Positions 1 through 64,000 of a DNA stretch of 64,000 nt are shown one piece after another. The notes under the pieces were generated by a model. That model saw only the letters and a program-made list of their open reading frames with translations, searched no databases and was not told the DNA's origin. Position 1 is the stretch's first letter; each line of letters begins with the position of its first letter. This stretch comes from Diplosphaera chodatii. Lineage: Eukaryota > Chlorophyta > Trebouxiophyceae > Prasiolales > Stichococcaceae. The stretch is taken from positions 1 to 64,000 of the forward strand of contig JAALGY010000016.1 in NCBI GenBank assembly GCA_032358165.1, in the 5' to 3' direction. The position numbers and the translations under genes are program-made.

Positions 1-27
1 ACCCAGGTCAGGGTGCAGCAGGTGGCA
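1..27. repeat. 98-bp minisatellite, edge fragment
   Basis: The first 27 bases match the GGTGCAGCAGGTGG part of the 98-bp unit that fills 4032-5640. They are the 3'-side flank of the LINE1 copy that starts at base 28, so that LINE1 lies inside the array. Confidence 0.8.
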
Positions 28-158
28 TTTGACATTGATTACATACTGGTGGTGGGCCATTTTGCCCTAGCCACAGGCTCTGGCGGAAAAACCCAGAGCA
101 ACATGCACAACGAGTCGTGTACGAAACCGTTCACTCCCCGCTGACAGAATGGTTCCAC

Positions 159-3100
159 TCAATCCCGGTTGGATGCACACCCCTCCAACTCTGCACATTG
201 ATCATGACAACCCCGCAAAAAGGCTGCCAGTTGCCCGGCATCCTGCTGCATAAAGTCCGCCACTGATGTGATGTTGCTGTCCTCAAACAGCTCCGAATGC
301 TGCACCCTCTGATCTACTAGGGCTGGACACCCCCAGACCATATGCGCCTCATCATCCACCACGCCGCAGTTACACCGCTGACACAGCCGCTCTGCCCGCG
401 GCAGCCGCTGCCACCTCCCTGTTTCCACCCCCAGCATGTGACTGCCCATGCGAAACTGTGCTAACCGCCGACGACCGGTCTTGGAGGCGACTGCCTGCAA
501 GTAGCCGGCCATCTGGTAGTTGTCACTGTTCACAGGGCCCCTGACTCCCAGCCACTCACGCACTTTGCGCAAGTCGCTGCCATTCACAGCATCGAAGGTG
601 CGGCGCTGCAGGTGTGCACTGACAACAGATGTGTCAATGCGCTGCGGCACGCCGTCAACGATGGGTGACATGAAGTGCAGGAACGAACACACCTGGGCAG
701 CCCAGCATGCTGAGCTGCTGGTGCTGCGCCCCGGCCGTGTGGCCAGAGCACAGTTCTCCAGGAATGCCTGCTTGGTGAGGCGGGTGTCCGGGATTGCGAC
801 CAGCCGGTTCCAGAACCGGCAGATGGCCAGCGTTGCCGTGTGCGCCACTGGGAACCGCCCAAGCTCCCCCAACACCGCCACGTTGGGAGTGCCTGTGCGC
901 ACGCCAAGAACAGACCGAAGGAACTTCCGATGGACAAGCTCACAAGTATCCATGCCAGTACCACATAACGCCCCAGGTCCCCATGTTTCGACACCATATA
1001 GCATAACAGGACGTACTAGTGCATCAAACAAATGCAGCTGCAATGCTGGGTCATGCAGGCTCAGGTCGTGGCAACGATGCTGCAATGCAAGTGCGGCGCG
1101 CTGGGCGGAGGCCGCTCTGCCGATGCTAGCGGCAGCAAAAGAACTACGAGTAGAGATATCAACCCCCAGATAGGTAAACGAGTCCAGCACTTCGATGGGA
1201 GCATGCATGTAGGTGAGAACCGGTGGTGCAGCAGCCTGGGCTGCATACACCACGACCTTTGTCTTCTTCACGTTGACGGTGAGGCGCCAGCGCTTGCAGT
1301 ACGACTCCAGCAGGTCGAGCTGCGCCTGCAGGCCGCGTACGGACGTGGACACCAGGTCCAGGTCATCTGCATAGAAGAGGGCAGGTGCCTGCACACCACA
1401 CAGGGTGGGCAGGTCCAGGTCCCCGCCGGCGGCCTCCAGTTCCGCTTGGAAATCGTCAATGTAGATCCCGAAAAGGGTTGGAGATAGTGGACATCCCTGC
1501 TTAACGCCCAAAGTGCTCTGGAATGTATCGGACATTCCCCCCTCAAACTGCAATGCCATTGGCACATCAGCATACAGTGCCTGAACCCCCCTCAGAAACT
1601 CCCCATGCACCCCAATCCGCTGCAGCTTCTCCCAAAGCAAATCACGAGGTACAGTATCGTATGCCTTCTTGAAATCGACAAAGCAAGAGTACAGAGGCTG
1701 CTTATCTGCCTTGGCCTTCTCGATGAGGGTGCGAACGACGAAGGTTTGATCGGTGGTGCGGTGGTCCTTGCGGAAGCCCGCCTGTCCGCGTGCGCGCAGC
1801 TGGTGCTGCTCGGTCCACCTCATAAGCTTTTCGTTAAGCATGCAAGCATATAGTTTTGCCAGCAGAGACCCAACAGCAATGCCACGGTAATTACCCGGAT
1901 CAGATGTGTCGCCCCCCTTATGAATTGGCGTGATGCCGCACAATGCCCAGCTCCTTGGCAACGCTGCAACTCGTTGACACGAGTTAAAAATACATGCAAG
2001 ACAGGGTGCAAGCTGCGCCGCTGCAACAGATAAAGCATCCAATTTGAGCAATCCCACCGTCGCTTTGCCTCCGCGCAGGGCTCCTATAGCCTCTTGCACG
2101 GCGCCGGCTGTGAAGGGCGAGTTGAGCTCGCTCCCGTCGGCAAAAGGTGGCGCAGCCCCACTACCCGAGGTACCTGCAGTGCTTGATGGAAGTGTGGGGG
2201 CATCCAGTAGTTTACGGAAGGACTCGAGCATCACATCATCTGCTATGGGACAGGACCGCTTCTTAGCAGGTTTGAACTTCTGCCAGAACTTCTTGGAGTC
2301 GGTAGAGCGAGCCATTTCAGTGAGAGAAAGAGCCTGACTGCGGGTCCACTGGCGCTGTGTGCGGCGTAGCAGGTGCTGGTACTGCTGGCGCAGTGCGCGA
2401 GCAGCAGCTGACTGCGGGTCGCGACGCGCGGCTTGCCGCGCTGCGCGGCGCCCGCGGGCCAGTTCAGCGTCCCACCAGCGGGGCACAGCGTTGCGGTCAC
2501 GCCCCCGCCCCTTGGCGGCCGGCGCTGTTGCAGCCACCTCAGCCTGCGTGGTCTCGATAAACTGGTCGAACTGCAAGCCCACAGCATGCATGTCATCAGG
2601 TACCTGGGCGGCGTCAGCTGCCGTTGCGATGTCGACCAGTTGGGCTGCTGCATCAAGCTGCTGCAGGCGCTGCTGCCACACTCCCAGCTGCGCTGCGCTG
2701 AGGCGCAGGGGCTGCTGGGTTGTGGGCTGCTGCGGTTGCTGCTGCTGATGGCGGCGGCGCTGGCGACGTGGGAGCGGCTGCTGGGCGGCGGTGGTCCTCT
2801 TGATGAGCAAGTGCAGGGCTGCGTGGTCCGACTCGGGAGCAGGGAGTACTGTTAGGGATTGAATCAGCGGGAATGCATCAGCACTTGCAAGCACATAGTC
2901 GATCAGGCTGCTGCCCACCTGACTGTGGCTGACAAAAGTGACTTGTCCCCCCTCATCTCCTGGGACACGACCGTTAGCAATCCTGAGGGATGTCTCAACA
3001 CACATGTCAAGCAGAGCCCTGCCCCACTTGTTGGGCCGCTCCCTGCTGTCGCGGCTGTGCCGCTGTGACTGCACAGGAGGGGCAGTGGAGGGCAGGAACT

Positions 3101-3617
3101 CTTCTGTGACAGGGTGATCGACAGATCCCGGAAAGTCCGGGCAGGTGCTGGTGCGTGCGTTCAGGTCTCCAACAACAAACACATGCCCCATGCGGCAGGT
3201 GGCGCTCACCTCCTCACGTAACGCCTCCCAGACCGCAGGGCCTTTGCCATCAAATGATGGGCTGCCCTCTGGTGGAATGTAACATGCGAACATGTACGCA
3301 TCCTCCTCCTGGCCAATGGCTTTGTCAAACCTCAAAACAGCGTAGCAGTTCTGGGGTCCAGTCGATAAGTGTGTTACCATTGGTGCCAGCTTGTCGGCGA
3401 CGTAGACAGCGATGCCGCCACGTGCGCCGCCACGCTGCTGACGCCGGCTGCGCGGCAGGTGCAGGACGGACGTGAAGCCGTCCAGCTCCGGCGCATCGCT
3501 CCCCTCACGCGCCCACGTCTCGCTGAATGCCAGTACATCGAAGTCAGCCGCCTTGATGACCTGCGAAAGAGCAGATGCATCTCTGGACAGCCAGCCCTGG
3601 ACGTTCAGGCTCAGCAC
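159..3617 (-). CDS. LINE1 ORF2: endonuclease-reverse transcriptase, about 1,152 aa
   Basis: This protein would nick the target DNA and copy the element RNA in place (target-primed reverse transcription). Numbering is from the first codon given here. The endonuclease domain (about 1-270) shows LSLNVQG, the catalytic Glu of SETW (33), GDLN (150-153) and SDH (263-265). The reverse transcriptase spans about 520-830 with DFKKAYD (649-654), GVKQGCPLSP and the catalytic YADD (749-752). A C-terminal zinc-binding motif of the form CxxC...HxxxxC starts near 1079, as in many LINEs. The frame opens with a GTG codon at 3617 and has no in-frame ATG between the upstream TAG (3675-3677) and the endonuclease core, so the true start is unknown. 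I see no internal stop or frameshift, so it could be active if start or readthrough is solved. Confidence 0.9.
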   Translation of the reverse strand: MLSLNVQGWLSRDASALSQVIKAADFDVLAFSETWAREGSDAPELDGFTSVLHLPRSRRQQRGGARGGIAVYVADKLAPMVTHLSTGPQNCYAVLRFDKAIGQEEDAYMFACYIPPEGSPSFDGKGPAVWEALREEVSATCRMGHVFVVGDLNARTSTCPDFPGSVDHPVTEEFLPSTAPPVQSQRHSRDSRERPNKWGRALLDMCVETSLRIANGRVPGDEGGQVTFVSHSQVGSSLIDYVLASADAFPLIQSLTVLPAPESDHAALHLLIKRTTAAQQPLPRRQRRRHQQQQPQQPTTQQPLRLSAAQLGVWQQRLQQLDAAAQLVDIATAADAAQVPDDMHAVGLQFDQFIETTQAEVAATAPAAKGRGRDRNAVPRWWDAELARGRRAARQAARRDPQSAAARALRQQYQHLLRRTQRQWTRSQALSLTEMARSTDSKKFWQKFKPAKKRSCPIADDVMLESFRKLLDAPTLPSSTAGTSGSGAAPPFADGSELNSPFTAGAVQEAIGALRGGKATVGLLKLDALSVAAAQLAPCLACIFNSCQRVAALPRSWALCGITPIHKGGDTSDPGNYRGIAVGSLLAKLYACMLNEKLMRWTEQHQLRARGQAGFRKDHRTTDQTFVVRTLIEKAKADKQPLYSCFVDFKKAYDTVPRDLLWEKLQRIGVHGEFLRGVQALYADVPMALQFEGGMSDTFQSTLGVKQGCPLSPTLFGIYIDDFQAELEAAGGDLDLPTLCGVQAPALFYADDLDLVSTSVRGLQAQLDLLESYCKRWRLTVNVKKTKVVVYAAQAAAPPVLTYMHAPIEVLDSFTYLGVDISTRSSFAAASIGRAASAQRAALALQHRCHDLSLHDPALQLHLFDALVRPVMLYGVETWGPGALCGTGMDTCELVHRKFLRSVLGVRTGTPNVAVLGELGRFPVAHTATLAICRFWNRLVAIPDTRLTKQAFLENCALATRPGRSTSSSACWAAQVCSFLHFMSPIVDGVPQRIDTSVVSAHLQRRTFDAVNGSDLRKVREWLGVRGPVNSDNYQMAGYLQAVASKTGRRRLAQFRMGSHMLGVETGRWQRLPRAERLCQRCNCGVVDDEAHMVWGCPALVDQRVQHSELFEDSNITSVADFMQQDAGQLAAFLRGCHDQCAELEGCASNRD

Positions 3618-3674
3618 AGACAGGGCGCTGTTAGGGGACCGGATTGCGCCGGGCGCAGCCCGGCCCCAGCACCC

Positions 3675-4031
3675 CTAGCAGACATGGTTGGAGGTGGGTT
3701 TGGGTGTGGCTGGCGCCTTTGCTGGAGAGGGTTGTGTGCCCTCAGCCAGTGTGGGGCCACCAGGTGATGTGTGAGAAGTGGGCTCAACAGGCAGCACAGC
3801 AAAGCGTGATGCAATGCCAAGGGGAGCAGCAGCAGGGTGAGGGCCAAGAGCGCTTGGCCGCCGCTGCCGGCGCGGCGCGAGGTGCTGCTGTGCAAATTGC
3901 ACAGCATCCGCGGCTGCGCGGCGTGCATTCGCCACTGGAGCTGCATCTTGGGCTGCCTGGTGTTGACTCCTGCGCAGCTGTGCCGCTGCGTCACGACGCT
4001 GCGGTGCCACGCTCTCAAAGATAGACACTCC
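3675..4031 (-). CDS. LINE1 ORF1, 3' part
   Basis: An open frame runs from the 5' junction to a TAG at 3675-3677 and is in the same frame as ORF2. It encodes an Ala/Gln/Arg-rich stretch followed by a Pro/Thr/Ser-rich tail ending SNHVC. No zinc knuckle or RRM is visible. It is probably the C-terminal part of the RNA-binding ORF1 protein, cut by 5' truncation of this copy. Upstream the frame continues into minisatellite and is meaningless there. Function is inferred from position only. Confidence 0.5.
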   Translation of the reverse strand, partial: GVSIFESVAPQRRDAAAQLRRSQHQAAQDAAPVANARRAAADAVQFAQQHLAPRRQRRPSALGPHPAAAPLGIASRFAVLPVEPTSHTSPGGPTLAEGTQPSPAKAPATPKPTSNHVC

Positions 4032-5640
4032 GCAGGCTGAGGGTGGTGTGGGTGATGGTGAGGATGACAGGCTGGTGTTGGCGGCGGCGGCGGGCGGCGG
4101 GCGGCACTCAGACCAGGGTGCAGCAGGTGGCAGGCTGTGGGTGGTGGTGAGGATGGCAGGCTGGTGTTGGCGGCGGCGGCAGGCAGCGGGCAGCACCCAG
4201 GTCAGGGTGCAGCAGGTGGCAGGCTGTGGGTGGTGTGGATGGTGATGAAGACGGCGGGCTGGCGTTGGCGGCGGCGGCGGGCGGCGGGCAGCACTCAGAT
4301 CAGGGTGCAGCAGGTGGCAGGCTGAGGGTGGTGTGGATGGTGGTGAAGATGGCAGGCTGGTGTTGGCGGCGGCGGCAGGCGGCGGGCAGCACTTAGATCA
4401 GGGTGCAGCAGGTGGCAGGCTGTGGGTGGTGTGGATGGTGGTGAAGGCGGCAGGCTGGTGTTGGCGGCGGCGGCGGGCGGCGGGCGGCACTCAGGCGAGG
4501 GTGCAGCAGATGGCAGGCTGAGGGTGTGTGGATGGTGACGACGGCAGGCTGGCGTTGGCGGCGGCGGCGGGCGGCGGGCGGCACCCAGATCAAGGTGCAG
4601 CAGGTGGCAGGCTGTGGGTGGTGTGGATGGTGGTGAGGATGGCAGGCTGGTGTTGGCGGCGGCGGCAGGCGGCGGGCGGCACTCAGACCAGGGTGCAGCA
4701 GGTGGCAGGCTGTGGGTGGTGTGTGGATGGTGACGACGGCAGGCTGGCGTTGGCGGCGGCGGCAGGCGGCGGGCGGCACTCAGACCAAGGTGCAGCAGGT
4801 GGCAGGCTGTGGGTGGTGTGGATGGTGGTGAGGATGGCAGGCTGGTGTTGGCGGCGGCGGCAGGCGGCGGGCGGCACTCAGACCAGGGTGCAGCAGGTGG
4901 CAGGCTGAGGGTGGTGTAGGTGGTGGTGAGGATGGCAGGCTGGTGTTGACGGCGGCGGCAGGCAGCGGGCAGCACGCAGGTCAGGGTGCAGCAGGTGGCA
5001 GGCTGAGGGTGTTTGCAATTGCTGGTGAAGGCGGCAGGCTGGTGTTGGCGGCGGCGGCAGGCGGCGGGCGGCACTCAGATCAGGGTGCAGCAGGTGGCAG
5101 GCTGAGGGTGGTGTGGGTGGTGGTGAAGGCGGCAGGCTGGTGTTGGCGGCGGCGGCAGGCGGCGGGCGGCACTCAGACCAGGGTGCAGCAGGTGGCAGGC
5201 TGAGGGTGGTGTGGGTGGTGGTGAGGATGGCAGGCTGGTGTTGGCGGCGGCGGCAGGCAGCGGGCAGCACCCAGGTCAGGGTGCAGCAGGTGGCAGGCTG
5301 AGGGTGTTGCAATTGCTGGTGAAGGCGGCAGGCTGGTGTTGGCGGCGGCGGCAGGCGGCGGGCGGCACTCAGATCAGGGTGCAGCAGGTGGCAGGCTGTG
5401 GGTGGTGTGGATGGTGGTGAAGGCGGCAGGCTGGTGTTGGCGGCGGCGGCAGGCGGCGGGCGGCACTCAGACCAGGGTGCAGCAGGTGGCAGGCTGAGGG
5501 TGGTGTGGGTGGTGGTGAGGATGGCAGGCTGGTGTTGGCGGCGGCAACAGGCAGCGGGCAGCACCCAGGTCAGGGTGCAGCAGGTGGCAGGCTGAGGGTG
5601 TTGCGGATGCTGGTGAAGGGCGGCAGGCTGGTGTTGGCGG
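4032..5640. repeat. 98-bp minisatellite array, main block
   Basis: About 16 tandem copies of a G-rich unit. The landmark GGCAGGCTGG recurs at 4351, 4449, 4543 and 4641, giving a 98-bp period with some 94-bp variants. Because 98 is not a multiple of 3 and the unit lacks stops, all frames stay open; the long Pro/Ala/His-rich frames seen here (for example 4295-5074 and 4878-5765, minus) are not genes. Variants differ mainly in GGCGGCGGGCGGCAC versus GGCAGCGGGCAGCAC. Confidence 0.92.
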
Positions 5641-6083
5641 CGGCGGCGGCGCGGTGGGTAGCCCTCAGACCAGGGTGCAGCGGGTGGCAGGCTGGGGTGG
5701 TGTGGATGCTGGTGGCAGGCTGATGTTGGGAGCTGGCACTGCTGATGTGGGCAGTGCAGCACCACTGGAAGGTGGCACGTGCAGGCACGTGCCGCTCACG
5801 GCGATCGAAAGAGGGGGGCTGGGAAACGGGGTAGCTGATGCTGACGTGGCAGTGGCAACACGTGCAAGCACGTGCCGCTGGCGCTGGGGATGACGGGGAC
5901 GGTGGGGGCTTCAGTGGGTGCCTGCAGCAAAGCGGAGGACAACCGACAGCAGCTGCCTAAGCCTAGCGACGGGCGATGCCGGCGCGTAACGCGGCTGACG
6001 CACAGCTGAAGCCGGTGCAGGTGGCTGGCCGGGGTGTGGTTGGTATTCTCAAGCTGCCGGGGGTGGGGGTGGGGGTGGGGGTG

Positions 6084-6160
6084 CCTAAACCCTAAACCCT
6101 AATTCCAAGTTTCCAAGATAGCTTCTTGGATATTTTTGGATTTTAGGGTTTAGGGTTTAG
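6084..6160. repeat. Inverted telomere-repeat palindrome
   Basis: CCTAAACCCTAAACCCTAA (6084-6102) and TTTTAGGGTTTAGGGTTTAG (6141-6160) face outward around a 38-bp core. The core contains the inverted pair TCCAAGA/TCTTGGA. The whole forms an imperfect hairpin of about 75 bp, preceded by a (GGGGGT)n run. The motif is the TTTAGGG type. It is interstitial, with unique sequence on both sides, so it is not a chromosome end. Confidence 0.85.
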
Positions 6161-6244
6161 TAGCTGGCGGGAGATGGGGGCGGCAGGAAGTAGCGACGAT
6201 AGGTGACGGGAAGCAGGTAGCAGGTGAGGGGAGGCTGGATATGG

Positions 6245-6505
6245 AATGGATAGCGGTAAGGGAAGTGCAAATAGCGATGGAAAAGGACCTTTGACCGGAA
6301 GGCTGTTTGTGTATTGCGTTTTTCAACGACTTATATACACAAACCATGGAGGGCAGATTGCCGAAGCAACCACTTGCATAGGGTGGGGTGGGTTGGTCCC
6401 ACACGGAACTAGACCCGAAACTTCCGCCACCGCCAGGGATCGAACCCGGTCCCTGAACGGTGTCCAATGAATGGATAGCGGTAAGGGAAGTGCAAATAGC
6501 GATGG
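6245..6505 (-). mobile_element. 225-bp element, copy A
   Basis: One full 225-bp unit plus a 36-bp repeat of its start: the marker AATGGATAGCGG occurs at 6245 and 6470. Sense is taken as the minus strand, where the T-arm-like GGGTTCGATCCC reads correctly and the 3' end is constant. The empty site is preserved in the duplicate at about 10638. Left flank GGCTGG and right flank TGGCAGG suggest a short TSD. No coding capacity. Confidence 0.88.
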
Positions 6506-6919
6506 TGGCAGGAAGCTGCAAGGGTAGACGGCAGGAAGCAGGCAGCTGAAAGGCGGGGGTGGCCGGAAGTAGCGACGGCAGGCGGTAGGAAGCAGGCAGG
6601 AAGCGGATGCCCGTGTGCGGCACAAAGGCCCACGCTAGGCTGGCCTCGAGGCCGCCCGGTGGGGCGCGCGGACAAGATGGTCGACGGATCTAGGAGCAAG
6701 GGTGTAGGTGAGGCACTCTACGTGGTTGCGTCCAGGATGGAGGCGGCGTTTGGGAGGGGCGCGGCGCGCAAGGTCGACGGAGGGCTCAGCTGTGCACGGG
6801 GCTGCTGGGCGCTCACGGCGGCTGCTGGGCACGCGGCTCTCGCGGACTGCTCGTCTCACTGAGGTGAATCACCGTGTGCAATGCTGCAGAGGGCGATTTT
6901 GAGAGTGAAAACGAGAAGT

Positions 6920-7233
6920 GCAGCAGCACTTAGATCAGGGTGCAGCAGGTGGCAGGCTGTGGGTGGTGTGGATGGTGGTGAGGATGGTAGGCTGGTGTTG
7001 GCGGCGGCGGCGGGCGGCGGGCAGCACTCAGGCGAGGGTGCAGCAGATGGCAGGCTGAGGGTGTGTGGATGGTGACGACGGCAGGCTGGCGTTGGCGGCG
7101 GCGGCAGGCGGCGGGCGGCACTCAGATCAAGGTGCAGCAGGTGGCAGGCTGTGGGTGGTGTGGATGGTGGTGAGATGGCAGGCTGGTGTTGGCGGTGGCG
7201 GCAGGCGGCGGGCGGCACTCAGACCAGGGTGCA
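6920..7233. repeat. 98-bp minisatellite, block 2
   Basis: About three units of the 98-bp repeat lie between duplication block A and the LINE1 copy at 7234. The same GGCAGGCTGG landmark and GGTGCAGCAGG motif are present. No gene. Confidence 0.88.
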
Positions 7234-9033
7234 TTTGACATTGATTACATACTGGTGGTGGGCCATTTTGGCCTAGCCACAGGCTCTGGCGGAAAAACCC
7301 AGAGCAACATGCACAACGAGTCGTGTACGAAACCGTTCACTCCCCGCTGACAGAATGGTTCCACTCAATCCCGGTTGGATGCACACCCCTCCAACTCTGC
7401 ACATTGATCATGACAACCCCGCAAAAAGGCTGCCAGTTGCCCGGCATCCTGCTGCATAAAGTCCGCCACTGATGTGATGTTGCTGTCCTCAAACAGCTCC
7501 GAATGCTGCACCCTCTGATCTACTAGGGCTGGACACCCCCAGACCATATGCGCCTCATCATCCACCACGCCGCAGTTACACCGCTGACACAGCCGCTCTG
7601 CCCGCGGCAGCCGCTGCCACCTCCCTGTTTCCACCCCCAGCATGTGACTGCCCATGCGAAACTGTGCTAACCGCCGACGACCGGTCTTGGAGGCGACTGC
7701 CTGCAAGTAGCCGGCCATCTGGTAGTTGTCACTGTTCACAGGGCCCCTGACTCCCAGCCACTCACGCACTTTGCGCAAGTCGCTGCCATTCACAGCATCG
7801 AAGGTGCGGCGCTGCAGGTGTGCAGTGACAACAGATGTGTCAATGCGCTGCGGCACGCCGTCAACGATGGGTGACATGAAGTGCAGGAACGAACACACCT
7901 GGGCAGCCCAGCATGCTGAGCTGCTGGTGCTGCGCCCCGGCCGTGTGGCCAGAGCACAGTTCTCCAGGAATGCCTGCTTGGTGAGGCGGGTGTCCGGGAT
8001 TGCGACCAGCCGGTTCCAGAACCGGCAGATGGCCAGCGTTGCCGTGTGCGCCACTGGGAACCGCCCAAGCTCCCCCAACACCGCCACGTTGGGAGTGCCT
8101 GTGCGCACGCCAAGAACAGACCGAAGGAACTTCCGATGGACAAGCTCACAAGTATCCATGCCAGTACCACATAACGCCCCAGGTCCCCATGTTTCGACAC
8201 CATATAGCATAACAGGACGTACTAGTGCATCAAACAAATGCAGCTGCAATGCTGGGTCATGCAGGCTCAGGTCGTGGCAACGATGCTGCAATGCAAGTGC
8301 GGCGCGCTGGGCGGAGGCCGCTCTGCCGATGCTAGCGGCAGCAAAAGAACTACGAGTAGAGATATCAACCCCCAGATAGGTAAACGAGTCCAGCACTTCG
8401 ATGGGAGCATGCATGTAGGTGAGAACCGGTGGTGCAGCAGCCTGGGCTGCATACACCACGACCTTTGTCTTCTTCACGTTGACGGTGAGGCGCCAGCGCT
8501 TGCAGTACGACTCCAGCAGGTCGAGCTGCGCCTGCAGGCCGCGTACGGACGTGGACACCAGGTCCAGGTCATCTGCATAGAAGAGGGCAGGTGCCTGCAC
8601 ACCACACAGGGTGGGCAGGTCCAGGTCCCCGCCGGCGGCCTCCAGTTCCGCTTGGAAATCGTCAATGTAGATCCCGAAAAGGGTTGGAGATAGTGGACAT
8701 CCCTGCTTAACGCCCAAAGTGCTCTGGAATGTATCGGACATTCCCCCCTCAAACTGCAATGCCATTGGCACATCAGCATACAGTGCCTGAACCCCCCTCA
8801 GAAACTCCCCATGCACCCCAATCCGCTGCAGCTTCTCCCAAAGCAAATCACGAGGTACAGTATCGTATGCCTTCTTGAAATCGACAAAGCAAGAGTACAG
8901 AGGCTGCTTATCTGCCTTGGCCTTCTCGATGAGGGTGCGAACGACGAAGGTTTGATCGGTGGTGCGGTGGTCCTTGCGGAAGCCCGCCTGTCCGCGTGCG
9001 CGCAGCTGGTGCTGCTCGGTCCACCTCATAAGC
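7234..9033 (-). mobile_element. LINE1 copy b, 5'-truncated
   Basis: The sequence is nearly identical to 28-1830 of copy a. It is cut off at the 5' side at CCTCATAAGCT, where the 98-bp minisatellite resumes. The array sequence GGGTGCAGCAGG is interrupted after TGCA, and TGCA is repeated at 7230-7233 and 9034-9037, giving a 4-bp TSD. This is classic 5' truncation by incomplete reverse transcription. It shares the 3' UTR and tail of copy a. Confidence 0.9.
7365..9033 (-). pseudogene. LINE1 ORF2 C-terminal half (RT core to zinc motif)
   Basis: An open frame of 554 codons from the first ATG (9029) matches residues 599-1152 of ORF2 in copy a with only a few substitutions. It has DFKKAYD, GVKQGCPLSP, YADD and the C-terminal CxxC...HxxxxC motif. 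The endonuclease and the N-terminal RT part are missing because the element is 5'-truncated, so it cannot retrotranspose by itself. The near-identity implies recent insertion. Confidence 0.9.
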
Positions 9034-9779
9034 TGCAGCAGGTGGCAGGCTGTGGGTGGTGGTGAGGATGGCAGGCTGGTGTTGGCGGCGGCGGCAGGCA
9101 GCGGGCAGCACCCAGGTCAGGGTGCAGCAGGTGGCAGGCTGAGGGTGGTGTGGGTGGTGGTGAGGATGGCAGGCTGGTGTTGGCGGCGGCGGCAGGCAGC
9201 GGGCAGCACCCAGGTCAGGGTGCAGCAGGTGGCAGGCTGTGGGTGGTGTGGATGGCGGTGAGGATGGCAGGCTGGCGTTGGCGGCGGCGGCAGGCAGCGG
9301 GCAGCACCCAGATCAGGGTGCAGCAGGTGGCAGGCTGTGGGTGGTGTGGATGGTGGTGAAGGCGGCAGGCTTGTGTTGGCGGCGGCGGCGGGCGGCGGGC
9401 AGCACTCAGGCGAGGGTGCAGCAGATGGCAGGCTGAGGGTGTGTGGATGGTGACGACGGCAGGCTGGCGTTGGCGGCGGCGGCAGGCGGCGGGTGGCACT
9501 CAGATCAAGGTGCAGCAGGTGGCAGGCTGTGGGTGGTGTGGATGGTGGTGAGGACGGCAGGCTGGTGTTGGCGGCGGCGGCAGGCGGCGGGCGGCACTCA
9601 GACCAGGGTGCAGCAGGTGGCAGGCTGTGGGTGGTGTGGGTGGTGGTGAGGATGGCAAGCTGGTGTTGGCGGCGGCGGCAGGCAGCGGGCAGCACCCAGG
9701 TCAGGGTGCAGCAGGTGGCAGGCTGAGGGTGTTGCGGATGCTGGTGAAGGCGGCAGGCTGGTGTTGGCGGCGGCGGCGG
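9034..9779. repeat. 98-bp minisatellite, block 3
   Basis: About seven units continue directly after the 5' junction of LINE1 copy b. The array then degenerates (GGCGGCGGCGGCGCGGCGGG) into duplication block B. Frames open through it (for example 9117-10052, minus) are repeat artefacts. Confidence 0.88.
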
Positions 9780-10035
9780 CGCGGCGGGTAGCCCCTCAGA
9801 CCAGGGTGCAGCGGGTGGCAGGCTGGGGTGGTGTGGATGCTGGTGGCAGGCTGATGTTGGGAGCTGGCACTGCTGATGTGGGCAGTGCAGAACGCCGAAG
9901 GGCAGGTGGCACGTGCAGGCACGTGCCGAGGACGGCGATCGAAAGGGGGGGCTGGGAAACGGGGTAGCTGATGCTGACGTGGCAGTGGCAACACGTGCCA
10001 GCACGTGCCGCTGGCGCTGGGGATGATGGCGCTGG

Positions 10036-10278
10036 CCCTTACCGCTATCCATTCATTGGACACCGTTCAGGGACCGGGTTCGATCCCTGGCGGTGGCGGA
10101 AGTTTCGGGTCTAGTTCCGTGTGGGACCAACCCACCCCACCCTATGCAAGTGGTTGCTTCGGCAATCTGCCCTCCATGGTTTGTGTATATAAGTCGTTGA
10201 AAAACGCAATACACAAACAGCCTTCCGGTCAAAGGTCCTTTTCCATCGCTATTTGCACTTCCCTTACCGCTATCCATT
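10036..10278 (+). mobile_element. 225-bp element, copy B
   Basis: Here the sense strand is plus. The marker CCGCTATCCATT ends at 10053 and again at 10278, exactly 225 bp apart, so an 18-bp partial unit precedes a full unit. The T-arm-like GGGTTCGATCCC lies near 10078. The corresponding site in block A (near 5890) is empty. Confidence 0.88.
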
Positions 10279-10483
10279 CCATGCTGGGGACGGTGGGGGC
10301 TTCAGTGGGCGCCTGCAGCAAAGCGGAGGACAACCGACAGCAGGAAAGCGCAGCGACGGGCGATGAACGTTGCCGATGCCGGCGCGCAACGCGACTGACG
10401 CACAGCTGAAGCCGGTGCGGGTGGCTGGCCGGGGTGTGGTTGGTATTCTCAAGCTGCCGGGGGTGGGGGTGGGGGTGGGGGTG

Positions 10484-10560
10484 CCTAAACCCTAAACCCT
10501 AATTCCAAGTTTCCAAGATAGCTTCTCGGATATTTTTGGATTTTAGGGTTTAGGGTTTAG
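10484..10560. repeat. Inverted telomere-repeat palindrome, second copy
   Basis: Same arrangement as 6084-6160: C-rich repeats at 10484-10502 and G-rich repeats at 10541-10560 around a 38-bp core. One core base differs (TTCTCGG instead of TTCTTGG), which weakens the inner stem. Confidence 0.85.
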
Positions 10561-11052
10561 TAGCTGGCGGGAGATGGGGGCGGCAGGAAGTAGCGACGAT
10601 AGGTGACGGGAAGCAGGCAGCAGGTGAGGGGAGGCTGGTGGCAGGAAGCTGCAAGGGTAGACGGCAGGAAGCAGGCAGCTGAAAGGCGGGGGTGGCCGGA
10701 TGTTGCGATGGCAGGCGGTAGGAAGCAGGCAGCAAGCGGATGCCCGTGTGCGGCACAAAGGCCCACGCTAGGCTGGCCTCGAGGCCGCCCGGTGGGGCGC
10801 GCGGACAAGATGGTCGACGGATCTAGGAGCAAGGGTGTAGATGAGGCACTCTACGTGGTTGCGTCCAGGATGGAGGCGGCGTTTGGGAGGGGCGCGGCGC
10901 GCAAGGTCGACGGAGGGCTCAGCTGTGCACGGGGCTGCTGGGCGCTCACGGCGGCTGCTGGGCACGCGGCTCTCGCGGACTGCTCGTCTCACTGTGGTGA
11001 ATCACCGTGTGCAATGTTGCAGAGGGCGATTTTGAGAGTGAAAACGAGAAGT

Positions 11053-12064
11053 CAAGCCCAGTGGGGCTTGCGCCAATGCGGCCGAGGGTGGAGGCCGCGG
11101 TGGGGGCCCTCAGGCGGCTGTGGACGGCCGCATAGCTGGACACCTGTCGTGCAGCCCGGGCGGAGCCGTCCAGAGTGGCAAGGTCAGTCTCCATGGCGGC
11201 GACGCCAGCGTCTGTCGCTGGAGCTGGGGTCAGCTGGGGAAGCACCTGAATGGGAGGGTCAGCGTCCGCAGCGGCGGGGCCCATGGGGCCCATGGGGCCC
11301 AAGAGGTCGCTTGTGCGACGCCGTTGTGCTGGGGGAGGTGGCTGGTCGTCGGCTACTGATGCTGTGTCAGTGCCGTCGCTGTCGAGCATGGGGTCAGCAT
11401 CGTGGGCGCCGCCATCGTCGCCCGGAGGAGCCTCCATGTCGCTCATGGGTGAAGCGCCATCGTCAGAGGGGGCGGTGGCGTGCGTCGCAGTGGCCCGAGA
11501 GGGAGCTCTCCTGCTGGCGACGCCGGGTGCCGGTGTGGTGGCGGCAGCTGGTGGCGGTGGCGACGGCGGTTGCGGAGGTGGGGAGTGTTGCTGGTGGTGT
11601 GACTGGCGGGGGGGTGTGATGAGGATGTCCCTGTCGCCGGAGAAGGTGGCAGTGACCGTGATAGGGCCGGTGTGGGCGCCGCGGTCGATGTCCCGCACCC
11701 GCGGGCAGAGACCATGTGCGGGGTCCTCCATCCTCACAATCGCCCTCACGACGGTGGTGTTCCCGTGAACCGTCTGCAGGTGGGCAGGCAGGCGGGCGCC
11801 TCCCAACATCTCGGTCAGGACCTGGAAGTCCGAGTCGTCGTAGCCTGAAGCGAGCAAGAGGGCCCGGGTGACTCCGGCAACGTTGTCGGCGTTGGCCATG
11901 TGGTGGATGATCAGCTCGGTAGTGCCGAGGGGCAGCAGCATGCCGCAGGGCTGACACTGAGTGGCCGTGACTTGGAGCTCGGCGCCCGTGGAAGGCGACA
12001 GCAGGGTGAAGCTGCGCTGCTGCAATAGGGCATCCACGTGGGCGACGCCGCCGCGAGCAGCGGT
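11053..12064 (-). pseudogene. LINE2 copy a: ORF1 fragment
   Basis: The minus-strand frame matches the middle of LINE2 ORF1 in the copies at 21140-22159 and 38043-39058, including LIIHHMANADN, a Pro-rich linker and an acidic DDGGAHDAD region. The rest of the element is missing: the 3' side stops at duplication block B. At the other end the T1 insertion site CGAGCAGCGGT (12054-12064) is identical to the other two LINE2 copies. The shared insertion shows that the three copies come from duplication of one locus, not from three retrotranspositions. Confidence 0.82.
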
Positions 12065-13553
12065 TTTGTTTGGAATGGATAGCGGTAAGGGAAGTGCAAA
12101 TAGCGATGGAAAAGGACCTTTGACCGGAAGGCTGTTTGTGTATTGCGTTTTTCAACGACTTATATACACAAACCATGGAGGGCAGATTGCCGAAGCAACC
12201 ACTTGCATAGGGTGGGGTGGGTTGGTCCCACACGGAACTAGACCCGAAACTTCCGCCACCGCCAGGGATCGAACCCGGTCCCTGAACGGTGTCCAATGAA
12301 TGGATAGCGGTAAGGGAAGTGCAAATTGTTTGTTTGTTTGTTTTTTACAAAGGGCGTCCAGACCAGAACCAAGCTCAAGAACAAGGCTCTGCGGCACAAT
12401 GCGGCTTCTCACGCGTGCACGTGAGGGCGGCGAAAGAATGACATGTCACACAACAGGTGTCGAACTGTGCAGATGGAGGACACTGAAACCGCAAGGGAAT
12501 GCAGGGCCCATGAGACCAGCGCAAGGCAATAGTCCCGATGAGGAAGTCTAAGCTGCATGGATGCAAACAGGCTGCAAAGGCTAAGAAGCGCGAGATCAGC
12601 AACGCCAACAACGCGGTCCAATCACCCAGGCCACAAATGCAATGTCTAGATCTACGTGACTCCATGTGACTCCACGTGATGTCACCAAAACTGTTGGATT
12701 GCTACGACCGCCGCTGATGCGGCCGGAGCCAGCGGCAGACTGCGGCAGTCGCAGCTGCGGCCAGCGGCGGCGGCGGCAACTGGCGATGGTGAAGCTGCGC
12801 GGCTGAGCAGGCAGCACACCCCGATATGACATTGTGACACAGCCGCGGGTATGTGCATCTGCAGTCTGAGAAGAACGGTCTGTGAGTGTCGGCTGTCGAT
12901 GGCATGGCGGCGCAGCTGATGCCAGACGCCAGGCTACAGCAGGCTCCCCCAAACCGCTGCAAACCGGATCCGACAAGAGCCAAGGCGCTGCAGAAGCTGC
13001 GGAGGTGGATGCTGTGCGCCGCTGAACGCTAGATGTGCGCCTGGCCGCTACAGGGTGACCAAGCCTGCAGCAGCGCAGTCGCGCATGCGGCGCAGGCGGC
13101 TGAAGCGGCTGCTGTGAAGGCTGATGGCGGGCTAACGGCTGTCAGAGCGTATCATGACGCCGTGTGTGATGGCTGCAGAGCTGTGATGACGCCGGCCAGG
13201 CTGTGAAGGCGGTTTCCGAAACCGCTGTGCTGCGGGATCCCTGCTGATCGCCAAACCGAACTGCCCCCGAAGTCCGGCTAGCGACGCACGGCCGGCTGCA
13301 GGCGGCTCCTATGACGATGTAGAAGCTGCTGAAGGTGATGGTGAAGGCGTAGTACCGTAAAGGACGGCGCGAAGGGGCTGGCCTGTGGAGGCGTGCTGGG
13401 TGGTTTGGGGGTCGGAGGCGGCGGCTGTGGACTTTCCGTTTGAGCGCTTGCGATTGACGACGATGAGGAAGGTGTTGAGTGGCTGTGTGAGCGTAGAAGC
13501 GGTGTGGACGTCAGGTTCGGCTGGTAGAGGTGTTGTGCTGCCGGGATGGCAAC
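12065..13553 (-). mobile_element. T1 element 1 (with nested 225-bp element)
   Basis: The minus-strand 3' end reads GGACGCCCTTTGTAAAAAAC followed by CAAA repeats, which are interrupted by a 225-bp element at 12074-12326. The body matches T1 copies at 18279-19652 and 22160-23783. The 5' part, with the hairpin, is missing: the copy stops at GGATGGCAACACTT, where the tail of a second T1 begins. No coding region is convincing. Confidence 0.82.
12074..12326 (-). mobile_element. 225-bp element, copy C
   Basis: The unit start AATGGATAGCGG occurs at 12074 and 12299 (225 bp apart), with 28 bp of a second unit. It sits inside the GTTT/CAAA microsatellite tail of T1. The uninterrupted tail is seen at 22160 and 39059. 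Confidence 0.87.
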
Positions 13554-14385
13554 ACTTGTTTGTTTGTTTGTTTGTTTTTTACAAAGGGCGTCCAGACCAG
13601 AACCAAGCTCAAGACAAGGCTCTGCGGCACAATGCGGCGTCTCACGTGTGAACGTGAGGGCGGCGAAAGAATGACATGTCAAGTGTCGAACTGTGCAGAT
13701 GAAGGACACTGAAACCACAAGGGAATGCAGGGCCCATGAGACCAGCGCAAGGCAATAGTCCCGATGAGGAAGTCTAAGCTGCATGGATGCAAACGTGTTG
13801 CAAAGGCTAAGAAGCGCGAGATCAGCAACGCCAACAACGCGGTCCAATCACCCAGGCCACAAATGCAATGACTAGATCTAGTGTGATTTCATATGACTCC
13901 ACGTGATGTTACCAAAACTGCTGGAATGCTATGACCGCTGCTGATGCGGCCGGAGCTAGCGACAGACTGCGGCAATGGCAGCTGCGGCAAGCGGCGGCGG
14001 CAGCAGCTAGCGATGATGAAGTTGCGCGGCTGAGGAGGCAGCACACGCCGATATGACACTGTGACACAGCCACGGGTATGTGCATCTGCAGTCTGAGAAG
14101 AATGGTGTGTGAGTGTCGGCTGTCGATGGCAAGGCGGCGCAGCTGATGCCAGACGCCAGTCTACAGCAGGCTCCCCCAAACCGCTGCAAACCGGATCTGA
14201 CAAGAGCCAAGGCGCTGCTGGAGCTGCGTAGATGGATGCTGTGCGCCGCTGAACGCCAGATGTGCGCCTAGCCGCTACAGGGCGACCAAGCCTGCAGCAG
14301 TGCAGTCGCGCATGCGGCGCAGGCGGCTGAAGCGGCTGCTGTGAAGGCTGATGGCGGGCTAACGGCTAGCAGAGCGTAGGGGTAT
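13554..14385 (-). mobile_element. T1 element 2, truncated
   Basis: A second T1 in the same orientation, with its CAAA tail abutting T1 element 1. It runs to about 14385 (AGCAGAGCGTA) and then switches abruptly to the 92-bp minisatellite. Compared with the full copy at 18279-19652, the 5' third is absent. No gene seen. Confidence 0.78.
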
Positions 14386-14793
14386 GGGACCGAAAGTGAA
14401 GGTGAAGGCGACGGCGGGTGCCGGCAGGTGAGGTGTGAGGGTGTAGGTGACGGTGAGCGGCGGTGGGAGTCCAGGATGGGACCGAAAGTGAAGGTGAAGG
14501 CGACGGCGGGTGCTGGCAGGTGGGGTGTGAGGGTGTAGGCGAAGGTGAGCGGCGGTGGGAGTCCAGGATGGGACCGAAAGTGAAGGTGAAGGCGACGGCG
14601 GGTGCTGGCAGGTGAGGTGTGAGGGGGTAGGTGACGGTGAGCGGCGGTGGGAGTCCAGGATGGGACCGAAAGTGAAGGTGAAGGCGACGGCGGGTGCTGG
14701 CAGGTGAGGTGTGAGGGTGTAGGTGAAGGTGAGCGGCGGTGGGAGTCCAGGATGGGACCGAAAATGAAGGTAAAGGCGACGGCGGGTGCTGAC
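14386..14793. repeat. 92-bp minisatellite, block 1
   Basis: About 4.5 units. The landmark GTGGGAGTCCAGGATGG recurs at 14463, 14555 and 14647 (exactly 92 bp). The unit reads Pro/His/Ser/Thr-rich in every minus-strand frame without stops, so open frames here are not genes. Confidence 0.92.
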
Positions 14794-14802
14794 AGGTGAG
14801 GT

Positions 14803-15529
14803 GTTTGTTTGTTTGTTTGTTTGTTTTTTACAAAGGGCGTCCAGACCAGAACCAAGCTCAAGAACAAGGCTCTGCGGCACAATGCGGCTTCTCACGTGTG
14901 AACGTGAGGGCGGCTGAGTATGTCATCAAAACGTCATGTTCGAAATATGTCGATGGAGGACACTGAAACCACAAGGGAATGCAGGGCCCATGAGACCAGC
15001 GAAAGGCAATAGTCCCGATGAGGAAGGCTACCTAATGGTCGTACAGGTGCGGGGACCTAGCGGCGGCGGCAGCAATGCCACGCACTCGCGGCGAAGTCGC
15101 ACCGCTGCGGGTCTATCACTCTAGAAATGTCAAAACGTCTGTCTGTCCACGTGCCACGGCACCCGCGGGTAAACCCAGAAAACCCCGCGCAGACATGCAG
15201 GGACCGGTTGCGTACAAGTACGCCGAGCTCTGGGCCCGCTGGGACCGGATACGCCGCGAGGCGCCCTGCATGCTGGTGAAAGCAACCAAGCCCAAAGGGA
15301 CTGAGGGCTGGCGCTGGCAATCAACAGAGGGCTGGCGGCTGACGCCGCAAGCTGTCCGATATGCACAACACCGGGCACCAGGGTCTTCTGAGGCAGGTGC
15401 TCCCATCCGCGCGGGCTCCGCGGGTGGCCGCTGCTAGGTGTTGTCATGCTACTAAGGTCTTGGTCTTGGTCTTGCTCTTGTTCTTGATCTTGGCCCAGTG
15501 CTGACAGGGCAGATGAGGTACGGGCGCAT
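14803..15529 (-). mobile_element. T2 element 1, complete with TSD
   Basis: A 727-bp retroelement read on the minus strand, with the 3' end TTTGTAAAAAAC plus CAAA repeats at 14803-14830. It is flanked by the 9-bp TSD AGGTGAGGT (14794-14802 and 15530-15538) inside the 92-bp minisatellite. The last 200 bp or so resemble T1 closely, while the 5' part is unrelated to T1. A frame on the opposite strand is conserved (15075-15437). Confidence 0.85.
15075..15437 (+). CDS. Conserved 120-codon frame antisense to T2
   Basis: The frame encodes a basic N-terminus (GKPRKPRAD) and a Trp-rich part (YAELWARWDRIRREAP, GWRWQSTEGWRL). Identical or near-identical frames occur in T2 at 26959-27321 and, N-terminally shortened, at 24714-24956 and 17701-17479 (minus). 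Between copies the changes AAG/AAA and ACT/ACA in ATKPKGTEG are third-position silent, while one Ser/Thr replacement is conservative. That hints at past coding constraint. I do not recognise the family. It may be a captured host exon, or only an open frame in GC-rich DNA. Confidence 0.35.
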   Translation: MPRTRGEVAPLRVYHSRNVKTSVCPRATAPAGKPRKPRADMQGPVAYKYAELWARWDRIRREAPCMLVKATKPKGTEGWRWQSTEGWRLTPQAVRYAQHRAPGSSEAGAPIRAGSAGGRC

Positions 15530-15866
15530 AGGTGAGGTTGAATGGTGGTGGGAGTCCAGGATGGGACTGAGAGTGAAGGTGAAGGCGACGGCGGGCTCGC
15601 AAGCGAGGTGCGAGGGTGTAGGCGAAGGTGAGCGGCGGTGGGAGTCCAGGATGGGACTAAATGTGAAGGTGAAGGCGACGGCGGGTGCTGGCAGGTGAGG
15701 TGTGAGGGTGTAGGTGAAGGTGAGTGGCGGTGGGAGTCCAGGATGGGACCAAAGGTGAAGGTGAAGGCGACGGGGGGTGCTGGCAGGTGAGGTGTGAGGG
15801 TGTAGGTGAGGGTGAGCGGCGGTGGGAGCCCAGGATGGGACCGAAAGTGAAGGTGAAGGCGACGGC
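15530..15866. repeat. 92-bp minisatellite, block 2
   Basis: About 3.6 units of the 92-bp repeat lie between T2 element 1 and the interior of LINE2 copy b. They join LINE2 at GCGGGTGCTCGGCGTCTG without any tail, which suggests recombination and not an insertion end. Confidence 0.88.
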
Positions 15867-16023
15867 GGGTGCTCGGCGTCTGCGAGGAGGGGGAGGGGGA
15901 AGCGCCATGGTGGGCGAGCCCGCAGCACCGAACCGGGGAGCGTGAAGGCGAAGGTGACGCCGCGGTGGTCGCTGTGGAAGTCGTCGACGATGGTGGCGTG
16001 TGGTTGATGGTGGAGGAGGGCCT

Positions 16024-17413
16024 TTGACTTTTGACTTTGATTACATACTGGTGGTGGGCCATTTTGGCCTAGCCACAGGCTCTGGCGGAATAACCCAGAG
16101 CAACATGCACAACGAGTCGTGTCCGAAACCGTTCACTCCCCGCTGACAGAATGGGTCCACTCAATCCCGGTTGGATGTACACCCCTCCAACTCTGCACAA
16201 TGATCATGACAAACCCGCAAAAAGGCTGCCAGTTGCCCGGCACCCTGCTGCATAAAGTCCGCCACTGAGGTGATGTCGCTGTCCTGAAACAGCTCAGAAT
16301 GCTGCACCCTCTGATCTACTAGAGCTGGACACCCCCAGACCATGTGCGCCTCATCATCCACCACGCCGCAGCTACACCGCTGACACAGCCGCTCTGCCCG
16401 CGGCAGACGCTGCCACCTCCCTGTCTCCACCCCCAGCATGTGACTGCCCATCCGAAACTGTGCTAACCGCCGACGACCGGTCTTGGAGGCGACTGCCTGC
16501 AAGTAGCCGGCCAGCTGGTAGTTGTCACCGTTGACAGGGCCCCTGACTCCCAGCCACTCACGCACTTTGCGCAAGTCGCTGCCATTCACAGCATCGAATG
16601 TGTGGCGCTGCAGGTGTGCACTGACAACCGAAGTGTCAATGCGCTGCGGCACGCCGTCAACGATGGGTGACATGAAGTGCAGGAACGAGCACACCTGGGC
16701 AGCCCAGCATGCTGAGCTGGTCTTGCTGCGCCCCGGCTGGGTGGCCAGAGCACAGTTCTCCAGGAATGCCTGCTTGGTGAGGCGTGTGTCCGGCATTGCG
16801 ACCAGCCGGTTCCAGAACCGGCAGATGGCCAGCGTTGCCGTGTGTGCCACCGGGAATCGCCCAAGCTCCCCCAACACCGCCACGTTGGGAGTGCCTGTAC
16901 GCACTCCAAGAACAGACCGAAGAAACTTCCGATGGACAAGCTCACAAGTGTCCATGCCACTACCGCACAACGCCCCAGGACCCCATGTTTCGACACCATA
17001 AAGCATAACAGGACGTACTAGTGCATCGAACAAGTGTAGCTGCAGTGCTGGGTCATGCAAACTCAGGTCATGGCAACGATGCTGCAATGCAAGTGCGGCG
17101 CGCTGGGCGGAGGCCGCTCTGCCGATGCTAGCGGCAGCAAAAGAACTACGACTGGAGATGTCAACCCCCAAATATGTAAACGAGTCCAGCACTTCGATGG
17201 GAGCATGCATGTAGGTGAGAACCGGTGGTGCAGCAGCCTGGGCTCCGTACACCACGACCTTAGTCTTCTTCACGTTGACGGTGAGGCGCCACCGCTTGCA
17301 GTACGACTCCAGCAGGTCGAGCTGCGCCTGCAGGCCGCGTACGGATGTGGACACCAGGTCCAGATCATCTGCATAGAAGAGGGCAGGTGCCTGCACACCA
17401 CATAGGGTGGGCA
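16024..17413 (-). mobile_element. LINE1 copy c, 5'-truncated, inside LINE2
   Basis: It has the LINE1 3' UTR and a variant tail (plus strand TTGACTTTTGACTTTGATTAC) and a C-terminal ORF2 fragment. It is flanked by GGCCT at 16019-16023 and 17414-17418, a 5-bp TSD inside the LINE2 endonuclease region, compared with the continuous sequence at 36330-36345. The sequence is slightly more diverged from copies a and b. Confidence 0.88.
16161..17413 (-). pseudogene. LINE1 ORF2 C-terminal fragment
   Basis: About 411 codons from the YADD region to the C-terminus, including FYADDLDLVS near the 5' junction and the CxxC...HxxxxC motif near the end. Endonuclease and most of the RT fingers are missing. The frame is open, so truncation and not decay inactivates it. 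Confidence 0.88.
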
Positions 17414-17480
17414 GGCCTCAGCGACCAGCCACTTGTCGAGTCGAGAGGCGCCGTGGTCGGCGTTGCAAGAGACGAAGGAG

Positions 17481-18093
17481 CCCGCGCGGATGGGAGCACC
17501 TGCCTCAGAAGATCCTGGTGCCCGGTGTTGTGCATATCGGACAGCTTGCGGCGTCAGCCGCCAGCCCTCTGTTGTTTGCCAGCGCCAGCCCTCAGTCCCT
17601 TTGGGTTTGGTTGCTTTCACCAGCATGCAGGGCGCCTCGCGGCGTATCCGGTCCCAGCGGGCCCAGAGCTCGGCGTACTTGTACGCAACCGGTCCCTGCA
17701 TGTCTGCGCGGGGTTTTCTGGGTTTACCCGCGGGTGCCGTGGCACGTGGACAGACAGACGTTTGGACATTTCTAGGATGATAGACCTGCAGCGGTGCGAC
17801 TCAGCCGCGTGTGCGTGGCATTGCTGCCGCCGCCGCTAGGTCCCCGCACTTGTACGACCATTAGGTAGCCTTCCTCATCGGGACTATTGCCTTGCGCTGG
17901 TCTCATGGGCCCTGCATTCCCTTGTGGTTTCAGTGTCCTCCATCGACATATTTCGAACATGACGTTTTGATGACATACTCAGCCGCCCTCACGTTCACAC
18001 GTGAGAAGCCGCATTGTGCCGCGGAGCCTTGTTCTTGAGCTTGGTTCTGGTCTGGACGCCCTTTGTAAAAAACAAACAAACAAACAAACAAAC
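17481..18093 (+). mobile_element. T2 element 2, 5'-truncated
   Basis: Plus-strand orientation, ending in TTTGTAAAAAAC and CAAA repeats at 18066-18093. The 13-bp TSD AGAGACGAAGGAG (17468-17480 and 18094-18106) lies in the LINE2 endonuclease sequence. It begins at CCCGCGCGGATGGG, within the T2 body. Confidence 0.87.
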
Positions 18094-18278
18094 AGAGACG
18101 AAGGAGAAGTCGGTGGCAGGGTGGGGGTGGCAGTGCCGCCGGGCATCAGCCAGGCCGGCGGAGGTGGCGAGGTGTTGCAGCTCAGGGGCGCCGACCAGTC
18201 GACCGGATCGCTGGCTAGCGGTGGGGGTGGCATCATAGACGGTGTCGATGCAGTTGAAGTCGCCGCCCAAGAGGACCG

Positions 18279-19652
18279 ATTTTCCGTTTTCACCGTGCCA
18301 GGGGGAGCGGCCCCCTGGCACGGCCCGCTGCTGCCCGCATGCACATCCTCGACGCCTTCGCCACTCTTGCTCGCCTCCACTTGCAGCGCGCCAGCCTTGC
18401 GGCCCATCTCAGCAGCCCAAGTGTTGCCATCCAGGCAGCACAACACCTCTACCAGCCATACCTGACGTCCACACTGCTTCTACGCTCACACCGCCACTCA
18501 GCATCCTCTTCATCGTCGTCAACCGCAAGCGCTCAAACGGAAAGTCCACAGCCGCCGCCTCCGACCCCCAAACCACCCAGCACGCCTCCACAGGCCAGCC
18601 CCTTCGCGCCGTCTTCTACGGTACTACGCCTTCACCATCACCTTCAGCCGCTTCTACATCGTCATAGGAGCCGCCTGCAGCCGGCCCTGCGTCGCTGGCC
18701 GGACTTCGGGGGCGGTTCGGTTTGGCGATCAGCAGGGATCCCGCAGCACAGCGGTTTCGGAAACCGCCTTCACAGCCTGGCCGGCGTCATCACAGCTCTG
18801 CAGCCATCACACACGGCGTCATGATACGCTCTGACAGCCGTTAGCCCGCCATCAGCCTTCACAGCAGCCGCTTCAGCCGCCTGCGCCGCATGTGCGACTG
18901 CGCTGGTGCAGGCTTGGTCACCCTGTATCGGCGAGGCGCACATCTAGCGTTCGGCGGCGCACAGCATCCATCTACGCAGCTTCAGCGGCGCCCTGGCTCT
19001 TGTCAGATCCGGTTTGCAGCGGTTTGGAGGAGCCTGCTCTAGACTGGCGTCTGGCATCAGCTGCGCCGCCATGCCATCGACAGCCGACACTCACAGACCT
19101 TTCTCTTCAGACTGCAGATGCACATACCCGCGGCTGTGTCACACTGTCGTATCGGCGTGTGCTGCCTCCTCAGCCACGCAGCTTCATCATCGCCAGCTGC
19201 CGCCGCCGCCGCTGGCCGCAGCTGCCACTGCGGCAGTCTGCCGCTAGCTCCGGCCGCATCAGCGGCGGTCATAGCAATCCAACAATTTTGGTAGCATCAC
19301 GTGGAGTCACATGGAACCACGTAGATACAGACATTGCATTTGTGGCCTGGGTGATTGGACCGCGTTATTGGCGTTGCTGATCTCGCGCTTCTTAGCCTTT
19401 GCAGCACGTTTGCATCCATGCAGCTTAGACTTCCTCATCGGGACTATTGCCTTGCGCTGGTCTCATGGACCCTGCATTCCCCTGCGGTTTCAGTGTCCTC
19501 CATCTGCACAGTTCGACACTTGATGTGTGACATGACATTCTTTCGCCGCCCTCACGTTCACACGTGAGACGCCGCAGTGTGCCGCAGAGCCTCGTTCTTG
19601 AGCTTGGTTCTGGTCTGGACGCCCATTGTAAACAACAAACAAAACAAACAAA
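18279..19652 (+). mobile_element. T1 element 3, full-length with TSD
   Basis: 1374 bp, starting ATTTTCCGTTTTCACCGTGC and ending GCCCATTGTAAACAAC plus a CAAA-type tail. The 11-bp TSD CAAGAGGACCG (18268-18278 and 19653-19663) interrupts LINE2, whose empty site is seen near 36560. A perfect 13-bp hairpin (CCGTGCCAGGGGG/CCCCCTGGCACGG, loop AGCGG) lies near the 5' end at about 18292-18322. Several frames are open but none resembles a known protein. It is likely non-autonomous, moved by a LINE that recognises the shared T1/T2 3' end. Confidence 0.87.
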
Positions 19653-19920
19653 CAAGAGGACCGTGCGGTGGCTGTCGGCGGACGGCAGGTCTCCGGCAAG
19701 GGTGGGGATGAAGGCGAGGCGTGGGTGTTGTTCGCATGGCGTGTAGGCGGTGATGACGGAGTATAGGTGACCATGGAGTGCGAAGTCGACGCGAAGTCGG
19801 CGGCCGTCGTCTGTGCTGGGGCCGTCTTCGTCGACGGCAGTGCAGCCGCAGGACTCGCGGATGAGGATGGCCACCCCGGCGGTGGCGCGTCGGCGCCGTT
19901 CGCCGGGGTCAGTGGTGGCG

Positions 19921-19950
19921 CCGCCCTCAGCCGCCCTCAAACAAACAAAC
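19921..19950 (+). mobile_element. 30-bp retro-insertion: only a tail
   Basis: The LINE2 sequence AGTGGTGGCG is duplicated at 19911-19920 and 19951-19960. Between the copies lie 30 bases: CCGCCCTCA-type sequence (part of the T1/T2 3' region) and three AAAC repeats. The empty site is at about 36825. This is a minimal target-primed insertion, probably of a severely shortened T1/T2 transcript. Confidence 0.82.
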
Positions 19951-20192
19951 AGTGGTGGCGGCGGGGCCCCGCCGCCCGAAGGACCAGCCTGGCCAGGGCT
20001 GGCCCGGGGCCGCCCCCGTTTGCGCCCACTGGTTGCCGTCGTCAGAGGCACGTTGATGTGTCTCCTGGAGGCAGATGACGTCCCAGGGCCCGTTGGTCAG
20101 CGTCGCGAAGAGAGCGCGGCGCTTGTCCAAGTCGGCGAGCCCGTTGACGTTCAGTGACAGCAGGCGCAGGCGGGGGCGGTCGGCGTGGGCGC

Positions 20193-20905
20193 TCATGGCG
20201 CCCCGCCGCGGCGCCCTGCGGCGCCGCGGCCAGTCTGTGGGTCGAAGCCGGTGGCGGTGGAGGCCCGGCCTGCAGCCCAACGGGGCAGCGAGGGTAGCCA
20301 GTAGGGGCTGGGGCGGCTGCTGAGGCGGCCGCTCCTTGTGACTGTCGAGGAGGGTGACAGCGCGCCCTGGCTCCGCGTCATGGCCGCATGCGACCGCCAG
20401 GTGCCCGGCAGGTCGGCATCGTGGCGGGCGGCGCATGTGCGGGGCGTGCGCTGCCGGCGAGGCTGCAGCCAGGGCTGCTCCGGCGGGGCTGGTGATGGCG
20501 AAGTGGTGAGGGGCACGGGGCCCGGCTCCCTGTTGCAGCGGGCGATGTCGGCGAGGGTGGTCTGGCGGTTTGCCCAGTGGCAACGCCAGCGGTTGGTGGT
20601 TGCCGTGAGGAGATGGAGGGCGACGGGTGTCAGGGGGACGCCGGCAGGGAGGAGGCCCACTCGGTGAGGATGTGGTCGAGAGGGGCGTGAGCGTCTGTGC
20701 CGTCCATGTGCAATACCTCCGACAACAGGGCCAAGTGGCCCGCTTCCATGACACAGCTGTCGGGCATCGAGGCGATGGCCACGTCGACGTCTGTGTGGGG
20801 GACCCAGTGTCCGGCCGGTGGGCAGCTGTCGTCGTGGCGGCGAAGGATGCGGTCGAGTGATGGCCGCAGCGCGCCAGGGATGGCATGTCCATTACCGCAA
20901 GTGGT
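20193..20905 (-). pseudogene. LINE2 inter-ORF frame, with 29-bp deletion
   Basis: This corresponds to 37062-37805 of LINE2 copy c, where it forms an uninterrupted frame ending in TGA that overlaps the ORF2 ATG. Here 29 bp present at about 37512-37540 are missing, which shifts the frame. It encodes LHLLTATTNRWRCHWANRQ and a Pro/Arg-rich tail. It is probably the C-terminal extension of ORF1. Confidence 0.6.
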
Positions 20906-22159
20906 TCAGGTGTTCCAGAGCACCGGCTCTGAATGGCGGGCCTCCTGCAGGGCGGCGGCAGCCGCCTGTGGCGAGAGCGCCGGAGCCAGATCGACCAGGT
21001 GGGAGACGAAGCCCTCGGGGATGGGATCAAGCACCATCTCTGAGTGCCGGGTGGTGGGGGCCGGTGCGGCTGGACCGCCCGACGGCGGTGCTAGCAGCGG
21101 AGGTGCCGCTGTACGGCTGCGGGCACGAGTGGAGACGCCCGTGAAGCCAAGCCCAATGGGGCTTGCGCCAATGCGGCCGAGGGTAGAGGCCGCGGTGGGG
21201 GCCCTCAGGCGGCTGTGGACAGCCGCATAGCTGGACACCTGTCGTGCAGCCCGGGCGGAGCCGTCCAGAGTGGCAAGGTCAGTCTCCATGGCGGCGACGC
21301 CAGCGTCTGTCGCTGGAGCTGGGGTCAGCTGGGGAAGCACCTGAATGGGAGGGTCAGCGTCCGCAGCGGCGGGGCCCATGGGGCCCATGGGGCCCAAGAG
21401 GTCGCTTGTGCGACGCCGTTGTGCTGGGGGAGGTGGCTGGTCGCCGGCTACTGATGCTGTGTCAGTGCCGTCGCTGTCGAGCATGGGGTCAGCATCGTGG
21501 GCGCCGCCATCGTCGCCCGGAGGAGCCTCCATGTCGCTCATGGGTGAAGCGCCATCGTCAGAGGGGGCGGTGGCGTGCGTCGCAGTGGCCCGAGAGGGAG
21601 CTCTCCTGCTGGCGACGCCGGGTGCCGGTGTGGTGGCGGCAGCTGGTGGCGGTGGCGACGGCGGTTGCGGAGGTGGGGAGTGTTGCTGGTGGTGTGACTG
21701 GCGGGGGGGTGTGATGAGGATGTCCCTGTCGCCGGAGAAGGTGGCAGTGACCGTGATAGGGCCGGTGTGGGCGCCGCGGTCGATGTCCCGCACCCGCGGG
21801 CAGAGACCATGTGCGGGGTCCTCCATCCTCACAATCGCCCTCACGACGGTGGTGTTCCCGTGAACCGTCTGCAGGTGGGCAGGCAGGCGGGCGCCTCCCA
21901 ACATCTCGGTCAGGACCTGGAAGTCCGAGTCGTCGTAGCCTGAAGCGAGCAAGAGGGCCCGGGTGACTCCGGCAACGTTGTCGGCGTTGGCCATGTGGTG
22001 GATGATCAGCTCGGTAGTGCCGAGGGGCAGCAGCATGCCGCAGGGCTGACACTGAGTGGCCGTGACTTGGAGCTCGGCGCCCGTGGAAGGCGACAGCAGG
22101 GTGAAGCTGCGCTGCTGCAATAGGGCATCCACGTGGGCGACGCCGCCGCGAGCAGCGGT

Positions 22160-23783
22160 TTTGTTTGTTTGTTTGTTTGTTTGTTTTTTACAAAGGGCGT
22201 CCAGACCAGAACCAAGCTCAAGAACAAGGCTCTGCGGCACAATGCGGCGTCTCACGTGTGCACGTGAGGGCGGCGAAAGAATGACATGTCACACAACAGG
22301 TGTCGAACTGTGCAGATGGAGGACACTGAAACCGCAAGGGAATGCAGGGCCCATGAGACCAGCGCAAGGCAATAGTCCCGATGAGGAAGTCTAAGCTGCA
22401 TGGAATGGATAGCGGTAAGGGAAGTGCAAATAGCGATGGAAAAGGACCTTTGACCGGAAGGCTGTTTGTGTATTGCGTTTTTCAACGACTTATATACACA
22501 AACCATGGAGGGCAGATTGCCGAAGCAACCACTTGCATAGGGTGGGGTGGGTTGGTCCCACACGGAACTAGACCCGAAACTTCCGCCACCGCCAGGGATC
22601 GAACCCGGTCCCTGAACGGTGTCCAATGAATGGATAGCGGTGCATGGATGCAAACAGGCTGCAAAGGCTAAGAAGCGCGAGATCAGCAACGCCAACAACG
22701 CGGTCCAATCACCCAGGCCACAAATGCAATGTCTAGATCTACGTGACTCCATGTGACTCCACGTGATGTCACCAAAACTGTTGGATTGCTATGACCGCCG
22801 CTGATGCGGCCGGAGCCAGCGGCAGACTGCGGCAGTGGCAGCTGCGGCCAGCGGCGGCGGCGGCAACTGGCGATGGTGAAGCTGCGCGGCTGAGGAGGCA
22901 GCACACGCCGATATGACATTGTGACACAGCCGCGGGTATGTGCATCTGCAGTCTGAGAAGAACGGTCTGTGAGTGTCGGCTGTCGATGGCATGGCGGCGC
23001 AGCTGATGCCAGACGCCAGGCTACAGCAGGCTCCCCCAAACCGCTGCAAACCGGATCCGACAAGAGCCAAGGCGCTGCAGAAGCTGCGGAGGTGGATGCT
23101 GTGCGCCGCTAACGCTAGATGTGCGCCTGGCCGCTACAGGGTGACCAAGCCTGCAGCAGCGCAGTCGCGCATGCGGCGCAGGCGGCTGAAGCGGCTGCTG
23201 TGAAGGCTGATGGCGGGCTAACGGCTGTCAGAGCGTATCATGACGCCGTGTGTGATGGCTGCAGAGCTGTGATGACGCCGGCCAGGCTGTGAAGGCGGTT
23301 TCCGAAACCGCTGTGCTGCGGGATCCCTGCTGATCGCCAAACCGAACTGCCCCCGAAGTCCGGCTAGCGACGCACGGCCGGCTGCAGGCGGCTCCTATGA
23401 CGATGTAGAAGCTGCTGAAGGTGATGGTGAAGGCGTAGTACCGTAAAGGACGGCGCGAAGGGGCTGGCCTGTGGAGGCGTGCTGGGTGGTTTGGGGGTCG
23501 GAGGCGGCGGCTGTGGACTTTCCGTTTGAGCGCTTGCGATTGACGACGATGAGGAAGGTGTTGAGTGGCTGTGTGAGCGTAGAAGCGGTGTGGACGTCAG
23601 GTTCGGCTGGTAGAGGTGTTGTGCTGCCGGGATGGCAACACTTGGGCTGCTGAGATGGGCCGCAAGGCTGGCGCGCTGCTAGTGGAGGCAAGCAAGAGTG
23701 GCGAAGGCGATGACGATGCGTATGGAAGCAGCGGCAGGCCGTGCCAGGGGGCCGCTCCCCCTGGCACGGTGAAAACGGAAAAG
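22160..23783 (-). mobile_element. T1 element 4, full-length, with nested 225-bp element
   Basis: The minus-strand element has its CAAA tail at 22160-22190 and its 5' hairpin at about 23739-23769. The 11-bp TSD CGAGCAGCGGT (22149-22159 and 23784-23794) sits in LINE2 ORF1. Without the 225-bp copy (22404-22640) its length is about 1380 bp, matching T1 element 3. LINE2 copies a and c carry T1 at exactly the same site. Confidence 0.88.
22404..22640 (-). mobile_element. 225-bp element, copy D (clearest TSD)
   Basis: AATGGATAGCGG occurs at 22404 and 22629 (225 bp), with only 12 bp of the second unit. The TSD TGCATGG is at 22397-22403 and 22641-22647. The empty site AGCTGCATGGATGC is seen at 12551 and 39297. 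Confidence 0.92.
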
Positions 23784-24318
23784 CGAGCAGCGGTGGCGAA
23801 GAGCTTGACGGTGAGGACGCCATCACCGACAGCATGGGCGCCCATCAGGTCGAAGGTGCCAATGCGGTTGTCCAGCAGCTGGATGAGCTCGAGCTTGACT
23901 GTGTTGGCGTCAGCGGTGGCTGGCAAGGCGACCCTGACTGCAATGGGCAGTAGCGCAAGGCTGGTCGCCAGGTCGACAGCACGTTCGGCCCGTAGCCTAG
24001 GTGCGCCACCACGCCGCAGCTGCTCAAGCGAGAGCGTGAGGCTCATGGCTGGGAGAGGTGCAGGATGGCCGTGGTGGTGGGCGTTGGTGTAAGTGTTGGA
24101 TGAGGGGCGATGGCGGCGATGGCGGCCGCTGCTGCGGCCATGTGTGGGCAAGGGCCTAGCTGTTGGGGGTTGGGGGGCGGTGGGCGTGGCGGGAAGCATG
24201 CTAAAGGGGTGGGGACGGAGGGTTGTGGCGTGGGCGGCAGGCAAGTGCTGGGCAGCAGTGCTGGGCAGCACTCAGAGCAAGGTGCAGCAGGTGACAGGCT
24301 GAGGGTAGTTGCGGATGC

Positions 24319-25057
24319 TTTATTTGTTTGTTTGTTTGTTTTTTACAAAGGGCGTCCAGACCAGAACCAAGCTCAAGAACAGGGCTCTGCGGCACAATGC
24401 GGCTTCTCACGTGTGAACGTGAGGGCGGCTGAGTATGTCATCAAAACGTCATGTTCGAAATATGTCGATGGAGGACACTGAAACCACCACAAGGGAATGC
24501 AGGGCCCATGAGACCAGCGCAAGGCAATAGTCCCGATGAGGAAGGCTACCTAATGGTCGTACAAGTGCGGGGACCTAGCGGCGGCGGCAGCAATGCCACG
24601 CACACGCGGCTGAGTCGCACCGCTGCGGGTCTATCACTCTAGAAGATGTCAAAACGTCTGTCTGTCCACGTGCCACGGCACCCGCGGGTAAACCCAGAAA
24701 ACCCCGCGCAGACATGCAGGGACCGGTTGCGTACAAGTACGCCGAGCTCTGGGCCCGCTGGGACCGGATACGCCGCGAGGCGCCCTGCATGCTGGTGAAA
24801 GCAACCAAACCCAAAGGGACAGAGGGCTGGCGCTGGCAAACAACAGAGGGCTGGCGGCTGACGCCGCAAGCTGTCCGATATGCACAACACCGGGCACCAG
24901 GGTCTTCTGAGGCAGGCGCTCCCATCCGCGCGGGTCCCGCGGGTGGCCGCTGCTAGGTGTTGTCATGCTATCTAGGTCTTGGTCTTGGTCTTGCTCTTGT
25001 TCTTGTTCTTGTTCTTGGTCCAGTGCTGACGGGGCGGATGAGGTACGCGTATACAGG
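24319..25057 (-). mobile_element. T2 element 3
   Basis: A full-length T2 (about 740 bp) with its CAAA tail at 24319-24345 and 5' end GAGGTACGCGTATACAGG. The tail of the next T2 follows immediately at 25058, so the two stand head to tail. The antisense frame is open only from 24714, because a TGA replaces the upstream sequence of element 1. Confidence 0.83.
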
Positions 25058-25266
25058 TTTTTGTTTGTTTGTTTGTTTTTTACAAAGGGCGTCCAGACCA
25101 GAACCAAGCTCAAGAACAAGGCTCTGCGGCACAATGCGGCTTCTCACGTGTGAACGTGAGGGCGGCTGAGTATGTCATCAAAACGTCATGTTCGAAATAT
25201 GTCGATGGAGGACACTGAAACCACAAGGGAATGCAGGGCCCATGAGACCAGCGAAAGGCAATAGTC

Positions 25267-26885
25267 GTTTTTCACCGTGCCAGGGGGAGCGGCCCCCTGG
25301 CACGGCCTGCCGCTGCTCTCATACGCATCGTCATCGCCTTCGCCACTCTTGCTTGCCTCCGCGAGCAGCGCGCCAGCCTTGCGGCCCATCTCAGCAGCCC
25401 AAACTGTTGCCATCCCGGCAGCACAACACCCCTACCAGCCAAACCTGACGTCCACACCGCTTCTACGCTCACACAGCCACTGATCACCTTCCTCATCGTC
25501 GTCAACCGCAAGCGCTCAAACGAAAAGTCCACAGTCGCCGCCTCCGACCCCCAAACCACCCAGCACGCCTCCACAGGCCAGCCCCTTCACGCCGTCTCCT
25601 ACGGTTCTACACCTTCACCATCACCTTCAGCAGCTTCTACGTCGTCATAGAAGCCGCCTGCAGCCGGCCCTGCGTCGCCAGCCGGACTTCGGGGGCGGTT
25701 CGGTTTGGCGATCAGCAGGGATCCCGCAGCACAGCGGTTTCGGAAACCGCCTTCACAGCCTGGCCGGCGTTATCACAGCTCTGCAGCCATCACACACGGC
25801 GTCATGATACGCTCTGACAGCCGTTAGCCCGCCATCAGCCTTCACAGCAGCCGCTTCAGCCGCCTGCGCCGCATGCGCGACTGCGCTGCTGCAGGCTTGG
25901 TCACCCTGTAGCGGCTAGGCGCACATCCGGCTTTCAGCGGCGCACAGCATCCATCTACGCAGCTCCAGCAGCGCCTTGGCTCTTGTCAGATTCGGTTTGC
26001 AGCGGTTTGGGGGAGCCTGCTGTAGACTGGCGTCTGGCATCAGCTGCGCCGCCTTGCCATCGACAGCCGACACTCACAGACCATTCTGCTCAGACTGCAG
26101 ATGCACATACCCGCGGCTGTGTCACAGTGTCATATCGGCGTGTGCTGCCTCCTCAGCCGCGCAGCTTCACCATCGCCAGCTGCCGCCGCCGCCGCTGGCC
26201 GCAGCTGCCATTGCCGCAGTCTGCCGCTAGCTCCGGCCGCATCAGCGGCGGTCATAGCAATCCAGCAGTATCGATGGCATCACGTAGAGTCACACGGAAT
26301 CACATAGATCTAGACATTGCATTTGTGGCCTGGGTGATTGGACCGCGTTGTGGATGGATAGCGGTAAGGGAAGTGCAAATAGCGATGGAAAAGGACCTTT
26401 GACCGGAAGGCTGTTTGTGTATTGCGTTTTTCAACGACTTATATACACAAACCATGGAGGGCAGATTGCCGAAGCAACCACTTGCATAGGGTGGGGTGGG
26501 TTGGTCCCACACGGAACTAGACCCGAAACTTCCGCCACCGCCAGGGATCGAACCCGGTCCCTGAACGGTGTCCAATGAATGGATAGCGGTAAGGGAAGTT
26601 GTTGGCGTTGCTGATCTCGCGCTTCTTAGCCTTTGCAGCACGTTTGCATCCATGTAGCTTAGACTTCCTCACCGGGACTATTGCCTTGCGCTGGTCTCAT
26701 GGACCCTGCATTCCCTTGTGGTTTCAGTGTCCTCCATCTGCACAGTTCGACACTTGATGTGCGACATGACATTCTTTCGCCGCCCTCACGTTCACACGTG
26801 AGACGCCGCATTGTGCCGCAGAGCCTTGCTCTTGAGCTTGGTTCTGGTCTGGACGCCCTCTGTAAAAAACAAACAAACAAAAAAA
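25267..26885 (+). mobile_element. T1 element 5, with nested 225-bp element
   Basis: Plus orientation: 5' hairpin at about 25277-25307, tail GTAAAAAACAAAC plus an A-rich run ending at 26885. The TSD AAAGGCAATAGTC (13 bp) is at 25254-25266 and 26886-26898 inside T2. Without the 225-bp copy it is about 1.37 kb. Confidence 0.87.
26353..26599 (-). mobile_element. 225-bp element, copy E
   Basis: Unit starts at 26353 and 26578 (225 bp), with about 22 bp of a second unit. Flanks GCGTTGTGG and AAGTTGTTGG give the probable 5-bp TSD GTTGT. The empty site in other T1 copies reads GCGTTGTTGGCG. Confidence 0.88.
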
Positions 26886-26958
26886 AAAGGCAATAGTCCC
26901 GATGAGGAAGGCTACCTAATGGTCGTACAGGTGCGGGGACCTAGCGGCGGCGGCAGCA

Positions 26959-27321
26959 ATGCCACGCACTCGCGGCGAAGTCGCACCGCTGCGGGTCTAT
27001 CACTCTAGAAATGTCAAAACGTCTGTCTGTCCACGTGCCACGGCACCCGCGGGTAAACCCAGAAAACCCCGCGCAGACATGCAGGGACCGGTTGCGTACA
27101 AGTACGCCGAGCTCTGGGCCCGCTGGGACCGGATACGCCGCGAGGCGCCCTGCATGCTGGTGAAAGCAACCAAGCCCAAAGGGACTGAGGGCTGGCGCTG
27201 GCAATCAACAGAGGGCTGGCGGCTGACGCCGCAAGCTGTCCGATATGCACAACACCGGGCACCAGGGTCTTCTGAGGCAGGTGCTCCCATCCGCGCGGGC
27301 TCCGCGGGTGGCCGCTGCTAG
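26959..27321 (+). CDS. Conserved frame antisense to T2, second copy
   Basis: It encodes the same 120 residues as 15075-15437, with no visible difference in the Trp-rich core. Whether it is translated is unknown; see the entry at 15075. Confidence 0.35.
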   Translation: MPRTRGEVAPLRVYHSRNVKTSVCPRATAPAGKPRKPRADMQGPVAYKYAELWARWDRIRREAPCMLVKATKPKGTEGWRWQSTEGWRLTPQAVRYAQHRAPGSSEAGAPIRAGSAGGRC

Positions 27322-27448
27322 GTGTTGTCATGCTACTAAGGTCTTGGTCTTGGTCTTGCTCTTGTTCTTGATCTTGGCCCAGTGCTGACAGGGCAGATGA
27401 GGTACGCGTATACAGGTGAGGGTGAGTGGTGGTGGGGGACCAGGATGG

Positions 27449-27728
27449 AATGGAAAGCGGTAAGGGAAGTTGCAAATAGCGATGGAAAAGAGAACCTTTG
27501 ACCGGAAGGATGTTTGTGTATTGCGTTTTTCAACGACTTATATACACAAACAATGGAGGGCAGATTGCCGAGGCAACCACTTGCATAGGGTGGGGTGGGT
27601 TGGTCCCGCACGGAACTAGACCCGAAACTTCCGCCACCGTCAGGGATCGAACCGAGTCCCTCACGATGTCCAATGAATGGAAAGCGGTAAGGGAAGTTGC
27701 AAATAGCGATGGAAAAGAGAACCTTTGA
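27449..27728 (-). mobile_element. 225-bp element, copy F (diverged subfamily)
   Basis: A variant with AATGGAAAGCGG, GAAGTTGC and a two-base longer unit (starts at 27449 and 27676, 227 bp), plus 53 bp of a second unit ending AACCTTTGA. GATGG flanks both sides in the 92-bp minisatellite. It carries coordinated differences, so it is an older or separate subfamily. Confidence 0.87.
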
Positions 27729-30026
27729 TGGGACCGAAGGTGAAGGTGAAGGCGACGGCGGGTGCTGGCAGGTGGGGTGTGAGGGTGTAGGCGAAGGTGA
27801 GCGGCGGTGGGAGTCCAGGATGGGACCGAAAGTGAAGGTGAAGGCGACGGCGGGTGCTGGCAGGTGAGGTGGGAGGGTGTAGGTGACGGTGAGTGGCGGT
27901 GGGAGTCCAGGATGGGATAGACGGCGACGGTGAAGGCGACGGCGGGTGCTGACAGGTGAGGTGTGAGGGTGTAGGTGAGGGTGAGCGGCGGTGGGAGTCC
28001 GGTATGGGACCGAAAGTGAAGGTGATGGCGACGGCGGGTGCTGGCAGGTGAGGTGTGAGGGTGTAGGTGAGGGTGAGCGGTGGTGGGAGTCCGGTATGGG
28101 ACCGAAAGTGAAGGTGAAGGCGACGGCGGGTGCTGGCAGGTGAGGTGGGAGGGTGTAGGCGAAGGTGAGCGGCGGTGGGAGTCCAGGATGGGACCGAAAG
28201 TGAAGGTGAAGGCGACGGCGGGTGCTGGCAGGTGAGGTGGGAGGGTGTAGGTGACGGTGAGTGGCGGTGGGAGTCCAGGATGGGATAGACGGCGACGGTG
28301 AAGGCGACGGCGGGTGCTGACAGGTGAGGTGTGAGGGTGTAGGTGAGGGTGAGCGGCGGTGGGAGTCCGGTATGGGACCGAAAGTGAAGGTGATGGCGAC
28401 GGCGGGTGCTGGCAGGTGAGGTGTGAGGGTGTAGGTGAGGGTGAGCGGCGGTGGGAGTCCGGTATGGGACCGAAAGTGAAGGTGATGGCGACGGCGGGTG
28501 CTGGCAGGTGAGGTGTGAGGGTGTAGGTGAGGGTGAGCGGCGGTGGGAGTCCGGTATGGGACCGAAAGTGAAGGTGAAGGCGACGGCGGGTGCTGGCAGG
28601 TGAGGTGTGAGGGTGTAGGTGAGGGTGAGCGGCGGTGGGAGTCCGGTATGGGACCGAAAGTGAAGGTGAAGGCGACGGCGGGTGCCGGCAGATGAGGTGT
28701 GAGGGTGTAGGTGACGGTGAGCGGCGGTGGGAGTCCAGGATGGGACCGAAAGTGAAGGGGAAGGCGACGGCGGGTGCTGGCAGGTGGGGTGTGAGGGTGT
28801 AGGCGAAGGTGAGCGGCGGTGGGAGTCCAGGATGGGACCGAAAGTGAAGGTGAAGGCGACGGCGGGTGCTGGCAGGTGAGGTGGGAGGGTGTAGGCGAGG
28901 GTGAGTGGCGGTGGGAGTCTGGGATGGGACCGAAGGTGACGGTGAAGGCGACGGCGGGTGCTGGCAGGTGAGGTGTGAGGGTGTAGGTGAGGGTGAGCGG
29001 CGGTGGGAGTCTGGTATGGGACCGAAAGTGAAGGTGAAGGCGACGGCGGGTGCTGGCAGGTGAGGTGGGAGGGTGTAGGTGAGGGTGAGCGGCGGTGGGA
29101 GTCCGGGATGGGACCGAAAGTGAAGGTGAAGGCGACGGCGGGTGCCGGCAGGTGAGGTGTGAGGGTGTAGGTGACGGTGAGCGGCGGTGGGAGTCCAGGA
29201 TGGGACCGAAAGTGAAGGTGAAGGCGACGGCGGGTGCTGGCAGGTGAGGTGTGAGGGTGTAGGCGAAGGTGAGCGGCGGGGGGAGTCCGGGATGGGACCG
29301 AAAGTGAAGGTGAAGGCGACGGCGGGTGCTGACAGGTGAGGTGTGAGGGTGTAGGTGAGGGTGAGCGGCGGTGGGAGTCCGGTATGGGACCGAAAGTGAA
29401 GGTGATGGCGACGGCGGGTGCTGGCAGGTGAGGTGTGAGGGTGTAGGTGAGGGTGAGCGGCGGTGGGAGTCCAGGATGGGACCGAAAGTGAAGGTGAAGG
29501 CGACGGCGGGTGCTGGCAGGTGAGGTGTGAGGGTGTAGGCGAAGGTGAGCGGCGGGGGGAGTCCGGGATGGGACCGAAAGTGAAGGTGAAGGCGACGGCG
29601 GGTGCTGACAGGTGAGGTGTGAGGGTGTAGGTGAGGGTGAGCGGCGGTGGGAGTCCGGTATGGGACCGAAAGTGAAGGTGATGGCGACGGCGGGTGCTGG
29701 CAGGTGAGGTGTGAGGGTGTAGGTGAGGGTGAGCGGCGGTGGGGGTCCGGCATGGGACCGAAAGTGAAGGTGAAGGCGACGGCGGGTGCCGGCAGGTGAG
29801 GTGTGAGGGTGTAGGTGAGGGTGAGCGGCGGTGGGAGTCCAGGATGGGATAGACGGCGACGGTGAAGGCGACGGCGGGTGCTGACAGGTGAGGTGTGAGG
29901 GTGTAGGTGAGGGTGAGCGGCGGTGGGAGTCCGGTATGGGACCGAAAGTGAAGGTGAAGGCGACGGCGGGTGCCGGCAGATGAGGTGTGAGGGTGTAGGT
30001 GACGGTGAGCGGCGGTGGGAGTCCAG
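27729..30026. repeat. 92-bp minisatellite, main array (about 25 units)
   Basis: Tandem units with GTGGGAGTCCAGGATGGGAC and GTGCTGGCAGGTGAGG, differing by a few recurrent variants (GTCCGG for GTCCAGG; a GATAGACGGCGACGG variant that removes the usual GACCGAAAGTG). It is bracketed by 225-bp copies F and G. Minus-strand frames of 805, 840 and 939 codons cross it in all three frames. They result from a stop-free unit whose length is not a multiple of three. Confidence 0.94.
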
Positions 30027-30336
30027 GATGGATAGCGGTAAGGGAAGTGCAAATAGCGATGGAAAAGGACCTTTGACCGGAAGGCTGTTTGTGTATTGCG
30101 TTTTTCAACGACTTATATACACAAACCATGGAGGGCAGATTGCCGAAGCAACCACTTGCATAGGGTGGGGTGGGTTGGTCCCACACGGAACTAGACCCGA
30201 AACTTCCGCCACCGCCAGGGATCGAACCCGGTCCCTGAACGGTGTCCAATGAATGGATAGCGGTAAGGGAAGTGCAAATAGCGATGGAAAAGGACCTTTG
30301 ACCGGAAGGCTGTTTGTGTATTGCGTTTTTCAACGA
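30027..30336 (-). mobile_element. 225-bp element, copy G (longest second unit)
   Basis: Unit starts at 30027 and 30252 (225 bp). The second unit continues 85 bp to TTTTTCAACGA before the minisatellite resumes. This is the longest head-to-tail extension in the window. Confidence 0.9.
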
Positions 30337-30445
30337 GGTGAGGTGTGAGGGTGTAGGCGAAGGTGAGCGGCGGTGGGAGTCCAGGATGGGACCGAAAGTG
30401 AAGGTGAAGGCGACGGCGGGTGCTGGCAGGTGAGGTGTGAGGGTG
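30337..30445. repeat. 92-bp minisatellite remnant at LINE2 3' junction
   Basis: One unit and part of another, ending GTGAGGGTGTAGGC, where LINE2 sequence begins. No poly(A) or tandem tail separates them. Confidence 0.82.
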
Positions 30446-30506
30446 TAGGCGGTGTGCGTCGGCGTGAGTGTGGTGGGCATTCACCGTAGTCGTGCGAGAC
30501 AGTGCT

Positions 30507-33500
30507 TCAGATGAGTTGGAGGCGCGGTGGGGAGGCAGCCGTCGGGGGTGGTTGCTGCGATGTTTGCGGCGGGGGTCCAGGGCGGGACTCAGGCTGGGGC
30601 TGAGGTTGGCGCTGAGGCTGTGGACGTGATTGTGACTGTGGCTGTGGACGTACAGCTGGCAGCGGCACTGGGTGAGTGGCCGTCCAGCGGACGACAAGGT
30701 CTCGGCCGTTCATGCTGCAGAGGCCGCTCGCGATCCAGATCCTTTTGAAGTCGGTCATGGGGTTGTTGTCGTCGTCAATCTGCTGGCCTCGCTGAGCTCC
30801 AGTCATGTGCGCGTCGCACTGCTGTGCTAGCTCCGTGGGGGACGTGTAGGCGGCAGTGAACTCGGTGCGCATCGACTGCACGGCGGAGTGGAGGGTGGCG
30901 GCGGCGATAGATGTAGATGAGGGTGTGGGGCCACCATGGTGGACAGCACAGTGGGCGTCCCAGGCCTTCTGTAGGTAGGTGACCCGAAGCCGGGTCCACA
31001 GCTCAACGTCGAGGCGGCCAGGGTGCCAGGCAGTGGGGTCGCCGGCGATGATGACGTCAGGAGTGGTTGGGGGTGTGTGGCCGCCGTCGATGGCAGCCCA
31101 CAAGTCGCAGAGCCACTGGAGGGCAGGGCGTGTGAGTGGGCAGTGGAGGAGGACGTGGGTGGTGTTGGCAACGGTGGTGGGCTGCAGGGTGGCAGGGTTG
31201 TTGACGAGCGGGGTACGGCAAGCCGGCCAGCGGCAGCAGGCCCTCTGCATGGGGGTGTCACCTGACATGTCAACAGCGGCGTGCTTATAGCGGCAGTAGG
31301 TGAGGAAGGATGGTGTGCGGAGTTGGCAGTGAAGGGCTCGCCAGGCGACGGCAACATCGGCCTTGCGGATGTTGGTGCCGCAGAGCTGTTCCCAGCAACG
31401 GCGGTACTTGGAGGCGACGGCAGGGGCGGTGTTGTCCTGAGGAGGATGGCGTGATTGGTGGGGCCGGCGAGTGTGTGCTTGGGGCCGCTGCTGTGGGTCG
31501 CGGGCCCGTGTCGCCATAGCGTGCACGCTTGGTTGGGGCCCTGTGATGGCGATGAAGCATGGGAGACGGTGTGGAGCTGCCGTTGGCGAGGGCGAGTCAG
31601 GGCGTGGGGAGCTAGGTGTGGGTTGGTCGGCAGGGGGTGGGGAGTCTGGCTGAGTCGGCTGAGTGGGCGTCGGAGAAGTGGAGTGGGGTGCAGCAGCTGC
31701 TGTTACCGCCAGTGGTGCCTGCGGGGAGGTGCGTGTAACCCAGTCTGGGTGGTCGATGTGGTCCCGCTGAGCCGTGCGGTGCTGCTGGGCCTCGGTGATG
31801 ACGGCATGCTCGGCGGCCTCGACGTGAGCGTAGCCTGGGGCGAACCAACGAGGGATGGCTGTGGGCTGCGTGGTGGCCAAGGTGATGCGGCCTTGCTGGA
31901 GAAGCTCCGACTCCAGGAGGTGTGCCGTTCCAAGGGAGACCTCGTACTCCATGAGGTTGCGGTCTTCTTCGCCGTAGCCGTAGATGTCGGGGACGATGGT
32001 CAGATCAGCGAGCTCGGCAAGGAAGTAGGGGCGATCCATCTTCTTGTGAGCGGGCACGTCACTGTCGTTCCCGTCGGCCGATGGCGCTGCGCCAGCAGCC
32101 GCGCGGTGTGCGGGAGGTGACCACATGACGAGATGGCAGGGTTGCCAGGGGGGCTGGGCGTCGAGGAGTGAGGCAGCGTCGTCATGGGCAACGAGGCTGT
32201 GGTCGAAGCGCACGCGGTAGAGTCGATCATCGCCCTGGCGGCGCACGAAGCGGTGGGCAGAGTCAACCTCCCACTGCTCCGAGACGTCGATTGACGGAGG
32301 AGGTCCTGTGCCTGGGGCATCAGACGGGTGCGGGGGCGGCGGGTGGTACGGCGGGAGCCAGACACCAGCCGCACGCAGGCACACTTCCCACGCTGGGGGT
32401 TGGTGTGGGGCAAGGGCCAAGGCTGTGGTGGAGGGCGTGACGTCCGGCTGCTGAAGTGGGGGAGGCGGCAGAGGCGGGGGTGGCGGCAGAGGTGCGGGTG
32501 GCGGAAGCACTTGGCTTGGTGGGGAGGCGTGTGTACGAGGCGGACTGCGGTTGCGACGTCGGCTGCGGGCGGCAGCGGCGGTGGTGATGGCAGTGCTGGG
32601 TGCGCTGGAGGAGGTCGTTGAGTGACCGGCTGTGGTGGTTGGTGGCGGAGGGTCGGGCATGGCAGCCGCCTGAGATGCCAGGGCGTCTCTGACCAGCTGC
32701 AGGCTGTACATGGCGATGCGCTGCCCAAGTGGTGCATCCAGGCCGAGGAGGTGTTCCTGGTGGCGGGCGGCGATGTGGGCGAGGGCGTCCAGGTGGTACG
32801 TGTGTCGGATGATGTCGAGTGTGATGGGGACAGATTGTCGTGCGAACACTCCTCTGAGTGCCTGCACATGCTGAACAAAGGCTGGCGGGCGGGGGAAGGC
32901 GTGGGCGTCAGGGCGGGCGGCGAGTGGCATGTGGACGGCGTCGAGGATGAGAGGCATGTACAGCCAGGAGTTGGTGGGGCGACGGCAGGCTGGCAATGTG
33001 GCGTGGTCGTGGACGACGCAATCCGGCACAAGGGAGGGGAGGCGGCGGCGTTGTGGTGGGGGGCAGGTGGTAGGGGTGCGGGCCGCTCGTCGTCGGTGAC
33101 CAGTGAGCTGTGTGGTCGGCGGAGTGGGCCGAGTTGCAAGGGTCAGTGGAGGATCGTGCGGGCGAGGTGGCGGCGGCAGTGGGGTGCTTGCCAAGGGTGC
33201 TGCGGCTGAGGCGTCTGCGGCGGGTGCAGGCTCACGTGGGCTGGTCGTCGTGGGCGGTGATGTCGCTGGAGGGTCCGGAGGGTGTGTGCCTGGCTGGCGT
33301 GGTGTATGGGGTGTGGCTGGTGGCATTGGCAGCGGAACGCTGCGAGTCGACTGCCGAGGCGGCAGTGGGGCGACGGGAAGGGCTGCCATGTCCGCCTGGT
33401 TGGTGTTCGCCTCGAGCGCTAGCCGCATGGTGGCATCAAGGGAGGCACGGATGACGGCAAGGTCCCCGCGTGCGACGGCAGCGAACTGGGGGTCGCCCTC

Positions 33501-35125
33501 GATGGCTGCCCGCAAGTCGCCAAGGGACCAGAGGCCAAGGGATGCAGCTCCGATGAGGTCGGCGTCGTGGGCAATAGGGTCAGCGATGGCGCGCTGGCTG
33601 AAGAATAGGCGATCTCGCATGACGAGGCGGTGTGTATGCTGCTGCTCTGGGTCCAGGTTGCGCCCAATCCCGATGCGGTGAGCAGCCGCGACGCCGTCGC
33701 GCAGGCGTGGCGGGAGCGATGGCACAGTGGCGATGTTGAGAGTGGATGCCATGATGGCAGGTCCGAGGCCCCAGCGGTGAAGGGCTCGGGCTGGCGCGTC
33801 GGTGTGGGGGATGGAGGATGCCGGAGCTCGCATGAGGTGAAAGCTGTGAATGGACTTCCACACTGCTGGCGTCGGCTGGAACAGGCGGAACGCTCGCTTC
33901 GCTGCCAGGGCGGTGGCGAAGAGCTCAAGGGAGGGGGCGCCAGCGCCACCAACTCGTCGTGAGAGGCCGCACACAAGTCGCTTCGGGTTGCAGTTGGCGG
34001 AGAGGGGGTCGGTGTTGTAGCGATTGCGACTGACGTAGCCGTAGATGAGGGTGTTGAGCTTTGCCAGTTGGGTGGCTGTGAAGGAGTCGAAGCTGAGGAG
34101 GTGCACCAGCTGCGACTGCAGGTTCTGCTTGCCGACGTACGCCCGTCCAAAGAAGGAGATGGCGTGCTTGGACCACTGCAGGATCGCCTTGCCGATAAGG
34201 CCGATCCGGGAGTTGATCTTGTGCTGGCGAGCGTCGATAGCGTCGCTGCCGCAGCCGACGATGACGCCCAAGTGGTTGACATATGTGTGGTGTGGGGTGT
34301 ATGTGATGCCGGTGGCGGCACTGGTGTGGGCGGGTTGCCGGGCAGCCGAGCCGAACAACAGGGACTTGGTCTTGGTGGGGTTGAGCTGGGCGCCCGAGGC
34401 GGCAGCGAAGGCGGCAACAGGTCCTTCGATGATCTTGTCGCAGTCCGCTGCGGAGGCGGCGTGGATGGTGGTGTCGTCGGCGTGCATGTGGCAAGGGGGA
34501 GCAGCTCCGCCAAAGGGGAGGGCGATGGGTTGCACGGCACCAGCGGCGACCATGCGTCGAGTGAGGGCGGCAAGAGTCTGGAGCTGCAGGATGTAGAGCA
34601 GTGACGAGGGGGGGCTGCCTTGGAGTGCGCCGCTGTTGATGGGAATGGGGTCGGTGGGGGCGCCGTTGACGCGGATGCGCCCAAGGGTGTCGGTCATAAA
34701 GAGGGCAGCCCAGCGCTGGGCGCCCTCTCCAAACCGCATGGCCTCCATGACCCTCAAGGTCCAGGCTCGGTCCATCCAGTCGAAGGCCTTGGCGAAGTCG
34801 AGGAAGAGCATGGCTCCATCGGTGTCATGGGTGGTGAGGAGGTCGGCGAGCTCGGTGTGGTTGAGGATGTTGTCGCCAATCCAGCGGCCGGGGAGGAAGC
34901 CAGTCTGTGTGGGGTCGATGACGGGTCCAAGGGCGTGGGCGAGGCGGGTGGCAAAGGCGCGGGAGGCGATCTTGACGTCGGCGTTGATGCCTGCAATAGG
35001 TCGGCGGTTGGCGAGGTCGCGGGCATCGCCTCGCTTTGGGACGAGGGTGTAGTCGGAGGTGCGCTGACGAGGCGACATGGTTGGCCGGGCACCAGCCGTG
35101 TGGCAGGCATTGAAGGCTCGTGTGG
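30507..35125 (-). pseudogene. LINE2 ORF2, reverse transcriptase and C-terminal part
   Basis: The frame is open for about 1,539 codons (first ATG 35078). Counting from that ATG, RT motifs are RRPIAGINADVKIA (25-38), LDFAKAFD (93-100), LQGSPPSSLL (152-161) and catalytic HADD (199-202). After the RT thumb follows a long Pro/Ala/Thr-rich region with acidic islands, then a Cys/His cluster (CCRWPAC ... THVLLHCP) and a Gln/Pro-rich end. It is cut from its endonuclease by the 225-bp insertion, which also changes the reading frame, so this copy is dead in cis. Without the insertion ORF2 would be about 2,100 residues, very long for a LINE. Confidence 0.87.
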
Positions 35126-35351
35126 AATGGATAGCGGTAAGGGAAGTGCAAATAGCGATGGAAAAGGACCTTTGACCGGAAGGCTGTTTGTGTATTGCGT
35201 TTTTTCAACGACTTATATACACAAACCATGGAGGGCAGATTGCCGAAGCAACCACTTGCATAGGGTGGGGTGGGTTGGTCCCACACGGAACTAGACCCGA
35301 AACTTCCGCCACCGCCAGGGATCGAACCCGGTCCCTGAACGGTGTCCAATG
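35126..35351 (-). mobile_element. 225-bp element, copy H (breaks LINE2 ORF2)
   Basis: A single full unit (226 bp, one extra T in the TTTTTT run) without a second unit. GTGTG on both sides is the probable 5-bp TSD. It lies between endonuclease and RT and shifts the frame. Removing it restores a continuous PLTRAF junction. Confidence 0.88.
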
Positions 35352-37065
35352 AGGGTGTGAGAGGGAGGCCGAGCTTGCCCCAGAGTTGGACGTACAGCTC
35401 AGCTGGCAGGCCGTCCGGACCAGGGCTCTTGCCGCGTTGTGCCGCGCGGGCGGCGGCCGTGAGCTCCTTGTGTGTGAGTGGCTCGTCGCAGGCGGCAGCA
35501 TCGGCGGCAGCGACGGTGGCGTCAAGGGAGGCAAGGAGCTGGTCCTGAGCGGCGCGGCATGTTGGGCGGACGGCGAAGTGGCGGGTGTAGTGGTCGGCGA
35601 TGAGCTGCTTGGCGTGGGCGAGGCCGTTGGCCGTGTCAAGGCCGACATACATGCCATTGCTGGAGTCCAGCACCGAGGTGAAGGTGGTGTCGCTGAAGTG
35701 GCGGGGGTCGCAGCGAGCGTGGAAGTAGTGAGTGGGCTTCTCGAAGAACATGAGCTCCAACGCCCGGGCGCGATCGAGTGCAAGCTGGGCGTGGCGGTCG
35801 TGGTGGGCTTGCAGGGCGTCGGCAGCGGTGTGGAAGGCGGCGCGTGCGGCGTCGCGAGCATTGTCTGTCGCAGCGATGGGCAGCTGAGAAGCTGCAAAGG
35901 CGACGGCCTCTTGCAGGTGCCGAAGCTCCAGGCGTCTGCGACGTGTGTCGGCGGCAGTGCGCCGCTGGGCGAGCAGGCGGATGCACGAAAGCATGTCCTC
36001 CAACAGCCCTTGCGGGTCGGTGTCGCGCAGCTCCGGGGGAGCGGCGCCTTCGTCGGGAGAGGGCGAGGCGTGCCGGCTTGCGGCGGCCAGGAGGCGGAGG
36101 AAGTCGGCGGCCCGGCGCGAGGAGTCTTGCTGATGGAGCCTGTCGGCCATGAGGCGGTCGAGGGCATTTTCCAGCTCAGTGACGAAGTCGGCGTCTGCGA
36201 GGAGGGGGAGGGGGAAGCGCCATGGTGGGCGAGCCCGCAGCACGGAACCGGGGAGCGTGAAGGCGAAGGTGACGCCGCGGTGGTCGCTGTGGAAGTCGTC
36301 AACGATGGTGGCGTGTGGTTGATGGTGGAGGAGGGCCTCAGCGACTAGCCACTTGTCGAGTCGAGAGGCGCCGTGGTCGGCATTGCGAGAGACGAAGGAG
36401 AAGTCGGTGGCAGGGTGGGGATGGCAGTGCCGCCAGGCATCAGCCAGGCCGGCGGAGGTGGCGAGGTGTTGCAGCTCAGGGGCGCCGACCAGTCGACCGG
36501 ATCGCTGGCTAGCGGTGGGGGTGGCATCATGGACGGTGTCGATGCAGTTGAAGTCGCCGCACAAGAGGACCGTGCGGTGGCTGTCGGCGGACGGCAGGTC
36601 TCCGGCAAGGGTGGGGATGAAGGCCAGGCGTGGGTGTTGATCGCATGGCGTGTAGGCGGTGATGACGGAGTACAGGTGACCATGGAGTGCGAAGTCGACG
36701 CGAAGTCGGCGGCCGTCGTCTGTGCTGGGGCCGACTTCGTCAACGGCAGTGCAGCCGCAGGACTCGCGGATGAGGATGGCCACCCCGGCGGTGGCGCGTC
36801 GGCGCCGTTCGCCGGGATCAGTGGTGGCGGCGGGGCCCCGCCGCCAGAAGGACCAGCCTGGCCAGGGCTGGCCCGGGGCCGCCCCCGTTTGCGCCCACTG
36901 GTTGCCGTCGTCAGAGGCACGTTGATGTGTCTCTTGGAGGCAGATGACGTCCCAGGGCCCGTTGGTCAGCGTCGCGAAGAGAGCGCGGCGCTTGTCCAAG
37001 TCGGCGAGCCCGTTGACGTTCAGTGACAGCAGGCGCAGGCGGGGGCGGTCGGCGTGGGCGCTCAT
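35352..37065 (-). pseudogene. LINE2 ORF2, endonuclease part
   Basis: Starting at ATG 37065 the protein shows RLLSLNVNGL (11-20), catalytic LQET (E45), GDFN (170-173) and SDH (260-262), the signature of exonuclease-endonuclease-phosphatase nucleases used by LINEs to nick target DNA. A helical linker (LELRHLQEAVAFAASQLP and following) leads to the insertion point after about 570 residues. The start codon overlaps the stop of the upstream frame as ATGA. The catalytic residues are intact; the break comes from the 225-bp insertion. Confidence 0.88.
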
Positions 37066-37805
37066 GGCGCCCCGCCGCGGCGCCCTGCGGCGCCGCGGCC
37101 AGTCTGTGGGTCGAAGCCGGCGGCGGTGGATGCCCGGCCTGCAGCCCAGCGGGGCAGCGAGGGTAGCCAGTAGGCGCTGGGGCGGCTGCTGAGGCGGCCG
37201 CTCCTGGTGACTGTCGGGGAGGGTGACAGCGCGCCCTGGCTCCGTGTCACGGCCGCATGCGACCGCCAGGTGCCCGGCAGGTCGGCATCGTGGCGGGCGG
37301 CGCCTGTGCGGGGCGTGCGCTGCCGGCGAGGCTGCAGCCAGGGCTGCTCCGGCGGGGCTGGTGATGGCGAAGTGGTGAGGGGCACGGGGCCCGGCTCCCT
37401 GTTGCAACGGGCGATGTCGGCGAGGGTGGTCTGGCGGTTTGCCCAGTGGCAACGCCAGCGGTTGGTGGTTGCCGTGAGGAGATGGAGGGCGACGGGTGTC
37501 AGGGGGACGCCGTGTGAGCGGTGTCGGTCGAGGTCGGATGCTGGCAGGGAGGAGGCCCACTCGGTGAGGATGTGGTCGAGAGGGGCGTGAGCGTCTGTGC
37601 CGTCCACGTGCAATACCTCCGACAACAGGGCCAAGTGGCCCGCTTCCATGACACAGCTGTCGGGCATCGAGGCGATGGCCACGTCGACGTCTGTGTGGGG
37701 GACCCAGTGTCCGGCCGGTGGGCAGCTGTCGTCGTGGCGGCGAAGGATGCGGTCGAGTGATGGCCGCAGCGCGCCAGGGATGGCATGTCCATTACCGCAA
37801 GTGGT
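37062..37805 (-). CDS. LINE2 inter-ORF frame (ORF1 extension?)
   Basis: Open for 247 codons in the same frame as ORF1, separated from it only by a TGA (37806-37808). It encodes VAIASMPDSCVMEAGHLALL, LLTATTNRWRCHWANRQ and a Pro/Arg-rich tail, and ends in TGA overlapping the ORF2 ATG. The in-frame position suggests either stop readthrough or an ancestral single ORF1 with a nonsense mutation copied by duplication. Function unknown. Confidence 0.55.
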   Translation of the reverse strand, partial: TTCGNGHAIPGALRPSLDRILRRHDDSCPPAGHWVPHTDVDVAIASMPDSCVMEAGHLALLSEVLHVDGTDAHAPLDHILTEWASSLPASDLDRHRSHGVPLTPVALHLLTATTNRWRCHWANRQTTLADIARCNREPGPVPLTTSPSPAPPEQPWLQPRRQRTPRTGAARHDADLPGTWRSHAAVTRSQGALSPSPTVTRSGRLSSRPSAYWLPSLPRWAAGRASTAAGFDPQTGRGAAGRRGGAP

Positions 37806-39058
37806 TCAGGTGTTCCAGAGCACCGGCTCTGAATGGCGGGCCTCCTGCAGGGCGGCGGCAGCCGCCTGTGGCGAGAGCGCCGGAGCCAGATCGACCAGGT
37901 GGGAGACGAAGCCCTCGGGGATGGGATCAAGCACCATCTCTGAGTGCCGGGTGGTGGGGGCCGGTGCGGCTGGACCGCCCGACGGCGGTGCTAGCAGCGG
38001 AGGTGCCGCTGTACGGCTGCGGGCACGAGTGGAGACGCCCGTGAAGCCAAGCCCAATGGGGCTTGCGCCAATGCGGCCGAGGGTAGAGGCCGCGGTGGGG
38101 GCCCTCAGGCGGCTGTGGACAGCCGCATAGCTGGACACCTGTCGTGCAGCCCGGGCGGAGCCGTCCAGAGTGGCAAGGTCAGTCTCCATGGCGGCGACGC
38201 CAGCGTCTGTCGCTGGAGCTGGGGTCAGCTGGGGAAGCACCTGAATGGGAGGGTCAGCGTCCGCAGCGGCGGGGCCCATGGGGCCCATGGGGCCCAAGAG
38301 GTCGCTTGTGCGACGCCGTTGTGCTGGGGGAGGTGGCTGGTCGTCGGCTACTGATGCTGTGTCAGTGCCGTCGCTGTCGAGCATGGGGTCAGCATCGTGG
38401 GCGCCGCCATCGTCGCCCGGAGGAGCCTCCATGTCGCTCATGGGTGAAGCGCCATCGTCAGAGGGGGCGGTGGCGTGCGTTGCAGTGGCCCGAGAGGGAG
38501 CTCTCCTGCTGGCGACGCCGGGTGCCGGTGTGGTGGCGGCAGCTGGTGGCGGTGGCGACGGCGGTTGCGGAGGTGGGGAGTGTGCTGGTGGTGTGACTGG
38601 CGGGGGGGTGTGATGAGGATGTCCCTGTCGCCGGAGAAGGTGGCAGTGACCGTGATAGGGCCGGTGTGGGCGCCGCGGTCGATGTCCCGCACCCGCGGGC
38701 AGAGACCATGTGCGGGGTCCTCCATCCTCACAATCGCCCTCACGACGGTGGTGTTCCCGTGAACCGTCTGCAGGTGGGCAGGCAGGCGGGCGCCTCCCAA
38801 CATCTCGGTCAGGACCTGGAAGTCCGAGTCGTCGTAGCCTGAAGCGAGCAAGAGGGCCCGGGTGACTCCGGCAACGTTGTCGGCGTTGGCCATGTGGTGG
38901 ATGATCAGCTCGGTAGTGCCGAGGGGCAGCAGCATGCCGCAGGGCTGACACTGAGTGGCCGTGACTTGGAGCTCGGCGCCCGTGGAAGGCGACAGCAGGG
39001 TGAAGCTGCGCTGCTGCAATAGGGCATCCACGTGGGCGACGCCGCCGCGAGCAGCGGT
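37806..39058 (-). pseudogene. LINE2 ORF1, 5'-cut and frameshifted
   Basis: Same protein as in LINE2 copy b, but a single T is missing at about 38582 (GTGTGCTGG versus GTGTTGCTGG), shifting the frame in the Pro-rich linker. The N-terminus is beyond the T1 insertion and is not present downstream. Confidence 0.8.
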
Positions 39059-40082
39059 TTTGTTTGTTTGTTTGTTTGTTTGTTTTTTACAAAGGGCGTC
39101 CAGACCAGAACCAAGCTCAAGAACAAGGCTCTGCGGCACAATGCGGCGTCTCACGTGTGCACGTGAGGGCGGCGAAAGAATGACATGTCACACAACAGGT
39201 GTCGAACTGTGCAGATGGAGGACACTGAAACCGCAAGGGAATGCAGGGCCCATGAGACCAGCGCAAGGCAATAGTCCCGATGAGGAAGTCTAAGCTGCAT
39301 GGATGCAAACAGGCTGCAAAGGCTAAGAAGCGCGAGATCAGCAACGCCAACAACGCGGTCCAATCACCCAGGCCACAAATGCAATGTCTAGATCTACGTG
39401 ACTCCATGTGACTCCACGTGATGTCACCAAAACTGTTGGATTGCTATGACCGCCGCTGATGCGGCCGGAGCCAGCGGCAGACTGCGGCAGTGGCAGCTGC
39501 GGCCAGCGGCGGCGGCGGCAACTGGCGATGGTGAAGCTGCGCGGCTGAGGAGGCAGCACACGCCGATATGACATTGTGACACAGCCGCGGGTATGTGCAT
39601 CTGCAGTCTGAGAAGAACGGTCTGTGAGTGTCGGCTGTCGATGGCATGGCGGCGCAGCTGATGCCAGACGCCAGGCTACAGCAGGCTCCCCCAAACCGCT
39701 GCAAACCGGATCCGACAAGAGCCAAGGCGCTGCAGAAGCTGCGGAGGTGGATGCTGTGCGCCGCTAACGCTAGATGTGCGCCTGGCCGCTACAGGGTGAC
39801 CAAGCCTGCAGCAGCGCAGTCGCGCATGCGGCGCAGGCGGCTGAAGCGGCTGCTGTGAAGGCTGATGGCGGGCTAACGGCTGTCAGAGCGTATCATGACG
39901 CCGTGTGTGATGGCTGCAGAGCTGTGATGACGCCGGCCAGGCTGTGAAGGCGGTTTCCGAAACCGCTGTGCTGCGGGATCCCTGCTGATCGCCAAACCGA
40001 ACTGCCCCCGAAGTCCGGCTAGCGACGCACGGCCGGCTGCAGGCGGCTCCTATGACGATGTAGAAGCTGCTGAAGGTGATGG
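39059..40082 (-). mobile_element. T1 element 6, 5'-truncated
   Basis: It sits at the same LINE2 site (CGAGCAGCGGT, 39048-39058) as T1 elements 1 and 4, with the CAAA tail at 39059-39089. The body is nearly identical to 22160-23430 minus the 225-bp insertion. It ends abruptly at 40082, where a fragment of the 225-bp element starts. Confidence 0.85.
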
Positions 40083-40145
40083 TGGATAGCGGTAAGGGAA
40101 GTGCAGATAGCGATGGAAAAGGACCTTTGACCGGAAGGCTGTTTT
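40083..40145 (-). mobile_element. 225-bp element fragment
   Basis: About 62 bp from GGATAGCGGTAAGGG to GGAAGGCTGTTT, joined on the right to LINE1 sequence. One internal base differs (GCAGATAGCG). It marks the left breakpoint of the LINE1/T1 tandem array, presumably a recombination scar. Confidence 0.75.
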
Positions 40146-41549
40146 CATCGATGCTGTGAATGGCAGCGACTTGCGCAAAGTGCGTGAGTGGCTGGGAGTC
40201 AGGGGCCCTGTCAACGGTGACAACTACCAGCTGGCCGGCTGCTTGCAGGCAGTCGCCTCCAAGACCGGTCGTCGGCGGTTAGCACAGTTTCGGATGTTTG
40301 TTTGTTTGTTTGTTTGTTTTTTACAAAGGGCGTCCAGGCCAGAACCAAGCTCAAGAACAAGGCTCTGCGGCACAATGCGGCGTCTCACGTGTGAACGTGA
40401 GGGCGGCGAAAGAATGTCATGTCACACATCAAGTGTCGAACCGTGCAGATGGAGGACACTGAAAGCGCAAGGGAATGCAGGGTCCATGAGACCAGCGCAA
40501 GGCAATAGTCCCGGTGAGGATGTCTAAGCTACATGGATGCAAACGTGCTGCAAAGGCTAAGAAGCGCGAGATCAGCAACGCCAACAAGGCAACAACGCGG
40601 TCCAATCACCCAGGCCACGAATGCGATGTCTAGATCTACGTGATTCCGTGTGACTCTACGTGATGCCACCAATACTGCTGGATTGCTATGACCGCCGCTG
40701 ATGCGGCCGGAGCTAGCGGCAGACTGCGGCAATGGCAGCTGCGGCCAGCGGCGGCGGCGGCAGCTGGCGATGGTGAAGCTGCGCGGCTGAAGAGGCAGCA
40801 CAATATGACACTGTGACACAGCCGCGGGTATGTGCATCTGCACTCTGAGAAGAACGGTGTGTGAGTGTCGGCTGTCGATGGCAAGGCGGCGCAGTTGATG
40901 CCAGACGCCAGTTACAGCAGGCTCCCCCAAACCGCTGCAAACCGGATCTGACAAGAGCCAAGGCGCTGCTGGAGCTGCGTAGATGGATGCTGTGCGCCGC
41001 TGAACGCCGGATGTGCGCCTAGCCGCTACAGGGTGACCAAGCCTGCAGCAGCGCAGTCGCGCATGCGGCGCAGGCGGCTGAAGCGGCTGCTGTGAAGGCT
41101 GATGGCGGGCTAACGGCTATCAGAGCGTATCATGACGCCGTGTGTGATGGCTGCAGAGCTGTGATGACGCCGGCCAGGCTGTGAAGGCGGTTTCCGAAAC
41201 CGCTGTGCTGCGGGATCCCTGCTGATCGCCAAACCGAACTGCCCCCGAAGTCCGGCTGGCGACGCAGGGCCGGCTGCAGGCGGCTCCTATGACGATGTAG
41301 AAGCTGCTGAAGGTGATGGTGAAGGCGTAGAACGGTAGGAGACGGCGTTGAAGGGGCTGGCCTGTGGAGGCGTGCTGGGTGGTTTGGGGGTCGAAGGCGG
41401 CGACTGTGGACTTTCCGTTTGAGCGCTTGCGGTTGACGACGATGAGGAAGGCGCTGAGTGGCTGTGGGAGCGTAGAAGCGGTGTGGACGTCAGGTTTGGC
41501 TGGTAGAGGTGTTGTGCTGCCGGGATGGCAACAATTTGGGCTGCTGTGA

Positions 41550-42288
41550 ATGGCAGCGACTTGCGCAAAGTGCGTGAGTGGCTGGGAGTCAGGGGCCCTG
41601 TGAACGGTGACAACTACCAGCTGGCCGGCTACTTGCAGGCAGTCGCCTCCAAGACCGGTCGTCGGCGGTTAGCACAGTTCCGGATGGGCAGTCACATGCT
41701 GGGGGTGGAAACAGGGAGGTGGCAGCGTCTGCCGCGGGCAGAGCGGCTGTGTCAGCGGTGTAGATGCGGCGTGGTGGATGATGAGGCGCACATGGTCTGG
41801 GGGTGTCCAGCTCTAGTAGATCAGAGGGTGCAGCATTCTGAGCTGTTTCAAGACAGCGACATCACCACACCCCGGTTCCGTGTGGGACCAACCCACCCCA
41901 CCCTATGCAAGTGGTTGCTTCGGCAATCTGCCCTCCATGGTTTGTGTATATAAGTCGTTGAAAAACGCAATACACAAACAGCCTTCCGGTCAAAGGTCCT
42001 TTTCCATCGCTATTTGCACTTCCCTTACCGCTATCCATTCCACCACAGTGGCGGACTTTATGCAGCAGGATGCCGGGCAACTGGCAGCCTTTTTGCGGGT
42101 TTGTCATGATCATTGTGCAGAGTTGGAGGGGTGTACATCCAACCGGGATTGAGTGGAACCATTCTGTCAGCGGGGAGTGAACGGTTTCGGACACGACTCG
42201 TTGTGCATGTTGCTCTGGGTTATTCCGCCAGAGCCTGTGGCTAGGCCAAAATGGCCCACCACCAGTATGTAATCAATGTCAATGTCAA
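41550..42288 (+). mobile_element. LINE1 copy e, inside T1, containing a 225-bp-family copy
   Basis: A 5'-truncated LINE1 starting at ATGGCAGCGACTTGCG and ending AATCAATGTCAATGTCAA. The 8-bp TSD TGCTGTGA is at 41542-41549 and 42289-42296. It contains a shortened 225-bp-family element at 41870-42040. Confidence 0.9.
41870..42040 (+). mobile_element. 225-bp element, copy J, internally truncated at 5'
   Basis: Only 171 bp: it begins at CCCCGGTTCCGTGTGG, lacks the T-arm-like region and keeps the constant 3' end CTATCCATTC. The TSD CACCACA (41863-41869 and 42041-42047) is confirmed by the empty site at 48590-48600. A 5'-truncated copy supports target-primed insertion with the plus strand as sense here. 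Confidence 0.9.
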
Positions 42289-42848
42289 TGCTGTGATGGG
42301 CCGCAAGGCTGGCACGCTGCTCGCGGAGGCAAGCAAGAGTGGCGAAGGCGATGACGATGCGTGCTTTAGCAGCGGCAGGCCGTGCCAGGGGGCCGCTCCC
42401 CCTGGCACGGTGAAAACGGAAAGTGTTTCGGATGGGCAGTCACATGCTGGGGGTGGAGACAGGGAGGTGGCAGCGTCTGCCGCGGGCAGAGCGGCTGTGT
42501 CAGCGGTGTAGCTGCGGCGTGGTGGATGATGAGGCGCACATGGTCTGGGGGTGTCCAGCTCTAGTAGGTCAGAGGGTGCAGCATTCTGAGCTGTTTCAGG
42601 ACAGCGACATCACCTCAGTGGCGGACTTTATGCAGCAGGATGCCGGGCAACTGGCAGCCTTTTTGCGGGTTTGTCATGATCATTGTGCGGAGTTGGAGGG
42701 GTGTACATCCAACCGGGATTGAGTGGAACCATTCTGTCAGCGGGGAGTGAACGGTTTCGGACACGACTCGTTGTGCATGTCGCTCTGGGTTATTCCGCCA
42801 GAGCCTGTGGCTAGGCCAAAATGGCCCACCACCAGTATGTAATCAATG

Positions 42849-42917
42849 TCAATGTATACACCCGTACCTCACCTGCCCAGTCAGCACTGGACCAAGATCA
42901 AGAACAAGAGCAAGAGC
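42849..42917 (+). mobile_element. T2 5' fragment used as array spacer
   Basis: TATACACCCGTACCTCACC followed by a CAAGAACAAGAG-type stretch, matching the T2 5' end. The same spacer recurs at 46343-46411 and 49398-49466 between LINE1 copies. Confidence 0.75.
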
Positions 42918-43964
42918 AACACCAAGACCCAGCACTGCAGCTGCACTTGTTCGATGCACTAGTACGTCCTGTTATGCTTTATGGTGTCGAAACATGGGGT
43001 CCTGGGCGCTGTGCGGTAGTGGCATGGACACTTGTGAGCTTGTCCATCGGAAGTTTCTTCGGTCTGTTCTTGGTGTGCGCACAGGCACTCCCAACGTGGC
43101 GGTGTTGGGGGAGCTTGGGCGATTCCCGGTGGCACACACGGCAACGCTGGCCATCTGCCGGTTCTGGAATCGGCTGGTCGCGATGCCGGAGACACGCCTC
43201 ACCAAGCAGGCATTCCTGGAGAACTGTGCTCTGGCCACCCGGCCGGGGCGCAGCAAGACCAGCTCAGCATGTTGGGCTGCCCAGGTGTGCTCGTTCCTGC
43301 ACTTCATGTCACCCATCGTTGACGGCGTGCCGCAGCGCATTGACACTTCGGTTGTCAGTGCACACCTGCAGCGATGCACATTCGATGCTGTGAATGGCAG
43401 CGACTTGCGCAAAGTGCGTGAGTGGCTGGGAGTCAGGGGCCCTGTCAACGGTGACAACTACCAGCTGGCCGGCTGCTTGCAGGCAGTCGCCTCCAAGACC
43501 GGTCGTCGGCGGTTAGCACAGTTTCGGATGTTTGTTTGTTTGTTTGTTTGTTTTTTACAAAGGGCGTCCAGGCCAGAACCAAGCTCAAGAACAAGGCTCT
43601 GCGGCACAATGCGGCGTCTCACGTGTGAACGTGAGGGCGGCGAAAGAATGTCATGTCACACATCAAGTGTCGAACCGTGCAGATGGAGGACACTGAAACC
43701 GCAAGGGAATGCAGGGTCCATGAGACCAGCGCAAGGCAATAGTCCCGGTGAGGATGTCTAAGCTACATGGATGCAAACGTGCTGCAAAGGCTAAGAAGCG
43801 CGAGATCAGCAACGCCAACAAGGCAACAACGCGGTCCAATCACCCAGGCCACGAATGCGATGTCTAGATCTACGTGATTCCGTGTGACTCTACGTGATGC
43901 CACCAATACTGCTGGATTGCTATGACCGCCGCTGATGCGGCCGGAGCTAGCGGCAGACTGCGGC

Positions 43965-44219
43965 GGTATGGATAGCGGTAAGGGAAGTGCAAATAGCGAT
44001 GGAAAAGGACCTTTGACCGGAAGGCTGTTTGTGTATTGCGTTTTTCAACGACTTATATACACAAACCATGGAGGGCAGATTGCCGAAGCAACCACTTGCA
44101 TAGGGTGGGGTGGGTTGGTCCCACACGGAACTAGACCCGAAACTTCCGCCACCGCCAGGGATCGAACCCGGTCCCTGAACGGTGTCCAATGAATGGATAG
44201 CGGTAAGGGAAGTGCAATG
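43965..44219 (-). mobile_element. 225-bp element, copy K
   Basis: Unit starts are 43967 and 44192 (225 bp), with about 26 bp of a second unit. The probable TSD is GCGGC (43960-43964 and 44220-44224). The empty site is visible in units 1 and 3 (CTGCGGCAATGGC). Confidence 0.88.
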
Positions 44220-45043
44220 GCGGCAATGGCAGCTGCGGCCAGCGGCGGCGGCGGCAGCTGGCGATGGTGAAGCTGCGCGGCTGAAGAGGCAGCACAATAT
44301 GACACTGTGACACAGCCGCGGGTATGTGCATCTGCACTCTGAGAAGAACGGTGTGTGAGTGTCGGCTGTCGATGGCAAGGCGGCGCAGTTGATGCCAGAC
44401 GCCAGTTACAGCAGGCTCCCCCAAACCGCTGCAAACCGGATCTGACAAGAGCCAAGGCGCTGCTGGAGCTGCGTAGATGGATGCTGTGCGCCGCTGAACG
44501 CCGGATGTGCGCCTAGCCGCTACAGGGTGACCAAGCCTGCAGCAGCGCAGTCGCGCATGCGGCGCAGGCGGCTGAAGCGGCTGCTGTGAAGGCTGATGGC
44601 GGGCTAACGGCTATCAGAGCGTATCATGACGCCGTGTGTGATGGCTGCAGAGCTGTGATGACGCCGGCCAGGCTGTGAAGGCGGTTTCCGAAACCGCTGT
44701 GCTGCGGGATCCCTGCTGATCGCCAAACCGAACTGCCCCCGAAGTCCGGCTGGCGACGCAGGGCCGGCTGCAGGCGGCTCCTATGACGATGTAGAAGCTG
44801 CTGAAGGTGATGGTGAAGGCGTAGAACGGTAGGAGACGGCGTTGAAGGGGCTGGCCTGTGGAGGCGTGCTGGGTGGTTTGGGGGTCGAAGGCGGCGACTG
44901 TGGACTTTCCGTTTGAGCGCTTGCGGTTGACGACGATGAGGAAGGCGCTGAGTGGCTGTGGGAGCGTAGAAGCGGTGTGGACGTCAGGTTTGGCTGGTAG
45001 AGGTGTTGTGCTGCCGGGATGGCAACAATTTGGGCTGCTGTGA

Positions 45044-45782
45044 ATGGCAGCGACTTGCGCAAAGTGCGTGAGTGGCTGGGAGTCAGGGGCCCTGTGAACG
45101 GTGACAACTACCAGCTGGCCGGCTACTTGCAGGCAGTCGCCTCCAAGACCGGTCGTCGGCGGTTAGCACAGTTCCGGATGGGCAGTCACATGCTGGGGGT
45201 GGAAACAGGGAGGTGGCAGCGTCTGCCGCGGGCAGAGCGGCTGTGTCAGCGGTGTAGATGCGGCGTGGTGGATGATGAGGCGCACATGGTCTGGGGGTGT
45301 CCAGCTCTAGTAGATCAGAGGGTGCAGCATTCTGAGCTGTTTCAAGACAGCGACATCACCACACCCCGGTTCCGTGTGGGACCAACCCACCCCACCCTAT
45401 GCAAGTGGTTGCTTCGGCAATCTGCCCTCCATGGTTTGTGTATATAAGTCGTTGAAAAACGCAATACACAAACAGCCTTCCGGTCAAAGGTCCTTTTCCA
45501 TCGCTATTTGCACTTCCCTTACCGCTATCCATTCCACCACAGTGGCGGACTTTATGCAGCAGGATGCCGGGCAACTGGCAGCCTTTTTGCGGGTTTGTCA
45601 TGATCATTGTGCAGAGTTGGAGGGGTGTACATCCAACCGGGATTGAGTGGAACCATTCTGTCAGCGGGGAGTGAACGGTTTCGGACACGACTCGTTGTGC
45701 ATGTTGCTCTGGGTTATTCCGCCAGAGCCTGTGGCTAGGCCAAAATGGCCCACCACCAGTATGTAATCAATGTCAATGTCAA
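45044..45782 (+). mobile_element. LINE1 copy g, duplicate of copy e
   Basis: Identical position within T1 and identical TSD TGCTGTGA (45036-45043 and 45783-45790). It contains the 225-bp-family copy at 45364-45534, like unit 1. Confidence 0.88.
45364..45534 (+). mobile_element. 225-bp element, copy L (duplicate of J)
   Basis: Same truncation point and flanks CACCACA as 41870-42040. It arose by duplication of the array unit, not by a second insertion. Confidence 0.88.
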
Positions 45783-47024
45783 TGCTGTGATGGGCCGCAA
45801 GGCTGGCACGCTGCTCGCGGAGGCAAGCAAGAGTGGCGAAGGCGATGACGATGCGTGCTTTAGCAGCGGCAGGCCGTGCCAGGGGGCCGCTCCCCCTGGC
45901 ACGGTGAAAACGGAAAGTGTTTCGGATGGGCAGTCACATGCTGGGGGTGGAGACAGGGAGGTGGCAGCGTCTGCCGCGGGCAGAGCGGCTGTGTCAGCGG
46001 TGTAGCTGCGGCGTGGTGGATGATGAGGCGCACATGGTCTGGGGGTGTCCAGCTCTAGTAGGTCAGAGGGTGCAGCATTCTGAGCTGTTTCAGGACAGCG
46101 ACATCACCTCAGTGGCGGACTTTATGCAGCAGGATGCCGGGCAACTGGCAGCCTTTTTGCGGGTTTGTCATGATCATTGTGCGGAGTTGGAGGGGTGTAC
46201 ATCCAACCGGGATTGAGTGGAACCATTCTGTCAGCGGGGAGTGAACGGTTTCGGACACGACTCGTTGTGCATGTCGCTCTGGGTTATTCCGCCAGAGCCT
46301 GTGGCTAGGCCAAAATGGCCCACCACCAGTATGTAATCAATGTCAATGTATACACCCGTACCTCACCTGCCCAGTCAGCACTGGACCAAGATCAAGAACA
46401 AGAGCAAGAGCAACACCAAGACCCAGCACTGCAGCTGCACTTGTTCGATGCACTAGTACGTCCTGTTATGCTTTATGGTGTCGAAACATGGGGTCCTGGG
46501 CGCTGTGCGGTATTGGCGTGGACACTTGTGAGCTTGTCCATCGGAAGTTTCTTCGGTCTGTTCTTGGTGTGCGCACAGGCACTCCCAACGTGGCGGTGTT
46601 GGGGGAGCTTGGGCGATTCCCGGTGGCACACACGGCAACGCTGGCCATCTGCCGGTTCTGGAATCGGCTGGTCGCGATGCCGGAGACACGCCTCACCAAG
46701 CAGGCATTCCTGGAGAACTGTGCTCTGGCCACCCGGCCGGGGCGCAGCAAGACCAGCTCAGCATGTTGGGCTGCCCAGGTGTGCTCGTTCCTGCACTTCA
46801 TGTCACCCATCGTTGACGGCGTGCCGCAGCGCATTGACACTTCGGTTGTCAGTGCACACCTGCAGCGATGCACATTCGATGCTGTGAATGGCAGCGACTT
46901 GCGCAAAGTGCGTGAGTGGCTGGGAGTCAGGGGCCCTGTCAACGGTGACAACTACCAGCTGGCCGGCTGCTTGCAGGCAGTCGCCTCCAAGACCGGTCGT
47001 CGGCGGTTAGCACAGTTTCGGATG

Positions 47025-48973
47025 TTTGTTTGTTTGTTTGTTTGTTTTTTACAAAGGGCGTCCAGGCCAGACCAAGCTCAAGAACAAGGCTCTGCGGCAC
47101 AATGCGGCGTCTCACGTGTGAACGTGAGGGCGGCGAAAGAATGTCATGTCACACATCAAGTGTCGAACCGTGCAGATGGAGGACACTGAAACCGCAAGGG
47201 AATGCAGGGTCCATGAGACCAGCGCAAGGCAATAGTCCCGGTGAGGATGTCTAAGCTACATGGATGCAAACGTGCTGCAAAGGCTAAGAAGCGCGAGATC
47301 AGCAACGCCAACAAGGCAACAACGCGGTCCAATCACCCAGGCCACGAATGCGATGTCTAGATCTACGTGATTCCGTGTGACTCTACGTGATGCCACCAAT
47401 ACTGCTGGATTGCTATGACCGCCGCTGATGCGGCCGGAGCTAGCGGCAGACTGCGGCAATGGCAGCTGCGGCCAGCGGCGGCGGCGGCAGCTGGCGATGG
47501 TGAAGCTGCGCGGCTGAAGAGGCAGCACAATATGACACTGTGACACAGCCGCGGGTATGTGCATCTGCACTCTGAGAAGAACGGTGTGTGAGTGTCGGCT
47601 GTCGATGGCAAGGCGGCGCAGTTGATGCCAGACGCCAGTTACAGCAGGCTCCCCCAAACCGCTGCAAACCGGATCTGACAAGAGCCAAGGCGCTGCTGGA
47701 GCTGCGTAGATGGATGCTGTGCGCCGCTGAACGCCGGATGTGCGCCTAGCCGCTACAGGGTGACCAAGCCTGCAGCAGCGCAGTCGCGCATGCGGCGCAG
47801 GCGGCTGAAGCGGCTGCTGTGAAGGCTGATGGCGGGCTAACGGCTATCAGAGCGTATCATGACGCCGTGTGTGATGGCTGCAGAGCTGTGATGACGCCGG
47901 CCAGGCTGTGAAGGCGGTTTCCGAAACCGCTGTGCTGCGGGATCCCTGCTGATCGCCAAACCGAACTGCCCCCGAAGTCCGGCTGGCGACGCAGGGCCGG
48001 CTGCAGGCGGCTCCTATGACGATGTAGAAGCTGCTGAAGGTGATGGTGAAGGCGTAGAACGGTAGGAGACGGCGTTGAAGGGGCTGGCCTGTGGAGGCGT
48101 GCTGGGTGGTTTGGGGGTCGAAGGCGGCGACTGTGGACTTTCCGTTTGAGCGCTTGCGGTTGACGACGATGAGGAAGGCGCTGAGTGGCTGTGGGAGCGT
48201 AGAAGCGGTGTGGACGTCAGGTTTGGCTGGTAGAGGTGTTGTGCTGCCGGGATGGCAACAATTTGGGCTGCTGTGAATGGCAGCGACTTGCGCAAAGTGC
48301 GTGAGTGGCTGGGAGTCAGGGGCCCTGTGAACGGTGACAACTACCAGCTGGCCGGCTACTTGCAGGCAGTCGCCTCCAAGACCGGTCGTCGGCGGTTAGC
48401 ACAGTTCCGGATGGGCAGTCACATGCTGGGGGTGGAAACAGGGAGGTGGCAGCGTCTGCCGCGGGCAGAGCGGCTGTGTCAGCGGTGTAGATGCGGCGTG
48501 GTGGATGATGAGGCGCACATGGTCTGGGGGTGTCCAGCTCTAGTAGATCAGAGGGTGCAGCATTCTGAGCTGTTTCAAGACAGCGACATCACCACAGTGG
48601 CGGACTTTATGCAGCAGGATGCCGGGCAACTGGCAGCCTTTTTGCGGGTTTGTCATGATCATTGTGCAGAGTTGGAGGGGTGTACATCCAACCGGGATTG
48701 AGTGGAACCATTCTGTCAGCGGGGAGTGAACGGTTTCGGACACGACTCGTTGTGCATGTTGCTCTGGGTTATTCCGCCAGAGCCTGTGGCTAGGCCAAAA
48801 TGGCCCACCACCAGTATGTAATCAATGTCAATGTCAATGCTGTGATGGGCCGCAAGGCTGGCACGCTGCTCGCGGAGGCAAGCAAGAGTGGCGAAGGCGA
48901 TGACGATGCGTGCTTTAGCAGCGGCAGGCCGTGCCAGGGGGCCGCTCCCCCTGGCACGGTGAAAACGGAAAGT
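47025..48973 (-). mobile_element. T1 element 9, containing LINE1
   Basis: T1 with nested LINE1 (48277-48837, TSD TGCTGTGA at 48269-48276 and 48838-48845). Its outer TSD is GTTTCGGATG at 47015-47024 and 48974-48983. The tail sequence lacks one A near GGCCAGACCAAGC. Confidence 0.88.
48277..48837 (+). mobile_element. LINE1 copy i, nested, without 225-bp insertion
   Basis: Counterpart of copies e and g. The frame of ORF2 residues to the C-terminus is open to GCTSNRD and the natural stop. It shows the uninterrupted CACCACAGTGGCGG site. Confidence 0.88.
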
Positions 48974-49466
48974 GTTTCGGATGGGCAGTCACATGCTGGG
49001 GGTGGAGACAGGGAGGTGGCAGCGTCTGCCGCGGGCAGAGCGGCTGTGTCAGCGGTGTAGCTGCGGCGTGGTGGATGATGAGGCGCACATGGTCTGGGGG
49101 TGTCCAGCTCTAGTAGGTCAGAGGGTGCAGCATTCTGAGCTGTTTCAGGACAGCGACATCACCTCAGTGGCGGACTTTATGCAGCAGGATGCCGGGCAAC
49201 TGGCAGCCTTTTTGCGGGTTTGTCATGATCATTGTGCGGAGTTGGAGGGGTGTACATCCAACCGGGATTGAGTGGAACCATTCTGTCAGCGGGGAGTGAA
49301 CGGTTTCGGACACGACTCGTTGTGCATGTCGCTCTGGGTTATTCCGCCAGAGCCTGTGGCTAGGCCAAAATGGCCCACCACCAGTATGTAATCAATGTCA
49401 ATGTATACACCCGTACCTCACCTGCCCAGTCAGCACTGGACCAAGATCAAGAACAAGAGCAAGAGC

Positions 49467-50505
49467 AACACCAAGACCCAGCACTGCAGCTGCACTTGTT
49501 CGATGCACTAGTACGTCCTGTTATGCTTTATGGTGTCGAAACATGGGGTCCTGGGCGCTGTGCGGTAGTGGCATGGACACTTGTGAGCTTGTCCATCGGA
49601 AGTTTCTTCGGTCTGTTCTTGGTGTGCGCACAGGCACTCCCAACGTGGCGGTGTTGGGGGAGCTTGGGCGATTCCCGGTGGCACACACGGCAACGCTGGC
49701 CATCTGCCGGTTCTGGAATCGGCTGGTCGCGATGCCGGAGACACGCCTCACCAAGCAGGCATTCCTGGAGAACTGTGCTCTGGCCACCCGGCCGGGGCGC
49801 AGCAAGACCAGCTCAGCATGTTGGGCTGCCCAGGTGTGCTCGTTCCTGCACTTCATGTCACCCATCGTTGACGGCGTGCCGCAGCGCATTGACACTTCGG
49901 TTGTCAGTGCACACCTGCAGCGCCGCACATTCGATGCTGTGAATGGCAGCGACTTGCGCAAAGTGCGTGAGTGGCTGGGAGTCAGGGGCCCTGTGAACGG
50001 TGACAACTACCAGCTGGCCGGCTACTTGCAGGCAGTCGCCTCCAAGACCGGTCGTCGGCGGTTAGCACAGTTTCGGATGGGCAGTCACATGCTGGGGGTG
50101 GAAACAGGGAGGTGGCAGCGTCTGCCGCGGGCAGAGCGGCTGTGTCAGCGGTGTAGCTGCGGCGTGGTGGATGATGAGGCGCATATGGTCTGGGGGTGTC
50201 CAGCTCTAGTAGATCAGAGGGTGCAGCATTCTGAGCTGTTTCAGGACAGCGACATCACCTCAGTGGCGGACTTTATGCAGCAAGATGCCGGGCAACTGGC
50301 AGCCTTTTTGCGGGTTTGTCATGATCATTGTGCAGAGTTGGAGGGGTGTACATCCAACCGGGCTTGAGTGGAACCATCCTGTCAGCGGGGAGTGAACGGT
50401 TTCGGACACGACTCGTTGTGCATGTTGCTCTGGGTTATTCCGCCAGAGCCTGTGGCTAGGCCAAAATGGCCCACCACCAGTATGTAATCAATGTCAATGT
50501 CAATG
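49467..50505 (+). mobile_element. LINE1 copy j, uninterrupted (empty T1 site)
   Basis: The fourth LINE1 of the array runs without T1: GTTTCGGATG at 50070-50079 is continuous with GGCAGTCACATG. The longest frame (49543-50367, 274 codons) covers ORF2 from CELVHRKFLRSVLGVRTGT to the C-terminal CxxC...HxxxxC motif. 5' truncation and the shared frameshift make it inactive. The tail is TCAATGTCAATG. Confidence 0.88.
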
Positions 50506-50617
50506 ACCCAGACCTTTGCAACATGACAACACCTAGCAGCGGCCACCCGCGGAACCCGCGCGGATGGGAGCACCTGCCTCAGAAGACCCTGGTGCCCGGT
50601 GTTGTGCATATCGGACA

Positions 50618-52374
50618 TTGACATTTGACATTGATTACATACTGGTGGTGGGCCATTTTGGCCTAGCCACAGGCTCTAGCGGGATAACCCAGAGCAACGT
50701 GCACAACGAGTCGTGTCACTTTCCGTTTTCACCGTGCCAGGGGGAGCGGCCCCCTGGCACGGCCTGCCGCTGCTAAAGCACGCATCGTCATCGCCTTCGC
50801 CACTCTTGCTTGCCTCCGCGAGCAGCGTGCCAGCCGTGCGGCCCATCACAGCAGCCCAAATTGTTGCCATCCCGGCAGCACAACACCTCTACCAGCCAAA
50901 CCTGACGTCCACACCGCTTCTACGCTCCCACAGCCACTCAGCGCCTTCCTCATCGTCGTCAACCGCAAGCGCTCAAACGGAAAGTCCACAGTCGCCGCCT
51001 TCGACCCCCAAACCACCCAGCACGCCTCCACAGGCCAGCCCCTTCAACGCCGTCTCCTACCGTTCTACGCCTTCACCATCACCTTCAGCAGCTTCTACAT
51101 CGTCATAGGAGCCGCCTGCAGCCGGCCCTGCGTCGCCAGCCGGACTTCGGGGGCAGTTCGGTTTGGCGATCAGCAGGGATCCCGCAGCACAGCGGTTTCG
51201 GAAACCGCCTTCACAGCCTGGCCGGCGTCATCACAGCTCTGCAGCCATCACACACGGCGTCATGATACGCTCTGATAGCCGTTAGCCCGCCATCAGCCTT
51301 CACAGCAGCCGCTTCAGCCGCCTGCGCCGCATGCGCGACTGCGCTGCTGCAGGCTTGGTCACCCTGTAGCGGCTAGGCGCACATCCGGCGTTCAGCGGCG
51401 CACAGCATCCATCTACGCAGCTCCAGCAGCGCCTTGGCTCTTGTCAGATCCGGTTTGCAGCGGTTTGGGGGAGCCTGCTGTAACTGGCGTCTGGCATCAG
51501 CTGCGCCGCCTTGCCATCGACAGCCGACACTCACACACCGTTCTTCTCAGAGTGCAGATGCACATAACCGCGGCTGTGTCACAGTGTCATATTGTGCTGC
51601 CTCTTCAGCCGCGCAGCTTCACCATCGCCAGCTGCCGCCGCCGCCGCTGGCCGCAGCTGCCATTGCCGCAGTCTGCCGCTAGCTCCGGCCGCATCAGCGG
51701 CGGTCATAGCAATCCAGCAGTATTGGTGGCATCACGTAGAGTCACACGGAATCACGTAGATCTAGACATCGCATTCGTGGCCTGGGTGATTGGACCGCGT
51801 TGTTGCCTTGTTGGCGTTGCTGATCTCGCGCTTCTTAGCCTTTGCAGCACGTTTGCATCCATGTAGCTTAGACATCCTCACCGGGACTATTGCCTTGCGC
51901 TGGTCTCATGGACCCTGCATTCCCTTGCGGTTTCAGTGTCCTCCATCTGCACGGTTCGACACTTGATGTGTGACATGACATTCTTTCGCCGCCCTCACGT
52001 TCACACGTGAGACGCCGCATTGTGCCGCAGAGCCTTGTTCTTGAGCTTGGTTCTGGCCTGGACGCCCTTTGTAAAAAACAAACAAACAAACAAACAAACA
52101 AACGAGTCGTGTCCGAAACCGTTCACTCCCCGCTGACAGAATGGATCCACTCAATCCCGGTTGGATGTACACCCCTCCAACTCTGCACAATGATCATGAC
52201 AAACCCGCAAAAAGGCTGCCAGTGGCCCGGCATCCTGCTGCATAAAGTCTGCCACTGAGGTGATGTCGCTGTCCTCAAACAGCTCAGAATGCTGCACCCT
52301 CTGATCTACTAGAGCTGGACACCCCCAGACCATATGCGCCTCATCATCCACCACGCCGCAGCTACACCGCTGAC
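50618..52374 (-). mobile_element. LINE1 copy k, short, interrupted by T1
   Basis: LINE1 3' UTR at 50618-50717, T1 element 10, then LINE1 52101-52374 (ORF2 C-terminus). ACA at 50615-50617 and 52375-52377 is the probable TSD in T2. The tail is CATTGACATTTGACATTG on the plus strand. Confidence 0.84.
50718..52100 (+). mobile_element. T1 element 10, full-length with 13-bp TSD
   Basis: 1383 bp from ACTTTCCGTTTTCACCGTGC to the CAAA tail, with the 5' hairpin at about 50730-50760. TSD AACGAGTCGTGTC at 50705-50717 and 52101-52113 lies in the LINE1 3' UTR, whose intact version is at 107-125. It is the best undisturbed T1 in the window. Confidence 0.9.
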
Positions 52375-52826
52375 ACAGCTTGCGGCCTTAGCCGCCAGCC
52401 CTCTGTTGTTTGCCAGCGCCAGCCCTAAGTCCACCTTGGGTCGGTTGCTTTCACCAGCATGCAGGGCGCCTCGCGGCGTATCCGTTCTCAGCGGGCCCAG
52501 AGCTCGGCGTCCTTGTACGCAACCAGTCCCTGCATGTCTGCGCAGGGTTTTCTGGGTTTACCCACGGGTGCCGTGGCACGTGGACAGACAGACGTTGCGA
52601 CTTTCAATATTAGAGACCTGCAGCGGTGCGACTCAGTGTGACTGCGTGGCATAGCTGCTGCCGCCGCCAAGTCCCTGTACTTGTACGACCATTAGGTAGC
52701 TATCCTCATCGGGCTTGTTGCCTTTCGCTGGTCTCATGAAGCCCTGCATTCCCTTGTGGTTTCAATGTCCTCCATCGACATTTTTAAGACCGGAATGTAA
52801 CGAGCAAGTCGCCCGCTCGCGTCATT

Positions 52827-53023
52827 GACATTGACATTGATTACATACTGGTGGTGGGCCATTTTGGCCTAGCCACAAGTTCTGGCGGAATAACCCAGAG
52901 CAACATGCACAACGAGTCGTGTCCGAAACCGTTCACTCCCCGCTGACAGGATGGTTCCACTCAATCCCGGTTGGATGTACACCCCTCCAACTCTGCACAA
53001 TGATCATGACAAACCCGCAAAAA
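52827..53023 (-). mobile_element. LINE1 copy l, about 200-bp stub
   Basis: Only the 3' UTR and last codons of LINE1 with a tail of CATTGACATTGACATTG (plus strand), ending at AACCCGCAAAAAG, where T2-like or unique sequence resumes. A severely 5'-truncated insertion. Confidence 0.83.
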
Positions 53024-53245
53024 GCGGCCTTACAACCTAAGAAACGGACGCGAATCGCGTAAAACGTACGTCGGCACGACTTCTCGACTCGCGTGCACGT
53101 CGGCTGGAGACCCTTGCTCGGCTGCCCGCGCCTGTCTACTTGCGTCAGGCACTTGACCCTGAACAAGAGTGCTGTTGACATGAAAAAGATCTTCGAACGG
53201 CGTATGTTGACAACCCACTCAGCCGCCCCTCACGTTCACACGTAC

Positions 53246-54290
53246 GTGCGCACAGGCACTCCCAACATGGCGGTGTTGGGGGAGCTTGGGCGATTCCCGG
53301 TGGCACACACGGCAACGCTGGCCATCTGCCGGTTCTGGAATCGGCTGGTCGCGATGCCCGACACACGCCTCACCAAGCAGGCATTCCTGGAGAACTGTGC
53401 TCTGGCCACCCGGCCGGGGCGCAGCAAGAGCACCTCAGCATGCTGGGCTGCCCAGGTGTGCTCGTTCCTGCACTTCATGTCACCCATCGTTGACGGCATG
53501 CCGCAGCGCATTGACACTTCGGTTGTCAGTGCACACCTGCAGCGCCGCACATTCGATGCTGTGAATGGCAGCGACTTGCGCAAAGTGCGTGAGTGGCTGG
53601 GAGTCAGGGGCCCTGTGAACGGTGACAACTACCAGCTGGCCGGCTACTTGCAGGCAGTCGCCTCCAAGACCGGTCGTCGGCGGTTAGCACAGTTCCGGAT
53701 GGGCAGTCACATGCTGGGGGTGGAAACAGGGAGGTGGCAGCGTCTGCCGCGGGCACAGCGGCTGTGTCAGCGGTGTAGCTGCGGCGTGGTGGATGATGAG
53801 GCACACATGGTCTGGGGGTGTCCTGCTCTAGTAGACCAAAGGGTGCAGCATTCTGAGCTGTTTTAAGACAGCGACATCACCACAGTGGCGGACTTTATGC
53901 AGCAGGATGCCGGGCAACTGGCAGCCTTTTTGCGGGTTTGTCATGACCATTGTGCAGAGTTGGAGGGGTGTGCATCCAACCGGGATTGAGTGGAACCATT
54001 CTGTCAGCGGGGAGTGAACGGTTTCGTACACGACTCGTTGTGCATGTTGCTCTGGGTTTTTCCGCCAGAGCCTGTGGCTAGGCCAAAATGGCCCACCACC
54101 AGTATGTAATCAATGTCAAATGTCAGTTGTGGAGGGGTGTACATCCAACCGGGATTGAGTGGAACCATTCTGTCAGCGGGGAGTGAACGGTTTCGGACAC
54201 GACTCGTTGTGCATGTTGCTCTGGGTTATTCCGCCAGAGCCTGTGGCTAGGCCAAAATGGCCCACCACCAGTATGTAATCAATGTCAATG
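53246..54290 (+). mobile_element. LINE1 copies m and n, tail-to-tail
   Basis: A LINE1 fragment (53246-54116, ORF2 residues from VRTGTPN to the C-terminus, with a TAA near 53863 ending the frame early) is directly followed by a second LINE1 3' end (about 54117-54290). GTACGTG flanks the pair at 53239-53245 and 54291-54297, so they sit together in T2. Either the second inserted into the tail of the first, or the template switched. Confidence 0.8.
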
Positions 54291-54401
54291 TACGTGACAC
54301 GCCGCATTGTGCCGCAGAGCCTTGTTCTCAAGCTTGATTCTGGACGCCCTTTGGGGAAAATATGAACTCACAACAAACAAACAAACAAACAAAGAAAAGT
54401 T

Positions 54402-54884
54402 AACAAAAATAACACGCAGGAAGGCTGCCAGTTGCCCGGCATCCTGCTGCATCAAGTCCGCCACTGTGGTGATGTTGCTGTCCTCAAAGCTTCTGCACTG
54501 CCGGTCCCTGTATGGCCTGCGCGGGCCTTTTCAGGGTTTTTGCCCGCGGGTGCTGTGGCACATGTCTCATGTTAGGTGTCCTCCTTGCTTATTGCTTGTG
54601 TTTTCTCGCGCTTCATTTGCCAGCACCAGGTCATGTTTGTACCATTTTATTTTGTTTCGTTTTGACTTTTGTTTTGGTTCTCGTATTTGTGCATGGCGCC
54701 TCCGCTGAGGCCTTTGCATGAGCCGTGAAGCTTTGCCAGGCAGGGTTGCCAGGGCATACATGTAAGCCTCGTTCCTTCCTTCCCTAAACTGCAATGCCAT
54801 AGGCCTTGGTCTGGACGCCCTTTCAAACAACCAAATTCAGAATTTTGAGGAGAATGCAAACAGAACAGAACAGAACAGAACCAA
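54402..54884. other. Decayed retroelement remains
   Basis: Short recognisable pieces: LINE1 ORF2 C-terminus (about 54419-54490, minus), T2-like CGCGGGTGCTGTGGCAC (about 54545), and a T1/T2 3' end (GGTCTGGACGCCCTTTC, about 54810). They are separated by AT-richer sequence. No gene recognised. Confidence 0.6.
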
Positions 54885-55013
54885 ACAAACAAACAAACAT
54901 ACAAACAAACAAACAAACAAACAAACAAACAAACAAACAAACAAACAAACAAACAAACAAGCAAACAAACAAACAAACAAACAAATAAATAAACAAACAA
55001 ACAAACCAACCAA
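54885..55013. repeat. (CAAA)n microsatellite, about 32 units
   Basis: Nearly pure CAAA repeats with rare CATA, CAAG and AAAT variants. It follows T1/T2-like 3' sequence, so it is probably an expanded retroelement tail. Minus-strand frames reading VCLFVCLF are artefacts of the repeat. Confidence 0.9.
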
Positions 55014-55280
55014 CATCAGCATGCAATGCCTTCCTTCCCATGCACCCCAATCTGCTGCAGCTTCTCGTGGAGCAAAGAAGAGCACAAAGGCTGCTTGTCT
55101 GCCCTGGCTTCTCGATGAAGGGGGGAACGACACCGGTTTGCTTGGTGTTGTGGTCTTCCTCGCGGAAGCCCGCCTGTCCTCGTGTGCAGCTGGTGCTGCT
55201 CAGTCCACGTCATAAACGTTTCGCCAAGCATGCAAGCATACAGCCTTGCCAATAAAGAGCCAATAAACAGCTCAGAATGC
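55014..55280 (-). pseudogene. Ancient LINE1 ORF2 fragment
   Basis: Translated on the minus strand, LLARLYACMLGETFMTWTEQ resembles the LINE1 RT region LLAKLYACMLNEKLMRWTEQ, with many substitutions and frameshifts. It marks the old right edge of the retroelement cluster. Confidence 0.72.
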
Positions 55281-56145
55281 TGCATGTATGCATGCTGCTG
55301 GCCGAAGGAGGTCGTATCCGTCAGCTGCTCGATGCACACGGCAAAGCAAGGTAGAAATGCAACATGTACGTATGCCCTGACAAAGGCTCATGGCTCATGG
55401 AGGGGCCCCAGCGGAGGCGACGTGCACAAGCAGCAACAAACTAAAATTTTAACCGAACCAATGAAACACACGAACAACAACAAAACTGTACAGTTGTGAC
55501 CTGGAGCTGGCAAAAGAAAATATGAAGGAAGGAAGCTTACATGTATGCCTTGACAAGGCCTCATGGCTCATGCAGTGGCCCCAGCGAAGGCGACATGCAC
55601 ACATAAGAAAGAAGTAAAATATAAATAGAACCAAAACCAAATCCAAAGTAAGATCACAGACAGAACACAATTTTAACAACCAGGTGCTGGCAAACGAAGT
55701 GCGATTCACAAGCAACAAGCAAGGAAGACACCTTGTGATCACGCCCGGATGCAGGTTTGTTGCCACGGAGGTATATCTGGCTACCGCATCGTCATGCGCA
55801 AGTGCCATGCTAGAGGTTTGGTTGGTAACCGCAACATGCACTCTGGCGATGATGACATGTTGTGCGGTGTATATGCCTGATCTTGGCATTAGTTTCCGAT
55901 AACCCTCCGTGTCAACAACGTTTGTTTGTTACACGCTGCACGTCACATCCGGATCATGCCACTAGTCTTGGGAAGATTGTTGCAGTAGTGTGTTGCACAT
56001 GCCCGTGACTGACCTGATCAACGTTGCGACCCCATGCCAGCAGTGGCAAGGCAGCTTGAAGCCTTAATTGCCATCTGATGCGAACTCATTCGTCACTGTA
56101 CTGCATAGCATCTTGCGCTATCTCTATTGTGAACATGGATGGATG
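55281..56145. other. Intergenic stretch with a short diverged repeat
   Basis: No gene recognised. A module with TGACAAGGCCTCATGGCTCA and CCCCAGCGAAGGCGAC occurs at about 55540-55604, again at about 55362-55425, and inverted at about 54690-54770. Composition is more AT-rich than in the cluster to the left. Open frames such as 55449-55889 (minus) resemble nothing. Confidence 0.55.
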
Positions 56146-56148
56146 AAT

Positions 56149-57435
56149 CACTACTGGATTTGACCCCCTCGTCCGTGCACGGAATCACCGCGGAACACCC
56201 CCATTTTGACTGCGTTCCGTGCCGCCAGGCTGCCATGCACGATGATGGTTCCTCGGACGTTCCGTGCTGCGCCCCCACTGGACTTGGTACGTTCAGCGGC
56301 CGTTCAGTGGAGTTCCGCGTCGTTCCGCACTGACGTTCCGGTTACCCGGGAACGCAACAGTCTTGTAAGCGTTCCGCGTCACACGGAACTGCGGACGGAA
56401 CGGCAGCGCTGCCTCGAGGAACGTTGGCAAGGAACGCACGGTGCATGTGCATATTACGGTGCATACTACGGTGCATGTGCAGCCCGTCACGCGGCGCGTG
56501 TTCAGCGGCCCATTTTGCGGAGCTTTGCCGGTGTTCCATGCACATGATCGTTGGTGGACAGTGCCGGTCGTTGAGAGCCAAGGAAGCCATGTGCAGGACT
56601 TTGAATCTGGCTGTTACGGTTGCATTGTCACGCTGCATGGGTGCAGTGCCGCGCACGGCCCGTTGCGGCGCCCAAGCACTTCACAATGCACAGACATAGC
56701 ACAGGCTAGAGTGTGCAGCAGGCCGATGCACAGCCCTGCCAAATCTGGGGCCAGAGTATGCGCAATGTTGTCAGCTGCAACCGCCCAACTGTATGTCCTG
56801 GCCAAACATGCACAGCCGCAGGCAGCGCTGCTTGCATCAGTCTAACGCTCAAAGGCAACGCAAGGATGTACGCTGATGGAAGAAGCGCTGCCCGCGGCTG
56901 TGTCTGTTTGGCCGCGACAGTTGGGCGATCTGTGACAGTTCGCTGCCCTGCGCACGCACATGGTGCTCGCCTACACCGAGAGCGCTTGCATTACAGTTCG
57001 AGAAGGTCGCTGCCGGTGACTGACTGGCCTTGCTCGCGCTGCAACGCGCTCTGTGTTCAGTAGATCAGCACGCGATGTGCTGAGCTTCAAATCGCTAAGT
57101 GCTCAACAGGCAGGTTTGTAAGCGATAGGCAACAGCTGCAGTGGCAGAGCCTTTCAATGCGTGGCAAAGGCACACGGAACGCTCCTGCACAGGACCGTTC
57201 CGCGTGCGAGGACTGCAAGGAACGCTCCTGCGTAGGAGTGTTCCGTGTTTCCCACCAGCGTTCCGCGACAGTTCCGTATGCATGACCAGTTCCGCACGGA
57301 ACTCACCACTTCAACACGGAATGACCGCGGAATGCTCCCTCCGCATGATTGCGTTCCGCCCATGCGGAATGCAGTGCGGAACGACCACGGACTGGCACGG
57401 AACGACCGCGGACGAGGGGGTCAAATCCAGTAGTG
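56149..57435. mobile_element. Non-autonomous CACTA-type DNA transposon
   Basis: Terminal inverted repeats of 27 bp begin CACTACTGGATTTGACC at 56149 and end with the inverse (…TAGTG) at 57435. AAT flanks both sides (56146-56148 and 57436-57438), the 3-bp TSD expected for CACTA/EnSpm elements. The interior (1,287 bp in total) is crowded with GTTCCG/CGGAAC motifs in both directions near both ends, typical of subterminal repeats bound by CACTA transposases. No transposase is seen, so it is probably moved in trans. Confidence 0.85.
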
Positions 57436-57438
57436 AAT

Positions 57439-57726
57439 GCCCTGCATTCGTTCGGCATCCTGAACAAGACATCCAGACAGGACGCGTGCCGTTATTTCAT
57501 TCGCCTCGTTGATTTCTGCGCTCTCATGTCGCATGTTCTGCGCAGCAATCCATGTGTAGCTATTGCCAGTGTGGGGCTGGCTGGACCTGCTGAACGTGCG
57601 ACGTGGCATCGGGTTGCATGTGCACGGGTGCAGTACAGTTGTGATCAATATTGGCGGCAAAGTGGCACAAACGCGAGCAACACCATAGGGCGACGAGATA
57701 CTGCGCGCGCTGTAGACATTGCAGTC
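57439..57726 (+). promoter_or_regulatory. Probable 5' region of the hydrolase gene
   Basis: The 288 bp between the CACTA element and the predicted start codon must hold the 5' UTR and at least part of the promoter. No clear TATA box is visible. The frame upstream of the ATG is open, so a longer first exon cannot be excluded. Confidence 0.35.
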
Positions 57727-60556
57727 ATGCGTTGCTTTCTGGCTGTAGCGGCAGCAGCTGCGGTGCTGACGTGCTGGAGTGCTCATCTGGCAGATGCCGG
57801 CACCATTCCAACTGTGCAGGTGCGTCCATTCCGTGACGGCTCTATCTCAAATCAGATGCATCCGACATAGACTGATCTAAACTGTTCTGCAAGCTTTCTA
57901 GGAGAAGTAGTCGCGGCGTAGTCTCTTGTCGAGCTTGCGCAGTGATTCGCGGTGGGACCGACACTATCGAGTAAGCGCCCGAAGCGCAGTCATTTTGAGG
58001 ATGACTAGTGTCCATACATGTGTCGTTACAGCTAGTACACCTCACTGAAGGCTTCACGCCTCTTTGATGGCGAAGCGCATGGGCTACACATGGTACCAGT
58101 TTTCGATAGCAACGTCACTGCATTCCCGCCTGTGGTGCGTGGGGTTGTGCTGGAGGGCACGCACGCGGGTTGGCTGTGAGAAGCATTCCGTTGAGTGGAA
58201 CAGAGAAGCGACATTGCATCAGAGGCGTTTAGTGGATAGACGCCGTGGTCCAAATCACGCGACCAGGCGCCTCTACCTCGAATGTGCACAGCAAACAAGC
58301 TGAGATTCGCCGGGTTGGCGGCATGAGGCTGAAGCATAATATGTTTTCGTTCTGCAAGCAAGCGCAGTATACCTGCAACCCCAGATCAAGGCACTGCACT
58401 AAAGATGGGCAGGCGCGTCTGCGGCTGATCTTGCATGCCTGAAAACCAATGTGCAGCACTTCCCACGCGACAAACAGAACAGAACAGCCTGATTTTGCAA
58501 CACATTGTCAAGATCTCGACTCAGATCCAGCGAGCCTCTTGTACTGTGCAGGGCACAGCTGCTGCTTCTGCAGCTACTGAATCTAGCGCTACCCAAGCAC
58601 CAGCGCTGCCCTACAAGGTGCTGACTCTGCCGAGGCCCTCCAGCAATGGCGCAACCCTCAAGTTTAGCGTCGTGGATCAAGGCACAGGCCCGTCTACCAT
58701 CTTGATGCTGCACGGGTTCCCAGACTCTGCCCAGGTCTGGCGGAACCAGGTACACTGCGATACCCGGTGGTCCCCTGCAGTGCAACTGCACTCTGCCAGT
58801 CACATGCAATAACGCTCTTGTATGAGCCCTTGTTGACCCTTATGTATACAACACTCAGGTGCCCGCACTGGTCAAGGCAGGGTACCGGGTGATTGCCCCG
58901 GATCTGCGCGGATTTGGCAGCACTGACAAGCCGCAGGTGCACATGGTCGCAGCCACGCATTTCAAATAATGCTGCAGATTTGGTCCAACGAGCCCGTATG
59001 ATACCATGTGCAACCGATGAGATGCACGTGGCGTGAAATGCTGCACATGCAGGAGGTGTCAGATTACGGTTTTGTCGATCTCATCACAGATATCATCTAC
59101 ATCCTGGCCACTCTTGGGGCACCACCGCAGCTTAGTGCAATTGTGGCACACGATTATGGTACAACTTAGCTCGTCAGACATGTGTCTTGCTTGGTGTCGT
59201 ACTGCCATGCAACATGTATTTGCATCTGTCTGTTTGTCTACTCAGTAACAAGCACGACATGGTACATCTTACACCACTGCTAGGTACCGCACTTGGCACG
59301 TTCCTGGCATCCTTGAATGGCCAATTCCCTGGGATCCCCTACCAGTAAGCCTGGTGTTTGGTTTGCTGCAGTCCTCACTGTGTGCATACAAGGGTATCCT
59401 GCCATCCTATAGCTTGTTCCTCGTAGTGCTGACACCTACGTCATGATGAGCACTGGCCACTTGAATTACACGGCCAAGTATGCAGACATAAATGACAACC
59501 GTGTCCGCATGCGGCAGATTGCATGGTACTGTTTGTACTTTCAGGTGCACACACCCAGCCTGGTGTCCTACCATTCGACATTTTTCACGCGTCAAGCATT
59601 GGAATGCAACGTGACCATGCCTGTGGTTTACCAGCGTTCAGATGTGGTGCAGGATGCAATTGCGGAGCAGGGCTGGTCAGATGACAACTATGCATTCCAT
59701 AGGACTGTGTTTGCCCCCACAACGCCGAAGTTCATTGTGGATGAACAGGTGTGTCTCAGAGCCTGCATGACCTGCTACGTCGAGGTGGTGTACATCATTG
59801 TACGGGTTTACCTGGTCGGCTCAAATGAGAAGCCTGCTGCGATCAGGTTGCGGCCCTGAAGAAGCCGGTCGGCAGCAATGCCCTGGGGTCGCTGACATCA
59901 GGTGGGGTGGTTGCTATTTTGAAGGACACATGCACGTCCTTCATCTGACCATTCGTCAAGCTTGCTGCAGCACTACCTTTGAACACCTAACATTGCCATG
60001 CTCACATGATATTCCACATGTGATGTTCAGCTTTCAACTGGTATCGGAACCCGACCACTGGCGTCACTGCCGAAAAGTTCAACATACCAAAGCCGGCGGG
60101 TCCTGGTGAGGCGATTCCAGACATTCCCATTCCCACACTCGGTATCATCGGCGAGACAGACGCTTACTCCACCAAAGAATGGTGAGGATAGCACTCGCAT
60201 GCCCGGCCAGGTCTGCATGCAGTGGCGCCTGTCTTTGAAAATCATGTTCTCTACTTGCATCAAAGCTTGCCTTGAATGTGCAGGATGCAAGCCTCGGCAA
60301 GGTGTGCCCAGAGTTTGGTAGTTGTGTATGCCATGCAAAGACCGAGATGTCTCACACGCACTGCTTGCAACAGGCGCTGCCTCGGCATCGAATGCAGAGA
60401 TCACTTGCGCTGCTGTGCAGGTTTGTTGCAAGAAACAAGTACACACTGCGTGTGGTGAACAATGCTGGGCACTGGCTGCCATTGGAAGCGCCCTACACCA
60501 TAAACAACCTGCTGCTCGACTTCATTCCTGATGCCGTCAAGCTTCCGGTTGGCTGA
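57727..60556 (+). CDS. Alpha/beta-hydrolase, epoxide hydrolase type (10 exons, 405 aa)
   Basis: Exons by splice consensus and reading frame: 57727-57819, 58552-58749, 58859-58936, 59053-59158, 59284-59344, 59427-59748, 59847-59901, 60031-60181, 60284-60301, 60421-60556. The total is 1,218 bp with all phases consistent. The protein has a hydrophobic, signal-like N-terminus (MRCFLAVAAAAAVLTCW), the oxyanion-hole motif HGFPDS (about 85-90), DLRGFGSTDKP, nucleophile Asp in VAHDYGG (about 157), lid motif NWYRNP, acid Asp in GETD (about 348) and catalytic His in NNAGHWLPLEAP (about 378). This Asp-His-Asp triad is that of epoxide hydrolases and haloalkane dehalogenases; the first is more likely in an alga. 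Substrate unknown. Exon 9 is only 18 bp. Exon 1 is the least certain. Confidence 0.9.
57820..58551 (+). other. Long first intron of the hydrolase gene
   Basis: 732 bp, much longer than the other introns (82-129 bp), from GTGCGT to TGTGCAG. It contains a weak tRNA-like fold at about 58205-58290 but no recognised gene. Confidence 0.65.
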
Positions 60557-60738
60557 GGTGGGGCATGCTGCGGCTTCACGGGCGACTCGCGGATGAATTG
60601 TGGACGAAGTGTGTTCGAAAAGCACAACGATGCAGCACTGCTTTTGCAGTGCCAGAGTCGACTTTACCGTCGCATGCTGCTCAAAACTGAAGGGCCAATG
60701 CAGCAGCTGAGACGATGCAGCAGCAAAATAGTATGTTG
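60557..60738. other. Convergent intergenic interval
   Basis: Only 182 bp separate the stop codons of the two convergent genes. Their 3' UTRs must share or overlap this space. I see no clear TGTAA polyadenylation signal in it. Confidence 0.6.
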
Positions 60739-63700
60739 TCATGACTTGGATGCTTGGTGCACTGGTGTGGGCGGCAGCTGCACAGGCTGTGCTCCACTCT
60801 GTGGTCGTGCAACATACTCTATGAGCTCCTCCTCTGTGATGTTGTCCTGGATGCTCCTGAGCACCTGCACATATCCAGAAAGTCCCTCGCAAGTGATATT
60901 GTTTCACCGTGGTCTGTCCACCCAGCTGTGCATCGGGAGCATCCACAGTGTTGCACTTGATAGGGAGTGTGCACAGAATAATCCTGCCTTAGGCCATCAC
61001 CTTCTCATACACATGATATGCATTGGGGGTCTCCTTGTCCAGGCGATGCCGCATGTACCGCCAGGCTGAAGCCTCCATATCCCAGGAGCACTCAATGACG
61101 CGATTGATATACTCAGATGGCTCATGACCCTCTGGGAATATCACCTTGGCATCTGCAGATAGGCACAATGTCACATCACGTAATGTACGCTGTCACATCG
61201 TACATCCCTTGAGCACAGCAGATCCTGCGCAAACTCACCCGTGAGTGGTTTCAGCGAGGTCTGTCCGCCGCCGCGACTTTGCAGCAGGCACAGCTGAAAG
61301 CCTGCACGAAATCACGCAGCAGGTCTCACACAGTTCGCTGCAAGTGCGACATGCACCCCATACATGCAGGGTCGACCATGCGCACTGGCAACTGCAGCAG
61401 ATATCAGCGCCAGTGTGCACTCTGACTTACCTCCAGTGGGGGTCCTTTGCAGCATGAAATCAACGGAATTCATGCTGGCAAACTTCCATTTGAGCAGCTC
61501 CTCGCATGTAGCTGGTACATATGGATCGTCGCCCTGCACACGACATGCTGCTGTGATGAAAAATATTCAGCTTGCCTTGCACTGCATGACACAAATGTGC
61601 CATTTACGTACGATTGCAGGTGCTGACAGTTCATACTGTTGCTTGCCGGCTGGAAGATGAGGCCGTCCGATTCATGCGTGAGCTTCTTAATGAACTTGGT
61701 GAGCAGGCTCTGCGTCATGTCCAGTCCCCAGAATGTCTTGTGCCGTAGGCCAAAGTCCTCCTTGTCGTACAGGTGCCGCTGGCCGGGCTGCGCCCGCTCC
61801 TTGTCGCGCGGCGCAATGACGTACTCCTGCAGCATCCTCGTCCGCTCCTGCACACCCAACAGCATGCGGCATGGCGGACGACACAGGTGTGTCTACGAAT
61901 CAGTAACCAAGTGAATAGGTCGCAGCCAGAACGAACCTTGAAGGGGCGGTCTGCCAAAACCTTCTGGTTCAGCACCATCATGTCGTATGCTAGGTACCGA
62001 CGGCGGCAGACGCCGGTCTTTGCATCCTCGTCAACGACCATTTCTCCATCAAGAAGTGTCATGTGATGCGGCTCACGCTGTGGCCTGCTCATGTAAGCTT
62101 GCATGTATCTCACACAGAGCAATGGCTGAAAGACGTTCACTCCACGTTGCCGGGATGGCAGCTGGCAAGCCATGCACCTGCCTGCAGTCAGCATATCGTG
62201 CAAGTCTGAAGGGTTACCCTGGGACAATGCAGCGCAGTTGCACGCGGCGGATACGGAACGAGCGGTCGATGACATACACGCCCCACTTGCACAGCAGCAG
62301 CATGTAGCGCGTGCCATCTGCCTTCCATGTCACCTACACGAATGTGCACAGCCTTACACCAACAGCTCATCACTGTCAAACATGCACTCGAAGCGCAGGC
62401 CAGGACCACAGCAGCCTTGCAGCATCTCCTGGGCAGCCTTCATCATGTGTCATGCACAGCGAAGCACACATGCACACCATGTAGCTTTCTCTCCGGTCCT
62501 GCAGCATGTGGAGATTTGCCCGCGCGAGCGACACAGGCTGGGACCCGGGAAACACCACACGGTTATCGTCAGGCACTCGCCGCAGCAGGAAGCGCATCAC
62601 CTCTTTCTGCACCTGCAGAGCCAAAGGCTGCAGACTCAGCTTGTCTGTGGCTGACCTCACGAAGCACCTCCCACCAGACATGCACGTTGGTGATTGATGC
62701 ATACCTGTGACGCTTCATGCTCATCGATGCTCTCGCCGATGACATCATCATGTGCCAGCTTGGCAGGCGCTGCTACCTCCTCAGCAGCCTTCTGCTCTGC
62801 AAATGCCATGAGGTGACACGATGAGAGCACCAAATGTGCATGCCTACATTGAGCACACAGACTGGTGGGCAGCGGTGCACTTTGGTGGCGCTGTACCCTC
62901 GAGATCCTCTGGCCGTGGGGGATCCTCATCCTCATCCTTCCACGGCGGCATGACTGGTGGCACCACTGCTGATGGGCTGAACGCAAAAGATAGGGCTCAG
63001 GAACAAGAGCACACCAGCTCCTTCACGCGGTGCACCGCTGTGTCAAGCAGCACCTTCAGCAAGTCAACACCAAGTACAATGGCCTACCGGCGCTCATGGT
63101 AGTAGTCAAACAGGCTCTGCACATAGTCCTCTTTGTAGATGCCCGGCGGCCGCAGCTTTGCAAATGTCGTGACAGCATCAGCCACAGACAGCCTTGGTTC
63201 CATCCGCAGCATGAGGCTGACCAGGACATAGCCTGCGTGCGGAAGCCAGGACTGTGACACACTGCCTGCCGTATGTCAGCGTCCAGCTGACCAGCATGCA
63301 TGTGAAGTCACTGGCCTCACCTGTGCGGTTGAATCCATGGGTACAGTGCATCACGATGTATTTTTCCGGGAACTCCAGCGTGTAGTTGAGGAACAGCCAG
63401 AAGAGGTGGTTCACTAGCTCGGGCTCTGGCACCGCGCCACGGCCCTGCATCGGCACCTGCACAGCGTGCACAGACACATGGATCACCAGTGGTAGTTTGA
63501 AAGCAGAAATGTCTGATACCAGTCATCACGAGGTGTGCGAGTCTCTACCTTGTGGTGTGCGACGCCCAGCCACTCCTCCACGCTGTAGTACTGCGATGAC
63601 TTTGTCAGGTCAATGACCAGGCCAACCTGCAAGCACGACCAGGGTTGAAGACAGCGGATGTGCTGTGCCCAAGCGTCTCAGATGGCGACCTGCACTGTAG

Positions 63701-64000
63701 TCAGACATTCAGCTAACTCCAAGCCCACCTCCTTGCCTTCCGACTCCAGCTTTGTCACCAGCATCTGTGGCGTGAAGCGCTGGTTCTCCGGCACCACCTC
63801 ATTAAACCTGGCTCCAAGTGGGACCTGGTGCATGAGCCGATCATTTCGGAGCAGCATACGACAGATTTTGGCGCATTGCATGTCATGCGCCTGCTGTTGC
63901 AACCATCATGCGCAGCAGCGGCAGCAACCCGCTTGCCTTGACGGGGATAAGCTTGCCCCAGGTTCCCGCCATTGGTGGTGTGTCCAGCCAGCCAGGTGGC
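60739..64000 (-). CDS. mRNA capping enzyme: RNA 5'-triphosphatase + guanylyltransferase (partial, 15 exons visible)
   Basis: This nuclear enzyme removes the gamma phosphate of nascent mRNA and adds GMP. Exons (minus, 5' to 3'): 64000-63937 (N-terminus beyond window), 63824-63729, 63626-63549, 63456-63321, 63232-63088, 62976-62897, 62796-62705, 62612-62478, 62333-62218, 62084-61937, 61847-61637, 61547-61431, 61301-61239, 61152-61001, 60864-60739; all phases fit. The triphosphatase domain has the cysteine-phosphatase loop HCTHGFNRTG. The guanylyltransferase shows nucleophile Lys in TWKADGTRY (about residue 279 of the visible part), LLDGEMVVD, DGLIFQP, LLKWKFASMNSVDF and WRYMRHRLDKETPNAY in the expected order. 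At least 585 aa are visible; the human enzyme is 597. All catalytic motifs are intact. The first visible intron uses a GC donor. Confidence 0.94.

Follow-up and report, generated by a model that had tools for sequence, protein, structure and literature searches.

Metazoan non-LTR retrozymes are described as non-autonomous elements of about 170–400 nt that occur as circular and linear RNAs and whose genomic copies are longer than one unit (PMC7229834). Plant LTR retrozymes are non-autonomous circular-RNA retroelements for which cDNAs of different lengths have been proposed (PMC4918200), and they carry 300–400-bp repeats with hammerheads in the repeats and 4-bp target-site duplications (TSDs). 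Partial tandems and short TSDs are reported for Penelope-like elements (PMC3846280), whose enzymes begin synthesis within a stem-loop of the RNA and produce such tandems (PMC11167929, PMC3846280); a linear multimeric RNA has been proposed as their template. Finally, circRNA-derived pseudogenes are genomic retrocopies of circular RNAs (cited in PMC5408686); they derive from host transcripts and do not form an amplifying mobile family.

The element presented here was found in a 64-kb window, that is, the whole stretch of Diplosphaera chodatii DNA that was analysed. It opens contig C14 of a GC-rich 85.6-Mb assembly in 55 contigs. The family comprises a 225-bp unit (subfamily A) and a 227-bp unit (subfamily B), the latter about 93% identical to A. 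With the non-LTR retrozymes as described it shares unit size, non-autonomy and copies longer than one unit. A number of differences can be noted. Hammerheads are present in non-LTR retrozymes, whereas none was found in this element; their copies are multimeric, whereas those examined here consist of one unit plus a part of another, so that the size fits a 170–400-nt unit but, one complex B locus apart, clean dimers and longer multimers were not found. The element also has clear TSDs and repeat tails, and its circular RNA form is a proposal drawn from the genomic copies. From plant LTR retrozymes it differs by a variable repeat length and, again, by the hammerhead not found. Partial tandems and short TSDs recall Penelope-like elements, and a start at C2 in a predicted loop, suggested by the tails and a weak fold, may be a further likeness; by contrast, the element has neither an ORF nor a hammerhead. 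Finally, it resembles tRNA-type SINEs in being short and non-autonomous, and in its B-box-like motif, 5' truncation, tail repeats, TSDs and nesting with LINEs, but it has no A-box match, overshoots into a second unit and carries a tail that is not common to the local (CAAA)n LINEs. The element would work like non-LTR retrozymes and Penelope-like elements, yet the ribozyme by which a retrozyme is recognised was not found in it. An earlier note on this DNA considered that it may be undescribed. Retrozymes and the partial tandems of Penelope-like elements are already known, which limits that claim, but neither a ribozyme-free element of such a kind nor a lap-resolved analysis was recognised in titles and abstract openings of a largely non-subscription literature.

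The element and its copies in the window

Matching places number 12 in the window (Table 1): the ten copies named in the earlier note, all recovered with overshoots that agree within a few bases, and two extra ones. All have one constant end and, truncated copies aside, the other end lies 0–84 nt past one unit, invariably head-to-tail, so the second unit does run in the same direction as the first, as had been claimed. On the minus strand, the constant end of most window copies reads ..CCGCTATCCATT, and the minus strand of most copies would be the RNA sense, 5'-TCATTGGACACC...CCGCTATCCAT-3' (positions 1–225). The overshoot of the subfamily B copy at 27448 is likewise of type B, and copy J is indeed truncated inside the unit. 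Chance is excluded by the 93–100% identity of the window copies to the unit and by a 25-base A core pattern that, with up to 2 mismatches, matches the genome 315 times, against 0 matches for the reversed pattern used as control. The subfamily B pattern (up to 1 mismatch) has 156 genome matches. The window also contains segmental duplications of several kb, over 99% identical (40148-47457), which include a duplicated element insertion.

Table 1. Positions of element copies, motifs and LINE frames in the 64-kb window
Feature	Position	Strand	Remarks
L1-type LINE ORF	162-3674	-	Endonuclease and reverse transcriptase domains; setting
Copy	6244-6505	-	Overshoot 35
Copy	10036-10279	+	Overshoot 17
Copy	12073-12326	-	Overshoot 27; target is the (TTTG)n tail of a LINE
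Left target duplication of focal copy	22397-22404	+	TGCATGGA; empty site elsewhere in window
Focal copy	22405-22640	-	One 225-bp unit (22405-22629) and 12 nt overshoot
Detail of focal copy	22629; 22630-22641		RNA-sense position 1; overshoot, final base common to target
Candidate promoter element TATATAAG	22489-22496	-	Unit positions 134-141, in longest predicted hairpin
B-box-like GGTTCGATCC	22596-22605	-	Unit positions 25-34, inside tRNA-like hairpin
Right target duplication of focal copy	22641-22648	+	TGCATGGA
Copy	26351-26599	-	Overshoot 21
Subfamily B copy	27448-27728	-	Overshoot 51 with own 227-bp unit, 49 on A scale
Copy	30028-30336	-	Overshoot 84
Second LINE	30510-37791	-	Reverse transcriptase frame 30510-35204, endonuclease frame 34828-37791
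Copy	35125-35352	-	One unit, overshoot 0; TSD CACAC
5'-truncated copy	40083-40144	-	62 bp; absent from the earlier note
Copy truncated within unit (copy J)	41875-42040	+	TSD CACCACA
Copy	43968-44217	-	Overshoot 25; TSD GCCGC; empty site 40726-40730
Segmental duplicate of copy J	45369-45534	+	Absent from the earlier note

Target duplications and tails

TSDs were read by comparing the filled site with an uninterrupted copy of the target among the fetched sequences, and such an empty-site comparison was obtained for 97 of the 112 copies longer than 100 bp. With 2–12 bp kept as the clean range, 63 of the 97 readings are clean, all of 2–9 bp with 5 the commonest, in agreement with the short TSDs described before on several copies. 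The remaining 34 readings gave 0, 1, negative, 13, 18 or nested-insertion values and come mostly from targets that are tandem repeats, microsatellites or nested elements. At the 3' junction, the first target base is C in 46 of the 63 clean cases, and the next base is A (26) or C (23). Among 161 distinct 3' tails, 152 start with CCA, and CCA stands directly after 0–2 complete CCATT repeats in 127 (n = 0: 45; n = 1: 68; n = 2: 14).

The same 3' end is found in insertions from 24 nt to 375 nt, so the constancy of one end, already remarked in the earlier note, extends to very short insertions. The short TSDs, the CCATT-repeat tails, the 5' truncation seen among element copies and the common 3' end point to target-primed reverse transcription, the mode of insertion that had been proposed. 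Two other origins of the RNA ends were considered and set aside. An RNA 3' end CCAUUCCA made by CCA addition was weighed because many tails end in CCA; it was dropped since a start at C2 and a 5-nt slip between two Cs would explain these tails without extra sequence. For a lariat RNA, splice-site sequence was looked for by eye and not noticed at the ends.

Stopping of the cDNA after one lap

The cDNA length from the start to the 5' end was expressed relative to one unit (z = 0). The A sample consists of 100 listed of the 315 matches plus 8 further loci, and the B sample of 60 stretches fetched from 100 listed of the 156 matches; 17 extra copies chosen for long overshoot were excluded from the rates. 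After 6 duplicates had been dropped, 5 nested, cut or complex rows were removed (181 to 176), giving 176 measured insertions of A and B. The A pattern can match only where about 100 nt of element are present, which leaves short A copies under-represented. Stopping rates refer only to cDNAs that exceed one unit less 118 nt, a length reached by 138 insertions.

Of these 138, 20 stop before one lap and 118 after, and the pooled stopping rate per nt rises 26-fold, from 0.00134 before z = 0 to 0.0351 after. In subfamily A (n = 105), the best fit puts the change point at z = 0 (interval 0 to 1), with rates of 0.00104 per nt before it and 0.0345 after, and a natural-log likelihood gain of 120 over a constant rate. 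For the 33 copies of subfamily B, it falls at -3 (interval -5 to -3, excluding 0), and the rise is 16-fold at z = 0 and 20-fold at -3. Overshoots of at least 7 nt are present in 82/138 copies and the longest in this set is 152 nt, whereas at a constant first-lap rate only 18% would by calculation stop within 150 nt. About 20 further B copies stop at 55–78 nt, at or in the long hairpin; the B sampling pattern lies at the 3' end of the unit and these stops fall below the range used for rates. They mark a first-lap obstacle.

The variable end, which had been said to move continuously across the unit boundary, does so with continuously varying length, but its distribution is not even over two units. 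In the longer copies, the 5' ends are concentrated just past one unit. The fixed-length terminal repeats that the earlier note had contrasted with its proposal were not seen in this survey, and an LTR-type element (TRIM/SMART) was rejected since the length of the second unit varies continuously. No clean second full unit was seen among the surveyed A and B copies. Apparent full dimers at C7:983349 and at loci L123 and L127 were first taken as two laps; they contain extra element pieces, are read as nested insertions and were left out of the 176.

One B locus, C37:156154-156762 (L170 and L171), spans more than two units and may be a tandem DNA duplication or two laps. Its two laps share a common change at position 134, and the junction carries an extra base.

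The position of the stop also depends on the start. A start some bases further into the unit goes with a stop some bases further along. Measured against a fixed point on the unit, stops at -3 or less are found in 2/44 internal-start copies (n = 0) and in 21/77 C2-start or slipped copies (Fisher p = 0.0016), and near the lap the mean shift between start classes is about 2.8 nt (one-sided p = 0.006); as the classes were defined after the data had been seen, this shift is supporting evidence and not an independent proof. A stop edge that shifts with the start argues for an obstacle that derives from the cDNA's own start, whereas a fixed RNA 5' end predicts stops at the same place.

Junctions between units were compared in the 49 copies whose overshoot is 12 nt or longer. 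The exact 23-base unit junction is present in 46, and the three inexact ones comprise one substitution, the window B copy and one nested insertion. Whereas the number of CCATT repeats varies in 3' tails, the junctions show no such variation. Alleles could be followed in a small number of informative copies: the overshoot of the window B copy matches its own unit at four positions, an A6 indel (with 24 genome matches) is present in both laps of C1:1222061, and at B position 167 overshoot and unit are concordant in 3/3 independent non-nested copies, in one of them 3 nt from its 5' end. Single-site differences between overshoot and unit occur in a few copies (e.g. L183 and C13:1701117), which later mutation or copying errors would give.

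Sequence motifs and predicted structure

The B-box-like GGTTCGATCC is present in both A and B by a looser pattern only; the strict B-box pattern and the A-box pattern have no match in the element. In an Rfam search with E up to 10, subfamily A matched the tRNA-like mascRNA below threshold (19.9 bits; cut-off 42.5). The two scanned B loci gave no such match, and another hit, to an unrelated microRNA, fell in the L089 flank. No known ribozyme was reported by Rfam at this threshold on A and B loci, the hammerhead core CTGANGA is absent from both strands of both units, and ARAGORN found no tRNA in the window. TATATAAG is a possible promoter element. Together with the tRNA-like hairpin and the B-box-like motif, it provides a candidate lead for transcription or processing only.

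A hairpin UCCA-UUCAU-UGGA, with C2 in its loop, is predicted in the circular fold of both subfamilies. The circular folds are slightly better than those of shuffled sequences (z = -1.9 and -2.5); for A, the antisense strand yields a fold that is no worse (z = -2.7).

A probable circular template and its alternatives

Since nearly all longer copies end just after one lap, the template appears to be a circular RNA. The element is probably a short, non-autonomous retroelement with a circular, or functionally circular, one-unit RNA template of 225 or 227 nt. From the end positions, tails, TSDs, exact junctions and one-lap rate change observed in the copies, we infer the template RNA, its covalent closure, the formation of the circle and an acting reverse transcriptase. 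The primer would be a nicked end of the target DNA, mostly ..G-3' facing C and often ..TG-3' facing CA, and the priming site the loop of the small predicted hairpin, mostly C2 of CCAUUC|AUUGG. A 5-nt slippage between two C residues at the start may yield the CCATT-repeat tails. During the first lap, the enzyme would rarely stop except at a strong hairpin; after one lap it would run into its own cDNA paired with the RNA and add about 28 nt more on average, either displacing that strand or exhausting the template. Once the cDNA end is joined to the target, the insertion would consist of one unit and an overshoot of 0 to about 150 nt.

A change point at one lap would also be expected if linear monomer RNAs with ends near C2/A3 were copied and the enzyme jumped end-to-end onto another RNA, stopping soon after. 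Template jumping is known for R2-type enzymes, and if the hairpin kept a single nicked RNA together, a jump across the nick would be indistinguishable from a circle. A fresh RNA should, however, be copied at the low first-lap rate and thus give second units, which were not found. The end point also lacks a pile-up, as the frequency of overshoots of 7 nt or more indicates, the junctions do not share the tail variation of real 3' ends, and the stop edge moves with the start; this jumping is unlikely. The earlier note had allowed either a tandem or a circular RNA. On the tandem side, a dimeric or tandem master locus could yield linear RNAs whose 5' ends fall at various points of the upstream unit, each RNA being copied to its 5' end. 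The junctions would be inherited and exact, transcription from within the preceding unit could be driven by TATATAAG and the B-box-like motif, and Penelope-like elements are reported to be transcribed from tandem loci (PMC11167929). Nothing in such a locus, however, makes 5' ends begin exactly one unit from the cDNA start or shift with the start class. On a linear multimer, moreover, the stopping rate should stay steady, with no change at one lap, and overshoots match the subfamily and alleles of their own unit where informative. The 26-fold rise at one lap, together with a stop edge tied to the start, favours the circular over the tandem template, and a linear tandem template is likewise unlikely.

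Alternatives that do without an RNA template fare worse. If a DNA polymerase copied a single-stranded DNA circle where a chromosome end is broken, the rate would likewise change at one lap, and microhomology at breaks could give CA-rich starts, but the short TSDs, 5-nt slippage tails, 5' truncations at a hairpin and nested reverse-transcriptase LINEs favour RNA; such a circle, though formally conceivable, is very unlikely. Recombination or duplication between neighbouring copies at the DNA level could produce partial tandems in a window where segmental duplication is frequent, and some apparent dimers did turn out to be nested insertions. The overshoots, however, are enclosed by the TSDs of insertions that arose independently at different targets; they stand on the 5' side in every case, and their lengths decay. 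Recombination as their source is highly improbable.

Several observations weaken the preferred model of a circular one-unit template: no known ribozyme or hammerhead core was found on the A and B loci, the folds are weak with the antisense strand folding at least as well, the tRNA-like match is missing from the two B loci scanned, the B change-point interval (-5 to -3) excludes 0, single-site differences separate some overshoots from their units, and L170/L171 has more than two units. For a circle without a known self-cleaving motif, host tRNA-type processing of the tRNA-like hairpin and a ligase could perhaps be called upon. The more specific picture, in which a ribozyme-free 225-nt RNA circle is DNA-primed in a hairpin loop, copied for slightly more than one lap and inserted almost only into centromere-like LINE clusters, is advanced tentatively, at somewhat less than even chances. 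If a ribozyme-free circle does exist, the genome keeps a record of lap completion at near single-nucleotide resolution. Whereas the retrozyme papers cited above make the case for a circular-RNA template from the RNA side and a model, genomic copies here carry a quantitative signature, namely a rate change at one lap and a stop edge that follows the start. The template topology of retroelements thus becomes testable from sequence alone, an approach applicable to retrozymes, Penelope-like elements and SINEs.

LINE clusters around the element

The DNA around the element consists of nested L1-type LINEs and tandem arrays, and a homology search with the LINE ORF gave 24 relatives. Among the 100 A matches listed of 315, 99 are confined to a single stretch, no longer than 100 kb, on their contig (12 contigs), the exception being C1:1522576; a second stray, C10:1313552, was met with a rarer pattern. 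In Coccomyxa, Zepp is reported to form one nested-L1 cluster per chromosome (PMC3446292), and in Chlamydomonas, Zepp-like elements form one L1 cluster per chromosome (PMC8226300); in both cases, the clusters were taken as centromeres. The likeness to the clusters of these two accounts is one of layout, one nested L1-type LINE cluster per chromosome, and what the two papers describe in this respect is a LINE and not a short element with a circular template. By this comparison, the element-bearing LINE clusters may be centromeres. Given its location at presumed green-algal centromere sites, the putative circles and the insertions of the element may be relevant to how centromeres turn over.

The local LINEs would be the nearest source of reverse transcriptase, though their tails differ, being (CAAA)n. 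Their TSDs gave 15 readings, 12 of them positive at 3–24 bp and several unclear. The fetched sequences, which cover a small part of the genome, contained no partner LINE with a CCATT tail and a single chance-like CCATTCCATT. A GIY-YIG search of the assembly returned one match, on contig C55.

The LINE nest also holds tandem repeats. A 92-bp family occupies 27727-30031 and 14384-14804 of the window, its longest array counting 25 units, and a 98-bp family lies at 4032-5714 and 9051-9845. At 54857-55015, a (CAAA)n tract reaches about 38 copies and thereby greatly exceeds the usual local LINE tails. The starts of C14, C16 and C17 and the end of C22 lie within or near clusters, so some assembly breaks probably fall in repeats. 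At L140 (C21:1850473-1850973), a B copy adjoins an interstitial telomere-like (AACCCTA)n within a LINE cluster. Finally, on contig C22 (about 1362346-1415803), B copies form oppositely oriented pairs, one about every 5.1 kb as far as the end of the contig (1415963), a spacing that suggests a higher-order tandem array in that cluster.
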